From Peptoniphilus gorbachii (GTDB lineage Bacteria; Bacillota; Clostridia; Tissierellales; Peptoniphilaceae): a stretch of 64,000 bases of DNA. Below are positions 1 to 64,000 of the stretch, in pieces (within the stretch, counting starts at the first letter, position 1; every line of letters begins with the position of its first letter). Under the pieces are notes generated by a model that was not told the origin of the DNA, ran no database searches, and saw only the letters and a list, made by a program, of their open reading frames with translations. The stretch is taken from positions 248,001-312,000 of the forward strand of contig NZ_JAFBDH010000001.1 in NCBI RefSeq assembly GCF_016908115.1, written 5' to 3'. Made by a program: the position numbers and the translations under genes.

Positions 1-354
1 TATAAAAGAAAGTACGGGATTCATTTCAGGCTTATAAACCTGAGCAGATTTTACATTTTTATTAACTAACCTATCAACTAAGTTAGGATCGTACATCCTA
101 TTTGTTTCGTACTTAACTTTTTTCCCATCTTTTTCTACTTCAAAAGCAATAGTTCTATCTCGAACTTCAGCTTTTTTTATATCGCCCCTATTTACCATAT
201 TTACAAAGGAAACATAATCAATTTCTTTTATGTCTTTTTCCTTATTAAGTCTTGGGACAAAAACTATGGCGACTAGATAAAAAATTATAATCGCCAAAAT
301 TACATAGAGAATTGTGGGAATATATTTATTAAAATTATTTTTGTTGTTAGACAA
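1..354 (-). CDS. ftsH: ATP-dependent zinc metalloprotease FtsH, N-terminal part (cut by window edge)
   Basis: Only the first 118 codons are present; the gene runs off the window at base 1. It starts with TTG (352-354) behind an AAAGGGG ribosome binding site six bases upstream. The translation has a short polar N-terminus, one membrane segment (about residues 12-33) and then an extracytoplasmic stretch in which an aromatic-Val-x-Phe-Val block is followed by repeated valine/lysine beta strands. That is the layout of the FtsH N-terminal domain. The AAA and zinc protease domains lie outside, so the call rests on topology and residue pattern only. FtsH degrades membrane and regulatory proteins at the inner face of the membrane. 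It lies just downstream of recR, after a terminator. Confidence 0.65.
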   Translation of the reverse strand, partial: MSNNKNNFNKYIPTILYVILAIIIFYLVAIVFVPRLNKEKDIKEIDYVSFVNMVNRGDIKKAEVRDRTIAFEVEKDGKKVKYETNRMYDPNLVDRLVNKNVKSAQVYKPEMNPVLSFI

Positions 355-382
355 ATTTTTCCCCTTTCTAGAAACCTTAAAA

Positions 383-409
383 GAAAAAATTTGGGACTAA
401 GTCCCAAAA
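383..409 (-). terminator. Rho-independent terminator after recR
   Basis: On the minus strand an 8-bp stem (TTTGGGAC/GTCCCAAA, loop TTA) is followed by six T residues, immediately after the recR stop codon. It separates recR from the ftsH-like start. Only about 30 bases remain before that gene, too little to hold an obvious promoter. Confidence 0.8.
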
Positions 410-1012
410 TTAATCTAATCTTCTTCTATTTTCCATGGCTGTTTGAATTGTAATCTCATCATAATATTCAAGATCTCCTCCAACAGGTAAGCCATAACCT
501 ATTCTAGAAACTGTTATATCATAGTCAGATAAAATATTTTTTATATAAGTTGCAGTTGCATCTCCATCTACAGTGGGATTTGTTGCAACTATTATTTCTT
601 TAATATTTTCTTTTTTAACTCTGTCAATTAGTTCCTTAACTTTCACATCATCTGGTGATTTACCCTTTAATGGTGATATGACTCCATGTAGCACATGATA
701 TTTTCCATGAAAACTGTGAGATCTCTCCATTGCCTCAACATCCTTTGGACTTTCTACTACACATACTATAGAATCATCTCTTGATTTATTTGAACAAATA
801 TCGCAGGGATCACTATCAGCATAATTCATACATATAGAACACTGAACAGTGTTTCTTTTTGCTGCAATTATAGAATCTGTAAGATTTATTACTTCAGATT
901 CGTCAAGTCCAATTATATGATAAGCAAGTCTTTGAGCAGTTTTAGAACCAATGCCTGGAAGTCTATTTAGTTTCTTTATTAAATCTTCAATAGGACCAAT
1001 TTCTTTATTCAT
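410..1012 (-). CDS. recR: Recombination mediator RecR
   Basis: The 200-residue product has the usual RecR length and domain order: an N-terminal helix-hairpin-helix (LPGIGSKTAQR, about residues 18-29), a Cys4 zinc finger (CSIC about 58, CDIC about 70), a Toprim domain (VVESPKDVEAMERS from about 85) and a C-terminal Walker-B-like end. RecR works with RecO (also in this window, 47.6-48.3 kb) to load RecA onto gapped single-stranded DNA. It follows ybaB by one base and dnaX just before that, the standard Firmicutes dnaX-ybaB-recR operon. Nothing is unusual. Confidence 0.97.
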   Translation of the reverse strand: MNKEIGPIEDLIKKLNRLPGIGSKTAQRLAYHIIGLDESEVINLTDSIIAAKRNTVQCSICMNYADSDPCDICSNKSRDDSIVCVVESPKDVEAMERSHSFHGKYHVLHGVISPLKGKSPDDVKVKELIDRVKKENIKEIIVATNPTVDGDATATYIKNILSDYDITVSRIGYGLPVGGDLEYYDEITIQTAMENRRRLD

Positions 1013-1013
1013 C

Positions 1014-1355
1014 TTATAGTCCAGGAATATTTAATCCGCCTGTAAATTTACCCATTTGAGAATTCATTTTGCTTTCAGCACTTCTCATAGCTTCATTTAC
1101 TGCTGCTACAATTAAATCTTCAAGCATTTCAACATCATCAGGATCAACTGCGTCCTTATCAAGTTTAATAGAAATCAATTCTTTATTTCCATTAACAGTT
1201 GCACAAACTGCACCTCCACCTGAAGTTGCAGAAATTTCTTCATTAGCTAAATTTTCTTGCATTTCTTCCATTTGTTTTTGAAGCTTTTCAATTTGCTTCA
1301 TCATATTATTTCTTCCGCCTCCACCTGGGAAGCCATTAAATCCACCTCTAGCCAT
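1014..1355 (-). CDS. ybaB: Nucleoid-associated protein, YbaB/EbfC family
   Basis: The protein has 113 residues, with a Gly/Phe-rich start, a long helix rich in Met/Gln/Lys/Glu (about 17-42) and the conserved block around CATVNGNKELISIKLD, followed by DPDDVEMLEDLIVAAVNEA. This is the YbaB/EbfC DNA-binding dimer fold. It lies between dnaX (8 bases upstream) and recR, as in most Firmicutes, and is thought to coat or bend DNA. The exact role in recombination is not settled for the family. Confidence 0.95.
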   Translation of the reverse strand: MARGGFNGFPGGGGRNNMMKQIEKLQKQMEEMQENLANEEISATSGGGAVCATVNGNKELISIKLDKDAVDPDDVEMLEDLIVAAVNEAMRSAESKMNSQMGKFTGGLNIPGL

Positions 1356-1363
1356 AATTCCTC

Positions 1364-3043
1364 CTAAATATCTTCTATATTATTTTTCCCAAAAATTTCT
1401 TCTAATTTGTCTACTCCACTTTTTTTGATTTTCATCCTGACATCAATATCCTTGCCATAAATAGACTTTAATAAATCAGGCAAAATATTTTTTCTCTCTG
1501 GATTTGAGCAATAGTCAAAATAGAATTCGTATTTATCTTGAAATACAATATCTAATATTCCATCATGAAAATTTTCTACTTCTGCAAATTTTAAAAATCC
1601 TCCAAATCCCGAAGAATTTTGTGAAATTAATTCATCTACAATTTTTTGCCAATCCATTTTTATTTTTTCAAGAGAAAGTGAAGTTTCTGTCTTGCCTTTT
1701 ACTTCACCATTATCCTCTATTATAGCAGATTGATTTGATTTTTCAATTGAAGCATCATTTATAGATTCCTTGTTAATTTGGGCTGGTTTTACTTTCGAAT
1801 TATCTATATTATTAGTTATATTTTCTAGATTTTTTGAATCCTTTAAATTTTTATAATAATCTTCTCTTTGCCCTTGGCTTAATTTGTTTTTTAAATAATT
1901 AATATCAGAGCTAGAATTAATTTTATCTTCTAAAGCTTTAACTCTAAGTGTCAAATCATCTTTGAGAATTCTATTGCAGATTTTAACAGCATTCATTTCA
2001 AATACAACTCGTTTATTTTCAGCGTACTTTATCTCAATGCTGAGGTTTTTTAATATATCAATTATTATTAAAAGGTCTTCTAAGTCAACTCGTCCCGCAA
2101 TTTCTTGAAATTCCATTAAAAAAGTCGAATAGACAATTTTTTTTGGATCTTTTAAAGTCTTTACCATTAATAAGTCTCTAAAATGACTTAAAATTTGTGA
2201 AGAAAGAGTGTTGAAATCCACTCCCTCTTTGTAAATTTCATCTATTGCTAATAGTGACTCATTAACATTTTTTTCAATTAAGGCTCTTGAAAGATTAAAT
2301 AAAAGCTCTGAAGAAGAAATACCTAGAACTTCCATGGCGTCTTCTAGTTTTATGTGGTCTTTATTTTTTGTAAGAAGCTGATCTAAAACTGAAAGCGCAT
2401 CTCTCATTGCACCATCTGATGATTTTGCAATTAAAGTAAAAACTTCATCATCGCAGGATTTTCCTTCAAGTTCAGCAATCTTTTTTAAATTTTCTGAAAT
2501 TTTCTCAATAGAAATTCTTTTAAAATTATACTTTTGAGATCTTGATAAAATCGTTGCAGGAATTTTTTCAATTTCTGTAGTTGCAAGTATAAAAATTAAA
2601 TGTCTTGGTGGTTCTTCCAAAATTTTTAAAAGTGCATTAAAGGCTCCCTTTGAGAGCATATGAACCTCATCAATTATGTAAACTTTATACTTTAAAGATT
2701 GAGGTGGGTATATTACTTTTTCCTTTAATTCTCTTATATCATCGACACCATTATTACTAGCAGCATCCATTTCAACTACATCTAAAGAGGACTCATTTAA
2801 AATTGACTTGCAATTTTCACACTCATTACATGGATTTCCATCTACTGGATGAAGACAATTAACAGCACGAGATAAAATTTTTGCTGCAGAAGTCTTACCT
2901 GTTCCTCTAGTTCCTTGAAATATATAGGCATGACTTATTTCATTATTTTTTACTTGATTTTTTAAAGAAGTTACAACTGCTTCTTGACCGCAAATCTCAT
3001 CAAAGGTTTTTGGTCTATATTTTCTATATAATGCTTTGTACAT
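1364..3043 (-). CDS. dnaX: DNA polymerase III subunits gamma/tau
   Basis: This 559-residue clamp-loader ATPase shows Walker A GTRGTGKTSAAK (about 45-56), a four-cysteine zinc module (CLHPVDGNPCNECENC, about 64-79), the Walker B/DEVH box IIDEVHML and the sensor block ATILSRSQKYNFKRI. A Lys/Asn/Ser-rich linker (about 385-460) leads to a C-terminal tau-like domain. It loads the sliding clamp and bridges the replicase. A TATAAT-like -10 element on the minus strand lies at 3060-3065, 17 bases before the ATG. It heads dnaX-ybaB-recR. I saw no slippery A-run with a hairpin that would argue for a programmed frameshift. Confidence 0.97.
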   Translation of the reverse strand: MYKALYRKYRPKTFDEICGQEAVVTSLKNQVKNNEISHAYIFQGTRGTGKTSAAKILSRAVNCLHPVDGNPCNECENCKSILNESSLDVVEMDAASNNGVDDIRELKEKVIYPPQSLKYKVYIIDEVHMLSKGAFNALLKILEEPPRHLIFILATTEIEKIPATILSRSQKYNFKRISIEKISENLKKIAELEGKSCDDEVFTLIAKSSDGAMRDALSVLDQLLTKNKDHIKLEDAMEVLGISSSELLFNLSRALIEKNVNESLLAIDEIYKEGVDFNTLSSQILSHFRDLLMVKTLKDPKKIVYSTFLMEFQEIAGRVDLEDLLIIIDILKNLSIEIKYAENKRVVFEMNAVKICNRILKDDLTLRVKALEDKINSSSDINYLKNKLSQGQREDYYKNLKDSKNLENITNNIDNSKVKPAQINKESINDASIEKSNQSAIIEDNGEVKGKTETSLSLEKIKMDWQKIVDELISQNSSGFGGFLKFAEVENFHDGILDIVFQDKYEFYFDYCSNPERKNILPDLLKSIYGKDIDVRMKIKKSGVDKLEEIFGKNNIEDI

Positions 3044-3143
3044 TTTCTCACCTAAAATAATTATACATGAAAATTTTTTTTATTAAATTAATTTTAAAAT
3101 TTTAAGCTTGTTTTTTTCTATTTCCAAAATATTTAACAACTTC

Positions 3144-3173
3144 TTCACATAATTTTCACATGGCAAGTATATC
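3144..3173 (+). promoter_or_regulatory. Possible sigma-70-type promoter for the lipoprotein gene
   Basis: TTCACA (3144-3149) and TATATC (3168-3173) are separated by 18 bases, about 53 bases upstream of the lipoprotein ATG. The match is fair and the surrounding DNA is AT-rich, so it is tentative. Confidence 0.4.
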
Positions 3174-3225
3174 ATGTAGACAAATCAAAGAAACAAAGTG
3201 TTTCAAATTAGGAGGATTTATTAAA

Positions 3226-3522
3226 ATGAAAAATTTAAAGAAATTAGCAAGCGTTGGAATGATCTCTGTATTAATGCTAGGTATGGTAGCATGCCAAGGC
3301 GCTAACAAAAAAGCAGAAGAAGCTGCTAACGCTAAAAACCAAGCAGTAGAAGAACAAGCTGAAGCTAACAAAGCTAAAGTTGAAGCTAACGCTAAAGAAG
3401 CTGAAGCTAACGTAAAAGCTGAAGAAGAAGCTGCTAAAGAAGAAGTAAACGCTAAAGCAGAAGAAGCTAAAACAAACGAAACTGCAACTAACCAAGCTGC
3501 AACTGAAGAACAAGCAAAATAA
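3226..3522 (+). CDS. Small Ala/Glu/Lys-rich helical lipoprotein
   Basis: The start is the ATG at 3226, behind AGGAGG (an upstream in-frame ATG has no ribosome binding site). The 98-residue product has a Lys-rich signal peptide with a hydrophobic core and a lipobox-like LGMVAC, giving Cys23 as the probable lipidated residue. The remaining 75 residues use almost only Ala, Glu, Lys, Asn, Gln, Thr and Val, and should form a long charged helix or coiled coil anchored to the membrane. Codon use is narrow (GCT, AAC, GAA), which suggests high expression. It is a single-gene unit with its own terminator. It resembles Lpp-like or surface-spacer lipoproteins only in composition; no specific family was recognised. 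Confidence 0.85.
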   Translation: MKNLKKLASVGMISVLMLGMVACQGANKKAEEAANAKNQAVEEQAEANKAKVEANAKEAEANVKAEEEAAKEEVNAKAEEAKTNETATNQAATEEQAK

Positions 3523-3541
3523 TTTAGCTTAACTTTTAAAG

Positions 3542-3567
3542 GAAGCCTTTCGAGGCTTCTTTTTTTA
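3542..3567 (+). terminator. Terminator of the lipoprotein gene
   Basis: GAAGCCT/AGGCTTC stem with a TTCG loop, followed by eight T residues, 20 bases after the stop codon. This is a textbook rho-independent terminator. Confidence 0.93.
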
Positions 3568-3646
3568 CATAAAATTATTTGTTTTAAAAATTTTTAATTT
3601 TTTAATTAAAAGCTTTTTTAATTTTTTAATTTACTATATAAAAGAT

Positions 3647-3674
3647 TTGTCCTCCTATAAAAATATGTTATAAT
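3647..3674 (+). promoter_or_regulatory. Promoter of the zinc-ribbon membrane protein gene
   Basis: TTGTCC (3647-3652) and a perfect TATAAT (3669-3674) are 16 bases apart. Transcription would start near 3681, just upstream of the proposed TTG start at 3709. Confidence 0.65.
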
Positions 3675-3708
3675 TATTTTTATAGAATTTATGAAAGAAG
3701 GTGCTACA

Positions 3709-5511
3709 TTGTTTTGTCCAAAATGTGGAAATCCTGTCTCTAAGAATGACAATTTTTGTCCTTCCTGTGGTAACAATTTAAAAAATGTAAAGGTAAACAT
3801 TACGTTAAATTCATCTGATAAAAAAGAAGATACATCTAAGGTTCAAAAAATTTCTGAACACACTAGAGTCTTTAATCCAAAATCTCTTGATGCCATTGAC
3901 ACTACTGACGAACTCAAAAATATTATTGCTGAAGTAGATAGAAAAATTTCCAAAAATATTGAAGATTACAAAAAGGGCAATGTCCAAACAAAATCACCTG
4001 CAAAGGAAAAAATAATAGAGAAGCCTCCTGTAAGGGATAATGAGATAGAAAAAAAACTTAAAGTTTCTCAAAAGAAATTTGATACTATTGACACTAAAAA
4101 AGCTGACAAAGATTTTTTAAATGCAAATAAAAATGTTAAGACTGATTCTGGCATTAGCCAAAAGGAATTAATAAAAAGAGTTCAAGAGGAACTAAAAAAA
4201 TCAAATTTTAAGGAAAAAAATAAAAATATTTATCCTAAAACTGATAAAGATTTATCAGTTAAAAAAGAATCTTTTGAAGATAAAAATGATTCAGATTTTA
4301 TAGAAAGTGAAAAGCCCAAAAAGTTTTCTCTAAAAGAAAAATGGAAAAACTTTATTAATGAAGAAAATGATGAATTTTCTATTTTTTCAAGTATAAAAGA
4401 TGATAACAAGAAAAAAGAAGACACCAGGAACTTTGAAATCAGTAAATCTGTTGAAGATTCTGAAAAAACTTTTGAAAATACTCTTTCTACTCCAAAGATT
4501 GATATTGAAAATGCAATAAAAAAATCTGAAGATGAAAGAAAGAAAAAAGAAACAAAAAAAGCTGAAGAAGTAAAAAAAGAATCAGAAATTAAAAAAAATA
4601 TAAATAATAATTCTTCTAAAGATGAAGATGTAATCCATATTGATATGACTTCAAAGGAAAATTCAACTGATTCTTCAATAAATAAGGATATAAAAAAAGA
4701 TTTAAATACTTCTCAAAAGGAAAAAGGCCTTCCTCTATCTTCCCCTATTTTTAAGAATAAAAAAATAGAAAAAGACGCTGCTACAAATAAAAGGTCAAAA
4801 AATCTAAAGGATTTGTTTTCCTTTAAAGACAAAGGCGAAAAACCTGTAAAAGAAATAAAATCTGTTGATTCAAAGGTTGAAAAAGATTTATCCAAAAAAG
4901 TTAGTAATATGGAATCAAAATTTTCTAAGTCTTCAATGGATAGTCTCGACAAAATAACTGAATTTCTAAGTAAAATCACTAATAAATTATCTAATTATAT
5001 TGGTGACTTTGGTTCAAGAGAAAGTAAAATTGTTATTGGTTTTGGTGCTTTATTAAATGCTATTGCCCTTTTAATTGGAAGTGGATCTTTTAAATTAATT
5101 TTAATATTATTTTTACTTCTTAAACTTGTTTTTGATTATTTAGAATTTTATGTTCCACTTAATATTGCCAGTGATAGAGATGAAATTGACACATCTTATC
5201 CTGAAGTTAAAAAATTTGCACTAATTAACTGGATAATTTGTAAGGTATTTTTATTTGTTGGATTTATAATTACACCTTTTGGTGGATTTTTTAAATACAA
5301 TATGTTGCAAGCTTTAACTGCAATGCCTCTTGCAACTTTGATTTTAATTATATTATCCTTACTCATTGCAATTACTCTTTATAGTAAAAACTTTGTTGGA
5401 AGATCAAAAATTAATTTTATTGGTTGGTATTCTATAGCCTTTACTCTTTTTGAACTTCTATTTAAAATGATTTGGTTTATAATTAATTTTATTTTCGTAA
5501 CACTTTTTTAA
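3709..5511 (+). CDS. Zinc-ribbon protein with long charged linker and C-terminal membrane domain
   Basis: I prefer the TTG at 3709 (GAAGGTG ribosome binding site five bases upstream), giving about 600 residues beginning MFCPKCG; an in-frame ATG lies at 3691. The N-terminus is a Cys4 zinc ribbon (CPKCG and CPSCG, within the first 25 residues). About 400 residues follow that are dominated by Lys, Glu, Asp, Ser and Asn with no hydrophobic core, probably disordered. The last 140 residues hold about four membrane segments. Such proteins are common in Firmicutes, but their function is unknown. A possible reading is a membrane-anchored scaffold with a zinc-binding tip on a long tether. The gene is monocistronic, with its own promoter and terminator. 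Confidence 0.85.
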   Translation: MFCPKCGNPVSKNDNFCPSCGNNLKNVKVNITLNSSDKKEDTSKVQKISEHTRVFNPKSLDAIDTTDELKNIIAEVDRKISKNIEDYKKGNVQTKSPAKEKIIEKPPVRDNEIEKKLKVSQKKFDTIDTKKADKDFLNANKNVKTDSGISQKELIKRVQEELKKSNFKEKNKNIYPKTDKDLSVKKESFEDKNDSDFIESEKPKKFSLKEKWKNFINEENDEFSIFSSIKDDNKKKEDTRNFEISKSVEDSEKTFENTLSTPKIDIENAIKKSEDERKKKETKKAEEVKKESEIKKNINNNSSKDEDVIHIDMTSKENSTDSSINKDIKKDLNTSQKEKGLPLSSPIFKNKKIEKDAATNKRSKNLKDLFSFKDKGEKPVKEIKSVDSKVEKDLSKKVSNMESKFSKSSMDSLDKITEFLSKITNKLSNYIGDFGSRESKIVIGFGALLNAIALLIGSGSFKLILILFLLLKLVFDYLEFYVPLNIASDRDEIDTSYPEVKKFALINWIICKVFLFVGFIITPFGGFFKYNMLQALTAMPLATLILIILSLLIAITLYSKNFVGRSKINFIGWYSIAFTLFELLFKMIWFIINFIFVTLF

Positions 5512-5525
5512 ACTCAATAAAATAA

Positions 5526-5557
5526 GGAGAGTAGTAAAAAAACTGCTCTCCTTTTTT
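5526..5557 (+). terminator. Terminator between converging genes
   Basis: The GGAGAGTAG/CTGCTCTCC stem (one G-T pair) with an A-rich loop is followed by six T residues on the plus strand. It ends the zinc-ribbon gene. The same hairpin lies just past the stop of the converging isomerase gene but has a poor T tract in that direction. Confidence 0.88.
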
Positions 5558-5573
5558 ATTGATATTTTTAAAA

Positions 5574-6614
5574 TTAATAGTAACTTTTATAATCTGTCTC
5601 TAAATATTTTTTTAAATCTCTTGGCTTATAAATTCCCTTGTCTGTTACAAAACCACTTATAAGTTCTGGTGGTGTTATATCAAAGGAAGGATATATAGCT
5701 TTAACTCCTTTTGCTGTATGATCACCTAAAACAAGAGAAGGGTCTCTTAATTCAATCACTATGTCCCTCTTTGTCTTTTTTCCCCAATCTGGCATGCCCG
5801 TTATATAAAAAGGAACCTTAAATTCCCTTGCCACAATAGCAATTTGGTGTGTTCCAACTTTATTTGCCACATGGCCATCAAGAGTAATTGTGTCTGATGC
5901 CGACGTAAATAGATCTATGCCAATATTTTCCATAGTGTAGGCAACCATATTATCTGTTATAACAGTTGTATCAAAGCCCATTTCACTTATTGAAGTTGCA
6001 GTAAGTCTTGCCCCTTGATAATAGGGTCTCGTTTCTGCACAGTAAAATTTCACATTTTTGCCTTGCTCTTTAAGCGTTCTTGTCATTGTGCCAATAATTG
6101 TCTCTGCAAAACATTGTGTCAAAACTTTTCCTCCATCTGGAATTAAATCGCAGAGGTATTTGGCAACATCATTCATGGCACTGTATCTTCTATTTAGAGA
6201 ATTTATAGCTTCTTCGAAAATTTTTTCAACTACATCTTCTCCCTTTTCAACTGCTTTTTTTGCAACATCTATGGATCCCTTTGTAACTTTTTTTAGTCTT
6301 GTAGATGTAGTTGGCCTTGCAGTAGAAATTGTATTGGCTGCATCTTCTAAATATTTTAAAAGCTCGTCCCCTTTAAGATCTCTAGCCTCATAGGCAGCAA
6401 GTGCCATACCCATTCCTGCTGCCGTATAGGGGCCAGCAGATTGAGTTACCATATCTTTTATTGCTTTTGCAACTTCTTTGTGATTTTTGCAAATTTCAAA
6501 TCTAACTTTTTTTGGATAAACTCGCCTATCTAAAATTCTAACTTCTCCATTTTCATACCAAGCTACATTTTCATATCTAAGCATAAAAGGCATGTCATAA
6601 TCTTGTCTTTTCAT
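5574..6614 (-). CDS. MtnA-like aldose-1-phosphate isomerase (methylthioribose-1-P isomerase/eIF2B-like family)
   Basis: The 346-residue protein aligns by eye with MtnA throughout: ARPTTSTRL (about 99-107), LTQCFAE with Cys168 at the catalytic cysteine position, CAETRPYYQGARLTA (192-206), ITDNM (219-223), SASDTI with Asp241 at the catalytic aspartate, ANKVGT (250-255) and FDITPPELIS. The family converts S-methyl-5-thioribose-1-phosphate, or related 1-phosphates such as 5-deoxyribose-1-P and ribose-1,5-bisphosphate, to ketose-1-phosphates. The usual GADRI is altered, so the substrate is open. The ATG directly abuts the stop codon of the phosphorylase gene (TAAATG), so the two are surely cotranscribed. 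No mtnK, mtnB or mtnD-type genes for a full methionine salvage pathway lie nearby; the aldolase at 7.5 kb suggests a DHAP shunt instead. Confidence 0.88.
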   Translation of the reverse strand: MKRQDYDMPFMLRYENVAWYENGEVRILDRRVYPKKVRFEICKNHKEVAKAIKDMVTQSAGPYTAAGMGMALAAYEARDLKGDELLKYLEDAANTISTARPTTSTRLKKVTKGSIDVAKKAVEKGEDVVEKIFEEAINSLNRRYSAMNDVAKYLCDLIPDGGKVLTQCFAETIIGTMTRTLKEQGKNVKFYCAETRPYYQGARLTATSISEMGFDTTVITDNMVAYTMENIGIDLFTSASDTITLDGHVANKVGTHQIAIVAREFKVPFYITGMPDWGKKTKRDIVIELRDPSLVLGDHTAKGVKAIYPSFDITPPELISGFVTDKGIYKPRDLKKYLETDYKSYY

Positions 6615-7445
6615 TTAATCATCTATCTCCTCAATTATTTTTAAAATTAAGTTTTTTAACTTTGGTGAAACTTCTCTCGCCACATCTTCCACTTCAGTTC
6701 CGTCCATATTTTCAATTCGATCAGAGGAATAATTTGTGGCAACAGAAAAAGCAAGAACTTTTATGCCACAATGTCCTGCCGTTAAGGTTTCAGTAATTGT
6801 TGACATACCAACTAAGTCTCCACCAAGAGTTCTTATTGCTCTTATTTCTGATGGCGATTCAAAAAATGGACCCACTGTAAAAAAGTAAACAGCTTCTTTT
6901 ACTTCAAAGCCTAACTTAATTGCAGATTTTTTTGCAAGTTTTCTAAGTTTTTCATCATACAATTTATCAATGGGATAAAATCTTTCTCCAAATTCAGCTA
7001 AATTGTTGCCCCTAGTTGGACTCACACCTGCAAAATTTATGTGATCTCTTATAAGACAAATATCTCCTGGATAAAAATTATAATTTACAGCACCTGCTGC
7101 ATTTGTTAAAATTAATTTTTCAACACCAAGAAGTTTTAAAACATAAACTGGCATGACCAATTCATCAAAGTCATATCCTTCATAGTAGTGAAATCTTTTG
7201 GTCATGCAAATAACCTTTTTGCCTGATAATTTTCCAAAAATAAATTTTCCCTCACTATTATTAGTTGTTGAAATTAAAAAATTTGGCACATCTCTATAGT
7301 TTATTTCAATTTTATCTTCCATTTCGTCTAAAAGATTTTCAAGGCCTGTGCCAAGAATTATTGCTATCTCTACTTTTGTTTTTATCTTATCTAAAATATA
7401 ATCAGCACTTTTTTTATAAGTATCAAAATTCTTTTTCTTTAACAT
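6615..7445 (-). CDS. Purine nucleoside phosphorylase (PNP/MTA phosphorylase family)
   Basis: The 276-residue protein has the trimeric PNP pattern: LGTGLENL (phosphate site), Arg84-x-His86 with Tyr88/Glu89 (RFHYYEG), NAAGAVN (115-121), FFESPSEIRAIR with Glu196, VGMSTITE and VATN with Asn238. The Glu/Asn pair is the signature for 6-oxopurine nucleosides; methylthioadenosine phosphorylases usually carry Asp at the Asn position. The expected reaction is inosine or guanosine (perhaps deoxyadenosine-type substrates) plus phosphate to base plus pentose-1-phosphate. It is the first gene of an operon with the MtnA-like isomerase, which would use the sugar-1-phosphate product. Divergent from the aldolase gene. 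Confidence 0.9.
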   Translation of the reverse strand: MLKKKNFDTYKKSADYILDKIKTKVEIAIILGTGLENLLDEMEDKIEINYRDVPNFLISTTNNSEGKFIFGKLSGKKVICMTKRFHYYEGYDFDELVMPVYVLKLLGVEKLILTNAAGAVNYNFYPGDICLIRDHINFAGVSPTRGNNLAEFGERFYPIDKLYDEKLRKLAKKSAIKLGFEVKEAVYFFTVGPFFESPSEIRAIRTLGGDLVGMSTITETLTAGHCGIKVLAFSVATNYSSDRIENMDGTEVEDVAREVSPKLKNLILKIIEEIDD

Positions 7446-7538
7446 TCTACCTCTCCATTTATTTATATCTAGTCTAACACAGCATATTCAATTGTCAATT
7501 ATATCAAAAATATGATAAATTATTATTTGAGGTGCAAG

Positions 7539-8123
7539 ATGAATTATAAAAAACTTTTAATAGATTATGGAAAAAAACTTTTAGATAAAAATTTAGTTGC
7601 TGGAACAAGTGGAAATTTAAGCCTTAGAGGACAAGGTGATGAAATTTACATAACGCCGAGTGGTATGGACTATTTAGAAATCACAGAAGATGACATTGTA
7701 AAAATAAATTTTATGGGTGAAATACTAGAAGGAGATAAAAAACCTTCATCAGAATGGATGATGCATGTAGAAATTTATAAAAATTACCCAAATTATAATG
7801 CAATAGTCCACACTCATTCTCCTATTGCCACAGCCTTTGCAGTTTCACGAAAGAAAATTCCCCTAATATTAATTGAAATGAAGCCTTTTTTAGGTGGAGA
7901 AATTAAAGTTGCTCCCTTCAAGCCTTCAGGTTCTCTTGAACTTGCAAAATCTCTTATCCCATATTTAAAAAAATCAAATTCCTGTCTACTTGCAAATCAT
8001 GGAGTCGTTTCTTGTGGAAAGAACATTGAATCTGCTTTTTTATCTGCAGAATATGTTGAAGACGCTGCAAAAATTTATTATTATTCCTTAAATATTGGCG
8101 AGCCAAAGATAATCGAAGAATAA
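7539..8123 (+). CDS. Class II aldolase (L-fuculose-phosphate aldolase/Ald2-like)
   Basis: The start is the ATG at 7539, behind GAGGTG; an in-frame ATG at 7512 lacks a site. The 194-residue product has the zinc-dependent aldolase/adducin signature: GTSGNLSLR (22-30), TPSGMDY, Glu72 in SSEWMMH, His91 and His93 (VHTHSP) and His154 (ANHGV). The three histidines match the zinc ligands of FucA and the glutamate its catalytic residue. Such enzymes split ketose-1-phosphates to DHAP plus an aldehyde. It is transcribed away from the phosphorylase-isomerase operon across a short divergent gap. With those genes it could complete conversion of a nucleoside sugar to DHAP. The true aldehyde product is not deducible. 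Confidence 0.88.
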   Translation: MNYKKLLIDYGKKLLDKNLVAGTSGNLSLRGQGDEIYITPSGMDYLEITEDDIVKINFMGEILEGDKKPSSEWMMHVEIYKNYPNYNAIVHTHSPIATAFAVSRKKIPLILIEMKPFLGGEIKVAPFKPSGSLELAKSLIPYLKKSNSCLLANHGVVSCGKNIESAFLSAEYVEDAAKIYYYSLNIGEPKIIEE

Positions 8124-8152
8124 ATTTATAAAGTTAAAATGGAACATAAAAA

Positions 8153-8178
8153 TACCGAGCCTGAGCTCGGTAAATTAT
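8153..8178. terminator. Bidirectional terminator between aldolase and phaC
   Basis: TACCGAGC/GCTCGGTA 8-bp perfect stem with a 4-base loop at 8153-8172. T-rich tails lie on both strands (ATTTTT on minus, ATTATTTTTA on plus), so it can stop both converging genes. Confidence 0.85.
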
Positions 8179-8180
8179 TT

Positions 8181-9251
8181 TTATTTAGATCTACTTGTCA
8201 AAAATTCGTTAATCTTTGGTGCAACTTCTCTTTGACTTCTACCAGATACAAAAAGTCCAATGTGACCTGTTTCAACTTCAACAAGTTCAACATCTTTTGA
8301 GCCAACTGCCTTAGGAATTGGTCTTGTTGCATTTGGTGGAACTTGATTGTCCTTTGTGCCTAGAATTGCAAGCACTGGGCATTTTACATTTTTAAGGTCA
8401 ACTCTTTCGCCATCGAGATAAAACTCACCTTTAATTAAATTATTTTTGTGATACATTTCTTCTTGAAACTCTTGATAAGCTCTTCCAACTTGATCTGGTG
8501 AATCGAAAATCCAGTGTTCCATACGAAGGAAGTTTGCAAGTTTATTTGAATCGTCAAGAGAATCAATAACACCAACATATTTATCCATCATTAAATCAAT
8601 TGGCTTTAAGAATACAAAACCTGCATTCATAAATTCTCCAGGCACATTTCCAAAGGCCTTTACCATATTTTCTGGATTTAGATATGGTCCCCATTTAAAT
8701 AGGAGTCCATCATCAGTAGAAAAATCAATTGGAGTTACAAGTGAAACAAGTGCATTTACTTTTTCACCATGAGTAGCTGTATAAATAAAGGAGAAAGTTC
8801 CCCCTTGGCAAATTCCAATAATGTTAATTTTTTCAATCTTGTGTCTTCTTCTAATTATATCTACGCAATCATCAATATAACCATTTATATAATCTTCAAG
8901 TCCCATATATTTATCATCCATTGTTGGATAACCCCAATCAATGATATAAATGTCTTGTCCACCTTCTAATAAATTTTTTATAAGAGATCTATCTTCTTGT
9001 AAGTCCATCATGTATTGCTTGTTTACAAGAGCATATACAATTAAAGTTGGAATTTTATTTGGATCTTTTACTTTTGCTTCATAATGATAGAGCTTCATCT
9101 TGTCTTCTTGAAAAATTAGCTCCTTAGGAGTTGCATCAAAGCCACTATAATCGACATTCATAAGAGTGTCTACACCCTTAATAAGTTTTTCATATGAGTC
9201 GACCATATCTGACATTGACTTAACATAATCTATTCCAAATACGTTTTTCAA
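8181..9251 (-). CDS. phaC: Class III poly(3-hydroxyalkanoate) synthase, catalytic subunit PhaC
   Basis: The 356-residue alpha/beta hydrolase has the synthase lipase-like box GICQGG with Cys148, the acid in GTKDNQVPP (Asp301) and the base in ETGHIG (His330). These positions are shifted by one from the Cys149/Asp302/His331 triad of the Allochromatium class III enzyme, and the length matches that class. It polymerises hydroxyacyl-CoA into intracellular polyester granules. It lies 15 bases downstream of a PhaE-like gene, the expected partner. No phaA, phaB or phaJ is in the window, so the monomer supply is unknown. ATG start with AGGAGG. Confidence 0.93.
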   Translation of the reverse strand: MKNVFGIDYVKSMSDMVDSYEKLIKGVDTLMNVDYSGFDATPKELIFQEDKMKLYHYEAKVKDPNKIPTLIVYALVNKQYMMDLQEDRSLIKNLLEGGQDIYIIDWGYPTMDDKYMGLEDYINGYIDDCVDIIRRRHKIEKINIIGICQGGTFSFIYTATHGEKVNALVSLVTPIDFSTDDGLLFKWGPYLNPENMVKAFGNVPGEFMNAGFVFLKPIDLMMDKYVGVIDSLDDSNKLANFLRMEHWIFDSPDQVGRAYQEFQEEMYHKNNLIKGEFYLDGERVDLKNVKCPVLAILGTKDNQVPPNATRPIPKAVGSKDVELVEVETGHIGLFVSGRSQREVAPKINEFLTSRSK

Positions 9252-9266
9252 ATTAATAACCTCCTA

Positions 9267-10325
9267 TTATTTATTATCCTTTTTTTCTTCATCAAATTCT
9301 TTGTCTCTAATGTGTTTTTTTAGGCTTCTAACTTCTTTTTTAAGTTCATATACTGTTTTGTAAAGTGAATCCATGTCAGAATTTGTTGGAATTGGATACC
9401 ATTTAAGGGATTCTTCAACAACTTTATCTAAGTCAATTTTTAAAAGCATTAAGGAATCAACAAAATTACCTAAAAACTTAGAAAATTCATCTGAGTAAAA
9501 TAATTTATCAAACTCATCTGATGTTTTCTTTCTCCAATAATTGTAAAATTCTTCAAAAGTCTTAGGTGCTTCTCCCTTTTTTATCATTTCGAAACTATCT
9601 TTTACAACATTTTCTGTTGATTCTGTAACTAAGTTTGATAGCATTGTAGTTAACTCTAGATAGTTTCCAATGAAAGTAATAAGCTTATCTATTGTTTTCA
9701 TTTGCATTTCATAAGAATTTCTGTCAATTCCAAATTGTGGAGAATTTAACATTTTTCCAAAAGTTTCTCCGTAATTTTTCTTCCAGAGTTTAAAAAATTC
9801 AAGGAATGCCTTAGGATCAGCAAAGGCTCCCTTCATTACAGAATCCATTAAGTCAGATGAAGTATCCATCCATGGACCATAAACTGTCATAAGAGTATCC
9901 CTATAACTTTCACATGCACCCATGCATTGTTTAATTAAATTTTGTAAATCAACTGGAATATATGGGAAAAGATAATTGTTTATATATTGAAGTGAACCAT
10001 CCTTATATTTTTTCATTATCCTTTCAAAATTTTCTTTTGTTGGTTCTATGCTTTTGTCATAAATATTCTTATAAAGTTCATAAATGCTGTAATAAATTTT
10101 AGAGGTATCTTTAATTTTTTGTGCAAGTTCAGAAGGCGTACCACTATAATTAAAGAAATCAGCACTTCCTAAGTCTCCAAAAATTTTGTTCATACTTGAA
10201 AGATATTCTTCACTAAAGGGATTAAAATTATTTCCTCCAAAAGATTTTGCATAATCTTGCCACATATCCATCATCTTTTTTTGTGAATTCATATAGTCTT
10301 CAAAGAAATTGTATGCTTTATCCAA
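9267..10325 (-). CDS. phaE: PHA synthase subunit PhaE (class III)
   Basis: I place the start at the TTG at 10325 behind GGAGG, not at the longer in-frame start at 10406, which would begin with an unlikely AT-rich leader. The product is 352 residues, close to known PhaE (about 357) and twice the size of class IV PhaR. It is largely helical and aromatic-rich (DMWQDYAKSF near the start, WYPIPTNSDMDSLYK and a charged coiled coil KKEVRSLKKHIRDKEFDEEKK at the end), as in PhaE. PhaE has no active site of its own and is required for PhaC activity. Its place directly upstream of phaC supports the call, since sequence conservation in this family is low. Confidence 0.85.
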   Translation of the reverse strand: MDKAYNFFEDYMNSQKKMMDMWQDYAKSFGGNNFNPFSEEYLSSMNKIFGDLGSADFFNYSGTPSELAQKIKDTSKIYYSIYELYKNIYDKSIEPTKENFERIMKKYKDGSLQYINNYLFPYIPVDLQNLIKQCMGACESYRDTLMTVYGPWMDTSSDLMDSVMKGAFADPKAFLEFFKLWKKNYGETFGKMLNSPQFGIDRNSYEMQMKTIDKLITFIGNYLELTTMLSNLVTESTENVVKDSFEMIKKGEAPKTFEEFYNYWRKKTSDEFDKLFYSDEFSKFLGNFVDSLMLLKIDLDKVVEESLKWYPIPTNSDMDSLYKTVYELKKEVRSLKKHIRDKEFDEEKKDNK

Positions 10326-10462
10326 ATTAATTCCTCCTCTTATTTTTATAATAAATAATATTATTTTATGTTTATACTCTATTGTCTTATAACTTTTATA
10401 CCCCAAGTTACTTAAAATTTAACAATTTAAAGATTTATTACTTTTTTTAGATAAATCCAAAA

Positions 10463-11128
10463 TTAAACTATTTTTGCTTCTTTAAATAAAATGTTGCCAT
10501 GATCATCTACAGCAACACCTACATAATTTGAATCAAAGGCTTCTCTTAATTTATCAGTTTCACTTGAATGTATAGTAATCTCTTCTCCAGTAAAGTCAAA
10601 ATTAATGTCTTCTGACTTTAATAAAATAAATCTATCATATCCCTCTTCTGAAAATTCATCAGGATATTTCTTTTTAAGAGCCACTAGCATATATCCTGAA
10701 TCCAAAGTATTTTTATAAGACCTATGATTTTTAGGAGAAATAGTTGACATCTTGTGAGTAAATTTAGAATCTTTATATTTTTCTTCCAACTTTTCTCTAG
10801 TTATGTTTTGTAAATTTCTACCTCTATATTCCTTTAAAACAACAACTGTGTCATTTATAATGACTTTTTCTGGATCGATGAAAAAGTCAACATCATAGGC
10901 TAGATTATCTTCCTTATCGGGAACTTTTAAACTTCTATATGCAACAAGTTTATCCTCATCGTAAACTCCAATAAAGGATCCTCCATTATCTATAAGATGT
11001 TCTAAATCACTTTTTGAGTCGTGAGAAAAAATTTCCTTATTCTCAATTCCTCTATAAACTTCTGAAGTTAGTTCATATATCTCGTCAATGTGTTCTTTTT
11101 CTAAAAATTTAAAAATTAATTTCTTCAT
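10463..11128 (-). CDS. GNAT-like acetyltransferase
   Basis: The 221-residue protein has a GNAT-like course: an N-terminal beta-alpha unit, GGSFIGVYDEDKLVAYRSL (about 48-68) as strands 2-3, and VVVLKEYRGRNLQNITREKLEEK (about 95-118) where the acetyl-CoA loop R/Q-x-x-G-x-G/A would be. The loop is degenerate (YRGRNLQ), so activity and substrate are uncertain. A separate C-terminal half of about 70 residues follows. The gene stands alone, has TAGGAGC before the ATG and is the first host gene beyond the integrase end of the conjugative element. Confidence 0.6.
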   Translation of the reverse strand: MKKLIFKFLEKEHIDEIYELTSEVYRGIENKEIFSHDSKSDLEHLIDNGGSFIGVYDEDKLVAYRSLKVPDKEDNLAYDVDFFIDPEKVIINDTVVVLKEYRGRNLQNITREKLEEKYKDSKFTHKMSTISPKNHRSYKNTLDSGYMLVALKKKYPDEFSEEGYDRFILLKSEDINFDFTGEEITIHSSETDKLREAFDSNYVGVAVDDHGNILFKEAKIV

Positions 11129-11152
11129 ATTGGCTCCTATTATAATCCTATA

Positions 11153-11181
11153 ATTTTATTTCAAAATATAATTTGTGTAAA
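11153..11181 (-). promoter_or_regulatory. Probable promoter of the GNAT-like gene
   Basis: On the minus strand TTTACA (11176-11181) and TAAAAT (11153-11158) are 17 bases apart, about 25 bases upstream of the ATG. The insertion of the mobile element at about 11243 leaves this promoter intact. Confidence 0.45.
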
Positions 11182-11242
11182 TGTTAAGCTTATTTTGTCT
11201 TTAATAAACTAACATGAATAATGTTTTTAATATTTTATAACA

Positions 11243-11268
11243 AACAAAACATAGATTTCTAATTATCC
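11243..11268. repeat. Integrase-side terminal inverted repeat of the ICE (approximate)
   Basis: This 26-base end matches the reverse complement of 29204-29229 at about 19 positions, with CTAATTATCC identical. Adjacent host bases are AT-rich. The boundary is inferred from the repeat, not from an empty site. Confidence 0.55.
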
Positions 11269-11286
11269 TTTTAAATCTCATTAAAT

Positions 11287-11328
11287 GCTCGCAAATCCTT
11301 ATTCTAAAGGGCTTCGAGCATTTTTACT
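11287..11328. terminator. Hairpin at the integrase end of the ICE
   Basis: AAATGCTCG and CGAGCATTT arms enclose a partly paired A/T-rich loop (TCCTTATTCTAAAGGG). A T-rich tail on the plus strand (ATTTTTACTG) makes it a plus-strand terminator; on the minus strand it lies downstream of int and has a weaker tail. Confidence 0.6.
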
Positions 11329-11382
11329 GTTGGAAGATACTTCACGTTTCCTTATATATTTCCTCATGAATTGACTGTCAGA

Positions 11383-11404
11383 AGTGGTAAATTAGTAGTA
11401 AATT
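11383..11404. repeat. Integrase arm-binding direct repeats, right end
   Basis: Two tandem copies of a GTAAATTAGTAGTAAATT-type motif lie directly after int. The same motif occurs at 29136-29157 at the other end. In Tn916 such repeats (DR-2 type) bind the N-terminal domain of integrase. Confidence 0.75.
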
Positions 11405-11415
11405 CATCTGTACTA

Positions 11416-12633
11416 CTAAGCAACAAGACGTTCCTGCTGTTTCTTTTTTTCCAAGCGGTTCATCTCTGCCATAGCAGAATCGAATGTAGCATGTGCGTAA
11501 TAGTTCAGCGTCATGTTTATATTCGCATGCCCCATAATGTACTGCAATGCTTTTGGGTTCATTCCTGCATTTGCATAGTTAGTGCAGAACGTATGACGCA
11601 AAATGTGTGGAGTGATATGGGGTAGCTTATCCTCATGATATTTATTGTATTTCTTGACAAGGTTTTTCAACATACCATTGTAATCACTTGCCACTTTAGG
11701 ATAGTCTTTCCCATTGAGAAAAAGGAAATTACTATAACCATCAATCACAACACATTTACGGTTCTTCCGATTCGCCAGCACTCGCTGAAACGCTTGATAG
11801 GCTTCTTCAACCATAGGAACTTGTCGTTCGCCACTTTTAGTCTTGGGAGTTTCAATGTAGTATCCATTTTCAGTATCTCGTAGTAACTGATGGTCTACCT
11901 TGACAAGACGATTTTCAAAATCCAAATCTGGAAGTGTCAGACCGCCAAACTCTGAAATACGAAGACCCGTTTTTAAGAGTATCAGGATTTCATCATAATT
12001 CTTGCTGTAGGTCTTATCAGCTTTCGCAAAGGATAACAGCTTTTCTTCCTGCTCCGTTGTCAATGCGACTTTAGGAACAGTATCATCATCAATGACGGTA
12101 TTTAGCTGGAAGTCAAAGGGATTCTTCCGAACACAATCGTCTTCAATCGCAATATAGAATGAAGCCCTTAAAGAACGTTTATAGTTATTGATGGTTTGAT
12201 AAGCATATCCATCTTCACTCATTCTAATCGCCCATTCTTTAGCGTCAGACGGTTTAATGCTGTCTATGCTCCTTGCACCTAACTTGTCCTTTGTCAAAAT
12301 ATCCATCAGATATTTCCGTCCAGTTTGCGTGCCTTTCTTCACATTGGGTCTTTGAGCATTCTGCTTTGCGTAAAGCTGACAAAGTGTCATTTTCTTTCCT
12401 ACAACATCAATGCCATCATGAATGTCTTTCAGTAGCTCCGCAACTTTTTCCCGAAGAGGAACACAATCACGCTTTCCTGCTGGTACTCTGTCTGTAGCCA
12501 CCAGTTTCCATGAGTAGATAAATTGCGGTTCTCCAAATGAATCTACATATTTATATAAGTATCTTCCGTCTTTTCGTTGGCTCTCCCCAGTCTTTAAAAT
12601 GCGACCTTTATTGTCACGTCTTTTCTCTGACAT
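11416..12633 (-). CDS. int: Tn916-type tyrosine recombinase (integrase)
   Basis: The 405-residue length equals Tn916 Int. It has the N-terminal arm-binding domain, a SAM-like core-binding domain (about 75-165) and a catalytic domain with GLRISE (catalytic Arg), HILRHTF (His-x-x-Arg), GHAN and Tyr in LNYYAHATFDSAM near the C-terminus. It cuts and rejoins the ends of the element at low-specificity AT-rich sites. From memory of Tn916 Int there are many scattered substitutions, so this appears to be a divergent allele of the family; an alignment would settle how far. Directly downstream of xis on the minus strand. Confidence 0.97.
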   Translation of the reverse strand: MSEKRRDNKGRILKTGESQRKDGRYLYKYVDSFGEPQFIYSWKLVATDRVPAGKRDCVPLREKVAELLKDIHDGIDVVGKKMTLCQLYAKQNAQRPNVKKGTQTGRKYLMDILTKDKLGARSIDSIKPSDAKEWAIRMSEDGYAYQTINNYKRSLRASFYIAIEDDCVRKNPFDFQLNTVIDDDTVPKVALTTEQEEKLLSFAKADKTYSKNYDEILILLKTGLRISEFGGLTLPDLDFENRLVKVDHQLLRDTENGYYIETPKTKSGERQVPMVEEAYQAFQRVLANRKNRKCVVIDGYSNFLFLNGKDYPKVASDYNGMLKNLVKKYNKYHEDKLPHITPHILRHTFCTNYANAGMNPKALQYIMGHANINMTLNYYAHATFDSAMAEMNRLEKKKQQERLVA

Positions 12634-12714
12634 GGCTTTCGCTCCTTTCCAAAATGGAAAGAGCCTTGATACGACTTAATGCTATTTTATCATATCCAAG
12701 ACCCTTTGGCGACG

Positions 12715-12918
12715 CTAGATTGCGTCCAATTTATCAATAATTTTTTCAAACTGTTTTCGCTTTATCTGAATACGATTGCCATTCATAATCAGCCAATCAG
12801 CATTTTTATTTTCATCTGCCAAACGACGGAGCTTATTTTCGCCAATACGGAAATACTTAGACGCTTCTTCAATGGTCAGGGTATAACGCTCCCAGATAGG
12901 AATATCTGTCTGCTTCAT
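12715..12918 (-). CDS. xis: Excisionase Xis
   Basis: The start is the second ATG (12918) behind AAAGGAGG, giving 67 residues beginning [12 protein letters not shown], the Tn916 Xis length and sequence type. It has a winged-helix fold with [20 protein letters not shown] as the DNA-binding helix pair. Xis bends DNA near the element ends and directs Int to excise. It is followed by int after 81 bases. Confidence 0.96.
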
Positions 12919-13379
12919 AAAATCCTCCTTTCCCAATCACACGTTAGATTTCATAAAAGTAGTTTTACAAGCAATCGAACAGCTTTAGCAAAGCTCACGG
13001 GAGTTCCACCCTTGCACGGTTCTCGTCCAACTGTACTCATTGCCTGCGACGCTTTTAACGCTCGGACTATGACGATACAGGAGTATCATTATTACGATAA
13101 GAATGTCTTCGCTGGCAATCCTGCTAAAGATTACTTCTCGGATCACTGACATGAATCGCTCGCTATCTTTACAGGGCAGGTCATGGCGGTCAGCTCCGTT
13201 GGCTCTTTTCTTATCGAAATGTATTCGACTGCTGTTATTCAGTTTTCAAAGAACAGATGGCTTGTCAGCCTATCAAAACATACTGAAAGACAATATGCTT
13301 TGATGGAATAACAAACCTCCCCAATCGGGAAGTATGGAAAGCTCGTCCGCACTTCCACGAAAAGAGAGATAAATCGGTG
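12919..13379. other. Spacer between orf8 and xis
   Basis: The 461-base stretch has no convincing gene. One small minus-strand frame (12985-13152, 55 codons, start MSVIREV) has no ribosome binding site and loose codon use. Plus-strand frames here are antisense to xis. The stretch is not AT-rich and is probably a leader for the xis-int transcript; I saw no strong terminator in it. Confidence 0.4.
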
Positions 13380-13610
13380 CTACTCAATCTCAAATGACAG
13401 GATTTTTGTAATCAACCTGGTTTCCATTCGTCCACGTAAGACCTCATCAACGACCATACTTTGATTGCCATATTCATCTTTCATCAACCGTAGAGAGCGT
13501 TTAGCAATGTACCCTCTGTAATAATGTAGAATCTGGTTAATCGCTTCTGTATCGCCATCACAAGCCTTTACAATCAATGGGAATGGAATTCTGGAATATT
13601 CTTTTCTCAT
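13380..13610 (-). CDS. orf8: Tn916 Orf8-type helix-turn-helix protein
   Basis: This 76-residue protein (MRKEYSRIPFPLIVKACDGD start, MVVDEVLRGRMETRLITKIL end) matches the small conserved Orf8 of Tn916, which has a helix-turn-helix-like N-terminus. Its start overlaps the stop of orf7 by four bases, so the two are translationally coupled. With orf7 it belongs to the regulatory operon that raises expression of xis, int and the transfer genes once tetracycline lets transcription run through tet(M). Confidence 0.93.
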   Translation of the reverse strand: MRKEYSRIPFPLIVKACDGDTEAINQILHYYRGYIAKRSLRLMKDEYGNQSMVVDEVLRGRMETRLITKILSFEIE

Positions 13611-14032
13611 TCTTCGTTTTCCTCCTCCATAAACTTCTTGATTAAGGCTAGTCCACTGGTTCTATGCCGATAGACAGTAGAACGGTTCAATTTCAACAGG
13701 TCTGCAATTTCTGAATCGCTCATGTCCATAAAGTAAAACAGCAGTAGAATTTCACGTTTCTTGTCTGGCAACTCACGTAATGCTTCACTCAACAAATCAT
13801 TTTCAACGCCTACTGATAACCCATTGAGTGTAAAAATCTGAAAGTCAGTTGAATAGTTATCTGTTGTCGCAAACTGGCTAACAAGATAATCGCCAACATC
13901 CGAAAAGGACACCTCACGCTTTGCAATCCTTGAAAGATAAAGCATATAATTCTTTCGCTCGTCTTCCATAGCACGTTTACAGATATAGTCAAACTGATTT
14001 TCTATTGTGGTCTGAAAAGAAGATGGTTTCAT
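13607..14032 (-). CDS. orf7: Tn916 Orf7-type sigma-factor-like activator
   Basis: The ATG at 14032 follows GGGGTGAG (the GTG nine bases further up has none), giving about 141 residues. The C-terminal half has a sigma-70 region-4 helix-turn-helix (LPDKKREILLLFYFMDMSDSEIADLLKLNRSTVYRHR, about 88-124). In Tn916 Orf7 acts with Orf8 as a positive regulator of the element. Overlaps orf8 by four bases. Confidence 0.93.
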   Translation of the reverse strand: MKPSSFQTTIENQFDYICKRAMEDERKNYMLYLSRIAKREVSFSDVGDYLVSQFATTDNYSTDFQIFTLNGLSVGVENDLLSEALRELPDKKREILLLFYFMDMSDSEIADLLKLNRSTVYRHRTSGLALIKKFMEEENEE

Positions 14033-14536
14033 GTTTCTCACCCCCTTTCTGTCTAGGAAAGGAAGTGAGCCTTGCTCGTTTATCTCCTTTCACTCTTAGT
14101 CCCAATGTGAAAGGGGGATTTGTTGCATTACTGATAAATAAACTTTGTAAAAAAGTTCTGAATAGCCAAAAAAGCATATAAACAGATTTATTTCTCTGTT
14201 TACATGCTTCTGTTATTCTATCTATATGATTTATAAAACCACATTGGTGGACGTACTTATCTATTGCAGATAGACGACTTTTTTTGACAAGAACCCAATG
14301 TAAGGAAATTTATTGTATATGATGTACTTCATGGCGACGTTGACCTCCAACAAACCGCCATTTGGAAGTAATATACAATATTTTAACAGCGTAAATAGCA
14401 CTACCATATAACGGTTTTTTTTATTGGCGTTTAGTAGTGCTTTTTATTAAATATAAACCTATAAACCATATAACACGTTTTTCTATACCTGTTTTTAATT
14501 CAGTAGGAACAATAAAATGTATAGAGGTGGTCTACT
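14033..14536. promoter_or_regulatory. Divergent regulatory region between orf7 and orf9
   Basis: No gene longer than a few codons is evident here. The region holds a minus-strand terminator-like hairpin at 14172-14207 (AAGCATGTAAACAGA stem with T tail) just upstream of orf7, and a plus-strand hairpin with AGCACTAC/GTAGTGCT arms at 14397-14441 followed by TTTTATT. In Tn916 this region contains the orf7 promoter repressed by Orf9 and read-through controls. GAGGTGG before 14537 is the orf9 ribosome binding site. Confidence 0.6.
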
Positions 14537-14890
14537 ATGCGTAAAAAAGAAGATAAATATGATTTTAGAGCCTTTGGTTTAGCCATTAAAGAAGCTCGAT
14601 TGAAACGAGGTTTAACTCGTGAACAAGTGGGAGCATTGATTGAAATTGACCCACGGTACTTAACTAATATTGAAAATAAAGGGCAACACCCCAGCATACA
14701 AGTTCTTTATGACCTTGTATCGTTACTTCATGTTTCCGTTGATGAATTTTTCTTACCTGCTAATAACTTGGTAAAAAGCACCCGACGATTACAGATAGAG
14801 AAATACATGGATAGCTTTACAGACAAAGAACTATCCTTAATGGAATCTTTAGCCAGCGGTATCAACGAAGCAAGAAACATCGAAGACTAA
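14537..14890 (+). CDS. orf9: Tn916 Orf9-type Cro/CI repressor
   Basis: The 117-residue protein has an N-terminal HTH_3 domain ([41 protein letters not shown], about 14-54). It is the only element gene on the plus strand, facing the orf7 operon it is thought to repress. The last 40 residues seem to differ from the Tn916 copy I remember, while the DNA-binding half is the same type. Confidence 0.92.
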
Positions 14891-14915
14891 TTAAAAGAAT
14901 CCATACATAACGGAA

Positions 14916-14960
14916 AGAGCCGATAAAATGAGATTGTATTAATCTCATTTTATCGGCTCT
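14916..14960. terminator. Large hairpin between tet(M) operon end and orf9
   Basis: A perfect 20-bp inverted repeat (AGAGCCGATAAAATGAGATT, 14916-14935, and its complement 14941-14960) with a 5-base loop. It overlaps the last codons of the small zinc-ribbon gene and lies where transcripts from tet(M) and orf9 converge. Tails are only weakly T-rich, so it may be a barrier or processing signal as much as a terminator. Confidence 0.75.
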
Positions 14961-15138
14961 GCGTCTTTGCGTCTGGCTCTGTAATCACAGTTACTTTGAA
15001 CTGCTTTATTTCAATTAAATTTTCTTGTCTGCATTTCGGACAATAGAGGGGGAATTTTTTTAATTCAGTATCTTCCCTTATCTTTAATCGTGTTTTATTT
15101 CCACATACAGGACATAATATCCACTTGTAGTTTATAAT
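14950..15138 (-). CDS. Small Cys-rich zinc-ribbon protein downstream of tet(M)
   Basis: The frame encodes about 62 residues with two CPxC pairs (CPVCGNKTR and CPKCRQE), a zinc-ribbon layout of the Cys-rich KTR type seen after tet(M) in Tn916-like elements. An in-frame TAA directly precedes AAGGAGGAG, and no ATG, GTG or TTG lies between that site and the first cysteine. Initiation must therefore use ATT (15138, spacing about right) or an ATA. Codons are otherwise normal. Function is unknown. It would be cotranscribed with tet(M), which ends 98 bases upstream. Confidence 0.7.
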   Translation of the reverse strand: MINYKWILCPVCGNKTRLKIREDTELKKFPLYCPKCRQENLIEIKQFKVTVITEPDAKTQSR

Positions 15139-15235
15139 AACTATCTCCTCCTTTACACTTTAATTCAAATCTTTATTAAAAAATATTTCATCTTATTTAA
15201 CAAGAAACCATATTTATATAACAACATAAAATACA

Positions 15236-17155
15236 CTAAGTTATTTTATTGAACATATATCGTACTTTATCTATCCGACTATTTGGACGACGGGGCTGGC
15301 AAACAGGTTCACCGGTAGTAACATGGTACCCTTTTAACTCTGTTAAACAAACACTACGTCCATTTGTAAAGAAAGTTAAATCACTACGATATTCTTGAAT
15401 ACACCGAGCAGGGATTTCTCCACTAAGAATGACCTCATTATTTTTCAATTGAGTGTCTACGATGTTCGCACAATATTTAGGAGCATCGTTGTATGCTCGT
15501 GAAAGATATTCCTGTGGCGCATAAATTTTAAAACTAAGATATGGCTCTAACAATTCTGTTCCAGCTTTTTTTAAGACTTGTTCCAATACAATAGGAGCAA
15601 GCATCCGAAAATCTGCTGGGGTACTAACAGGGCTATAGTATAAGCCATACTTAAAACAGATTTTACAGTCCGTCACATTCCAACCATATAATCCTTGTTC
15701 GCAACCATAGCGTATCCCTTCCATAACTGCATTTTGAAATGATTGATTTAAGTATCCAAGAGAAACCGAGCTCTCATACTGCATTCCACTTCCCAACGGA
15801 AGCGGTGATACAGATAAACCAATGGAAGCCCAGAAAGGATTTGGCGGCACTTCGATGTGAATGGTATATTCTGCATTTTTTAACGGTCTCTCCATATAAA
15901 TGACTGTAGGCTCTTTTAGTTCTATCTCCACATGATACTTTTCTTGCAACAGTGCACTAATCACTTCCATTTGTACTTTCCCTAAGAAAGAAAGTATAAT
16001 TTCATGTGTCGTAGAATCCACGTAATATCGTAGAAGCGGATCACTATCTGAGATTTCCAAAAGGGCATCAAGCAACATTTCTCTCTGTTCAGGTTTACTC
16101 GGTTCAACAGTTGTTTGTAGTAGAGGGTGCGGATTTTCAATCTTTTTTCTCTGTGGCAATAGTTTTGTATCTCCAAGAACACTATTTAACTTCAAAAACT
16201 CATTTTGCAAAATAACAATTTCTCCAGAATAAGCTCTATCAATCTTACATAATTCACCATTTATTGAAGTATACATTTCTGTAACTTTTATTTTTTCTTT
16301 TTCTGATACTCTAACCGAATCTCGTAAATGTAGTACTCCACTATAAAGGCGTATATATGCAAGACGTTGTCTTTTTTTTGTATATTCAATTTTGAAAACA
16401 TTTCCGCAAAGTTCAGACGGACCTCGATGTGTTGATGAATAAAATTTATTAGTAATAACTTCTATAAGGTTATCAATCCCTATATTACTTTTTGCACTTC
16501 CATGATAAAGAGGGAACAGAGAACAATTCTGAAATCTTATGCTTTCCTCTTGTTCGAGTTCCAATGCTTCTAATGATTTACCGGACATATATTTCTCTAA
16601 AAGGTCATCGTTTCCCTCTATTACCGTATCCCATTGTTCAGATTCGGTAAAGTTCGTCACACACATATTAGGATACAGTTCTACCTTCTGTTTGATTACA
16701 ATTTCGGCAGAAAGTTTCTCTTTAATATCCTGATAAACCGTTGATAAATCAATTCCATTTTGGTCAATCTTATTGATAAAAAAGATTGTGGGAATCCCCA
16801 TTTTCCTAAGTGCATGAAATAATATACGAGTTTGTGCTTGTACGCCATCTTTTGCAGAAATCAGTAGAATTGCCCCATCTAAAACTGATAATGAACGATA
16901 TACTTCTGCTAAGAAATCCATATGTCCTGGCGTGTCTATGATGTTCACCTTCGTATTTTCCCACTGAAAAGAGGTTATTCCTGTCTGAATTGTAATTCCT
17001 CTCTGACGTTCTAAAAGCGTATTATCCGTCCTCGTTGTACCTTTGTCCACGCTTCCTAATTCTGTAATCGCTCCACTGTTATATAATAAGCTTTCTGTTA
17101 AGGTAGTTTTTCCTGCATCAACATGAGCTAAAACTCCAATATTAATAATTTTCAT
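15236..17155 (-). CDS. tet(M): Tetracycline resistance ribosomal protection protein Tet(M)
   Basis: The start is the ATG at 17155 behind GGAGG, giving the standard 639 residues (an ATG five codons upstream overlaps the ribosome binding site). It has the EF-G-like GTPase motifs AHVDAGKTT (G1), DTPGH (G3) and NKID (G4), followed by EF-G domains II-V to the C-terminal FNKIT. Tet(M) binds the ribosome and releases tetracycline. Expression is governed by the leader upstream (orf12 and hairpins). The sequence matches Tet(M) almost throughout by recognition, so tetracycline, doxycycline and minocycline resistance is expected. Confidence 0.98.
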
Positions 17156-17170
17156 GTGATTTTCCTCCAT

Positions 17171-17257
17171 TCAAAAACCCAAAAGGGCATAAAAATCCCA
17201 GTGATAAATACTTTTATCACTGGGATTTTTATGCATAACCATAGGTATACAAAGCAT
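17171..17257 (-). CDS. orf12: tet(M) leader peptide (Tn916 Orf12)
   Basis: A 28-codon frame (MLCIPMVMHKNP start, DFYALLGF end) ends 15 bases before the tet(M) ATG, its stop adjoining the tet(M) ribosome binding site. The coding sequence contains both arms of the terminator hairpin at 17191-17230. This is the Orf12 leader of Tn916, whose translation under tetracycline is thought to let RNA polymerase pass the hairpins. Confidence 0.9.
   Translation of the reverse strand: MLCIPMVMHKNPSDKSIYHWDFYALLGF
17191..17230 (-). terminator. Attenuator hairpin within the tet(M) leader
   Basis: Perfect 18-bp arms (AAAAATCCCAGTGATAAA and complement) with a 4-base loop; on the minus strand the stem ends in TTTTT. 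It lies inside orf12 and is the transcription attenuator proposed for Tn916 tet(M). Confidence 0.88.
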
Positions 17258-17378
17258 ACAGATATTCTCTGGATACTTTAGAATCACATGATAAAGGTAT
17301 TCTTAAACTGGGTACAAAAAACTAAGCCCTCCTAAAAAAGGACATCCAATTATTTGTTCCCACTATCAAATTGACAGT

Positions 17379-17402
17379 TTATTTAAGAATACCTTGCTGC
17401 AT
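17379..17402 (-). CDS. Seven-codon upstream leader peptide MQQGILK
   Basis: ATG at 17402, AAAGGAG 9 bases upstream, TAA at 17379. The frame covers one arm (GGTATTCTTAAA) of the long inverted repeat, so a ribosome on it would block that hairpin. Size and place resemble leader peptides of ribosome-mediated attenuators. No independent proof of translation. Confidence 0.5.
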   Translation of the reverse strand: MQQGILK

Positions 17403-17433
17403 ATTTATTAACTCCTTTTAAATAGATACTTAA

Positions 17434-17462
17434 ATAATAGCACGTAAGAGCATATTTGTAAA
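17434..17462 (-). promoter_or_regulatory. Promoter for tet(M) leader transcript
   Basis: TTTACA (17457-17462) and TATTAT (17434-17439) on the minus strand are exactly 17 bases apart, upstream of the leader peptide and hairpins. Confidence 0.7.
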
Positions 17463-17531
17463 GGAATCTCCAATTTTTTATCAAAGAGAGTACGTGATTA
17501 CAAAATAGCTGTAATAATGTACCAATATTTG

Positions 17532-18449
17532 TTATTCTATAATCTTCCAATTACTCCCGTTCTTTTCAAGTACCAAATCAAATTGAGATACCTGCGTTGC
17601 TTTGGTCTGCTGGTCGATATACTCCACTGTCAGCGATACCGTGACTTGATTATCCTTACGATTGTGAATAGGATTTACCAGTTCTTGAAAGATGTACTCT
17701 TTTCCGATTGGTTTTAATATCCCGTCATTCACATAGTAGGAAAGTTCACTGGCTGTCGCTGTAGGATAGAGCTTGAAGAACGTCGTTAAAAACTCATTGA
17801 TTTCATTGGTTGTAATGGAATCAACCGTCCCCTCACTTTCAATGGCTTTTGGTTTATAACTTGATTTCTTAGGTATGTTGGTAATGGTCGGATTCTTAAC
17901 CAGTACCATATTTCCAGAACCATCTACATAGACACTCACTATATAAGCAGAGTGGACGGTCTTTGTATTTTCTCCCTCTGTAATGAGCTGGTCTACACTG
18001 TAGGTTACATTAAACTCATTGTCGCCAGTTGGCTCTACCGTCCATATCTGAAATCCTCTTACAGAAGACGATACAGGAATATCTTTGCGTACTGTATCAA
18101 CATTGAGAGCTTGAAGTTCATCTGTCAGATAGCCTTTTAGACTTTCCATTCGATTATCAATGGACTTATCGGATTGCTCCCATGAATAGTAGACTTTCGC
18201 AAAGTTCTCTACAAAATTTTCTACATGATGAGTATCAACGTATTCCTTTTCTATGATAGTTGTTTCGTGAATAGTATGAGTATCTATAGCTGTAAAGTGC
18301 TTGAATATCGCAAAGCTGAAACTAAGCCCTAAAAGTACCCACAAGGCAATCACAACCTTTTTATGAGGATTGACCTTATAGTAGACACGAGGTTTCTTTT
18401 CCTTTGGTATCTGTTTTTCTTTATTCTGATTTTTTCTAAATTTCATCAT
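17532..18449 (-). CDS. orf13: Conjugal transfer protein Orf13 (TcpC/VirB8-like)
   Basis: I start at the ATG at 18449, behind GAAAGGA, giving 305 residues. A basic N-terminus and one membrane segment (about 31-48) precede two NTF2-like periplasmic-type domains (about 70-190 and 205-305), the TcpC/ConC arrangement. TcpC is an outer-face scaffold of the Gram-positive conjugation channel. Its first codons follow the orf14 stop. Confidence 0.93.
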   Translation of the reverse strand: MMKFRKNQNKEKQIPKEKKPRVYYKVNPHKKVVIALWVLLGLSFSFAIFKHFTAIDTHTIHETTIIEKEYVDTHHVENFVENFAKVYYSWEQSDKSIDNRMESLKGYLTDELQALNVDTVRKDIPVSSSVRGFQIWTVEPTGDNEFNVTYSVDQLITEGENTKTVHSAYIVSVYVDGSGNMVLVKNPTITNIPKKSSYKPKAIESEGTVDSITTNEINEFLTTFFKLYPTATASELSYYVNDGILKPIGKEYIFQELVNPIHNRKDNQVTVSLTVEYIDQQTKATQVSQFDLVLEKNGSNWKIIE

Positions 18450-18463
18450 TAAATCTTCCTTTC

Positions 18464-19465
18464 TCATTGTTTGATTCGTCCTGCTCCCACTAAATGCTGT
18501 TGCCAGTAGGGGCTTGTTAAGTCGGCATAACCGATTGGGTCGCCTGCATGAAACATACGGTTATTGCCAAGGTATATCCCAACATGAGTAATATAAGAGC
18601 CAGCGTTATAGGTAGAATGAAAGAAAACCAAATCGCCAGCTTGTGCTTCCGATAGTGGGATATGCTGGGTCACATCATATTGCTGTTGTGCGGTTCGTGG
18701 TAAGTTAATTCCAGCTTTTCCATACGTCCATTGTGTCAGTCCGCTACAATCAAAAGAAGTAGTCGGGGAAGCTCCACCGTAAACGTATCGCCAGCCCTCA
18801 TATTTCAGTGCTTCGTCCATGATGGCTTGTACCGTATCATCATCAAACTCTGTTGTGACAAGATACTGCGTTACCAGTTGCACATAAAACATATTGCCAT
18901 AGTTGTATCGCCAGCCCCCATTGATAGGTATGGCTATGGGATTGGGGTAAGACACTTTTTCGCCACCTGAATACTCTTTTGAGAAACTTTGAGCCAGTTC
19001 AAAGGTATATTTATTTCCACGATTAGCCACATACCCTAAGAAACCACCACCATAATTGTAGGACTGGATAACCGATTCTAAATCTACACTGAGCCTTTCG
19101 CTACTGGCTAATAATTCACTGAAATACTTCACACCTTGCTTAATGGATTCTTCTGTACTCAATGAATTAGGTGGAAGACCGAGGGATTCCGAGGACTGCA
19201 TAACATCTTCCGCAGTACCGCCCGATTCCACCTGTATAATCGCAAGAAGTATGTTGACATATTCTTCAACGCCATATTCTTTGGCATATTTTTCTACCAT
19301 AGGCTTATGAGCCAGCACTTCTGCGGAAACATTCACACCTCCATAATGAATATTGGAAATTCCGCTGTCCTGTTCATCTGAAAATAAAATGGCAACAAAC
19401 AGAAGCAGTGAGAAGACCATCAAGAATAATCCAGAACCACCAATCACTAAAGTTTTCAACTTCAT
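18464..19465 (-). CDS. orf14: Conjugation cell-wall hydrolase Orf14 (lysozyme-like plus NlpC/P60)
   Basis: The 333-residue protein has a membrane anchor (about 8-28), a lytic transglycosylase/lysozyme-like domain (catalytic Glu in IIQVESGG, about 70-200) and a C-terminal NlpC/P60 peptidase with Cys in SFDCSGLTQW, His in ITHVGIYLG and a final polar residue in FHAGD. It opens peptidoglycan for the conjugation channel. It overlaps orf15 by four bases and orf13 is directly downstream. Confidence 0.95.
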   Translation of the reverse strand: MKLKTLVIGGSGLFLMVFSLLLFVAILFSDEQDSGISNIHYGGVNVSAEVLAHKPMVEKYAKEYGVEEYVNILLAIIQVESGGTAEDVMQSSESLGLPPNSLSTEESIKQGVKYFSELLASSERLSVDLESVIQSYNYGGGFLGYVANRGNKYTFELAQSFSKEYSGGEKVSYPNPIAIPINGGWRYNYGNMFYVQLVTQYLVTTEFDDDTVQAIMDEALKYEGWRYVYGGASPTTSFDCSGLTQWTYGKAGINLPRTAQQQYDVTQHIPLSEAQAGDLVFFHSTYNAGSYITHVGIYLGNNRMFHAGDPIGYADLTSPYWQQHLVGAGRIKQ

Positions 19466-21639
19466 GGTTTCTTACCGACTTTCTTAATGGTGGCGGTTTT
19501 GATTGGTGGTCTACTTCTTGTATTTTGTAGTGGTACTCTTTGAACAGTAGACGGACGTTCTTTTGTGATTGGACGTTGTGAAGTTCTATCTGCTGTAGTG
19601 GTTGAAGTTGCTGGCTTTTGAACGGTTTTTTCTTGAACGGTATTGCCTTGGCGTTCCACTTTTGGACTTGAAAAATCGGACTTAACTGCTGGACGCTCTT
19701 GTTTGGCTTGTTGAGATTCCTTATATGAAGTCTGAATATTAGACTGTTTTGAGGTCTGTTCATCATGATATTGTTCTTGTCTTGTAGTCGGTCTTTCATG
19801 AACAGAAGAAGCAGGCTGTTTTTTCTGTTTGACCTGTTCCATTTCAGAGCGACGCTTCGCAATGGTTTTTCGCCTTTGTTCCTGCTGTTCCTTGCGTCCA
19901 CTGGCTCTGTCCGCTTTGGTTTGAGAAATACTACTGGTTAAATCACGGACATTCTCTTTTACTTTGGATTTTCCTTGATATACTGCATATCTTGCATTGG
20001 TCGGCAAATCTTTAACCTGTTCTTTCAAACCACTAGCAGTGTCTACCATTCTGTCTTTGGTATCAGCTACTGTACCGATGGTTTGACCGATACGTTTTCC
20101 AAGTGTTGATTTTTCCTTTCCGTCTGGTCGGGAGTGATCTGCTTGTGTCCTTGCAGAACTCCCCGAACCCGACTGTCCTTTTTTACCTGTAACAATGGCA
20201 GACCCAGCCCCTAGAGTAGTCATGGAACGTCCAAGTTTCCGCTGTAGACGGTGCATGTGAGCGTGCATAAGCATACGAGGTTTTCTCATCACACGACTTC
20301 CCACACTTTGAGAATCGTTACTCTGTAGAGAAAACATACTCATTAAATCGCCCAGCTTGAAGTAGATTCCTGCAAAGGTCACAATCTGTAGAAAAGCAAT
20401 CAAAAAGAACGGATAACCAGCCGATAAGGTATAGAGCATGGTTGAAATACTAAATGCTGTCGTAATAATCAATGTGATTCCAGCTCGTGTCAAAATGGTA
20501 TTAAAGAGCTTTGTTATGGCTCGTTTTGACATACCATCAAATGATGGAATCATGCTTAAAATAAAGCTCACAGGCAGAAACATAGCATAGATGATAAAAA
20601 GTACCTGCGAGAAAATCATGATTCCTGTTAATAGGAATACAAATATGGAAATCCCAATATTGAAGACAAATAGGAAGAAGACTGTACCTAAACGGTTAAT
20701 GGTCTTTGTAATGGTTAGATTGGTATTGCTTCTGTCTTCAATTTCTTCCGCAACAATTTTTTCTCTGTCTTCGCCATTGTTGGAATCTGGGCTGGTGGAG
20801 AGCAGGCTTTCCACACGGTCAATACCGATACTTTCAATGTCTGAACTGTTGTATTGAAGCAGTAGCCACGGTTGCTGAACCTGTATGGAAAACAGGCTAT
20901 CTCTGATTAAGTCCACGCTGTCCTTGCCTTGACTATCGGAATGGGGCATGACAATCTTCGTGCCAAGTGATAAACTGGCATTACTGATGTCTGATGAAAA
21001 GTCATTGATTTTTTTAATGTAGTCGGGAGCGTAGGCAATAAAGGAAGCCGATAGGATAAACACCAGCACAAAATTCATAATGGCATGAATTGCCTTTGTG
21101 GTTTCTCTCTTTATCAGTCCCGTATAGGCAACATAAACCCCAAGAACCAAAATCAAGAGTAAGAGGAATCCAACATAGAAACCCTCTGTTGAAAATCCGT
21201 TTGCACTCACACCAGCTAAGGTCTGCATATTCTTACCAATGGAATCTGCTGTAGCGGAAATGAAGTCTAAGGAATAGGCTTCCTGTACTAAGTAACCTGT
21301 CGCATTGGAAACATACAAACTGATTGTCCAAATAAAATTGGTAATGGCATATAGTCCATACATGACCTGTTTTCCAATCCCGTCCGACCAGTTCCACGGA
21401 AGCCAGCCCCAGCTATTATCCACATAAAAATCCAGTTGATAGTTTTCAAGTGGGTATCGGCTGTATTCATTTGCCACATTGACCGTATCATCTACCAAGC
21501 CCGCAGCTTGAACCACCGTTCCCAGCATGGCTAAAAGAAAAATGGCAATCACAAGTGTGAAAGCCACTGTCATTGCCACTTTACCTAGACGTTTCAGCGT
21601 CCAGTTTGATTTTATTCTGTTTACTATTGATGGTTTCAC
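19462..21639 (-). CDS. orf15: Conjugation channel membrane protein Orf15 (VirB6-like)
   Basis: This 725-residue protein has an N-terminal signal-like segment, about seven to eight membrane segments up to about residue 430, then a long cytoplasmic tail rich in Gln, Lys, Arg, Ser and Thr that is likely disordered. It is the Orf15/ConG-type polytopic subunit of the Tn916 channel. It lies two bases after orf16 and overlaps orf14. Confidence 0.93.
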   Translation of the reverse strand: MKPSIVNRIKSNWTLKRLGKVAMTVAFTLVIAIFLLAMLGTVVQAAGLVDDTVNVANEYSRYPLENYQLDFYVDNSWGWLPWNWSDGIGKQVMYGLYAITNFIWTISLYVSNATGYLVQEAYSLDFISATADSIGKNMQTLAGVSANGFSTEGFYVGFLLLLILVLGVYVAYTGLIKRETTKAIHAIMNFVLVFILSASFIAYAPDYIKKINDFSSDISNASLSLGTKIVMPHSDSQGKDSVDLIRDSLFSIQVQQPWLLLQYNSSDIESIGIDRVESLLSTSPDSNNGEDREKIVAEEIEDRSNTNLTITKTINRLGTVFFLFVFNIGISIFVFLLTGIMIFSQVLFIIYAMFLPVSFILSMIPSFDGMSKRAITKLFNTILTRAGITLIITTAFSISTMLYTLSAGYPFFLIAFLQIVTFAGIYFKLGDLMSMFSLQSNDSQSVGSRVMRKPRMLMHAHMHRLQRKLGRSMTTLGAGSAIVTGKKGQSGSGSSARTQADHSRPDGKEKSTLGKRIGQTIGTVADTKDRMVDTASGLKEQVKDLPTNARYAVYQGKSKVKENVRDLTSSISQTKADRASGRKEQQEQRRKTIAKRRSEMEQVKQKKQPASSVHERPTTRQEQYHDEQTSKQSNIQTSYKESQQAKQERPAVKSDFSSPKVERQGNTVQEKTVQKPATSTTTADRTSQRPITKERPSTVQRVPLQNTRSRPPIKTATIKKVGKKP

Positions 21640-21641
21640 AT

Positions 21642-24089
21642 TTACACCTCTTTTCGCACAGGTGGTCTGGTATCAAAGGCATGGAGCAGTTCTTCAAATA
21701 CAGGGTGGAACTGTATCACACCGACACGACCATATAAATCACTGATAAGGCATTGCCCGTTTTCCAAATCACGCAATCGCTTCTGATTGTTTTCGTCCTC
21801 TGGGTCTACACCAAAAAAGGCTAAGGTCTTTTTAATCTCGTTAAGGTCAGTGGAACGAAATGCAAATTTTAAGCCGAGGTTATTTTTCAGTTTTTCATCT
21901 AAGAGGTCGTCTGTATTTTGGGTCACGAAATATACCCCAGCGTTCATAGCACGACCAGCCCGAACCAGCTTCATAGATAGTGTTTTTCCTTGTGCTACCT
22001 GTAAAAAGCTCCATGCTTCGTCTAAATCTACAATCTTGAAAATGCTTCGGTCTGTATGGATAAAGTCTAAAGCAAAGGTACTAATGACAATCAGCATAGC
22101 AACGGATAAAAGCTCCATAGTGGTATATTCCTCAAAGGAAGTTTCCTTGTCGGGAAGTACCAAGTCCGCAACCTGTATAATGTTCAGTTGTTTTTCTAAG
22201 CTGATAGACTGCTCCACATAACCATTACTGAATAATAAATGTGCAAAGTCATAGTCTGTAAAACTTTCGATATGGTCGGCTATACTGGTACTTAGTGGCG
22301 TATTCTCAACCCGTAATTCCTCAATCACTTTCATCAACCCTCGTACTTCACTATTGGTTACTGCACGAATGGCTTTTCTAAGGATTGGGAAGCGTTCCCC
22401 ATCACGAGAGGAAATCCCCGTAAGGAACGTCAAAATGTCGATTGCCAGTGATTCAGAATCTTTGGGATTTTTCATAATCACGTAAGGGTCAAGTAAGCCT
22501 TTATTTTTCTCATCAGAAGTCAGATTGACAATATTAATTTCGTGAGCGATTTCTGGCAAGGTTTCTTTCCATCTGCCACGTTCCGCTTTCGGGTCAACAA
22601 TCACTGCTTGTGCCCCATAAAGCACTGCATAATAGACGATAAGGTTATTCGCAAAGGATTTTCCACCGCCTAGCGAACCTACAAAGGCAGACGCTAATGC
22701 ATTGGTTACTGAACCCTTAACCCCTTGACTGGCAAGAGCAGGTTTGAGGTAGACATTGCGTCCTGTATCTAAGCTATAGCCAACATAAATACCCTCATTT
22801 TCGCCAAGCATTTGAGTAGCACCGAAACCAAGTCCAGCTAAGAAATCAGAGGTTACATACTGAATATAGTCATTCATATAACGCTTGCTTGATGGTAAAA
22901 ATTCTTCATGTAAGCCCAGCATATCTCCAAATGGTCGTACCAACTTGACACTTAAATCGTCATAAAAATCTTTCACTTCATTACAACGACGTTTCAATTC
23001 GTCCAAGTCATTTGCGGAAACACGCACCACATAAGAGAGCTTATACATGGATTCCTTGCTTTGGTCTAAATTATTTTCCAGCTCATTGACACTTTCCAGA
23101 GCTTCCGCCACATTAGAGCTGGTTTCGTTATCACTTTGCCATGCGTGGTTATCTAGGTCTTTTAGTTCTTTCTTTTTATTACGAACGGTGCTTAGTGCTT
23201 TACGGTTTGCCACGATTTCCACATTCATAGAAGTATCAATCGGGAATGTAAATTGCTGTTGCTGGTAGTAGAAGATTTCAGAGGACGGAAAGTCCAATTC
23301 GCCGACAATGCTGTTGATGGTAAAGTACGCCACATAGACGGTTTCGTCTTCCTGTTGAATTTTTAGGTATCGCTGTTTTTCTTCCACCAGACAACGGGTC
23401 GGTTTAATAAGGTCATAATATTTAATCAGCGTTTCATTATCCAGCTTCTTCTTTGATAGATGGTACTCATAATCTTCATAAGCTGTACCTGTCTGTCCAT
23501 AAAGATGTTCAATCAGATAGCCGAAGTCGTCCTTATCCAGTCTACGGATTTTGAAACGACGAGAGATTTTATTTTCCAAGAGCTTTTCCATCTTCTGAAA
23601 ACGCAGGATTTCATCATTACTCATGCTGACAAAATCGCCCATTAGCTTATGGTTCACATCATAGACAAAATCAGACAAAGCATTTTTGGCTTCAACGGTA
23701 AGACTTTTCATAGAAAACTCTTGATCGTTGAGAAGCAACTTAAAGCCGATAAAGAAGCGGTAGTCCACTTGATTTTCGCCAATCATGGATATTAAAGCGT
23801 CTGTCTGTTGGTCGATTTTGTCATAGGCAATTACTTTGAGTTTGCCAGTTACTTCCTCTTTGGAACGTTCTTGTGCAGAACGTATGCTGGATTCTGTACT
23901 GATTTGTAGAGCATGAATCTTGCCATCACGATTTTGTGCGATAAGCTGTCTGAAAGAATCATGCACTTGTATTTTCTGTTCTGGACTTAGGAATGAGTAA
24001 TTGTAAGGAATAAGCTCATAATAGGCGTAACATTCGCCATCTTTATTCCAGACCAGATTATTTTCAATGTATTTAATTGGATATGCCAT
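21642..24089 (-). CDS. orf16: Conjugation ATPase Orf16 (VirB4/ConE-like)
   Basis: The ATG at 24089 follows TTAGGAG and gives 815 residues, the Tn916 Orf16 length. The C-terminal half is an HerA/VirB4 ATPase: Walker A GSLGGGKSFANN (about 463), Walker B region FKIVDLDEAWSFL and a later TQNTDDLL motif. It powers the mating channel. The first 17 bases of the gene overlap the end of orf17. Confidence 0.96.
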   Translation of the reverse strand: MAYPIKYIENNLVWNKDGECYAYYELIPYNYSFLSPEQKIQVHDSFRQLIAQNRDGKIHALQISTESSIRSAQERSKEEVTGKLKVIAYDKIDQQTDALISMIGENQVDYRFFIGFKLLLNDQEFSMKSLTVEAKNALSDFVYDVNHKLMGDFVSMSNDEILRFQKMEKLLENKISRRFKIRRLDKDDFGYLIEHLYGQTGTAYEDYEYHLSKKKLDNETLIKYYDLIKPTRCLVEEKQRYLKIQQEDETVYVAYFTINSIVGELDFPSSEIFYYQQQQFTFPIDTSMNVEIVANRKALSTVRNKKKELKDLDNHAWQSDNETSSNVAEALESVNELENNLDQSKESMYKLSYVVRVSANDLDELKRRCNEVKDFYDDLSVKLVRPFGDMLGLHEEFLPSSKRYMNDYIQYVTSDFLAGLGFGATQMLGENEGIYVGYSLDTGRNVYLKPALASQGVKGSVTNALASAFVGSLGGGKSFANNLIVYYAVLYGAQAVIVDPKAERGRWKETLPEIAHEINIVNLTSDEKNKGLLDPYVIMKNPKDSESLAIDILTFLTGISSRDGERFPILRKAIRAVTNSEVRGLMKVIEELRVENTPLSTSIADHIESFTDYDFAHLLFSNGYVEQSISLEKQLNIIQVADLVLPDKETSFEEYTTMELLSVAMLIVISTFALDFIHTDRSIFKIVDLDEAWSFLQVAQGKTLSMKLVRAGRAMNAGVYFVTQNTDDLLDEKLKNNLGLKFAFRSTDLNEIKKTLAFFGVDPEDENNQKRLRDLENGQCLISDLYGRVGVIQFHPVFEELLHAFDTRPPVRKEV

Positions 24090-24465
24090 AAAATTCACTC
24101 CTAACTGTCGTAATGGCTTCTTGTGGCTGGTTTCTGCCAAGGGTTACTTTTTTCCCTGCATAGGTCAGCTTTGGTCGCAGTGCATAAGCAATGACAGACT
24201 TCAAAAATCCATAAGGCTTTTTACCATCAAAGGTTTTTGTAGACATAAACCATGTGAAAGCCACAGGAATTCCAAAATATTTGAGAAATGCTCCCTCAAT
24301 CATGGAAAGAGGTGGCAAGTTGCCAAGTATCATAACCGCAAACAGTGACACGACAAACCACGTCATTTGCGTAAAGGTTATGGGAAACGGAAGTCTAAAA
24401 TCGTTGATGGAGTACAGCACTTTCTCAACAGACCAAATACTGGTATAGCTTCGTATTTTCTTCAT
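24073..24465 (-). CDS. orf17: Conjugal transfer protein Orf17 (TcpE family)
   Basis: Start at the ATG at 24465 (GAAAGGA upstream), 130 residues. Two membrane segments (about 28-46 and 57-72) and the block KTFDGKKPYGFLKS are characteristic of TcpE. It is a small membrane part of the transfer channel and overlaps orf16. Confidence 0.92.
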   Translation of the reverse strand: MKKIRSYTSIWSVEKVLYSINDFRLPFPITFTQMTWFVVSLFAVMILGNLPPLSMIEGAFLKYFGIPVAFTWFMSTKTFDGKKPYGFLKSVIAYALRPKLTYAGKKVTLGRNQPQEAITTVRSEFYGISN

Positions 24466-24478
24466 AGAATCAATCCTT

Positions 24479-24976
24479 TCAATAGACGATTTCAAAAATC
24501 CCATAATTGGTTGTGATAAAAGTTCCCGAAATTTCTAAATCACGACCATAGGATTCGTAATCAATATAGTTTTGAAGACTGGTTGGCACTTCGCCCAATA
24601 CTCCAGTTTCTTCAATGTAGTAACGTGCGACATCTGCCATATCATCACAATCCGAGTGAATGATAATATCCTCTTGATGTTCGCTTAGTTCCTCAATACT
24701 TGAAAAATGAGTGAGCAGAGCAGATAGCTCGGATTGTAGTTCCTCTGGCAACTCCGATACCATTTCCCATAGGCGATTGAGTTCGCCAATAGAAGTGTAT
24801 TCGTCAACCGTAAAGGGTAACTCATAATCGTGAATGGCGTATTCCTCGTATTCATCATTCAAGCCGATTTTCTCTTTGACTTCTTCAAAATCAATGGGAA
24901 AGGTAAACCAAGCACCGACTAATTCTCCTTCATTGTATTTACCTAAGTTGGCAATATAGACTTGCATATCGTCCAT
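24479..24976 (-). CDS. ardA: Antirestriction protein ArdA (Tn916 Orf18)
   Basis: The 165-residue acidic protein begins with VYIANLGKYNEGELVGAWFTFP, the typical ArdA start, and is rich in Asp/Glu throughout. ArdA mimics bent B-form DNA and blocks type I restriction enzymes when the element enters a new cell. It lies between orf19 and orf17 as in Tn916. Confidence 0.96.
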   Translation of the reverse strand: MDDMQVYIANLGKYNEGELVGAWFTFPIDFEEVKEKIGLNDEYEEYAIHDYELPFTVDEYTSIGELNRLWEMVSELPEELQSELSALLTHFSSIEELSEHQEDIIIHSDCDDMADVARYYIEETGVLGEVPTSLQNYIDYESYGRDLEISGTFITTNYGIFEIVY

Positions 24977-25092
24977 GTGTTCACGTCCTTTCTTTGTAGA
25001 GATTCAAAAATCCCTACCGCACTTCGTTTGGTGTACCATTCTTTTGCGGAACATAAGAAAACCACTTATATTCCACAAAATAACGGTTTAAT

Positions 25093-25314
25093 TTAAGCAC
25101 CGATAATGCGATTAAATAGCTCTAATAAAATGTCTTTTACTCCAGCAGCGTTGAACACCAAGCCCACCGCAATAATCGCAATGATGAGAAAGCCAATCAG
25201 TTTACTAAACTCACGCTTGAAGCCAAGATACAAGCCAATTACAACGATTGCTAAAAGTACCAGTGATTGAGCATTTGATAGAAACCAGTTATAAAGGTTT
25301 TGTCCAAAATTCAT
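25093..25314 (-). CDS. orf19: Small membrane protein Orf19 (TcpD-like)
   Basis: The 73-residue product has two membrane segments (about 15-30 and 37-54) separated by FKREFSK, the pattern of Tn916 Orf19/TcpD. It is thought to be a minor transfer-channel subunit. AAAGGAG precedes the ATG. Confidence 0.9.
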   Translation of the reverse strand: MNFGQNLYNWFLSNAQSLVLLAIVVIGLYLGFKREFSKLIGFLIIAIIAVGLVFNAAGVKDILLELFNRIIGA

Positions 25315-25356
25315 AAAAATGTTCTCCTTTCTGTATGCAGTGAATTTGTATTTAAG

Positions 25357-26532
25357 TTATTTTTTTGTCGTTATCACGTCCTGTTCTTTTACCGACTGTT
25401 GCTTTAAAATCTGCTTGTGTCGGTCTGTCAGTTTCGCATGGTCGAGAATGTCTTTCACAACCTGCGTCTGGTTAATTTCATCAAGTGTAATAGCAACCTT
25501 TAAGGTCGGGGCGACTTGATGAGATAGCCAGTTTAGTGTCCTTTGGAAAGAGTAAGGCTCTGGTTTTGTGGTTAGCTTTAATCGTTCACGATTGTTTCCA
25601 ATAAACCATGCCCATTCTTCATTGAGTTTCCAATCGGAACGTGCTTTTGAATCGTCCTTATCCACAAAGCGGATATACCGATTGATAATCTTAAAAGCTG
25701 TATGCTCTGGATTATCATAGACAAGTAAATCACGTACTGCATAATAGGCACGCTCATTTTTTAGTCGGATTTCAAAACGGTTTTTAACCTCTGCGTCTTC
25801 AATGGGAATATCATTTTTCTTGTACTGCTCATAGTCCTTTTCATAGATACAGAAATAGACTTCGCTTTGTAATGAACCGATATAAAGCGTGTTTCCCATA
25901 CATTCCTTTTCATCTTTGCGTACCAGTTCGCCACTGCGATAGCTCTTGAAACTGCGGAACACCGAAATACACTCTTCCTGTAGGCATTTTTCCGTCAGTG
26001 TGGGAATATTCAAAATCCCTGTTTTATCGTTGATGGCAAGGTCAAGGCGTTTCATCACGCCACCAGCCACCAAAGCGTCCATAAAGAACTCATACCAGCT
26101 TCTTTGTTGTGCTAGAAGATAGCTTTCAAATTGTCTGCACCCACGACCTTTTAATTCCACCAGAACACCTTTGTCTATCTCATGAGAGCAGAGAACGAAT
26201 ATATCGCCTAAGGCATAATGTTCTGAATAAGAATAAAAGCCATAGTCTTCATGAAGAAAATAGGAAAGTTTCAATTGCAATATTTCTTCAACCACATGCT
26301 GTACGTCCATTGTGGGAAAGCGAATCCTTACATAGTCAAAGAGCATTTCAAGTGGGGCATCGGGATTGAAGCGTTCCAGAGTTTCCCAAAGGGATTGTTG
26401 CAACTCGTCTGATGGCTTAACCTTGCCAGTTTCAATGTCGCTAAGATATTGCCTTGTAATGCCTGTAGCAATAGCCAGTCGGTTTTGAGATAGCCCATAA
26501 GCCAACCGTTTTTCCTTTAAATGCTGTATCAA
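25357..26532 (-). CDS. orf20: Relaxase/rolling-circle initiator Orf20 (MobT family)
   Basis: An N-terminal HTH_3 domain (RLAYGLSQNRLAIATGITRQYLSDIETGKVKPS) is followed by a Rep_trans-type replication initiation domain (about 70-330) with MKRLDLAINDKTG and the FKSYRSGEL tyrosine region. Orf20 nicks oriT for transfer and element replication. The frame is counted here from TTG (26532); the only ribosome binding site (GGAGGG) is about 20 bases upstream and fits a CTG at 26547 better, which would add five residues (start M/LNEQT). Confidence 0.94.
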   Translation of the reverse strand: MIQHLKEKRLAYGLSQNRLAIATGITRQYLSDIETGKVKPSDELQQSLWETLERFNPDAPLEMLFDYVRIRFPTMDVQHVVEEILQLKLSYFLHEDYGFYSYSEHYALGDIFVLCSHEIDKGVLVELKGRGCRQFESYLLAQQRSWYEFFMDALVAGGVMKRLDLAINDKTGILNIPTLTEKCLQEECISVFRSFKSYRSGELVRKDEKECMGNTLYIGSLQSEVYFCIYEKDYEQYKKNDIPIEDAEVKNRFEIRLKNERAYYAVRDLLVYDNPEHTAFKIINRYIRFVDKDDSKARSDWKLNEEWAWFIGNNRERLKLTTKPEPYSFQRTLNWLSHQVAPTLKVAITLDEINQTQVVKDILDHAKLTDRHKQILKQQSVKEQDVITTKK

Positions 26533-26547
26533 AGTTTGTTCATTCAG

Positions 26548-26738
26548 TTAAATCCCTCCAATTAAAAAAGGTATGTCAACTATTGAAGCTCATTTGACAT
26601 ACCACGAAATTTTCTAAACTCCTTGTAACCAAAGAATTTTCTGCTATTTTTTTGACTGTTTCCTGTCGATTTGTACCCCCCCTGTTAGATACGGGGGGTT
26701 AGGTGCTGGCGTGGCTATCGCCACACCAGCCAGCAAGA
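26548..26738. other. oriT: Origin of transfer region (oriT)
   Basis: The gap between relaxase and coupling-protein genes holds three nested palindromes: GGTATGTCAA/TTGACATACC (26570-26579, 26594-26603), ACCCCCC/GGGGGGT (26675-26681, 26693-26699) and GCTGGCGTGGC/GCCACACCAGC (26705-26730, one mismatch). In Tn916 oriT lies in this gap, and the C-run/G-run hairpin is also seen at the ICEBs1 oriT. The nick site itself is not assigned here. Confidence 0.85.
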
Positions 26739-28133
26739 TCAGTCCACACCTGCGACTTTCGCTTCGCACGTCGCCTGCGTGGACTGTCTGCTGTTGGTTA
26801 GTTTTTTTATTTCCTCCAAAAAGTCATGACCTTTTGGTACTAAGGGAGTGTAAAATTCTGATATGACACTTGTTCCCACATCAACATAGCCACGATCTTT
26901 GATTTGTTTTAAGAAGAAATCTTTTTGTACATCACTGCCAAACATCATGCCATAGCCCATTTCAGACATTCTTCCAAGTGCCACTCTGAAATTAAACTGG
27001 TCACGGATTCCGTCGCCTAAATATTTTGCGTCTGGACGTTGACAAGCCAGTATTAAAAAGAAGCCAGCTTGACGACCTAACATGACAATCTGTTTGAGCT
27101 TGTTTAAGACTGCGGTATTTTCTTTATTTCCCAGCATTTCCATGAAAGCCACGTATTCATCAAAGATAAGAAAGTTTGCAGGAAGTCCTAAGTAGGCATA
27201 GTTCTCGCCAGTCTTATAGTTTTCCATCTCTTTCATAGCTTCACTTCGTGCCATCATTTCATCATAGAAACGGTCAATGCAGGAGAGCATATCTTCTTTT
27301 CTGTAGTAGACATTCCCCATCACAGAGCCTAAGTCGGCAAGGTCGGCGTTCTTTGGGTCAAGAATATAGAGCTTAGAATCTGTATAAAGCAAGGCTTCAA
27401 TCAGTGTCAGTATAAAGTAAGTTTTACCGCCACCTGTACCACCAGCTATGAGCATGTGAGGGAGCTTGTCATATTCCCACCATACGTTTTCCATCAAGCG
27501 TAGTTTGCCATCTTTGGCTTGGACTTCATCAATAGAAATACGACTGGCGATGGTGTCATAGAGCAGGGTATATTCCACATAAGAATCTTTTAACTCTTTA
27601 TCCGTCAGCTCACAGTACAATCCGCTTTCTAATTTCTTTTCCAAGTGTAGGAGCTGGTCTTGATATTTTCCTAGCGTGATTTCCACTCGCATCTGTATTA
27701 AACCATCTTTAAGGCGATAAAATATTTTGGGAAAGTAGGTTATCTTTTCCTTAGTACGACTGGACGAATCTTTGAAGAAGCCATCTGTTTTGACCTGTTC
27801 CGATTCATACCACTTGTTTTCAAGTACCATCTTAGCCAGCTTTTGACGGTGGTACAGTTGTTTTACTGTATCATATCTATATCTTTTGAATAGAAATGCC
27901 ACCAGCAAGCAGACAAGAATTGCGACACTAACACTAATAACTAAATAGGGAATGTGAATCTTGTCTACTTGTGATAGGTTAAAGTCCTGCCAGTTAATCT
28001 GCTGGATTGTCTTCACATGAAACAGTCCGATAACCAGCAGGAAAATTGGCAGTAAGGACGCTACTGTAAAATGAAAGACTAAATCCTTGTCACTTGGGCG
28101 AATCCTTTTACCACGAATGCCAAACTGTTTCAT
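26739..28133 (-). CDS. orf21: Conjugation coupling ATPase Orf21 (TcpA/FtsK-SpoIIIE family)
   Basis: The 464-residue protein has two N-terminal membrane segments (about 25-40 and 66-86) and an FtsK-like motor with Walker A IAGGTGGGKTYF (about 230), LYILDPKNADLADL and Walker B NFLIFDEYVAF. It docks the relaxosome to the channel and pumps DNA. The last 20 residues, after KKLTNSRQSTQ, may vary among elements. Confidence 0.95.
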   Translation of the reverse strand: MKQFGIRGKRIRPSDKDLVFHFTVASLLPIFLLVIGLFHVKTIQQINWQDFNLSQVDKIHIPYLVISVSVAILVCLLVAFLFKRYRYDTVKQLYHRQKLAKMVLENKWYESEQVKTDGFFKDSSSRTKEKITYFPKIFYRLKDGLIQMRVEITLGKYQDQLLHLEKKLESGLYCELTDKELKDSYVEYTLLYDTIASRISIDEVQAKDGKLRLMENVWWEYDKLPHMLIAGGTGGGKTYFILTLIEALLYTDSKLYILDPKNADLADLGSVMGNVYYRKEDMLSCIDRFYDEMMARSEAMKEMENYKTGENYAYLGLPANFLIFDEYVAFMEMLGNKENTAVLNKLKQIVMLGRQAGFFLILACQRPDAKYLGDGIRDQFNFRVALGRMSEMGYGMMFGSDVQKDFFLKQIKDRGYVDVGTSVISEFYTPLVPKGHDFLEEIKKLTNSRQSTQATCEAKVAGVD

Positions 28134-28172
28134 GCGGGATTTCCTCCTTTCTCTCTAGTGGAAGTAGCATGA

Positions 28173-28559
28173 CTATTTATCCGTGGCTGGCTCTTTTTTA
28201 GGTTGTGGCTGATTTTTAAAGGTACTGGAATCTTTCGTCAATACAATATCGTCTGCCTTGATATACCAGTCAACATCTGCCCCTCGGAAGGTAGCGGTAG
28301 CGACGGTATCTGCAACTGGATTGATGATTTCCACTTTTGCGTTATAGTCAAACTCTTTCAAAGGAACACTGGCAGGAATACTCACTTGAATCATACGTCC
28401 TTGCCCTTTGGATTTTAAATCATAGGTACGTTCTTTGATTTCATCTGAAACCGTACCGTCGTCATTTTGGATTCGTACTTCACGACGGAGTGCTGAAAAC
28501 TTTAATTCTCCAAATGTAGCGTCTTTATCTAATACAATGCCATTAGGTAATCTCATCAT
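28173..28559 (-). CDS. orf22: Tn916 Orf22 (DUF961 family)
   Basis: A 128-residue beta-rich protein (MRLPNGIVLDKDATFGELKF start) of the YdcP/DUF961 family, paired with the shorter homologue orf23 directly upstream. The family is found at the left end of Tn916/ICEBs1-like elements; a helper role in transfer or rolling-circle replication has been suggested but is not settled. Confidence 0.9.
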   Translation of the reverse strand: MMRLPNGIVLDKDATFGELKFSALRREVRIQNDDGTVSDEIKERTYDLKSKGQGRMIQVSIPASVPLKEFDYNAKVEIINPVADTVATATFRGADVDWYIKADDIVLTKDSSTFKNQPQPKKEPATDK

Positions 28560-28574
28560 TTTTCCTCTCTTTCT

Positions 28575-28889
28575 TTATTCTTTTATCATGTCGTCCGCAT
28601 GTAAAAGGTAATTTGTGAATCCACGAGTACCAATTTTATAGCCCTCTGCGGTAATACGTGGATTGACTAACATTACACGTTCCTCAAAGCCGAAATGTTT
28701 TTCTCCAGCTTCAGCAGGAAGCACCACCACAATATCATCTGCTCTTTGAACGTCAGAATAGAGGTTGTAGCTTCGAGATAAGACAGTTAATTGTCCGTTG
28801 ATTCTTCGCTGTTCTACTTTATCCTCGCCAGCAAATTCTAAATTGCCAAATGTTTTTTCCATGTTGGGAATCACAAATTTAAGTTCCAT
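28575..28889 (-). CDS. orf23: Tn916 Orf23 (DUF961 family)
   Basis: The 104-residue protein (NMEKTFGNLEFAGEDK start) shares fold and motifs (TFGxLxF near the start, strand pattern) with orf22, so the two look like an old duplication. It begins the long transfer transcript after the small orf24. Confidence 0.9.
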   Translation of the reverse strand: MELKFVIPNMEKTFGNLEFAGEDKVEQRRINGQLTVLSRSYNLYSDVQRADDIVVVLPAEAGEKHFGFEERVMLVNPRITAEGYKIGTRGFTNYLLHADDMIKE

Positions 28890-28910
28890 ATTTTTACCTA
28901 TCCTTTCTTT

Positions 28911-28991
28911 TTATTGTTTGATAAATCTTGTTTGTTTGATGGTCTTAAAGGGAGGGGAGCGACCTTTTGATTCTTGATTTTCTGTTTTCAT
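28911..28991 (-). CDS. Small basic protein at the ICE left end (orf24 position)
   Basis: A 26-codon frame (MKTENQESKGRS start, RFIKQ end) has AAAGGAAGTG 5 bases upstream of its ATG and ends 21 bases before orf23. Position fits Tn916 orf24. Function unknown; it could be a leader peptide for the transfer operon. Confidence 0.55.
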   Translation of the reverse strand: MKTENQESKGRSPPFKTIKQTRFIKQ

Positions 28992-29135
28992 AAGTTCACT
29001 TCCTTTCAAATATTGGGTAAAAAAATAGACACCTCATTTTTTGAAGTGTCTACCTATTAAATATTCAATTTTATTGGAAGTATCTTTGTATCTTCACTTT
29101 TCAAGGATAAATCGTCGTATCAAAGCTCATTCATA
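28992..29135 (-). promoter_or_regulatory. Upstream region of the transfer operon with a terminator hairpin
   Basis: On the minus strand TAGACAC/GTGTCTA arms (29026-29052) enclose an A-rich loop and are followed by seven T residues. This would stop transcripts entering the transfer genes from the element end. In the circular form it lies between the int side and orf24, which fits control by circularisation. Confidence 0.6.
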
Positions 29136-29157
29136 AGTAGTAAATTAGTAGTAAATT
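29136..29157. repeat. Integrase arm-binding direct repeats, left end
   Basis: AGTAGTAAATTAGTAGTAAATT, the same tandem motif as at 11383-11404, about 70 bases inside the left terminus. Confidence 0.75.
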
Positions 29158-29203
29158 GAGTGGTTTTGACCTTGATAAAGTGTGATAAGTCCAGTGTTTA
29201 TGC

Positions 29204-29229
29204 GGATAATTAGATTTTTATACTGTTTT
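29204..29229. repeat. Left terminal inverted repeat of the ICE (approximate)
   Basis: GGATAATTAG and following bases mirror the end at 11243-11268. Beyond it lies TATAAGTAAAAAATATAAAT, an A-rich host site of the kind preferred by Tn916. Confidence 0.55.
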
Positions 29230-29358
29230 TATAAGTAAAAAATATAAATAAGCCAGATTTTTTAGGATAAATTATAATTTAAATAAAAATTTAAAATTTA
29301 ATGAAATTATACTATTAGTCAAAAATAATATCATTTTATTATAAACAATCATATAGAG

Positions 29359-29387
29359 TTGAGTGAAAACGCTATAAATGTTATGAT
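29359..29387 (+). promoter_or_regulatory. Promoter of gltS
   Basis: TTGAGT (29359-29364) and TATGAT (29382-29387), 17-base spacer, about 47 bases before the gltS ATG. It lies in host DNA, 130 bases beyond the end of the inserted element. Confidence 0.6.
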
Positions 29388-29434
29388 TATATTAATAGAT
29401 AGTAATGCAATTAAAAATAAATAAGGAGGCTTTT

Positions 29435-30664
29435 ATGGAGTTTATTAGAGAAAATGGTATTTTTAATATTAACTTAGATTCTATATTAACTCTTGCCCTG
29501 GCAGTAATAGTATTGTTAGTAGGCTATGGAGTTAAAAATAGATCTGTATTTTTAAGAAAATATTGTATCCCAGCACCAGTAGTTGGTGGATTTTTATTTA
29601 TGTTTATAACATTTATAGGTTATAAAACAAATTCTTTTAACTTTGCTTACGAAAACGTCTTTCAATCAACATTTATGTTGGCATTCTTTACAACAGTTGG
29701 TTTAGGAGCAAACTTAAAAATATTAAAATCAGGTGGTAAGCTTTTAATTATCTATTGGTTACTTTGTGGACTTTTATCACTTGTTCAAAACACAATTGGA
29801 ATTGGAGTTTCTAAAGCAGTTGGACTTGAATCAGCTTATGGAATGCTTGCATCATCTGTATCAATGATTGGTGGTCATGGTGCTGCAATGAGTTATGGCT
29901 CTACTTTCGCGAAAATGGGTTATGAACAAGCTCCAGTTGTTGGTGCTGCAGCGGCAACTTTTGGACTAATATTTGGTGTACTAATAGGTGGACCTCTTGG
30001 AAGAAGATTAATAGTTAAAAATGACTTAAAACCTATTGATGATAATTTTGACTCATCAGCGCTTGACAATTTATTTAAAGAAGAAAAGGTAGAACTTACA
30101 AACCTTGATGTTATAAAAAATGTTGCAGCAATTATTATATGTATGGCATTAGGTACTCTTGTTTCAAAACAAATTGGTAAATTAATTGATATGGACTTTC
30201 CAGATTATGTAGGTGCCATGTTTATAGCAGTTATACTTAGAAATATTAACGAAAAAACTCATTTCTACAAATTCAACGGAAACCTAGTTGATGGTATTGG
30301 CGATGTTATGTTAAACCTATACCTAGCACTTGCACTTATGACATTAAAACTATGGGAACTTCAAGACTTAATGGGTGGAGTTCTAGTTGTTCTAATTTGT
30401 CAAGTTATTTTCATGTTAATTTACTCTTACTTCGTTGTATTTAGAGTTCTTGGAAAGAATTACGATGCTGCTGTAATGTGTGCAGGACTTTGTGGTCACG
30501 GACTTGGTGCTACACCATCTGCTATAGTTAATATGACTGCAATTAACGAAGAATATGGTATGAGTAGAAAAGCTATGATGATTGTTCCTATTGTTGGAGC
30601 TTTCTTAGTAGACATAATTTATCAACCTATTGTATTGACATTTATTAAGACATTTGTAAAATAA
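29435..30664 (+). CDS. gltS: Sodium/glutamate symporter GltS
   Basis: The start is the ATG at 29435, behind AAGGAGG, giving 409 residues. The protein has about ten membrane segments in two inverted halves, each with a Gly/Ala-rich reentrant loop: MIGGHGAAMSYG (about 148-160) and CGLCGHGLGATPSAIVNM (about 355-372), the GltS signature. It imports glutamate with sodium. Alone in its transcript, with its own terminator, it suits an amino-acid-fermenting anaerobe. Confidence 0.95.
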   Translation: MEFIRENGIFNINLDSILTLALAVIVLLVGYGVKNRSVFLRKYCIPAPVVGGFLFMFITFIGYKTNSFNFAYENVFQSTFMLAFFTTVGLGANLKILKSGGKLLIIYWLLCGLLSLVQNTIGIGVSKAVGLESAYGMLASSVSMIGGHGAAMSYGSTFAKMGYEQAPVVGAAAATFGLIFGVLIGGPLGRRLIVKNDLKPIDDNFDSSALDNLFKEEKVELTNLDVIKNVAAIIICMALGTLVSKQIGKLIDMDFPDYVGAMFIAVILRNINEKTHFYKFNGNLVDGIGDVMLNLYLALALMTLKLWELQDLMGGVLVVLICQVIFMLIYSYFVVFRVLGKNYDAAVMCAGLCGHGLGATPSAIVNMTAINEEYGMSRKAMMIVPIVGAFLVDIIYQPIVLTFIKTFVK

Positions 30665-30734
30665 TAATTAATTGCATTTTTATCTAATATAATAAACTAC
30701 TAGATGGTGGTTTAAAAGTTAGTAAAATCCCATT

Positions 30735-30778
30735 AAAAGAACCAGCGGACTATTTCGCTGGTTCTTTTATTTTTTAAT
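30735..30778 (+). terminator. Terminator of gltS
   Basis: AAAAGAACCAGCG/CGCTGGTTCTTTT 13-bp stem with an 8-base loop, then ATTTTTT. Confidence 0.92.
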
Positions 30779-30784
30779 TAAATT

Positions 30785-31369
30785 TTAATAACTTTCTAAA
30801 ATGCTTCTCATTACAATAATTTTTGTTTCATCGAATTTTTCAAAAGCTTTTCTTGAGCTTTTTTCATCATTAAAGCATTTCCAATAACCTGTACACTTAC
30901 AAGTTTTTTTGTCCCTATCCTTAAAATCTATTACATCCTTTAAAGGATATCCAAGAAAGACGCCAATCTCATCGGGACAGCTGTCATTAAATCTATTTTT
31001 TAAAAGATTTAGGTAGTCATAAACTTGTCTACAATCTTTATAACCCATTAGATTTAAAAATTCAGAAACTTTTGATGTGGATAATTTTTTATCTAATTTA
31101 TCTTTTTTAAAAAAATAAACTAAAACAAAATTTTCACCTTTCTTTAATTCAAAAAAATCAAGACCCAGAGAATCTCCAATTAAAGTTTTATTTTTTTCCC
31201 ACAAATCTTTTAAGGCTCTATTTCCATTTTTTAAATTCATCATTGTAGCCAATTTCAAATCTTTTAAAGTTGGTGCAACTGTGGACTTAATTAGAGCATA
31301 AAGATATTCAAAATCTTTAAAATTTTTTATTTGCTCAAAAAATTCAATGAAAATAGAATTTTTAATCAT
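30785..31369 (-). CDS. DUF3793 family protein
   Basis: The 194-residue protein ends with the DUF3793 pattern CPDEIGVFLGYPLKDVIDF, CKCTGYWKCF and a terminal Ala-rich helix. Cysteines at about 131, 158, 160 and 166 could bind metal. The family has no established function but recurs next to flavodoxin genes in anaerobes, as here: the flavodoxin lies two bases upstream, so the pair is one operon. Confidence 0.8.
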   Translation of the reverse strand: MIKNSIFIEFFEQIKNFKDFEYLYALIKSTVAPTLKDLKLATMMNLKNGNRALKDLWEKNKTLIGDSLGLDFFELKKGENFVLVYFFKKDKLDKKLSTSKVSEFLNLMGYKDCRQVYDYLNLLKNRFNDSCPDEIGVFLGYPLKDVIDFKDRDKKTCKCTGYWKCFNDEKSSRKAFEKFDETKIIVMRSILESY

Positions 31370-31371
31370 AA

Positions 31372-31800
31372 TTAAGACCTTGCAAGTTCCTTTCCAAGAG
31401 CTTCACATTCTTCTAGTGCATCTTCATCAGGATTATCATAAGCAGCAAATCCATCATCAATTAATTTTGCACCAGTTCCTTCAATTTCTTCTTGCCAAAG
31501 CTTCATCCATTCCCCATCAGCCCATTCATAAGAACCAAATAGGACAACATTCTTTCCAGAAAGAAGTGGGTTTACTTTATCCATAAAAGGTCTCATTTCT
31601 GTTTCTTCAAGTTCTTCAGAACCCATTGCAGGACAACCAAAGGCAATTCTTTCAACATCTTTTACATCATCTTCTGTAGCTAGTCCTACTTGAATTAATT
31701 TAACTTCAGCGCCTTCTCCTTCTGCACCCTTAACTATTGCATTAGCCATTTTTTCAGTATTACCTGTTCCTGACCAATATATAACATTTACTTTACTCAT
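31372..31800 (-). CDS. Flavodoxin
   Basis: A 142-residue short-chain flavodoxin with the FMN phosphate loop YWSGTGNTEKMA (8-19), the 50s loop FGCPAMGSEELEE and the 90s loop GSYEWADGEW. It carries single electrons in anaerobic metabolism and often replaces ferredoxin under iron limitation. AGGAGG precedes the ATG. Cotranscribed with the DUF3793 gene. Confidence 0.95.
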   Translation of the reverse strand: MSKVNVIYWSGTGNTEKMANAIVKGAEGEGAEVKLIQVGLATEDDVKDVERIAFGCPAMGSEELEETEMRPFMDKVNPLLSGKNVVLFGSYEWADGEWMKLWQEEIEGTGAKLIDDGFAAYDNPDEDALEECEALGKELARS

Positions 31801-32025
31801 TCTATTTCCTCCTTATTTTGAAATTAATTATCATTTAATTTGATTTTAATATATTTCTAAGATAATTTTTATATAAAATTATTAGAATTTTTTAAATAAA
31901 TTTATTGGAAGGTCTTTATAAACTTTAAGGAAAAAATAAGTAAAATTTATAATTTATTAAGTTTTATAATTAAAACTTGAATATGAATAAGATGTTAAAA
32001 ATATAAAATCGTATTTAAAATAGTA

Positions 32026-32053
32026 AATAAAAAAACCAAGGACAAATCCTTGG
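32026..32053 (-). terminator. Terminator of the SDF symporter gene
   Basis: CCAAGGA/TCCTTGG stem, 4-base loop, followed on the minus strand by seven T residues. The 225 bases between it and the flavodoxin start show only AT-rich DNA. Confidence 0.9.
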
Positions 32054-32078
32054 CCAAATATTTATATTTAAGATTCTT

Positions 32079-33266
32079 TTACTTTTTTATTCTTTCCCTA
32101 GCAGGAACTTTTTTAAATATTCCAGTAACCATTAGTGCAATTGCTCCATCTGATGTAACATTACAAGCTGTTCCAAAGCTATCTTGAAGGGCAAAAATTG
32201 AAAGCATTAAAGCAGTTCCTGTGTCGTTAAATCCTAAAACTGATGTAATAAGTCCAAGAGAAGCCACTACAGTTCCTCCAGGTACTCCTGGTGCAGCTAT
32301 TGCAAAAATTCCAAGTAAAACTATAAAGACAATCATGTTAGAAGTTTCTGGAAGCTTTCCATTTAAAATTTGTGAAACTGTCATTACAAAGAAAACTTCT
32401 GTTAAAACTGAACCACATAAATGAGTGTTTGAACAAAGTGGAATTGCAAAATCTCTTATTTTTGGATCAAGGGTATCAGATTTTCTTGCACATTCTAGAG
32501 CAACTGGTAAAGTTGCAGCAGATGACATAGTACCTACAGCTGTTAAATAAGCTGGCAAATAATGTTTAAAAACTTCCTTTGGATTTGTTTTTGATATAGC
32601 TCCTGCTAATGAATACATTAGAGTCATCCAAATAAAATGTCCAAGAATTACAATTAAAATTATTTTTAAGAAAACTGGAAGTTCTGAAATAATAGCTCCT
32701 TCATAGGATAAAACTGCAAATGTTGTAGCAATATATACCGGAAGAATTTTTATTACAAAATTATTTACTATTGATAAGATTATTTTATTAAGTTCTAAAA
32801 GTAAATTTTCCCAATGTTCTGACTTAGTAACTATTACAGCAATACCAAATAAAATAGAAGTAACTAGAGCTGTCATAACTGGCATTATTGGATCAATTGA
32901 TAATTTAAAAATTGATTCAGGAATTACATTTCCTGCTCCAACATTTGATGCAATATTGAGCCTTGGAATAATAGCTCTTCCTGCTAAGAAAGACATTGTG
33001 GCCGCTCCAACAGAAGATAAATAACATATGACTAAGGTTACACTTAATATTTTGCCAGCACTTTCCTTTAAAGAAACAATTGCTGGAGTTATAAATCCTA
33101 AAATAATAAGCGGAACAATATAGCCAATTAAATCTCCAATAACTCTTTTTATTGTATTAATTACAATAATGGCTGACTCATTGGAAATTCTACCTACAAA
33201 AATTCCAATAATAATTCCTAAAATTAGTTTAAAAACTAAGGAATTAAAAAAACTATTTTTTTTCAT
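32079..33266 (-). CDS. Dicarboxylate/amino acid:cation symporter (SDF family)
   Basis: The 395-residue protein has about eight membrane segments and the family's substrate region: GTMSSAATLPVALE (serine-rich hairpin 1, about 245), FAIPLCSNTHLCGS, GVPGGTVVASLG (about 325) and DSFGTACNVTSDGAIALMV (TM8, replacing the usual DxxRTxxNVxGD). Changes in the binding motif suggest a substrate other than glutamate or aspartate, perhaps serine/threonine or a neutral amino acid. AGGAGG precedes the ATG. Confidence 0.9.
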   Translation of the reverse strand: MKKNSFFNSLVFKLILGIIIGIFVGRISNESAIIVINTIKRVIGDLIGYIVPLIILGFITPAIVSLKESAGKILSVTLVICYLSSVGAATMSFLAGRAIIPRLNIASNVGAGNVIPESIFKLSIDPIMPVMTALVTSILFGIAVIVTKSEHWENLLLELNKIILSIVNNFVIKILPVYIATTFAVLSYEGAIISELPVFLKIILIVILGHFIWMTLMYSLAGAISKTNPKEVFKHYLPAYLTAVGTMSSAATLPVALECARKSDTLDPKIRDFAIPLCSNTHLCGSVLTEVFFVMTVSQILNGKLPETSNMIVFIVLLGIFAIAAPGVPGGTVVASLGLITSVLGFNDTGTALMLSIFALQDSFGTACNVTSDGAIALMVTGIFKKVPARERIKK

Positions 33267-33587
33267 TTCTCCTCCTTATAAATGTAAAATTGAAATTTAA
33301 CTTATATATATTATATATTATTTTACCCTTCAATTGTAGTGATACTAATAGTTTTTTTTAATTTACTGAAATTTGAGATGAAGGATATTATTAGTTTTAT
33401 GCAATTCATCAAATTTTTTGTAAACAATAAAATCGCTTATTTACATATTTTTTGAATAATTAATTTTTAACTTTATAACTTTTCCCTAATATTTTTTTAA
33501 AAATGATTAAATTTAATTTATTTGGTTATAAAAATATTAAAGAGAACTTCACTAGTTGATGGTTTTCTTGTTAAAGGAGGAATTAGG
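33267..33587. other. Divergent AT-rich spacer, SDF symporter / amaP
   Basis: About 320 bases with no gene. It must hold divergent promoters for both sides, but the DNA is so AT-rich that I could not single out one confidently. AAAGGAGG at 33573-33580 is the amaP ribosome binding site. Confidence 0.5.
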
Positions 33588-34133
33588 TTGAAGAGATGGC
33601 GTAAATGGATTGATGCAATTTTTTCTATCGCCTTATTCTTATCCTTATTTTGCACGTATTTTTTATTATACGATTATGGCAAAATAACGGCACAGTTAGG
33701 AAGTTTTTATAAACAAGAATGGTTTTTCTATTTCCTAACTATAGTATCAGCAATAGCCGGTCTATTTGCCCTATTTACTTTAATTAGGGTCATAGTCCTT
33801 CCTTCCCTCAACTCCTATGTTGTAGATAAGGAAGATGACGGTGAAATGCTTATCACTTCAAAGGCAGTTGAAAATAATATTTTAACTACTGTCGATAAAT
33901 TTGGCGAAGTGAGAAAGTCAGATGTTGATGTAAGAGTAAACAATGGTAGTAAACATGAAATCAGCGCAAAAGTAACTTGCGGAGTAAGAGAAGGCATTAA
34001 TTTAAATTCCTTAGGTAAACAAATTAAGGAAGATGTATCTTCTAACTTAGAAGAGCTTACTGGTTATTCAGTAACAAAGGTAGATGTGGAATTCTACAAT
34101 ATCAAAGAAGATTCTGGTAAAAGAGTTGTTTAG
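33588..34133 (+). CDS. amaP: Alkaline shock membrane anchor protein AmaP
   Basis: Start TTG at 33588, seven bases after AAAGGAGG, giving 181 residues. Two membrane segments (about 7-28 and 48-70) precede an Asp23-like domain (ITSKAVENNILTTVDKFGEV... to VTKVDVEFYNI). AmaP anchors Asp23 to the membrane in staphylococci. It heads amaP-DUF2273-asp23. Confidence 0.88.
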   Translation: MKRWRKWIDAIFSIALFLSLFCTYFLLYDYGKITAQLGSFYKQEWFFYFLTIVSAIAGLFALFTLIRVIVLPSLNSYVVDKEDDGEMLITSKAVENNILTTVDKFGEVRKSDVDVRVNNGSKHEISAKVTCGVREGINLNSLGKQIKEDVSSNLEELTGYSVTKVDVEFYNIKEDSGKRVV

Positions 34134-34142
34134 GAGGCTCAT

Positions 34143-34478
34143 ATGAGAAATAATTATGGAAATTTTCCGGATTATCAAAATAATTATGAGAACTCCAGAA
34201 AAGGCCAAGATGATCAAAAGATTGTTTTTGTCGAAAAAAAGAAGGACAGAGATATTTCTATATTAAGAGAAAAATTTAGAAATTACACTAGACTTCACTG
34301 GAATGAATTCAAGTACACCCTACTTGGACTAATAATTGCAATACTGTTTTTGACAATAGGTTTTTTCAGAACACTTTTGGTAATTATCCTATTTTTCATA
34401 GGAAATTCCTATGGTAAATTCAAAGATGGTGATCCTAGAATTTTATTTTGGTTAGAGAAAATGTTTAGAAAGTATTAA
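34143..34478 (+). CDS. DUF2273 small membrane protein
   Basis: The 111-residue protein has a polar N-terminus (about 60 residues) and two closely spaced membrane segments (LLGLIIAILFLTIGFFRTLLVIILFFIG) ending in DGDPRILFWLEKMF, the DUF2273 pattern. It is regularly found between amaP and asp23 genes; its molecular role is unknown. Confidence 0.85.
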   Translation: MRNNYGNFPDYQNNYENSRKGQDDQKIVFVEKKKDRDISILREKFRNYTRLHWNEFKYTLLGLIIAILFLTIGFFRTLLVIILFFIGNSYGKFKDGDPRILFWLEKMFRKY

Positions 34479-34510
34479 ATAAGTATTAATTTTAAAAGGA
34501 GAGATTTATA

Positions 34511-35074
34511 ATGGCATCAGAAGCAAAATATAACGAATTAGCAGGCATAAACAAGAAAGAACAAGAAAAAAGAGAAAAAGCTCAAAAAAGAGAAGAATTT
34601 AAAGAAAACCTTCAAGAAGATTTCAGAGACACACGAGATGACATCAAAAATGCAGCTGAAAAAGAAGAAAAACATGAATCTAAATTAACTTTTGAAGATT
34701 CAGTTATTGAAAAGATTGCTGCAATTGCATGTCACGAAGTTCCAGGAGTTCTTGATATGAAGGGTGGTTTCTTCTCAGGTATCTCTGAACAATTTGGTGG
34801 ATACAACCTAACAAAGGGCATCTCTGCAGATGTTGGAGAAGAAGAAGCTGCAATTGACGCATCAATAATCCTTGAATACGGACATTCCGCACCAAAGGTA
34901 TTTGAAGAACTTAAGAGAAATATTACTCAATCAGTTGGACAAATGACTGGTCTAAAAGTTGTTGAAGTGAATGTTCGTGTTGACGATGTTATGACAAGAA
35001 AAGAATTTCAACTTAAAAACAGAGACGATAGAAACGATGGACAAGGTTACAACCAAGGACCATCTCTAAGATAA
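34511..35074 (+). CDS. Asp23/Gls24 family envelope stress protein
   Basis: A charged N-terminal extension of about 58 residues (Lys/Glu/Arg-rich, likely helical) is followed by an Asp23 domain: FEDSVIEKIAAIACHEVPGVLDMKGG..., DVGEEEAAIDASIILEYGHSAPKVFEEL and VGQMTGLKVVEVNVRVDDV. Such proteins coat the inner membrane face and respond to cell-envelope stress. Well-formed GGAGAG site; third gene of the operon. Confidence 0.93.
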   Translation: MASEAKYNELAGINKKEQEKREKAQKREEFKENLQEDFRDTRDDIKNAAEKEEKHESKLTFEDSVIEKIAAIACHEVPGVLDMKGGFFSGISEQFGGYNLTKGISADVGEEEAAIDASIILEYGHSAPKVFEELKRNITQSVGQMTGLKVVEVNVRVDDVMTRKEFQLKNRDDRNDGQGYNQGPSLR

Positions 35075-35090
35075 TAGTTTAAATCTTTTT

Positions 35091-35122
35091 AAGGAGCTCG
35101 ATTTTGTCGGGCTTCTTTTTAT
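35091..35122 (+). terminator. Terminator of the asp23 operon
   Basis: AGGAGCTCGA/TCGGGCTTCT stem with G-U pairs, loop TTTTG, then TTTTTAT. Confidence 0.75.
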
Positions 35123-35163
35123 ATTTTAGACTTTTTATAATGTAAATTTGAAAGGAGAAAACT

Positions 35164-36054
35164 ATGCACTATACAGGAGAAGTTTACAGACCACCTCTTG
35201 AAGCTTACACACCTCTTTTAGAAGTAACTTATGGATGTTCACACAATGATTGTGTTTTTTGTACCATGTATAACAACACACCCTTTGGTATATCTCCCCT
35301 AAAAGAGGTAGAAGATGATATTATTGAACTTGCAAGCTCACCATCAAGGACCTATAGGCCGATGGAAAGGATTTACCTTTTAAATGGTGATCCCTTTGTT
35401 TTAAAGACGGAAAGACTTTTGGAAATTTCTGACTTAATAAAAAAATATATTCCAGAAGTAAAAACTATTACAGCTTACTGCTCTTTTTATAATTTAGAAA
35501 ATAAATCTGTTGAAGATATGAAAAAATTAAAAGAAGCAGGTTATAATGAATTGTGGTTTGGTGTAGAGACAGGAAATCCTGAAATACTAAAATTTTTAAA
35601 CAAAGGAACAGACATTGAGGGATATTATAGGGGACTAGATAAGATGAAGTCTGCTAATATGGACTACCATGCAATAATAATGCAAGGTGTTGGTGGAAAA
35701 GGTAAATCTAAAGAGAATGCAATTGACACTGCAAAAATTTTAAATTACTACCCGCCAAAAGGTGTATATGTAATGAGTACATCTGTAATAGAACCCTCCC
35801 CTCTTTATTATATGAGAGAAAAGGGAGAATTTGTAGAAACTACAAATAGGGAGAATTTAGAAGAGCAAATTTTCCTTTTAGAAAATCTGACATTGCCAGA
35901 TGAAACCCTATATTCCTCTGGTCACATGGTAAATATGATAAATGTAACTGGTTATATGTCAGACAAGGATAAAATGATTGACAAAATAAAATATGCTCTT
36001 GAAACAATTGACCCAAAAGTTTTAGATATGACAAATCAAAAAATTGCAAGATAA
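35164..36054 (+). CDS. Radical SAM protein of unknown specificity
   Basis: The 296-residue protein has an Elp3/MiaB-like TIM-barrel pattern with cluster motif CSHNDCVFC (Cys-x4-Cys-x2-Cys, about 25-33) where most radical SAM enzymes have Cys-x3-Cys-x2-Cys. It also has LLNGDPF and LWFGVETGNPEIL as SAM-binding strands, and it ends soon after the barrel. The variant motif occurs in a widespread family of uncharacterised anaerobe proteins. Monocistronic; GAAAGGAG site. Confidence 0.8.
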   Translation: MHYTGEVYRPPLEAYTPLLEVTYGCSHNDCVFCTMYNNTPFGISPLKEVEDDIIELASSPSRTYRPMERIYLLNGDPFVLKTERLLEISDLIKKYIPEVKTITAYCSFYNLENKSVEDMKKLKEAGYNELWFGVETGNPEILKFLNKGTDIEGYYRGLDKMKSANMDYHAIIMQGVGGKGKSKENAIDTAKILNYYPPKGVYVMSTSVIEPSPLYYMREKGEFVETTNRENLEEQIFLLENLTLPDETLYSSGHMVNMINVTGYMSDKDKMIDKIKYALETIDPKVLDMTNQKIAR

Positions 36055-36083
36055 CTCTCATTATTTGGGAGTTATCTTTTTTA
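36048..36083 (+). terminator. Terminator overlapping the radical SAM stop codon
   Basis: AAGATAACTC/GAGTTATCTT 10-bp stem, then TTTTT; the left arm includes the TAA stop codon. Confidence 0.88.
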
Positions 36084-36088
36084 TTGCA

Positions 36089-36112
36089 CTAAAAAAGAGC
36101 CCTAAGGCTCTT
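36089..36112 (-). terminator. Terminator of the SH3-NlpC/P60 gene
   Basis: On the minus strand AAGAGCC/GGGCTCTT with a TTA loop, followed by TTTTT. It converges with the previous terminator. Confidence 0.88.
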
Positions 36113-36126
36113 AATTTAAAGTTTAA

Positions 36127-37266
36127 TTATAATACACGTGTCGCGTTAACATATCTTTCTTGGTAATATCCTTCGTCAAGTGATGATGTCATAACTTTTC
36201 CTTGTCCAGAAGAAGCGTGGATAAATTTTCCATCTCCAACGTAAATTCCAACATGACTAACTCCATTACCCACTGTATTGAAGAATACTAAATCTCCTTC
36301 TTGTAAGTCGGATTTTGAAACTTGTTTACCAAAAGTTGATTGAGAAACTGAAGATCTTGGAATTGAGATTCCCAATTCATTATTATAAATTGAATAAACT
36401 AGACCTGAACAATCATATCCATCTTTACCAGTATCCCCGTAAACATATGTAGATCCTAGTTTATTTTCAGCAGAATTAATAACTTTAGCTGCTATAGAAG
36501 GATTAGCTGCAGGAGCTTTCTTCACTTCTTTACTTTCCTTATTTACTTTATCTTTATTTTTTATAACTTCTTGAATTTCTTTTTCATCAAAAGATAAATC
36601 TGACTTAGCATCAACTTTTACTGCTACAGCCTTATCAACTTTTAAACCTGAAACAATATTTAGATTTTTTGCTTCAACATTGTAGAAATTTCCATTATCT
36701 TGAATTACAAAAAGTCCATTATTGAAATCAATAACATTAACAAGTTGGTTTTTGTTTAGATTTAATTTTTTTCCATTGTCACTTTTTGCGACTGTATTAT
36801 TTTTAACTTGAACTTCTGTAACATTATTTCTCTTATCAGAAACTTTTTTAATTGCTAATCTATCAACGTTACCTACAGTTCCATCGTTACACTTAATTTT
36901 TGCCTTATTGTCATCAATAGAAATACCAACTGCATATTCGTCAACAAAAAGACTTCTGATTATTTTTCCATTATCATCTAAAATTGGACTTGCTTTTACA
37001 ATTTTATATGTAGGAACATCTACTTCTGTAAGTAAAATCTTTTCTTGTGGAATAGTAACTTTAGCTTTGCCCTTTTGAATGTAATATTCATTACCCTTAT
37101 TTTGAAGGATTTCTACTTTTTCACCAATAGCAAATTCAATTTCATTACCACTATATGTTTTTTGTACATGTTCGTTAATAAATACTCCTGTATCTTTCAT
37201 GCCAACTACTGAAATTGCGCATAGTGCAAATAAACCAAGTGGCAATTTATTCTTTAAGGATTCCAA
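36127..37266 (-). CDS. Secreted SH3-domain NlpC/P60 peptidoglycan endopeptidase
   Basis: I place the start at the TTG at 37266, nine bases after GGAG (an in-frame TTG at 37275 adjoins it too closely); about 379 residues. After an N-terminal hydrophobic segment (signal or anchor) come SH3-like repeats (about 25-235), a Lys/Glu-rich linker with KKAPAANPS, and an NlpC/P60 domain (about 260-379) with Cys in GYDCSGLVYSIY, His in GVSHVGIYVG and FIHASSG. It cleaves peptide stems in the cell wall and likely helps separate daughter cells. Confidence 0.92.
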   Translation of the reverse strand: MESLKNKLPLGLFALCAISVVGMKDTGVFINEHVQKTYSGNEIEFAIGEKVEILQNKGNEYYIQKGKAKVTIPQEKILLTEVDVPTYKIVKASPILDDNGKIIRSLFVDEYAVGISIDDNKAKIKCNDGTVGNVDRLAIKKVSDKRNNVTEVQVKNNTVAKSDNGKKLNLNKNQLVNVIDFNNGLFVIQDNGNFYNVEAKNLNIVSGLKVDKAVAVKVDAKSDLSFDEKEIQEVIKNKDKVNKESKEVKKAPAANPSIAAKVINSAENKLGSTYVYGDTGKDGYDCSGLVYSIYNNELGISIPRSSVSQSTFGKQVSKSDLQEGDLVFFNTVGNGVSHVGIYVGDGKFIHASSGQGKVMTSSLDEGYYQERYVNATRVL

Positions 37267-37371
37267 TACTAACAACTCCTATACTCTTAATTTTGTATTT
37301 TTAAAAATAGTTACTTTCGTGCATTTTTTATTGCTACTTAAGTATAACAAAGTTATTACAAAAAAACAACA

Positions 37372-37418
37372 AAAAGTTACAAAGAAGTTAAAATAATTTT
37401 AACTTCTTTGTAACTTTT
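37372..37418 (-). terminator. Long terminator hairpin downstream of rnpB
   Basis: Perfect 22-bp inverted repeat (AAAAGTTACAAAGAAGTTAAAA and complement) with a 3-base loop, followed on the minus strand by TTTTTGTTGTTTTTTT. It begins 22 bases after the rnpB 3' end. Confidence 0.92.
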
Positions 37419-37440
37419 GTCAAAAGAGTTTAAATTATGT

Positions 37441-37764
37441 AGTAAGCAAATCTATAAGCCGCGTTCTGTTTTGTCAACTATCTATCTTGTATTATAGTCG
37501 CCTATAATCTCTAGCAACCTACCTACCGGCAGATGCGAGCAACATCTGTTATTCCTATTTGGTTTTGCTCCGAATGGGGTTTACATAGCATCATTATCAC
37601 TAATGATCTGGTGAGCTCTTACCTCGCCTTTCCAACCTTACCCTAGGGCGGTATATTTCTGTTGCACTTGCCTTGGGGTCGCCCCCACTGGCCGTTAGCC
37701 AGCATCCCTGCTCTATGGAGCGCGGACTTTCCTCACATTTGTGCAGTTGACCAATTTACTTACT
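37441..37764 (-). ncRNA. rnpB: RNase P RNA
   Basis: The minus strand carries the conserved RNase P RNA blocks: GAGGAAAGTCCGCGCTCC near the 5' end, AGGGTAAGGTTGGAAAGG with GGTAAGAGCTCACC in the middle, and ACGCGGCTTATAG near the 3' end. The ends pair as helix P1 (AGTAAGTAAAT with ATTTGCTTACT), which fixes the length at about 324 bases. It is the ribozyme that trims tRNA 5' ends. Its promoter and a strong terminator flank it. Confidence 0.96.
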
Positions 37765-37769
37765 AAAAT

Positions 37770-37798
37770 ATTTTACCACTAAAATCCTTAAAATTCAA
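37770..37798 (-). promoter_or_regulatory. Promoter of rnpB
   Basis: TTGAAT (37793-37798) and TAAAAT (37770-37775), 17-base spacer, six bases before the first base of P1. The -35 box lies inside the last codons of the nif3-like gene. Confidence 0.8.
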
Positions 37799-38565
37799 GT
37801 TCAAAGCTATTTTCTTCTTCAATATAAAAAATTAAATCACTAAACTTTTCACTTAGTCTTTTTTTTATCTTTGGAAGAATAATTTTTTCGGAATAAAAAT
37901 GTCCCACATCAATTAAAATTATTCCTTCTTCGTAAGCTCTTTGTCCATCGTGATATTTTATGTCTCCTGTAATATAGGCGTCCACTCCAACTTTTTTGGC
38001 ATCAGAAATAAAATCAGATCCAGAACCTCCAAGGATTGCAAGTTTTTTTATCTCTCTCTTATCTCTTCCATAAACTTTTATTTTTTTTACTTCTAATTTT
38101 TCTTCTAAAAAGTTTAAAAGTTCTACCAGAGAATAATTTTTTTCAAGTTCACCAATTAAACCCATGGTTTTTTCTTCTTCAAAAGTAAAAGTTTTTTTAT
38201 TATTTAAATTTAATTTTTCAAAAAGGCTGTCATTTACACCATCAGAAGCTATGTCCATGGAAGTGTGATAGGAAAATACAGAAATATTATTTTTTATAAG
38301 CTTAATTATATTATCTCCCCTATAAGTTCCCTGGATAATTCTTTTTTCCCCAGAAAAAAAACATAGGATGGTGAGTTATAATTAGCTTAGAATTCATTTT
38401 TATTGCTTTGTCGATGACTTTATCAGATATATCTAAAGCAAGAACTACAGACTCTGTATCGCCCTTAAATTCAATTTGACTACCAGAATTATCCCAGCTA
38501 AGTTGGAAGTCTTTTCTTGCCCAGCCTTCCATATAATTTTTAATTTCACTAATTTGATATTTCAT
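37788..38565 (-). pseudogene. Nif3-like dinuclear metal-binding protein, frame broken at an A8 run
   Basis: Two frames cover one Nif3 family gene. The first (from ATG 38565) has SWDNSGSQIEF and LIITHHPM, then leaves frame after residue 69 and stops at 38320. The second carries the rest (DVGHF metal-site block, GSGSDF, DAYITGDIKYHD). The break is at eight A (38354-38361; T8 on the coding strand); removing one base joins them into about 258 residues, the normal family length, through MFFSGEKRIIQGTYRGDN. This is a true inactivating or slippage-corrected frameshift, or a sequence error. It follows trmK with a 17-base overlap, the usual sigA-trmK-nif3 order. Confidence 0.85.
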
Positions 38566-39238
38566 CTATAGCCTCCTCTGTTCTTTTTAAAAGATTTATA
38601 AGCTCATCTCTTCTCTTAATTGAACGTTTATTATCCTTATTTATCTTGTTTAAAATTTTTTCAAGTTCAACTTTTCTTTCACTTAAATAAGCTAAATAAA
38701 CCTTATCTTTTTTATTAATTAAACTTTTTGAGAAATAGAAATCTAATTCATCTAATGATTTTCTCTTTCCATTAAATTTTGCAATAATAATTTCAAAATA
38801 CCTATCATCTTCAAAAATAATTTCTTCATCAATTATTTCAAAGCCCATATTATTCAATTCTCTTCGCAAGATATTTGTCTTTTGCATTGGCTGTAAAATC
38901 AATTTTTTTGCGGACCTAGAAATTTCAATTGAATTTAAAATAATTTCTGCTATTTGAATGCCACCAAGACCTGCGATAATAATATTGTCTCGGTTTTCTT
39001 TTACAATTCCATTGGCAAGAATATTTCTTATAAATTTTTCATTGCCCGTTTTTTTTGTAAGTTCAATAGATTTTTCCAGAGAATTTTTTGAAATATCTGT
39101 AGCAATAATGTCCCTTGAGATCTTTTTTTCGCATAAAAAATTGGGCACATATCCGTGATCTGTGCCCACATCAATTACCGTTGCGCCAAAATCTACAAGC
39201 TCTGCAATTTTTTTTAGCCTACTCGATAAATTTATCAT
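38549..39238 (-). CDS. trmK: tRNA (adenine(22)-N1)-methyltransferase TrmK
   Basis: The 229-residue protein has a Rossmann methyltransferase with [12 protein letters not shown] (SAM site, 20-31), [12 protein letters not shown] and the family block [15 protein letters not shown] (86-100), [14 protein letters not shown], then a long C-terminal coiled coil (about 165-229), all as in TrmK. It methylates A22 of tRNAs. The ATG overlaps the sigA stop by four bases. Confidence 0.94.
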
Positions 39239-40323
39239 TCTAAATAATCCTTTAATTTCTTTGATCTTGATGGATGACGTAATTTTCTTAATGCCTTAGC
39301 TTCAATCTGTCTAATTCTTTCACGAGTTACATCAAATTCTTTTCCAACTTCTTCAAGTGTTCTGGCTCTTCCATCATCAAGTCCAAATCTAAGTGTAAGA
39401 ACCTTTTTTTCTCTATCTGTTAAGGTTTCAAGAACACTATTAAGTTGTTCTTTTAAAAGAGTAAATGTAGCTGCATCTTGTGGAGATAAAATTTCATCAT
39501 CAGGAATAAAATCACCTAAATGTGAATCTTCCTCTTCACCAATTGGAGTTTCAAGAGAAACTGGCTCTTGAGCAATTTTTTGAATTTCGCGAACTCTCTC
39601 TACATCTAAACTCATTTCAGCGGCAATTTCTTCTGGAAGTGGATCTCTTCCTAAATCTTGAACAAGTTGTCTCTGAACTCTAACAAGTTTATTAATAGTC
39701 TCAACCATATGAACTGGAATTCTTATAGTCCTTGCTTGGTCTGCAATTGCTCTAGTAATAGCTTGTCTAATCCACCAAGTAGCATAAGTTGAAAATTTAA
39801 ATCCTTTAGTATAATCAAATTTATCTACTGCTTTCATAAGTCCAAGGTTTCCTTCTTGAATTAAATCCAAAAAGCTCATGCCTCTTCCAACATATCTCTT
39901 TGCAATGGAAACTACAAGTCTTAAATTCGCTTCAGCAAGTTCTTTTTTAGCAAGTTCATCTCCTGCTTCCATTCTCTTTGCAATTTCCACTTCTTCATCA
40001 GCCGTAAGTAGAGAAATTTTTCCAATTTCTTTTAAATACATCCTAACTGGATCATCAACAGTTACACCCTTAGGAACTGATAAATCTTCTTTAGAAATAT
40101 CTACTTCATCTTCATCATCTTTTAAATCTTTTTTATCAACTAAATTGATACCTTCTTTTTCAAAAGTTTTATATAGTTCATCTATATCATCAGAATCTAT
40201 TTGAATCTTTTCAAAGGCATCGCCTATCTCATCATAACTAAGCTTTCCATCTTTCTTTCCATCTTTTAAAAGCTGCTCTGTTATTGATTCAACAGAATCC
40301 ATATTTTTTTTATTTTCACTCAT
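39235..40323 (-). CDS. sigA: RNA polymerase primary sigma factor SigA (RpoD)
   Basis: This 362-residue sigma-70 factor has an acidic region 1.1-like N-terminus, region 1.2 ([12 protein letters not shown]), region 2 ([35 protein letters not shown]... [17 protein letters not shown]), region 3 and region 4.2 ([30 protein letters not shown]). It directs transcription of housekeeping genes. Overlaps dnaG by eight bases and trmK by four, the classical dnaG-sigA operon. Confidence 0.98.
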
Positions 40324-42106
40324 AATTGCCCTCCTCTTTCAACTCGCTTAACTTTAGATTAATCTCTTTAAGTTCATTTAAAGTTTCGAGTAAGAGATTT
40401 TTACTTTCTTCCCCTTGAAGCTTTTCAATATTTTCCAAGATTTTATTTTTTTTCTTTTGGAGATAATTTTTCTCTACAGTTGTAATTAATTCATCGACAA
40501 CTTTGTCATTTACCTTGATTTTTTTAATTATTTCTAAAATATTTTCTTTAAAATTAAAATCTATTAGTCTATTTTTTTCCAATAAATTTAAAAATTCAGG
40601 TATTTCCATTTCATCTTCAAACATCTTAGGAATCTCCTCAAAAACAGCTCTTGTCATTGAACTGGTAAAATAATAAACTTGAACTTTATTTTTGATATAA
40701 GTATAAATATCATTATCAAGTAAAGAATAAGATAATAATTCCTCTTGTGCTTTAGTTTTAGAACTTTTCACAACATTTGTATTTTTCTTTATCTTGAACT
40801 TTTCTTTTTTAGCACTATTAATTTTATTTCTATTTAAATAATTTATATAATTTTCAATTGCTTTATAAGAAATATTATAGTTCTTCGAGAATTCTTTTAC
40901 ATAAATATCCCTTTCAATAGGATTTTTAATGCCAGATAAAATTTTTGAAGACTCAACAGTAAAATTACTAAGACCTTCAGAATCTTTTAAATTAAAATTT
41001 TCCCTTAGTTTTTTTATTTTAAAGTCGATATAGGAAACAGCTTCTTTGATTTTATTTTCGAAGCCCTCAATCCCATATTTTTTTATAAAGTCATCTGGAT
41101 CTAAGTCAGCTCCAAGTTCAATGATTTTAGGCTTACAAGATTTAGATAGAAATATATCAATTGCTCTTGTAGTTGCGTTTATACCAGCCTTGTCGCTGTC
41201 ATAACAAATGTATATATCTTTCGCCATCTTCTTAATTCTAGCTGCTTGCTCTTCAGTAAGAGATGTACCAAGGCTTGCTACACTATAATTTATACCACTA
41301 TTGTATAAAGAAATAACATCCATATAGCCTTCAACTAATATAATTCTTTCGCGGCTTGATTCTCTGGATATAATATTCATATTAAAAAGATTGCTACCCT
41401 TATGAAAAATTGGTGTTTCTTTTGAATTTAAATATTTGGGTTTAGCATCACCAAAGCCTCTAGCACCAAATCCTATTACCTTATTATTTCTATTTATAAT
41501 TGGAAACATTACTCTGTCACGAAATCTATCTATATAATTTCCATTTTTGCTTTTTGAAATTAAATTAAGCTCCAAAAGTTCTTCTTCTTTGTAGCCTAAC
41601 TCTTTTAAGTGATCGTATAAATCTGTCCAAGTATCTTTAGAATAGCCAAGTCCGTAGGCCCTTATTGTCTTATCATTTAGACCCCTGTCCCTTAAGTACT
41701 TTTGTGCCTTTTGTGAGGATTTGAAATTATTTAAAAAATGCATAGCTGCTTCACGATTTATTTCGTAAAGCCTATTTCTTTTTTCTTTAGCTTCTTTATT
41801 TTCATCTTTGTATTCAGATAGTCTAACATTATATTTATCAGCCAAAAATTCTACAGCTTCAGGAAAGTTTAAGTTTTCCCTTTTCATAATAAAGGTAATG
41901 ACATCTCCGCCTACACCACAGCCAAAACATTTGAAAATAGATTTTGAAGGAGAAACAGAAAAGGAAGGAGTCTTCTCAGAATGAAAAGGACAGAGTCCCA
42001 TATAGTTAGAACCTGACCTTTTTAAATCAACATATTCTCCAATTAAATCAACTATATCTGCTCTGTCTCTTATTTCATCAAGAACATTATCATTTATAAC
42101 ATACAA
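40316..42106 (-). CDS. dnaG: DNA primase DnaG
   Basis: The 596-residue protein has the CHC2 zinc domain ([27 protein letters not shown], about 40-66), the catalytic core with [20 protein letters not shown] (Toprim) and [16 protein letters not shown], and a C-terminal DnaB-binding helical part. It makes RNA primers for replication. Its ATG lies one base after the dGTPase-like gene. Confidence 0.98.
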
Positions 42107-43120
42107 TTAAATGCTCCATCCCTTCGGTATAAAAATATTTTTTATCTGTTTCATGGCATAAGTATCTGTCATACCTGCAATATAATCTGAAACAATATCT
42201 TCATCACTGTGAACTCTTCCTTCGTAAAGATCCAAATGATTTTTAGGTATTCTATTTAAATCTTCCATGTAATAATTATATAGCTCTGTTAGTAGTCTCT
42301 TTATTTTTACTTCTTCACTTTTGACAATAGAATCCATGTAAACTGTTTTAAACATATACTGTCTAAGTTCCATTGTGGCTTCATAAATCTCTTTTTCCAT
42401 TTCGATAATAGGCTTGCCATAGGAATTTTTTACTATACCAATAATCATAGTATTTATTCTTTCAGATGACGTGTGCCCTAGGATATCAGTAAGAGACTTT
42501 GGAAGTGAATCGGAGGAAATTATGCCAGCTCTAATGGCATCATCAATGTCGTGATTTATATAGGCAATTCTATCGGCAAATTTTATTATTTTACCTTCAA
42601 GAGTTTTAGCTTCGCTAGAGCCTGAGTGATTTAAAATCCCATCACGAACTTCTTCTGTTAAATTTAGTCCAATCCTCTTGTCAGATCTTTCTAAAAAGTC
42701 TACTACCTTTAGTGATTGCTCTCCATGAATAAATCCACTACTTTTTAATTCATTTAAAACAGCTTCACCAGAGTGACCAAAGGGAGTATGCCCCAAGTCA
42801 TGGCCAAGTGAAATTGCCTCAACTAAATCTTCATTAAGTCTTAATGCCCTTGCTATCGTTCTTCCAATTTGGCTGACTTCAAGAGTGTGAGTGAGTCTTG
42901 TTCTAAAATGATCGCCTTCAGGAGAAATAAATACCTGAGTCTTGTGTTTTAATCTCCTAAAACTTTTTGAGTGAATAATTCTATCTCTATCCCTTTGAAA
43001 CTCAGTTCTAAGATTACATTTTTCTTCTCTTTCATTTCTTCCCAAAGTTGAATCTGCAAATGTCGCAAAATCAAATAGCATTTTATGTTCAAGTTTTTCT
43101 CTCTCAACTCGAAGATTCAT
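42107..43120 (-). CDS. Deoxyguanosinetriphosphate triphosphohydrolase-like protein
   Basis: An HD-domain protein of 337 residues with RDRIIHSKSFRRLKHKTQVF, THTLEVSQIGRTIARAL, GHDLGHTPFGHSGE (HD) and FADRIAYINHDIDDA, the dGTPase-like (short) family. It hydrolyses dNTPs to nucleosides and triphosphate, often with dATP or dGTP effectors. Placement just upstream of dnaG-sigA is common in Firmicutes. Confidence 0.94.
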   Translation of the reverse strand: MNLRVEREKLEHKMLFDFATFADSTLGRNEREEKCNLRTEFQRDRDRIIHSKSFRRLKHKTQVFISPEGDHFRTRLTHTLEVSQIGRTIARALRLNEDLVEAISLGHDLGHTPFGHSGEAVLNELKSSGFIHGEQSLKVVDFLERSDKRIGLNLTEEVRDGILNHSGSSEAKTLEGKIIKFADRIAYINHDIDDAIRAGIISSDSLPKSLTDILGHTSSERINTMIIGIVKNSYGKPIIEMEKEIYEATMELRQYMFKTVYMDSIVKSEEVKIKRLLTELYNYYMEDLNRIPKNHLDLYEGRVHSDEDIVSDYIAGMTDTYAMKQIKNIFIPKGWSI

Positions 43121-43124
43121 CTCA

Positions 43125-43946
43125 TCACATCCTAGATTCCATATGATTAATTATAATTTCAGCAGTTTCTTCAATTGCCTTATCAGAAACATCTATTACA
43201 AAACAACCTAGTTCTTCCATAACTTGTTTTGAATAATTTAGTTCTTCCCTTATTCTATCGTAATTTGCATATTTTGCACCTGAAGTAAGTCCAAGGGATT
43301 TAAGTCTTTGTTCTCTTACAGAAATAATTTTTTCAGGATTTGCAATAAGCCCAATTACTCTATCCACATCCTTTTCATAAACTTCCTTTGGTACTGGAAC
43401 TTCAGGAACAAGTGGAATATTTGCCACTTTATATAATTTATTTGCAAGATACATGGAAAGTGGAGTCTTTGAAGTTCTTGAAATTCCAACAAGACAAATG
43501 TCCGCTTTTTTTGCACCACGAGGATCCTTTCCATCATCATACTTTACAGCGAATTCAACACATTCAACTTTCTTAAAATAATTTTCATCAAGTCTTCTTA
43601 TTAGACCAGGTTCTCTAAGAGGTTCATAACCTAAAATATCTTGAATTTGACGCATTGGTTCACCCATAACATCTACTGTATGAAGATTTAGCTCATGAGT
43701 TTTTCTTTCAATAAATTCTCTAGTCTCCTTTACTACATTTGTGTAAACTATTAAACTATTGTGAATTTTTGAAGCTTTTTCAAGAACTGGCTTAATTTGC
43801 TCAATACTATTGTGATAAGGATATCTAATAATTTCATAATTTTCTGATTCAAATTGTCTTGCCGAACTTTTTGCAATTAATTCACCAGTTTCTCCAATTG
43901 AATCAGAGATAACAAAAATAGTAAGTTGTTTATCGTCTTTATTCAT
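43125..43946 (-). CDS. Pyruvate, phosphate dikinase regulatory protein (kinase/pyrophosphorylase)
   Basis: The 273-residue DUF299 family protein has FVISDSIGETGELIAKSS at the N-terminus and a P-loop-like GISRTSKTPLSMYLAN (about 154-169). It uses ADP to inactivate PPDK by threonine phosphorylation and phosphate to reverse it. The gene directly follows the CBS-domain regulator, as ccpN-yqfL in Bacillus, suggesting control of the pyruvate-PEP step. Confidence 0.95.
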   Translation of the reverse strand: MNKDDKQLTIFVISDSIGETGELIAKSSARQFESENYEIIRYPYHNSIEQIKPVLEKASKIHNSLIVYTNVVKETREFIERKTHELNLHTVDVMGEPMRQIQDILGYEPLREPGLIRRLDENYFKKVECVEFAVKYDDGKDPRGAKKADICLVGISRTSKTPLSMYLANKLYKVANIPLVPEVPVPKEVYEKDVDRVIGLIANPEKIISVREQRLKSLGLTSGAKYANYDRIREELNYSKQVMEELGCFVIDVSDKAIEETAEIIINHMESRM

Positions 43947-43954
43947 TTCTCCTC

Positions 43955-44584
43955 CTAGATTATCTCTCCGTCACATACATCTACAAAAAGTCTAGTGACA
44001 TTTGTCTTTGTAAATCTGCCGACAACCTCGAGATCTTTATTATTTTTAACTTCTACAACGGGAAGAGAATCTATTCCCTTTGTCACAATTAAATTTGCAG
44101 CTTTATAAACACTATCTTCCACATCGACGTAAAAAACATTAGGCATTCTAGTCATAATTATACTTATTGGAGTCTTTTTTATATCAGCATCTCCAATCAT
44201 AAATCTAATTAAATCTTTTCTTGAAACAATTCCAGCAAGAAATCCATCTTCTGTAATAAACATAGAAGATAGATCCTCCATAAAAAGACCTACTACCACA
44301 TCATATACGGAAGTTTTTTGGTCGCATGAAAAAGGAAGTGACATATAATCTCTTAACTTTAATTTTTTTAAATCCTCAGAAAGTTGTGAAATAATAGATT
44401 TTCCAGTATAAAAATATCCAAATTTTGGTCTAGCACCTAAAATATTTATCATAGTGAGAACTGAAAGGTCTGATCTAATAGTCGCTCTTGACAAACCTAA
44501 TTTTTCTGCAATTTCATCGCCTGTAATGGGACCCTCATCTCTTACAATTTCAATAATTTCAGTCTGCCTATCGCTGAATTTCAT
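43955..44584 (-). CDS. ccpN: CcpN-like transcriptional regulator (HTH plus CBS pair)
   Basis: The 209-residue protein has a DeoR-like winged helix (TGDEIAEKLGLSRATIRSDLSVL, about 21-43) and two CBS domains (about 78-200) that sense nucleotides. It resembles Bacillus CcpN, a repressor of gluconeogenic genes. Pairing with the PPDK regulator strengthens the call. Confidence 0.92.
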   Translation of the reverse strand: MKFSDRQTEIIEIVRDEGPITGDEIAEKLGLSRATIRSDLSVLTMINILGARPKFGYFYTGKSIISQLSEDLKKLKLRDYMSLPFSCDQKTSVYDVVVGLFMEDLSSMFITEDGFLAGIVSRKDLIRFMIGDADIKKTPISIIMTRMPNVFYVDVEDSVYKAANLIVTKGIDSLPVVEVKNNKDLEVVGRFTKTNVTRLFVDVCDGEII

Positions 44585-44596
44585 TTAAACACCGAC

Positions 44597-46666
44597 CTAT
44601 TCTACAATATTTTCGATTTTTAATATTTTTTGAATATTTTCCTCAATACTATTTATTAGTGCAAGTCTATTTTGTCTAATTTTTTCATCTTCTGCCATTA
44701 CCATTACGCTATCGAAGAAAGAATCAATTGATGGAACTAAATCATTTAATAGATCCATGGCTCCTTTGTAATTTTCGGAAGAAAGGGCGTCTTTAAATTT
44801 ATGATCTGACTCTACGAATTTATTATAAAGATTCTTCTCTTCTTCTTCTTTTAAAAGTTCTTCATCTATTTCTGTAAAATCAACATTTTTAGTCAAGTTG
44901 TTAATTCTATTGTAGGCATCAACAAAGTTTGTCCTATCATCATTAAACCAATTATTTAATTCTTTTGCCTTTTCAAATATATTGTAAATTTCACTTTCAG
45001 GAATTAATACAGCATCAATAATATCGTATCGAATGCCTTCTTCTTGAAGCATTGTCTTAATTCTTCCAAAGAAAAATTCTCTAATATTATTTATAACTTC
45101 TTCATGATTAAAAGTAAGTCCTAAATCATTGATGTATTCATATAAACTTGTTTCAATGGCTTCATTTAAATTAAATTTCCAACCAGTATTTCTTATAATG
45201 TTAATAATACCAATAGCAGATCTCCTTAGTGCAAAAGGATCTGCAGAACCTGTTGGAATTTCTCCAATAGCAAAAAGACCAACTATTGTGTCAATTTTAT
45301 CTGCAAGAGAAAAAATTGAACCTACACTTGATTTTGGAAGTTCGTCACCTGCAAATTTTGGAAGATATTGTTCTCTAATAGCAGTAGCAACTATTTCCTT
45401 TTCGCCAGAGTTTAGAGCATAAATTTCTCCCATTACACCTTGAAGTTCTGTAAATTCAATTACCATTTTTGTTGTTAAATCAGCTTTTGAAAGGTGTGAA
45501 ACTCTATCAAGAGCTTCAATTGCTTCATCTGCAAAAGAAAGCGACTTGGCAATTTTCTTTGCAACAACTCCATCTCTCTTTTCCTTTTCAAGCATAGAAC
45601 CTAATTTGTCGTTAAATAAAACTCCCTTTAGGTTTTCAACATAATCTTCAAGAGGTTTTGAAATATCATCTTCATAGAAAAATTTAGCATCCTCAAGTCT
45701 TGCTCCTAGAACTTTTTCATTTCCAGCTATTACAATGTCTTCATAATCCTTAGTTCCATTTCTAACAGTTATAAAATAAGGAAGAAGCTCCCCATCTTGA
45801 GAATAAATTGGTGTAAATCTCAAGTGATCAATCATTGTAGTAGTTACTACTTCCTTTGGAAGACTTAAGTATTTTTCCTTAATGCTTCCCTTAATTGGAG
45901 TAGGATATTCAACTATAAAAGTTAATTCTTCTAATAAGTCTTCGTTTTCATGAATTTCTCCACCTAGAGATTTTGCAATCTTTGTTGATTCATATTTTAT
46001 GATTTCACGTCTTTTATTTTGATCCAAAATTACATAGTTTTCTTCAAGTAATTTTTCATAATTATTAACTTCGTCAATAGTAATATCTGAAGATCCTAAA
46101 AATCTGTGACCCTTGGTTTTATTTCCAACAGGAATTCCTTCAAAATCAAAAGGAACAACTTCATTATTAAGAAGTGAAACAATCCATCTTATTGGCCTTG
46201 CGAATCTAATATTTTTTCCGCCCCAACGCATATTTTTTGGAAAATTAATATCTCTAATTAGTGAAAGCATAATCTCAGCTAAAATTTCAGATGTTTTTCT
46301 TCCTATTGATGAGATATTGGCAAAAATATAATCTGTACCCTTTAATTCTTTTATAATTAAATCATCTTCAGTGATGTTTTGTGATTTCATAAAACCTAAG
46401 AGAGGTTTTGTAGGTTTTTTGTCATCATCATAGGCAATCTTTACTGAAGGTCCTTTAACTTCTTTTTGTATGTCTTTTTGTTTTTCATCAAGACCTTCTA
46501 TTATAAGGCTAAGTCTTCTTGGAGTTGCATAAACTTTTACATCTTCAAATCCAATTTCATTTTCTATTAATAATTTTTTTGATTTTTCATTAAGTTGCTC
46601 AATTGCCATGTTGACAAATCTTGAAGGCAACTCTTCAACTCCAACTTCAAGTAAATAATTATTCAT
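44597..46666 (-). CDS. glyS: Glycine-tRNA ligase beta subunit
   Basis: The 689-residue protein begins [14 protein letters not shown], has [27 protein letters not shown] and a C-terminal HD-like/anticodon part with [15 protein letters not shown]. It is the beta chain of the bacterial alpha2beta2 glycyl-tRNA synthetase. Overlaps glyQ by eight bases. No T-box leader is present because the pair is inside a longer operon. Confidence 0.98.
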
Positions 46667-47543
46667 TTATTTCACCTCTATTAATTAGGGGATAGTTCAT
46701 TTCTTCTCTGTGTTTTAGGTGTGTCTTTGCCACTAACCTTGCAAGATTTCTAACCCTTTGAATATAACTTGTTCTTTCAGACACAGAAAGAGCCCCCCTT
46801 GCATCTAATAAGTTAAAGGCATGAGAACATTTTAAAGTATAATCATAAGCATCAATTACTATGTCATCTTCAATAACTTTATTTGCTTCAGCTTCATACA
46901 TATCAAATAGCTTTCTAAGCATATCTACATCAGCAAGTTCAAAAGCATATTTTGAATGTTCGTATTCATTTTTCTTAAATACTTCGCCATAAGTTATATT
47001 TTCGTTATATTGAATATCATATACAGACTCAACATTTTGAAGATACATTGCAATTCTTTCAAGTCCATAAGTAAGCTCTGCACTTTCAAGATCTAAGTTA
47101 ACTCCACCAACTTGTTGAAAATAAGTGAATTGTGTTACTTCCATTCCGTCAAGCCAAACTTCCCAACCAAGACCCCAAGCACCAAGTGTAGGAGATTCCC
47201 AATTGTCTTCAACAAACCTAATGTCGTGTTTTTTTGGATCAATACCAATTGCAAAAAGTGAATCTAGGTAAAGTTGTTGTACATCTTCTGGAGATGGTTT
47301 CAAAATAACTTGCAATTGGTGATGTTGATATAGTCTATTAGGATTTTCACCATATCTACCATCAGCAGGTCTTCTTGAAGGTTCAACATAAACTACCTTC
47401 CATTCTTCAGGACCAAGAGATCTCAAGAAAGTATTTGGATTCATAGTTCCTGCGCCTTTTTCAGTGTCATAAGGTTGCATTATAATTGCACCCTTTTCCT
47501 TCCAATAATTTTCCAATGTCATAATTAAATCTTGGAAATACAT
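46659..47543 (-). CDS. glyQ: Glycine-tRNA ligase alpha subunit
   Basis: The 294-residue catalytic alpha subunit shows [43 protein letters not shown] and [13 protein letters not shown], standard class II GlyQ motifs. AAGGAGG precedes the ATG. Directly after recO. Confidence 0.98.
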
Positions 47544-47553
47544 TTTTTCCTCC

Positions 47554-48267
47554 TTAATTAAACAGCTTGTCTGACTTAAAACTGCTTATATCTAAATTGT
47601 ATTTTATATACTTTATAATAATATTATGCAAATATTTTTTTCTATTTTCATCAATTATTTTTATTTCTTCAATATTTTCTATTTCTTCAAGCTTACCATA
47701 TAGAACTTTTTTTAAGTAAATCAAATCTCTTCTTGTTAAGGAAAAAGAATAGGGATCTTGAAAATCAATAATTCCTTCTCTTATGGAAAAGTAGGCTTTT
47801 TCTTTGGCTTCAAGTTTTGGTCTGTAACCAATGAAGGAAAGATATTTTAGTTCAAAGGCAAGTGCAAGGGAAATTGGATCCTTGGTATAATTGAAATAAC
47901 TTAATGTTTTTCTCATAAGATCAAAGACTTTTTTATTTGCTTCTCCTCCAATTGATGATTTTTCTAAAATCTCAAGGAGAAAGGATGCATAAATTAAATT
48001 ATCATAACTTTCTCTAATTTTAAAATTAGATTCAACAATTTTAGCATCGCCTATATAAAAAAAGTTTTGTCCTTTTTTTAGAAAATATTCATTTACACCA
48101 AAGACTTGAGAAACACTTAAATTCTTCGATCTTGGTGTCATTGCACCCTTTACCATAATGGATACTTTGCCATAATTTCTAGTAAATACTCTAATAATTT
48201 TCGAGCTTTCACCAAATCCCATTTCATTTAAGACAATCCCCAAAGTATAATTATTTGTCGTAGCCAA
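47554..48267 (-). CDS. recO: DNA repair protein RecO
   Basis: The 237-residue protein has an N-terminal OB fold ([33 protein letters not shown]) and a helical C-terminal domain; the zinc-finger cysteines of many RecO proteins are not evident. It anneals strands and with RecR loads RecA. It starts with TTG inside the end of era (17-base overlap). Confidence 0.93.
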
Positions 48268-49162
48268 ATCTCTTTACCAAATTGTCTCTTTCTCTCCAAT
48301 TTTTTTCAACTTTGACCCAAATTTGTAAATTCACCTTGGCATCTAAAAGTTTTTCGGCATCTTCTCTAGCTTCAGTCCCAATTCTTTTAAGCATTGAGCC
48401 AGATTTCCCAATTAAAATTCCCTTGTGAGAATCCCTTTCAACATAAATATTTGCTTCTATGTCATATATATTTTTGTCTTCTCTTTTTTTGAATTTTTCA
48501 ATTGAAATGGCAAGTCCATGAGGAACTTCTTCGTTTAAATATCTAAGGCCCTTTTCTCTTATAATTTCTGCTACAATAAATCTTTCATTTTTATCTGTAA
48601 TCATGTCTTCTGGATAATACATTGGACCAGGTTTTAAGTACTTCTTTAGAGTTTCAATATAAATATCAACTCCATCATTTTTCATAGCAGAAATTGGAAT
48701 GATTTCATTAAAAATTTCTTCCTTGGCATACATAGAAATTATTTCAAGAAGTTCATCTTTTTTTATTGTGTCAACTTTATTTATAAGTAATATTATTGGC
48801 AATTTGCCTTCATATTCCTTTAAAATATCTATAATTGACCTTTCAGCTTTTCCAATTCTTTTTGAAGTATCAACTATATAAGTTATTACATCGGCTTCAT
48901 CAATACTTTCCTTTGATTCAGTTAACATAAATTCGCCAAGTTTATTTTTTGGTCTCTGAATACCAGGAGTATCCAAAAATATGATTTGTGAATCATCATC
49001 AGTATGAATAAATGTAATATTTTGTCTTGTAGTCTGTGGTTTTGAAGATATTGCAGAAATTTTTTCACCAATTATTGCATTTAATAATGTAGATTTACCA
49101 ACATTAGGTCTTCCAACTACAGATACATATCCAGATTTAAAATTATTATCTATCATTTTCAT
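48251..49162 (-). CDS. era: GTPase Era
   Basis: GTPase domain with GRPNVGKSTLLN (G1), DTPGIQ (G3) and NKVDT (G4), followed by a KH domain (IYVERDSHKGILIGKSGSMLKRIGTEAREDAE). About 303 residues. Era binds 16S rRNA and assists 30S assembly. Either of two adjacent ATGs (49162 or 49156) could start it; the second is better placed behind GGGAG. Overlaps cdd. Confidence 0.97.
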   Translation of the reverse strand: MKMIDNNFKSGYVSVVGRPNVGKSTLLNAIIGEKISAISSKPQTTRQNITFIHTDDDSQIIFLDTPGIQRPKNKLGEFMLTESKESIDEADVITYIVDTSKRIGKAERSIIDILKEYEGKLPIILLINKVDTIKKDELLEIISMYAKEEIFNEIIPISAMKNDGVDIYIETLKKYLKPGPMYYPEDMITDKNERFIVAEIIREKGLRYLNEEVPHGLAISIEKFKKREDKNIYDIEANIYVERDSHKGILIGKSGSMLKRIGTEAREDAEKLLDAKVNLQIWVKVEKNWRERDNLVKRFGYDK

Positions 49163-49565
49163 CTCCCATTAGGTCCTCTGGACCAAAGGAATGGGGTAAA
49201 ATTTCCTCCATCCCATAAATTTTGTAATATTCAGTAGAATTTGCAATTATTATTTCAGGATTTTTTGAAAATTCACGAATAACTTGCCTGCATACTCCAC
49301 AAGGAAAAGTGTAATCACTGTCCCCAACTATGGCAATTTTTTTTATTTCTCTTTTTCCTTCTGATACTGCTTTAAAAATTGCAGTTCTCTCTGCACAGTT
49401 TGTGGGAGAATAAGATGCTATTTCAATATTGCCACCAGAATAAACTGAGCCATCTTCCATCTCTACTGCACAACCCACATTAAAATGTGAGTAAGGCGTG
49501 TATGTCATATTATCTCTTGCCTTTATAGCAAGTTCAATTAATTTATTATATTCCATTTTAACCAA
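49146..49565 (-). CDS. cdd: Cytidine deaminase
   Basis: The 139-residue enzyme shows GCAVEMEDGSVYSGGNIEIASY, the catalytic NCAERTAIF (zinc Cys and Glu) and PCGVCRQVI (zinc Cys pair). It deaminates cytidine/deoxycytidine for pyrimidine salvage. The start may be the ATG at 49559. Overlaps both neighbours. Confidence 0.96.
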   Translation of the reverse strand: MVKMEYNKLIELAIKARDNMTYTPYSHFNVGCAVEMEDGSVYSGGNIEIASYSPTNCAERTAIFKAVSEGKREIKKIAIVGDSDYTFPCGVCRQVIREFSKNPEIIIANSTEYYKIYGMEEILPHSFGPEDLMGDENDR

Positions 49566-50265
49566 CTACCTTAAATACAAATATTGCAACGCATACTCCA
49601 AGTATTGCACCCACCACTACTTCAGAAACCTTGTGGATTTTTCCTTCTACACGACTTTCAGCAACTAAAAAGGCAAGTCCAAAGGAACAAAGTGTCACAA
49701 GAGAATTTTCTGCAATCATAGTAATAATAGTGGCTGCACAAAAAGATACTGCAGAGTGACCACTAAGTCCTCCCCCTTGAAAATATGTACCTCCACTTTT
49801 TTTTGCCATTAAAAGTTTTGCCCCAACTGTAGCTATAATTATTATTAGTAGTGACACAAAGGCCAAATGATTTGGCATGTTCTTAATCTTAAATAAAAGT
49901 AAATCTCCAAAGGAAGCGAATTTGTCATAAAAAACTAAGTAAAAAACGACAAGAGCATTTATTGCAGTAATTAAAACTGCTCCAGCTGATACATCCTTTA
50001 CATATTTCGCAATAGGATTATACTCTTGAACAACTAAATCAATTGTCCTTTCAATTGCAGTATTTATCATCTCTGCAAAAACCACTAGAGTTATAGAAAA
50101 TAACATCAACAAAAATTCTGTAGATGATATATCAAAAAAAAGAGATAGAATAATTATTCCAAGAGCAGCAAGGTAGTGAAACTTCATGTTTCTCTCTGTC
50201 TTTAGAACAGAAATAATTCCTTGGACTGCATAATTAAATGAAGATATAAATCGTCCTTTTTTCAT
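49558..50265 (-). CDS. dgkA: Diacylglycerol/undecaprenol kinase fused to a PAP2 phosphatase-like domain
   Basis: Residues 1-115 are a DgkA-type kinase (KTERNMKFHYLAALGI, FAEMINTAIERTIDLV with the catalytic Glu). Residues 130-235 form a second set of membrane segments with PAP2 motifs GLSGHSAVSF and SRVEGKIHKVSEVVVGA (Ser-Arg-x5-His), typical of lipid phosphatases. The protein may both phosphorylate and dephosphorylate undecaprenol or diacylglycerol. Dgk lies in the same place in Bacillus, but without the PAP2 part. Confidence 0.88.
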   Translation of the reverse strand: MKKGRFISSFNYAVQGIISVLKTERNMKFHYLAALGIIILSLFFDISSTEFLLMLFSITLVVFAEMINTAIERTIDLVVQEYNPIAKYVKDVSAGAVLITAINALVVFYLVFYDKFASFGDLLLFKIKNMPNHLAFVSLLIIIIATVGAKLLMAKKSGGTYFQGGGLSGHSAVSFCAATIITMIAENSLVTLCSFGLAFLVAESRVEGKIHKVSEVVVGAILGVCVAIFVFKVVG

Positions 50266-50269
50266 AAAA

Positions 50270-50716
50270 TCACCTGTAAATAGAAAGCTCCTTCATTGCG
50301 AGTTTTTCTCTCTCTCTCATTTCTTTTTTATCCTCATCTTCCATGTGATCATACCCTAAAAGATGAAGAATGCTATGAACTGTCAAATAAGATAGTTCTC
50401 TCTCATTGGAGTGACCAAGTTCTTCAGCTTGCTCCATTACTCTTCTAGTATTTATTATAACATCTCCGAGAATTCTATTGTCTATAATAAATTCATCGTC
50501 CATGGGAAAAGATAAGACGTCTGTGCTTTTATCCACGCCTCTGTAGTCTCTATTTAAATCTCTAATCTCATCATCGCCAACAAAAGAAACTGAAACTTCA
50601 ACATTTTGATCTAAATTTTCCACTTTTAAAACAGCAGCAATAGATTTTTCAATTAAATTTTTTATTTCTTCAGTAATTTCTATATCATTTTGTCTATCGT
50701 CGTAATAAATTTCCAT
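50270..50716 (-). CDS. ybeY: Endoribonuclease YbeY
   Basis: I start at the ATG at 50716, which shares one base with the phoH stop (TAATG), rather than the TTG four codons earlier. The 148-residue protein has the three-histidine metal site HSILHLLGYDH plus RDLNRDYRGVDKSTDVLSFP. It matures 16S rRNA 3' ends. Coupled with phoH. Confidence 0.95.
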   Translation of the reverse strand: MEIYYDDRQNDIEITEEIKNLIEKSIAAVLKVENLDQNVEVSVSFVGDDEIRDLNRDYRGVDKSTDVLSFPMDDEFIIDNRILGDVIINTRRVMEQAEELGHSNERELSYLTVHSILHLLGYDHMEDEDKKEMREREKLAMKELSIYR

Positions 50717-51729
50717 TATTTTTCCCAACTTTTTGACTTTTTATCTTCTATTACTTTATCTGCCTTTTCTCTAGTTTTTTCGTATTTTTCGTAGGCATCA
50801 ATAATTCTTTGAACTAGAGGATGTCTTACAATATCATTTTTATTTAAATAAGTTATTCCTATTCCCTTAACTCCAGCAAGAATTCTAAGTACAGTTTTAA
50901 GTCCTGATTGTTTGCCACGAGGAAGGTCTATTTGAGTGACATCACCTGTTATTATTGCCTTAGAACCGTAGCCAAGACGAGTCAAAAACATCTTCATTTG
51001 TTCATTAGTTGTGTTTTGAGCTTCATCAAGTATTACAAAGGCAGAGTCAAGAGTTCTACCTCTCATATAAGCAAGAGGTGCTACTTCAATAAGTCCTTTT
51101 TCAAATAAATTGTTGTAGGTATCATGTCCAAGTATTTCAAAGAGAGCATCATAAAGTGGTCTCAAATATGGGTCAACTTTATTTTGCAAATCCCCTGGCA
51201 AAAATCCTAAGTTTTCTCCAGCTTCTACAGCAGGCCTTGTTAAAATTATTCTATTAACTTCCTTCGACTTAAAAGCACGAACCGCTGCTGCCATTGCAAG
51301 ATAAGTTTTACCAGTACCCGCAGGTCCAATTCCAAATACAATATCGTTGTTATTAATGCTATCAATATATCTCTTTTGACCTAAAGTCTTTGCCCTTATG
51401 GGCTTACCCATAGAAGTATAAACCACAGTGTCCTTTAAAAGTTCAGACACTGGTCTCTTCTCATTATTTTTTATTAGAGAAATAGAATATCTAACATCTG
51501 AAAGACTTAAACTTTTTTGTTTTTTAGCAGTTTCAATTAAATTCTTTAGTAAAAGTGTGGCGTCCTCAACTTTTTCTTCTTCGCCATATATTAAAACTTT
51601 ATCATTTTTTGATTTAATAGATACATCTAATTCCTTTTCAATGAGACCAATGTTTTCGTCTAATTTGCCAAAGACAATTGACAATAAATTAATGTCATTA
51701 ATATCAATGGAACTTTCCACTTTTGCCAA
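50716..51729 (-). CDS. phoH: PhoH family ATPase
   Basis: The 337-residue protein has an N-terminal KH-like part and a P-loop helicase-like domain (GIGPAGTGKTYLA, about 131; FVILDEAQNTT; TGDVTQIDLP). Its role is thought to be in RNA metabolism with YbeY, which follows it. TTG start behind AAGGGGG. Confidence 0.94.
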   Translation of the reverse strand: MAKVESSIDINDINLLSIVFGKLDENIGLIEKELDVSIKSKNDKVLIYGEEEKVEDATLLLKNLIETAKKQKSLSLSDVRYSISLIKNNEKRPVSELLKDTVVYTSMGKPIRAKTLGQKRYIDSINNNDIVFGIGPAGTGKTYLAMAAAVRAFKSKEVNRIILTRPAVEAGENLGFLPGDLQNKVDPYLRPLYDALFEILGHDTYNNLFEKGLIEVAPLAYMRGRTLDSAFVILDEAQNTTNEQMKMFLTRLGYGSKAIITGDVTQIDLPRGKQSGLKTVLRILAGVKGIGITYLNKNDIVRHPLVQRIIDAYEKYEKTREKADKVIEDKKSKSWEK

Positions 51730-51810
51730 ATATATACCCCCTTAAACTAGACTATTATAATACCACAAAAAGGCTTACTTTTCCATAGATTATGAAAAGC
51801 AAGCCACTAT

Positions 51811-52443
51811 TTATCTAAGACCTAAAGGCTCGTCGAAAATTTCTTTATAAACAATAATTTTCGGCAAATCTTCTTCGCCAAAATCTAAAAAATTTATAAA
51901 AATATTCTTATCTAGGTCTTCATCATCGTAAAAAACTTGATCTGACTCACATTCTTTTATAAATTCACTGTCAATTATCTTTCCACCATCTTTTTCCAAA
52001 TTATATGTTTCAGAAAGATTGTAGGTGTTTTCAAGATTGTAAGTTTCAGACAAGTTTTCACCAGAAGTTTTGTCTTCCCTACTTTTTTTCTCTTCTAAAA
52101 GTTTTTCCTTTACTTTTCTTTGAGAAAGTTTTGGGTCTTTGTCTATTAAAATATTTTTATGATTTCTCTTAGATTCATCTTTAGAATTCTTTTTATTCTT
52201 TTCTTTTTCTCTCTCTTCTTTGATTATTCTTTTTATCTCATTTGCCAGTGTATCTGCGTCTGATCTTCTATCTCTATTTAGATTTTTAGAGTTTTTAATA
52301 TCTCTTCCATCTTCATGAAAATCTTCCTTAAATTTTTTTTTGCCCCTATTTAAAATAGTAAGCAATATCTTAAAAAAGATTACGAAAATAATTGCAGGCA
52401 TTAGAGAAATTATTGCAATAAAAATACTAAGCATAGGATTCAT
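51811..52443 (-). CDS. Membrane-anchored protein of unknown function with YNL repeats
   Basis: The 210-residue product has one N-terminal membrane segment (about 5-29), then a highly charged Lys/Glu/Asp/Asn/Arg region (about 33-130), and four short repeats of the form (S/N)xTYNL (about 131-152), followed by an acidic tail. No family was recognised. Its start overlaps floA by one base, in the place where Bacillus has yqfB-yqfC-yqfD. A floA-linked helper is only a guess from position. Confidence 0.75.
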   Translation of the reverse strand: MNPMLSIFIAIISLMPAIIFVIFFKILLTILNRGKKKFKEDFHEDGRDIKNSKNLNRDRRSDADTLANEIKRIIKEEREKEKNKKNSKDESKRNHKNILIDKDPKLSQRKVKEKLLEEKKSREDKTSGENLSETYNLENTYNLSETYNLEKDGGKIIDSEFIKECESDQVFYDDEDLDKNIFINFLDFGEEDLPKIIVYKEIFDEPLGLR

Positions 52444-53435
52444 TATTTATTGTCCTTTTTAGGATTTTTATCAGAAATTTTTGAGATAGAATTTCTCATA
52501 TCAGTATCAGAATTTATATTTTTCATTTTATAATAATCAAAGACACCTAAATTACCACTTTTTAAAGCTTCAGCCATGGCAATAGGAACTTGTGATTCAG
52601 CTTCAACAACCTTAGCCCTCATAGCTTCAACTTCAGCCTTCATTTCTTGTTCACGAGCAAGAGCCATAGCGCGTCTTTCACTTGCCTTAGCCTCAGAAAT
52701 TCTCTTGTCTGCTTCAGCTTGATCCGTTTGAAGTCTTGCACCAATATTTCTTGCAACATCAACATCGGCTATATCAATTGATAAAATTTCATAAGCAGTA
52801 CCAGAGTCAAGACCCTTATCAAGAACTACTCTAGAAATAGAATCTGGATTTTCCAAAACAGCCTTATAGCTTAGAGATGAACCAACAGTTGTTACAATAC
52901 CTTCTCCAACTCTTGCTATAATAGTTTGTTCACCTGCACCACCTACAAGTCTTTCAATATTCGCTCTTACAGTTACCTTCGCCTTTACAATGACTTCAAT
53001 ACCATCTTGAGCAACTGCAGAGATATTTGGAGTTTCAATAACCTTTGGGTTAACTGAGACTTGTACAGCTTCAAGAACATCTCTACCAGCAAGATCAATT
53101 GCAGCAGCTCTTTCAAATTGTAGAGGAATATTTGCTCTTTGAGCAGCAATAAGAGCATCTACAAGAGTATTTACATTACCACCTGCAAGATAATGAGCTT
53201 CAAGGCTAGCAATTTCAAGATTTAAACCAGCCTTAGTTGCCTTAATTGCAGGTCTAACAATTCTTGAAGGCTTTACTCTTCTTAGTTTCATACCAATAAG
53301 TTCTGAAATTCTAATTTTTACACCAGAGAAAAATGCTGTCACCCATAGTCCAATAGGAACAAAGGACAAAAATATGGATATAAATATAAAAATTAAGACT
53401 ATAACTATAATACTTCCAAAGGGATAAAAATTCAT
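52443..53435 (-). CDS. floA: Flotillin-like protein FloA
   Basis: The 330-residue protein has a membrane hairpin (about 5-38), then an SPFH domain ([17 protein letters not shown]... [25 protein letters not shown]) and a coiled coil rich in Ala/Glu (about 240-295). FloA organises membrane microdomains. It follows nfeD by eight bases; nfeD-floA is a conserved pair. Confidence 0.96.
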
Positions 53436-53443
53436 AAATCCTC

Positions 53444-54166
53444 CTAATTATTTTTTTCGACGAAAACTCTTGCGCCGCTAATTCTAACTACTCTAACTTC
53501 TTCATTTTTTCCAATAAAACCAACATCTGAAATAACTTCTATTTTTTCTTCATGAAAATTTGCATAACCAGTTGGTCTTAATGCTGTCTTTGTTATAAGT
53601 ACATCTCCAAGTTTTACTTCTTCACTTTTCACTCCCACATAACCTTTTTCAGTTGAGCTTTCAGTAAAAAGTCTAAGTCGATTTATTACTTCTGAATCAA
53701 TTCCCCTCTTAAAAAGAGCAACCCCCAAAGCTATAGCAATTACAAGGGCAATGGCAAGAGAAAAAATAGCAAAGTAAATATCTTTCATTGATAAAACTAT
53801 GGCAGCAGAAATTGCAAGTATTCCACTAATTCCTGCAACTCCAAAACCTGGTATCATTATTTCAAAGGCAAGAAGTAAAAGTCCCAAGACAAATAATAAA
53901 ATCTCGAACCAATTAGTATTTCCCATGTAAATATTGCCCCAAAAGAAAATTGCAAAGGCAGCAATAGAAACAATACCACCAAGGCCAAAACCTGGAGTCA
54001 AAATTTCAAGCACAGCTCCAACTATTGCAACAATAAGTAAGATTGTGAAAATGTAATCATTGGAAAAAATACTTTCTGCTAAACTATTCTCCTTAGCTGC
54101 GTAAACAAAATTTGTTGCCAGCATAAAAAAAGGAAGAATATAAAAATATTTTTTAAAATTTTTCAA
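53444..54166 (-). CDS. NfeD-like membrane protein
   Basis: Start TTG at 54166, five bases after GAGGAGG, about 240 residues. A signal peptide ending NFVYAA is followed by four to five membrane segments (about 45-155) and a C-terminal OB-like NfeD domain ([28 protein letters not shown]). The serine protease part of long NfeD proteins is absent. It partners FloA. Confidence 0.92.
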
Positions 54167-54377
54167 ATTGACCTCCTCCACTTATAGCTTTTTTACCCAT
54201 AATTTTTTATCAATAACCGAAAAAAACTTTAAGATATTGTAAAGTTTTATAATATTTGACAAAAACAAATTAATGTAAAATGAAAATATAACAATTTTTC
54301 TATAGTAGTTTCAAAATTAAAAAAAAAGTGTATCACTTAATCGCAAACAAAAGTTGATTAAAAGTGATACACATTCT
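54167..54377. other. Spacer between tRNA-Leu and nfeD with a terminator
   Basis: On the minus strand the 3' side of tRNA-Leu is followed by GTGTATCACTT.../...AAGTGATACAC arms (54328-54342 and 54356-54372) and nine T residues, a strong terminator. The rest is AT-rich and probably holds the nfeD promoter; none stands out. Confidence 0.75.
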
Positions 54378-54464
54378 TGGTGCTAAAGGTGGGACTTGAA
54401 CCCACACGATCTTGCGACCGCCAGATTTTGAGTCTGGTGCGTCTGCCAATTCCGCCACTCTAGC
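54378..54464 (-). tRNA. tRNA-Leu (CAA)
   Basis: An 87-base class II tRNA with encoded CCA. Acceptor arm GCTAGAG/CTTTAGC (one G-U), anticodon loop CTCAAAA giving CAA, a variable arm and T arm GTGGGTTCAAGTCCCAC. Its 5' end directly abuts the T tract of the terminator after tRNA-His. Confidence 0.95.
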
Positions 54465-54490
54465 AAAAAAAAGAAGTGCCAGGCACTTCT
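54465..54490 (-). terminator. Terminator between tRNA-His and tRNA-Leu
   Basis: On the minus strand AGAAGTGCC/GGCACTTCT forms a tight hairpin, then eight T residues run to the first base of tRNA-Leu. Confidence 0.75.
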
Positions 54491-54497
54491 AATATTG

Positions 54498-54575
54498 TGG
54501 GGTGGATAGTGGGAATCGAACCCACGATCTTCAGGACCACAATCTGACGCCTTAACCAGCTAGGCCATACCCACC
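54498..54575 (-). tRNA. tRNA-His (GTG)
   Basis: A class I tRNA with encoded CCA, the extra G-1 opposite C73, and anticodon loop TTGTGGT (GTG). The anticodon stem TCAGA/CCTGA carries one A-C mismatch next to the loop. Preceded by a consensus promoter. Confidence 0.94.
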
Positions 54576-54590
54576 ACGAACAATAAATAC

Positions 54591-54619
54591 ATATTAACAA
54601 AACATATATATTTTGTCAA
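54591..54619 (-). promoter_or_regulatory. Promoter of the tRNA pair
   Basis: TTGACA (54614-54619) and TAATAT (54591-54596) on the minus strand, 17-base spacer, 15 bases before G-1 of tRNA-His. It is directly downstream of the rdgB stop. Confidence 0.88.
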
Positions 54620-54626
54620 TAAATTT

Positions 54627-55211
54627 TTACAATTTAGAAAGTTTATCTCGAAGATTTTTTAAAGCTCTTGATCTATGACTAATTTCATTTTTTTCTTCGT
54701 GACTCATCTCAGCAAAAGTTTTATCAAAACCTTCTGGTATAAAGATGCTGTCATAGCCAAATCCATTTTCTCCCTTTTCTTCAAGAGAAATTTTTCCAGG
54801 ACAAACTCCCTCTATAGGAATAATATTTTTTTCTTCGTCAATTAAAATTATTTCTGTCTTAAAATATGCACTTCTGTCATCTTTATCTTTAAGATTATTT
54901 AATAGTTTTTCTCTATTTTTTTTATCGTCATGTTCTGATGCATATCTTGCAGAGTGAACTCCTGGTTCGCCAGCAAGGGCATTAACAAATAAACCTGTAT
55001 CATCTGCTAGAACTGCACAGTCAACTCTTTCTGCCATGGCAGAGGCTTTCTTTAGAGCATTGTCATATAAGGTGTCTCCATCTTCAATAACTTCAAAATC
55101 CATGCCATCTATATCAGACTTTCCATAAATTTTTACATCAATATCTTCTAAAATTTCTCTTATTTCTCTTAACTTATTTTTGTTGTCTGTCGATAAAACA
55201 ATCTTCCTCAT
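54627..55211 (-). CDS. rdgB: XTP/dITP diphosphatase (RdgB/HAM1)
   Basis: The 194-residue protein has STDNKNKLREIREIL, VLADDTGLFVNAL with the metal site, GFGYDSIFIPEG and MSHEEKNEISHRSRALKNL, the full HAM1 signature. It removes inosine- and xanthosine-triphosphate from the pool. The ATG overlaps the rph stop by four bases. Confidence 0.97.
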   Translation of the reverse strand: MRKIVLSTDNKNKLREIREILEDIDVKIYGKSDIDGMDFEVIEDGDTLYDNALKKASAMAERVDCAVLADDTGLFVNALAGEPGVHSARYASEHDDKKNREKLLNNLKDKDDRSAYFKTEIILIDEEKNIIPIEGVCPGKISLEEKGENGFGYDSIFIPEGFDKTFAEMSHEEKNEISHRSRALKNLRDKLSKL

Positions 55212-55924
55212 ATATATTGCTCCAATATTTCAAAATATCTAAATATATCTTCTATGCCTCTTTTTGCACCCTTTAAAAATTCATTTAATTCATCAATGGT
55301 AAAAGTGTCTCCTTCACCTGTTCCTTGAATTTCAATTAGTTCAAATTTGTCATTCATGACAACATTTAAATCAACATCGGCATTGGAATCTTCTTTAAAA
55401 TCTAAATCAACTAAATTTATTCCATTTACTTTTCCAACGCTTATTGCAGCTACCTTAGATTTCATTGGATCTTCTTCAAATTTTCCACTTTCTAGTGCTT
55501 TTTTTACTGCAATTTTTAAGGCAATGTAAGACCCTGTAATAGATGCTGTTCTAGTTCCGCCATCAGCAGATATTACATCGCAGTCAATCCAAATTGTTCT
55601 TTCGCCAATTTTATCTAAATCTATTGAAGACCTGAGTGATCTTCCAATTAATCTTGAAATCTCGCTGCTTCTTCCATCAAGCTTACCCTTAGATATGTCT
55701 CTTACTTTCCTAGTTGGTGTTGATCCAGGAAGCATAGAATACTCACTTGATAGCCAGCCTTTGTTCTTACCTCTTAAAAATGTTGGAACTTTATTTTCAA
55801 TCATGGCTGTACAAATAACTTTTGTATCTCCACATTCAATTAAGACCGAACCATCTGGGTGTTCCAGATAATTTGGTCTTATTTTAATTTCTCTTATTTC
55901 GTCGTTTTGTCTATCTTCTCTCAT
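55208..55924 (-). CDS. rph: Ribonuclease PH
   Basis: Start at the ATG at 55924 (AAAGGGA site); a further ATG at 55939 overlaps the amidase stop. About 238 residues with REDRQNDEIREIKI, GSVLIECGDTKVICTAMIE, GWLSSEYSMLPGST and IWIDCDVISADGGTRTASI, the RNase PH core. It trims tRNA 3' ends with phosphate. Pairing with rdgB is common in Firmicutes. Confidence 0.96.
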   Translation of the reverse strand: MREDRQNDEIREIKIRPNYLEHPDGSVLIECGDTKVICTAMIENKVPTFLRGKNKGWLSSEYSMLPGSTPTRKVRDISKGKLDGRSSEISRLIGRSLRSSIDLDKIGERTIWIDCDVISADGGTRTASITGSYIALKIAVKKALESGKFEEDPMKSKVAAISVGKVNGINLVDLDFKEDSNADVDLNVVMNDKFELIEIQGTGEGDTFTIDELNEFLKGAKRGIEDIFRYFEILEQYI

Positions 55925-55935
55925 AATTCCCTTTC

Positions 55936-57255
55936 TCATTTAATAACATAGCTATTCATGTAGTCTTCTATACCATTATAGATGCCTTTAGCTAATTTAT
56001 CAATGTAGTCAGGATCCTTAATATTTTCTAAATCACTTTCGTTTGACAAAAATCCTAACTCAACAAGGGCGGAAACATTTTTTGTTTTATTTAACACAAT
56101 TATAGCTGGTGTATTTTTAATTCCACGATCCACTGCTCCAGTTTCCCTGATGAGTGCCTTTTGTAAACAATTAGCAAAATGTTTTTGAACAGTATCTTTA
56201 ATTGCAATATTTTTTTCAGATGCATAAAGAACTTCTATACCTTTTGCACTAGAGTTATCAGAACTATTGAAGTGAATTGACAAGAATAAATCTGCATTGT
56301 TATCATTTGACACAGAGGCTCTATCTAATAATTTGATGTATTCATCTCTTGTCCTTGTAATTCTTGCATTGATTTCAGAATTTTCATTTAATTTTTCCAT
56401 TAAATTTTCTGCAACCAATAAACTTAAATCTTTTTCATAAGTATAACCATCGACAGCAATTGCACCAGAATCCTTGCCACCGTGACCAGGATCTATTACA
56501 ATATTTAGCTTGCCATTAATTTCAATCTTATCTTTTATAACTCTATTCTTCTTTTCTTTAAGGTCAAGATCTGCCTCTTCAAAAATTTTGTCTTCATTAC
56601 CTTTATTGATTTGATTTTTTATATTTTTAGTTTCTTTTTTTTCAACGTTTGATTGGAAAAAATTGTCATTAAAAATTGATTTTGAATTAACTTTTGAGTT
56701 TTTTGAATTTTTAGTTTTTTTCTTATTGTTTTTGTCCTTATTTATTTTATCTTCAACTATGGAATCTGTTTTTTCAGTGCTGATTTCTGCTCTTACTTTA
56801 TCATTGTTCCAATCAACATTGTAACCAAAAGTCTCAGATATAAATCTAAGAGGTACCATTGTTTTAGTTTCTTTTCTTGGCTTACTATATAAGGCAAGTT
56901 GTGGTGCTTGCGCACGGTCTAATTCAATTTTTTTGTCATTAACTGTAACCTTTGAATTGTCAATTTGCATATTTATAACATCACCATTTAAGGTAATCTT
57001 TATGCTTTTATCCTTTCCATTCCACTTTACATCGGCACCAAGTTTTTCTGTAATTTCTCTTATTGGTACAAAAGTTCTTCCCTCTTTTACATAAGGAGAA
57101 AAATCTGTTTTTAATGAATCTTCATTAATTAGTACTCCTGCTTCTTTTACTTTGTAGTCTTTATTTCCTATACTTACATTAAAAGTATTTGCAGCAAAAA
57201 CTGGAGTAATTAACATTGATATAAACAAAATTGATATTTTAATAATTTTTTTCAT
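55936..57255 (-). CDS. Secreted N-acetylmuramoyl-L-alanine amidase with stalk domains
   Basis: The 439-residue protein has a signal peptide (about 1-21, ending VFAA), two copper-amine-oxidase-like stalk repeats (EGRTFVPIREITEKLGADVKW and TKTMVPLRFISETFGYNVDW, about 28-155), a Lys/Asn-rich linker (about 160-245) and an Amidase_3 domain with zinc/catalytic residues in IDPGHGGKDSG, YEKDLSL, SIHFNSS and ALVELGFLSN. It cleaves the peptidoglycan sugar-peptide bond. Confidence 0.95.
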   Translation of the reverse strand: MKKIIKISILFISMLITPVFAANTFNVSIGNKDYKVKEAGVLINEDSLKTDFSPYVKEGRTFVPIREITEKLGADVKWNGKDKSIKITLNGDVINMQIDNSKVTVNDKKIELDRAQAPQLALYSKPRKETKTMVPLRFISETFGYNVDWNNDKVRAEISTEKTDSIVEDKINKDKNNKKKTKNSKNSKVNSKSIFNDNFFQSNVEKKETKNIKNQINKGNEDKIFEEADLDLKEKKNRVIKDKIEINGKLNIVIDPGHGGKDSGAIAVDGYTYEKDLSLLVAENLMEKLNENSEINARITRTRDEYIKLLDRASVSNDNNADLFLSIHFNSSDNSSAKGIEVLYASEKNIAIKDTVQKHFANCLQKALIRETGAVDRGIKNTPAIIVLNKTKNVSALVELGFLSNESDLENIKDPDYIDKLAKGIYNGIEDYMNSYVIK

Positions 57256-57323
57256 TTAATTCACCTAGTTAAAGTTTATATATGATTAACTAATTTGTCA
57301 ACATTGTAACCAAATTGTAATAT

Positions 57324-58319
57324 TTAATCGATTACCTTGTAAAGCTCATCAGAACCTGGTTCAGAAAGAATTAATATTTGGTCATTAGCTATTACTTGAG
57401 TGGATTTTTCTTCAGTAACTTCTCCAATCTCACTTATTTTTATTCCATTTTTTTCTGCTTCATTTTTAAAATCTTTATACTTATCTTTATCAAAAATCAT
57501 GAGCATACTTCCACTTGAAATAAGTCTCATTGGATCAATTCCATAAAATTCTGCAATTTTATTTGTCTCATCAAGAAGAGGTATATCATCATAATAAATT
57601 CTTAGACCATGACCAAGAGCAACTCCTGTTTCCCAAAGTGCGCCATAAAGACCTCCTTCAGTTATATCATGCATATGCTTTACTCCATATTTTGAAGCAA
57701 GTCTTGATTCTTTTAGAACAGAAATATCTTGTGAAAGAGATTTTGCAAATTCTAATTCTTTTTGAGATAAAATTTCTTTAACTTCATCTTTTTCATTAGA
57801 AATAATACTTGTGCCTTCTATACCTACATATTTAGATACAGCTATAACATCTCCAGCTTTAATACTTTTTATATCTGGCATATTTTTTTTATTAACCCTT
57901 CCTAAAACAGTTGTTGAAATTAAAATTTTATTTACTGCATCAGTTATTTCTGTGTGACCTCCAATTATATCTACATTTAATTTTTTTGCTGTATTATTAG
58001 CATCTTCAATAATTTCTTTTAAGTCCTCAAGACTAGCACTTGGTGGAATTAAAACTGTCATTAAAAGACCAACTGGATCAGCGCATTGGCAGCTTACGTC
58101 GTTTACAGAAACATTTATTGCAAGGGAACCAATATTTTTTGATGCCCCTGTTATTGGATCTGTTGAAGCTACAATTAAATCTCCAGCAAAATCCATAACA
58201 GCACAATCTAGTCCAGTTCCACTTTTTACTATTACTTCTTCTCTATTTGAACTTAATTTGTTAAAAATATATTTTTCTAACAATTCAGTTTTTAATTTTC
58301 CTATTTCCAAATTTAACAC
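57324..58319 (-). CDS. AIR synthase-related (HypE-like) protein
   Basis: The 331-residue protein has the PurM/HypE fold: LDCAVMDF, an ATP-binding NVSVNDVSCQCADPVGLLMTVLIP region, IIGGHTEITDAV and MHDITEGGLYGALWETGVAL. It resembles HypE (hydrogenase maturation) but ends in YKVID without the C-terminal Cys that HypE needs for carbamoylation, and no hyp genes lie nearby. Probably an ATP-dependent enzyme of another, unassigned type. Confidence 0.8.
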   Translation of the reverse strand: MLNLEIGKLKTELLEKYIFNKLSSNREEVIVKSGTGLDCAVMDFAGDLIVASTDPITGASKNIGSLAINVSVNDVSCQCADPVGLLMTVLIPPSASLEDLKEIIEDANNTAKKLNVDIIGGHTEITDAVNKILISTTVLGRVNKKNMPDIKSIKAGDVIAVSKYVGIEGTSIISNEKDEVKEILSQKELEFAKSLSQDISVLKESRLASKYGVKHMHDITEGGLYGALWETGVALGHGLRIYYDDIPLLDETNKIAEFYGIDPMRLISSGSMLMIFDKDKYKDFKNEAEKNGIKISEIGEVTEEKSTQVIANDQILILSEPGSDELYKVID

Positions 58320-58336
58320 CCCATAGAATTTTACAA

Positions 58337-58945
58337 TTATTTTATCTGTATTTCAAATTTATAAAATCCATTTTCCTTATAGAAATTTTTACTTAAAATA
58401 TTTATGTCAGAAAAGACCTTGTTAAAATAGTCTTCGTCTTTAACAATTCCATTAACTATCATCTTTCCATTGTCAAAATAATAATTTGTAATAATTAAAT
58501 CCTTATCTTCTAATTTTTGAATTTCAGAAATTTTATCAATAAAAATTTTATTTCTCTCTTGAAATTTATCACTTGATGTATCAATTTCTTCTACTTCTTC
58601 ATTTTTTACATCTTTAATATCTTTTAAACTTATTTCATTTTCTTTTTTTAGATTAAAATAATATAGTACATTAAAAAATATTATAGCTGCCATGGCAAGG
58701 GCAAGAATCAAATTAATTGGGTTTTTCTTTTTCCTTATATTTTTTTCTTTTTTCTCTCTTTTTATAGAAGCTTTATTATGGATACCTACTTCTAATATTT
58801 TATATTTTAAATTGCTATAGGATAATAGTGCATCTTTAATTTCCTTTGAATCGCAAATATTTCCAAATAAATATACTTCTTCACCTTTAGAAAAATTTTC
58901 CATTTCTTTTATGTGATTTATAAAATAATTAATGTATCTAAACAA
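58337..58945 (-). CDS. PilN-like pilus assembly protein (possibly carrying the end of PilM)
   Basis: Start taken as TTG at 58945, behind GACGAGG, giving 202 residues. About residues 10-55 (GEEVYLFGNICDSKEIKDALLSYSNLKYKILEV) look like the C-terminal lobe of PilM. They are followed by a basic segment, one membrane span (about 77-99) and a periplasmic-type domain (about 125-202) as in PilN. Alternatively it continues the previous gene after a one-base slip at A7 (58944-58950). ATG 58981 is possible but lacks a binding site. Confidence 0.6.
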   Translation of the reverse strand: MFRYINYFINHIKEMENFSKGEEVYLFGNICDSKEIKDALLSYSNLKYKILEVGIHNKASIKREKKEKNIRKKKNPINLILALAMAAIIFFNVLYYFNLKKENEISLKDIKDVKNEEVEEIDTSSDKFQERNKIFIDKISEIQKLEDKDLIITNYYFDNGKMIVNGIVKDEDYFNKVFSDINILSKNFYKENGFYKFEIQIK

Positions 58946-59621
58946 AAAAATCCTCGTCAATTTTTGTTTCTTCTGGGTCATATCGAAGGTTTATTATGTT
59001 ACTTGCATTTTCTTCTTCCAAATTGTTGTCATCAATTAATTTTTCTATATTCTCGTCGTAAATCTTTTTATAGAAATTTACAAGATTATTTTTTACAGAC
59101 ATAAATTTTATATATCTTGGATTAATCTCAAGGAATTTTCCATCTTTTTTTATGGACTGTGCTTCTGGAATTATTTCAAAGTTTTTTATTTCTAATTTAT
59201 CCAAAACTTCCCTTAATTTTAAAATTAATTTCCTAGGAACTAAATCAATGGATAAATTTAAAATTTTATTTTCTTTTTCATAGTCGTAAAAAATTTCATA
59301 GTCTGATAAATCAAAATCCCCATAATCTTCAAGTTCTAAGGCGAGAAAATCTTTTATCTCACTATCATCGATTTCAGGAATTTTATAATTTATGTGAATA
59401 AAAGAAGAAGAGCCAAATATTAAAATTAAATTATCATTCTTCTCAAAATCTATTTTTTCTAAAATTTTACTAAACTTATAGAAAAAATGATGATAATCTA
59501 AAATTTCTCCATCCCTAAAAATTTTATAAGGTAAGGAAATATTTAACTCTTCTTTCTTATTTGTATTTATTTTTATTAAACCGTCATTAATTATAATTTT
59601 TGTAATATTTTTTTGAAACAT
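58938..59621 (-). CDS. pilM: PilM-like actin-fold pilus assembly protein, short
   Basis: The 227-residue protein starts with ITKIIINDGLIKI (actin-like strand pair) and has the PilM block INYKIPEIDDSEIKDFLALELEDY (about 79-102). PilM usually has about 350 residues; the last lobe is missing here and seems to lie at the start of the next frame. It would sit on the inner face of the membrane and hold PilN. Low conservation, so the call leans on context (pilB, pilC, pilin, peptidase upstream). Confidence 0.7.
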   Translation of the reverse strand: MFQKNITKIIINDGLIKINTNKKEELNISLPYKIFRDGEILDYHHFFYKFSKILEKIDFEKNDNLILIFGSSSFIHINYKIPEIDDSEIKDFLALELEDYGDFDLSDYEIFYDYEKENKILNLSIDLVPRKLILKLREVLDKLEIKNFEIIPEAQSIKKDGKFLEINPRYIKFMSVKNNLVNFYKKIYDENIEKLIDDNNLEEENASNIINLRYDPEETKIDEDFFV

Positions 59622-59624
59622 GTT

Positions 59625-60365
59625 TCACCTGTACAATATGAAAATAATAATTGCTATGCTAATAAAGGGTCCAAAGGCAATTGAATCTTTAAAATTCTTT
59701 TTCTTTAATAAAATTAAAATTATAGAAAAAACTGCTCCTATAACAAAGGCATCTTTAAATATTATAAAAGCATCTAAAATATTATTTGCAAAAATTCCCA
59801 TAATAAAGGAATAAAGTACATCGCCAAATCCCATCATTCCTGTAAATTTATATAAGGCATAAAAAATCATTCCCATGCCAAGGGAGAATTTTAAGGAGTT
59901 AAAAATATTTTCTCCTAAAAATAATTTTAAAAGTAAAGTAAAAATTAAAATTATTAAGAGGTCTAGATTATAAATAAATCCAATTTTGTAATCTATTATT
60001 CCAATAAAAGTTGCCACTGTAATTATTCCAATAAGTAAAAAACTTTGGATAGACAAATCATATTTTAAAAAAGCAAAAACTGAGAGGCTTGAAATTAAAA
60101 TTTCAGCTAAAAATTTATCTTTCCCAATTTTTTCTCCACAAGTTTTACACTTTCCGCCAAGAAAAATATAAGAAAAGACTGGTATTAATTCATAAAACTT
60201 TAAATTCCTATGGCAGGAGTCGCAGTGACTTCTCTCCCATATAAAATTTTCATTTTTTTCTCTTCTCATGATAAAAACATCATAAAAGGATGCCAAGGAA
60301 CCTCCCAGCATAAAAATTAAAAAGCCTATAAAAAGTTTGTAAAAATTACTTTCCATTTTCTTCAA
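59625..60365 (-). CDS. pilD: Prepilin peptidase (PilD/ComC-like)
   Basis: The 246-residue aspartic protease has about seven membrane segments, an N-terminal domain with two Cys pairs (CDSC, CKTC, about 48-75) and the active aspartates in GIIDYKIG and FGDVLY. It cleaves and methylates prepilins. Its start overlaps the pilin gene by 20 bases, and the substrate gene is directly upstream. Confidence 0.95.
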   Translation of the reverse strand: MKKMESNFYKLFIGFLIFMLGGSLASFYDVFIMRREKNENFIWERSHCDSCHRNLKFYELIPVFSYIFLGGKCKTCGEKIGKDKFLAEILISSLSVFAFLKYDLSIQSFLLIGIITVATFIGIIDYKIGFIYNLDLLIILIFTLLLKLFLGENIFNSLKFSLGMGMIFYALYKFTGMMGFGDVLYSFIMGIFANNILDAFIIFKDAFVIGAVFSIILILLKKKNFKDSIAFGPFISIAIIIFILYR

Positions 60366-60729
60366 CTAAAGATTTCCCTGAAACTTTTATCATTCCTGGC
60401 TTAACTTCCACATCGCCGTCATCAGTTGCAGTTACTGTAAAATCTTTTGCGCCACTTAAATGTTTCGCAGGCTTAGGAATTTTTCCTCCTTCAAGGTATG
60501 GCTTCAAAGCTTTAAGAGAAAGATCATTTTTTACATCAGGATGATCAATTAAGTATAAAATACCTGCACTCTTTAAAACTTTTACATTAGAATTGTGGGC
60601 AGCTGCCTCGGCTGCAAGATTTGCTGTGCTGTACTTCATAGCTGCAATTGAAATTAAAATTGCTATAATTGCTATTACTATTACAAGTTCAATAAGCGTA
60701 AAACCTCTTTGTCTTTTTTTTAATTTCAT
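60346..60729 (-). CDS. Type IV (pseudo)pilin
   Basis: The 127-residue protein has a short basic leader (MKLKKRQRG), a class III cleavage site before FTLIELVIVIAIIAILISIA with Glu5, and a soluble domain (about 30-127) without the usual C-terminal Cys pair. It would be the main or only pilin of the operon here. AGGAGG precedes the ATG. Confidence 0.94.
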   Translation of the reverse strand: MKLKKRQRGFTLIELVIVIAIIAILISIAAMKYSTANLAAEAAAHNSNVKVLKSAGILYLIDHPDVKNDLSLKALKPYLEGGKIPKPAKHLSGAKDFTVTATDDGDVEVKPGMIKVSGKSLVEENGK

Positions 60730-60738
60730 AAAAGCCTC

Positions 60739-61908
60739 CTAAAATTGATTTACCATATCAAAAATTGGAAGTGCAATTGATAGCACTATAAATCCAATTA
60801 TCAATGCCATAAAAATTATTAAAATTGGACCAAGAATTCCAAAAAATTTCTTATTATAAGAATTTAATTCTTCTCCATAGAATTCCGACATAATTTCAAA
60901 AACTTCTTTTAAATTTGAGGATTCTTCTCCAACTCTTATCATAGAAACTAAAATTTTTGGAAATATTTTTATTTTATTTGTACTATTATAAAAAGATTCT
61001 CCAGATTTTATGTCAAATAAAATTTCTCGAAATTTCTCCTTTAAAACCACATTATCTTCCATTGATGAAATTATTTCTAAACTTCTATCAACTGTTATTC
61101 CCGCTCCTAGTAATAAATCCATATTAAAAGTAAATTTTAAACTTTTTGTCATTTTATAATATTTTGATTTTAAAAATAACTTGTGAAATGTTCTTGGATT
61201 TTTTCTGTGATAAATTAATATAATTGTCATGATAATTAATAGAATTATAATCACAAAAATATAATTTTTATACATAAAGTTTGAGAAATTTAATAATATT
61301 CTAGTTGGTAGTGGCAATAAATTGTCATTAGCAGAAAAAATTTCGCCAAAACTAGGAATTACGTTTATAATCAAAAAATTAATTACAAAAACAGAAGTAA
61401 TAAGTAGAATTATTGGATAAGCCAAGGCTTCAATTATTTTTGAATTTGTTTCTCTCTTTTTTATGTAATAATTTGACAAGGAGTTAAAAATTTTTCCAAG
61501 GCTAGATGTGTTTTCCCCAACATAAATCATATTAACTACTAAATTGGGGAAGGCTTTTGTAGCCTCTACGGATTCTGTAAGAGAAGTCCCACTTCTCAAA
61601 TTATCCCTTAGACTATTTAGAATTTTACCCTTATCTTTAGAAAATTCTGAGTTTAAAATTTCAAAGGCAGTTTCTAAACTTATCCCCGAACTTATTAAGA
61701 GAGAAAGTTCTCTAAATAGAATGTATAAATCTTCATTTTTAAATTTTCTATTAAAATCTAAGGAATTAGTAGACTCAATATTTTCTTCGATTTTTATTGG
61801 TCTTAGTCCATCTCTTTTTAAATTTTCCTTGGCATCTTTTATACTTGTGGCGTCAATATTTCCCTTTATTTTTTCACTGCCTTTAAAGGCCTTATATTTG
61901 TAAATCAT
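60739..61908 (-). CDS. pilC: Type II secretion/type IV pilus inner membrane platform (PilC)
   Basis: The 389-residue protein has two T2SSF repeats (about 60-180 and 262-385, the first with LFRELSLLISSGISLETAFEIL, the second with FTFNMDLLLGAGITVDRSLEII) and three membrane segments. It is the platform the ATPase turns or moves to build the fibre. Overlaps pilB by four bases. Confidence 0.95.
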   Translation of the reverse strand: MIYKYKAFKGSEKIKGNIDATSIKDAKENLKRDGLRPIKIEENIESTNSLDFNRKFKNEDLYILFRELSLLISSGISLETAFEILNSEFSKDKGKILNSLRDNLRSGTSLTESVEATKAFPNLVVNMIYVGENTSSLGKIFNSLSNYYIKKRETNSKIIEALAYPIILLITSVFVINFLIINVIPSFGEIFSANDNLLPLPTRILLNFSNFMYKNYIFVIIILLIIMTIILIYHRKNPRTFHKLFLKSKYYKMTKSLKFTFNMDLLLGAGITVDRSLEIISSMEDNVVLKEKFREILFDIKSGESFYNSTNKIKIFPKILVSMIRVGEESSNLKEVFEIMSEFYGEELNSYNKKFFGILGPILIIFMALIIGFIVLSIALPIFDMVNQF

Positions 61909-63347
61909 AATTCACCAACGGTATGAATGTTTTTGTAGTATTCGTCGAAACTAGTTTCGCCCTTTTCAATTAATTTTAAAATTTCACTAGAAAGTGTATT
62001 CATGCCCTTTTCTATTGCAAGGTTTTTTATGTTTTTTACATTTTCTTTTCTGCTAATCATGTCGCGAATTTCACTATCTATAATCATAATTTCAAAAACA
62101 GCAATTCTTCCCTTGTATCCTCCATTGCATTTACTACAACCCTTTGCCTTGTAAATATATTCACTGTCAATTAAAGGATTTGTGTTTTTTATTTTTTCTC
62201 TGCAATGAGGACATAGTTTTCTTATAAGTCTTTGGGAAATTACTCCAATTAAGCCAGCTGAAATTAAATAAGGCTCGATTCCCATATCAATTAGTCTTCC
62301 AATTGATGCCGGTGACGATTCTGTATGAAGAGTTGATAAAACTAAGTGCCCAGTAATAGAAGATGAAATTGCTATATGTGCAGTGTCTTCATTTCTTATT
62401 TCACCAATCATAATTTTATCAGGGTCCATTCTTAAAATTGCCTTTAATCCTTTTTCAAAGGAAAGACCTGTGTTTGGGTTGACTTCAATTTGATTTATTC
62501 CATCAATTTTATATTCAATTGGATCTTCTATTGTCATTATATTTAATTCTTCATTTTGAATTTTTCTAAGAAGTGTATATAAGGTTGAAGTTTTTCCAGA
62601 AGATGTTGGACCACAAATAAGAATAAGACCTGATGGCTGACTAATTAAACTCATAACTTTTTCATAATTATCATTAAGAAGACCAATACCTTCTGGTGTG
62701 TATGAAATTCTTTGAATATCTAAAATTCTAAGTACAATTTTTTCAGCATTTCCAGTTGGTGTTGTTGCAACTCTAATATCTATTTTTTCCTCCGAAAAAG
62801 TAAAACTAAATCTACCATCTTGAGGTAGCCTCTTTTCAGAAATATCTAATCCAGATAATATTTTTATTCTAGTCACAAGGTGAGGATAAATCTTTTTTGG
62901 AAGTTCAATTAATTTGTTTAAAGCTCCATCAATCCTTATTCTAACAACAATCTTTTCAAATCTTGGCTCAATATGAATATCGCTAGCGTTTTTCTCGATA
63001 CTTTCTCTTAAAATATAATCTAGCAAACGAACTGCTGGGGAATCTTCTTTTTCCTCATCACCTATTACTAGTAAATCTTCGTAATTTGAATTTATGTCTT
63101 CTAAAAGAAAATCTTTTTTCTCATCTTTATAAATTTTATCTAATTCTTCTAAAATTTTTTCTTTAGAACTTTCTTCTAAAATTACCTCTCTCTGTAATTT
63201 TTGTTCAAGGTTATATTTTAAAATATCATCAATATGTATAGAGTAGAAGACAAGACTATTGCCCTCTTCTCTAGCAGGAGCTATAAAATTTTTCCTACAA
63301 TAATTTTCTCCAAATATATCCTTAATTTCAAAAGAAAATTTATTCAC
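61905..63347 (-). CDS. pilB: Pilus assembly ATPase (PilB/GspE family)
   Basis: The 480-residue protein has ATPase motifs ICGPTSSGKTSTLYTLL (Walker A, about 240), IEDPIEYKIDGINQIEVN (Asp box), LRMDPDKIMIGEIRNEDTA (Walker B) and LSTLHTESS (His box), plus a four-Cys zinc site (CPHC ... CSKC, about 380-409). The N-terminal domain is short. It powers pilus or pseudopilus extension. No PilT retraction ATPase is in the window. Directly after topA. Confidence 0.95.
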   Translation of the reverse strand: MNKFSFEIKDIFGENYCRKNFIAPAREEGNSLVFYSIHIDDILKYNLEQKLQREVILEESSKEKILEELDKIYKDEKKDFLLEDINSNYEDLLVIGDEEKEDSPAVRLLDYILRESIEKNASDIHIEPRFEKIVVRIRIDGALNKLIELPKKIYPHLVTRIKILSGLDISEKRLPQDGRFSFTFSEEKIDIRVATTPTGNAEKIVLRILDIQRISYTPEGIGLLNDNYEKVMSLISQPSGLILICGPTSSGKTSTLYTLLRKIQNEELNIMTIEDPIEYKIDGINQIEVNPNTGLSFEKGLKAILRMDPDKIMIGEIRNEDTAHIAISSSITGHLVLSTLHTESSPASIGRLIDMGIEPYLISAGLIGVISQRLIRKLCPHCREKIKNTNPLIDSEYIYKAKGCSKCNGGYKGRIAVFEIMIIDSEIRDMISRKENVKNIKNLAIEKGMNTLSSEILKLIEKGETSFDEYYKNIHTVGEL

Positions 63348-63350
63348 AGC

Positions 63351-64000
63351 CTATCTCCTGTAATCACATTTGTCGTTACTACACTTAATAATTTTTTTGC
63401 CCTTAGATTTCATTTCTGTCAAAATACTATGGCACTTTGGACACTTTTCATTAATGGGCTTATTCCAAGACACAAATTCGCACTTAGGATAATTATCACA
63501 ACCATAAAAAATTCTACCTTTTTTACTTCTCTTGACGACAATTTCCCCATGGCCACATTTTGGACATTTAACACCAATTTTTTCTACTAGTGGCTTTGTA
63601 TTTCTGCAATCTGGAAAACCTGGGCAAGCTAAAAACTTTCCATATCTTCCCATTTTTATAACCATGTTTCTGCCGCATTTATCACATATTACATCTGTTA
63701 CTGGATCTTCTATTTCAACTTTTTCTATATTTTCATAGGCCTTATCCAAATCTTTTTTTAGATCACCATAAAAAGATCTTACAAGTTCCTTCCATTGTTT
63801 TCTTCCTGCAGCAATTTCATCTAGTTCAAATTCCATTTCTGCAGTAAATTTTTTATCAACTAAATTATCAAAATTTTCTACCAAAATTTCATTAACTGTG
63901 TGACCAAGTTCAGTAGGCACAAATTTCTTTTCTTCAAGCACTACATAGTATCTACTTTTTAGAGTTGAAATTGTAGGTGCATAAGTGGAAGGCCTTCCAA
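63351..64000 (-). CDS. topA: DNA topoisomerase I, C-terminal part (cut by window edge)
   Basis: The frame is open to the window edge, entering with GRPSTYAPTISTLKSRYYV, a TopA core motif. The C-terminus carries three zinc modules with Cys4 pairs (CDKCGRNM...CPGFPDC; CPKCGHGE...CDNYPKC; CPKCHS...CSNDKC). TopA relaxes negative supercoils. It stands immediately upstream of pilB (3 bases). Confidence 0.95.
   Translation of the reverse strand, partial: GRPSTYAPTISTLKSRYYVVLEEKKFVPTELGHTVNEILVENFDNLVDKKFTAEMEFELDEIAAGRKQWKELVRSFYGDLKKDLDKAYENIEKVEIEDPVTDVICDKCGRNMVIKMGRYGKFLACPGFPDCRNTKPLVEKIGVKCPKCGHGEIVVKRSKKGRIFYGCDNYPKCEFVSWNKPINEKCPKCHSILTEMKSKGKKIIKCSNDKCDYRR

Follow-up and report, generated by a model that had tools for sequence, protein, structure and literature searches.

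5'-Deoxyadenosine is a toxic by-product of radical-SAM enzymes that also inhibits them, and anaerobes possess many such enzymes. In the interpretations given so far, the bacterial clusters known to dispose of it act on 5-deoxyribose or else on the adenine nucleoside directly. In the drdK/I/A cluster of B. thuringiensis, a kinase first acts on free 5-deoxyribose, and a paralogous MtnA-like isomerase and a class II aldolase then lead to DHAP and acetaldehyde (PMC6079011). The locus described here possesses the same kinds of isomerase and aldolase, but a PunA-type phosphorylase takes the place of the kinase, and its genome has neither the kinase nor MtnN. It also resembles, in logic and in predicted end products, the DHAP shunt (mtnK or mtnP, mtnA, and ald2) of E. 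coli ExPEC and other bacteria (PMC10986504, PMC12632272). The stated inputs of that shunt are adenine nucleosides, whereas our phosphorylase belongs to the 6-oxopurine PunA family, which implies prior deamination. We propose that these three genes probably act as a DHAP shunt in which SAM-derived 5'-deoxynucleosides, chiefly 5'-deoxyadenosine, are first deaminated.

The stretch of DNA that we analysed (the window, 64,000 nucleotides from Peptoniphilus gorbachii) lies within contig C1 of a 1.87 Mb genome that is 99.99% complete. An earlier note on the window had placed a phosphorylase, an isomerase, and a divergent aldolase at 5574-8123, and all three genes are present there (Table 1), with the aldolase standing divergent from the other two. 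The note had also described the phosphorylase and isomerase as fused end-to-start. The minus-strand junction is indeed TAAATG (TAA|ATG), so the two abut; they are, though, two adjacent genes and not a single fused protein.

Table 1. Features of the three-gene locus, in window coordinates
Feature	Position	Strand	Remarks
PNP2, PunA-type 6-oxopurine nucleoside phosphorylase, specialised paralogue	6615-7445	(-)	276 aa; PNP_UDP_1 E=9e-43
MtnA-like aldose-1-phosphate isomerase, DrdI type	5574-6614	(-)	346 aa; IF-2B E=2e-48
Class II aldolase, FucA/DrdA-like	7539-8123 (listed ORF 7512-8123)	(+)	Aldolase_II E=2e-52
Shared divergent promoter region	7470-7502		near-invariant, six congeners

Two other features of the window may be recorded. 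Adjoining the trio at 8181-10406 is a PhaC/PhaE-like class III polyhydroxyalkanoate synthase pair, of which PhaC passes its model and PhaE falls below the cut-off. A Tn916-like integrative element with integrase and conjugation genes occupies 11416-28133; it carries a tet(M)-type ribosomal protection gene (15236-17170) and matches to the RNA families SQ2397 and sRNA_0030.

A search of relatives for the same three-gene cluster, as suggested in the earlier note, found it both within and outside the genus. The isomerase occurs in five of the 13 congeners compared, always with the trio in the same arrangement, which gives six same-genus carriers (the window's genome and the five congeners) with identical gene order in 6/6; among the 13 congeners, none has PNP2 without the isomerase. 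Two further genera of the family (L046 and L047), with 63-70% identity to the window in isomerase and PNP2, keep the trio within ~5 kb and possess an amino-acid-permease-family transporter upstream of PNP2. They also have a DeoR-type regulator beside the aldolase, much as MtnR adjoins the E. coli DHAP-shunt operon. The shared order in six carriers, the two other genera, and the lack of any PNP2 without an isomerase together indicate linkage beyond chance. In one congener (G010, L042:8775-9603), PNP2 is frameshifted while the isomerase and aldolase are intact, which may reflect genuine decay of the gene or an error of sequencing.

The divergent promoter region, 90 bases long, shows strong conservation across the six congeners. 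An inverted repeat, AATTG-T-CAATT (7490-7500), overlaps the promoter-like -35 boxes of both directions, and we infer that the PNP2-isomerase arm and the aldolase arm are co-regulated. Genome-wide, this motif is present in a single copy, at the trio, and a regulon joining the trio to the deaminase discussed below was therefore rejected.

The isomerase is the sole PF01008 gene of the genome, and its catalytic residues Cys168 and Asp241, which the earlier note had listed as in place, correspond to invariant alignment columns. Judged by sequence, it is not a canonical MtnA but a member of a distinct paralogue clade: it scores 198 bits against TIGR00512 (mtnA, cut-off 279), and is 32% identical to the canonical MtnA copy of L053 versus 49-89% within its own clade. 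The nearest named record among the matches listed is Peptoniphilus sp. SUG200 (85% in the isomerase), and the clade is spread, again among the matches listed, over Bacillota, Spirochaetota, Chloroflexota, and others. Of its at least 583 loci, the best 80 were analysed, with neighbours defined as genes within ~4.5 kb and with near relatives that are not independent. A methylthioribose/5-deoxyribose-kinase-like gene stands near the isomerase in 23 of these 80 loci, for example in Virgibacillus, Enterococcus, Vagococcus, and Clostridium, and in 18 of the 23 the aldolase is found as well. This kinase-isomerase-aldolase neighbourhood is the layout of the drd/DHAP-shunt clusters (PMC6079011). Gene-level features of such clusters are found here too: the isomerase and class II aldolase are linked and adjacent in the window and in the six carriers, and the supplier of the sugar-1-phosphate is the adjacent phosphorylase, PNP2.

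In the isomerase tree, which left out B. thuringiensis DrdI itself, the window type nests inside the kinase-linked members (node of 27 rows, support 99/98). In B. thuringiensis, the kinase encoded in such a cluster acts specifically on 5-deoxyribose and methylthioribose (PMC6079011); given this specificity and the nesting, the simplest inference is that the substrate of the isomerase is still 5-deoxyribose-1-P or methylthioribose-1-P. Both paralogues can be seen side by side at L053:784-11452, which holds a DrdI-type isomerase and aldolase as well as canonical MtnA, an MTIP-type phosphorylase, transporter genes, a Zn-ADH-like gene, and an MtaD-like deaminase.

For the aldolase, the start codon deserves attention. 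GAGGTG precedes the ATG at 7539, and this ATG is kept in congeners whereas that at 7512 is not; position 7539 is therefore the likelier start. Glu72, His91, His93, and His154, the catalytic residues named in the earlier note, are in place with numbering that fits this start (counted from 7512, they are Glu81, His100, His102, and His163). Among PDB entries, the aldolase best matches chain 6btd, listed as a fuculose phosphate aldolase, which we take to be the B. thuringiensis DrdA structure.

PNP2 keeps His86 and, as the earlier note had recognised, the 6-oxopurine pair Glu196/Asn238, which we confirmed in an alignment that takes human PNP as the yardstick for numbering. It passes the PunA model NF006054 (298 bits, cut-off 218), falls below the stricter TIGR01700 (272 bits, cut-off 293), and fails the MTAP model (64 bits, cut-off 275). 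At the position of human His257, PNP2 has Gly249. The same genome has a second PunA, PNP1, which lies beside a pyrimidine nucleoside phosphorylase and retains the His; with this separate housekeeping enzyme present, PNP2 can be regarded as a specialised paralogue.

The PunA proteins linked to the isomerase, chosen by gene linkage and not by residue, form one clade (PunA2, support 100/100). All 17 have Glu201/Asn243 in human numbering, and 16 of the 17 have a residue other than His at position 257 (nine G, two T, two D, and one each of A, N, and E; the seventeenth has His), versus His257 in 35 of 37 other PunA-type PNPs (Fisher P=1e-10; rows not independent). In human PNP, His257 contacts the 5'-OH of the ligand, with a bond that was not very persistent in simulation (PMC4308819). 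We read the loss of His257 as a sign of relaxed or removed 5'-OH recognition. Gly is found throughout the sub-clade of the window's PNP2, which suits a 5'-deoxy substrate, and an enzyme of this kind would favour 5'-deoxynucleosides over inosine. PNP2 is thus within the PunA sequence family, yet it has Gly249 where a housekeeping inosine/guanosine PNP would have the His257 equivalent, and a housekeeping function is not supported. PunA2 proteins outside the window's family often carry a polar residue (D, E, N, T) at position 257, and the L179 protein has His there, so the loss of 5'-OH binding is not established for the whole clade; the polar residues may leave room there for a ribose substrate. 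A PunA-type PNP outside the shunt clade (L035:2526-3341, genome G056), beside a canonical MtnA, has Val at the human His257 position and is possibly an independent MTI phosphorylase.

Ribose is the substrate of the alternative that survives best, that is, ordinary catabolism in which inosine or guanosine (or deaminated adenosine) would give ribose-1-P, ribulose-1-P, and then DHAP plus glycolaldehyde, bypassing the pentose phosphate pathway. This would agree with the 6-oxopurine signature of PNP2, with the polar residues of several PunA2 proteins, and with the PnrA-like nucleoside importer that heads one related operon (L141). Against the model for haloarchaeal ribulose-1-P aldolase (cut-off 300), the aldolase scores 139.6 bits and so falls short of the cut-off, and haloarchaea do make DHAP and glycolaldehyde from guanosine, but via R15P and RuBP (PMC9700705). 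We nevertheless consider ordinary catabolism unlikely, since all window-type PNP2 proteins have Gly at the 5'-OH position, PNP1 is already in the genome, and the isomerase nests with kinase-linked isomerases whose characterised kinase yields 5-deoxyribose-1-P or MTR-1-P. The earlier note had offered ribose-1-P or 5-deoxyribose-1-P as the intermediate. Taken together, PNP1, the missing His257, the isomerase nesting, and the deaminase operons described next make 5-deoxyribose-1-P the better supported of the two, and ribose-1-P less likely.

A 6-oxopurine phosphorylase is expected to make poor use of 5'-deoxyadenosine; therefore, one should expect to see a deaminase. The genome has one MtaD/DadD-like amidohydrolase (C4:29626-30903), for which the best models are PRK06038 (453 bits, cut-off 609) and PRK08393 (433 bits, cut-off 617), with 362 bits against the 5'-deoxyadenosine deaminase model PRK07228 (cut-off 522). 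It is unlinked to the trio throughout the genus and is present in 14/14 genomes, including congeners without the trio, so its presence alone is not discriminating and it was rejected as a carrier-specific gene. MtnN is absent from the same 14 genomes. Across 61 genomes, a deaminase (threshold of at least 290 bits, set after the scores were seen) was found in 36 of 38 without MtnN versus 7 of 23 with it (P=1.3e-7; counting the genus once, 1.4e-5; no other correction for phylogeny). Our literature search returned nothing directly usable on bacterial 5'-deoxyadenosine deaminases or on a PNP His257Gly mutant.

In other bacteria, the deaminase is encoded between PunA2 and the isomerase, with reading frames that abut or overlap, in Mycoplasmatota zrk6 (L141), Flexilinea (L149), and four Clostridia MAGs (L148, L155, L179, and L187). 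The fullest of the set, L141:1366-11869, is an apparently complete operon in the order DeoR, PnrA-like binding protein, ABC ATPase, two permeases, PunA2, deaminase, isomerase, Fe-ADH, and aldolase. At L052, the deaminase occurs with a uridine-phosphorylase/DeoD-family protein, aldolase, permease, Fe-ADH, and isomerase. Among the best 80 of at least 583 loci, a deaminase lies beside 6 of 9 PunA2-linked isomerases versus 0 of 23 kinase-linked ones (Fisher P=9e-5). With a deaminase encoded between PunA2 and the isomerase in these operons, prior deamination offers the best explanation of the 6-oxopurine signature. Bmp-type importers would fit ordinary nucleosides as well. One could imagine a general bacterial route through PunA2-deaminase-isomerase-aldolase operons, in which imported adenosine would be deaminated and phosphorolysed to ribose-1-P and converted via ribulose-1-P to DHAP and glycolaldehyde, all without a kinase step, a bisphosphate intermediate, or the pentose phosphate pathway; we hold this to be quite doubtful.

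A direct DHAP shunt, in which PNP2 would phosphorolyse 5'-deoxyadenosine or MTA with no deamination, like MTAP in known shunts, also seems rather improbable. Phosphorylase-type drd clusters have been read in this manner (PMC6079011), and the deaminase is unlinked in the genus. On the other hand, the residues and model scores of PNP2 are those of PunA and not of MTAP, and related operons carry the deaminase. Even the MTAP-like partners beside related isomerases (L053 and L057, the two tested) pass the MTI-phosphorylase cut-off only, pointing to likely 6-oxo substrates.

Under the deamination-first reading that we prefer, the deaminase would convert 5'-deoxyadenosine to 5'-deoxyinosine (or MTA to MTI), and PNP2 would cleave 5'-deoxyinosine with phosphate to hypoxanthine and 5-deoxyribose-1-P. 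The DrdI-type isomerase would then form 5-deoxyribulose-1-P, which the aldolase would split into DHAP and acetaldehyde, the latter being reducible by an alcohol dehydrogenase. What the sequence itself shows is which genes are present, how they are linked, their residues, their phylogeny, and what else the genome contains; every reaction and substrate, and the feeding of PNP2 by the deaminase, are predictions from these. The shunt interpretation of the earlier note is, as a whole, partly supported, in that genes, linkage, and residues all argue for a phosphorylase, isomerase, and aldolase set directed toward DHAP.

The likely input can be narrowed from the genome content. There are 21 radical-SAM matches, no true spermidine synthase, and no mtnK, a gene whose absence the earlier note had thought worth checking, nor any kinase in the genome for sugar-1-phosphate supply; among endogenous inputs, 5'-deoxyadenosine is accordingly the likeliest. 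Spermidine synthase as a source of MTA was rejected because the single weak PF01564 match is an O-methyltransferase, and canonical methionine salvage because mtnK is missing and the isomerase is only 32% identical to canonical MtnA. A shunt serving mainly MTA/MTI sulfur salvage, ending in DHAP and a methylthio-aldehyde, is very improbable in view of the missing spermidine synthase and the many radical-SAM matches, even though B. thuringiensis DrdK/I/A together also turn MTR into DHAP (PMC6079011); imported MTA could still be a source of substrate. As the genome has neither SAHH nor MtnN, SAH may be a further major substrate of the deaminase, or even its main one.

If deamination does come first, many PNP, MtnA, and N-ethylammeline-chlorohydrolase annotations in anaerobes would be wrong or incomplete, the purine would be released as hypoxanthine, and genomes without MtnN would gain an explanation for by-product clearance. 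The comparison suggests one isomerase/aldolase core for which, depending on lineage, three or more types of enzyme (among them kinase, PunA-type, and MTIP-type) carry out the first step. On the gene content, the trio is best described as a variation on a salvage route already known. We found no description of a PunA-type phosphorylase combined with a drd-type isomerase and aldolase and with deamination first in the accessible literature, whose journal coverage is partial, so that this is not proof of absence.

The phosphorylase of the archaeon Methanocaldococcus jannaschii is of the MTIP type and is not known to belong to PunA. Its DadD/MtiP/isomerase system (Miller et al. 2014, 2018, as cited in PMC6302742) resembles the predicted route in deamination, phosphorolysis of 5'-deoxyinosine or MTI, and isomerisation, but the original proposal, as cited there, routed the ketose-1-P to 6-deoxy-5-ketofructose-1-P, whereas here a PunA-derived phosphorylase is combined with a drd-type isomerase and aldolase. 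In Pseudomonas aeruginosa, an MTA deaminase and MTI phosphorylase (Guan et al. 2011, 2012, as cited in PMC6302742) likewise deaminate a 5'-modified nucleoside before phosphorolysis, but that route of MTA degradation leads through methylthioribose-1-P, and a DHAP-forming aldolase is not described for it in the account cited. Finally, the haloarchaeal non-carboxylating pentose bisphosphate pathway (PMC9700705) employs a nucleoside phosphorylase, an IF-2B-type isomerase, a class II aldolase, and an aldehyde reductase to reach DHAP, as the trio and its partners would, but its route passes by way of ribose-1,5-bisphosphate and also uses a kinase and a phosphatase.
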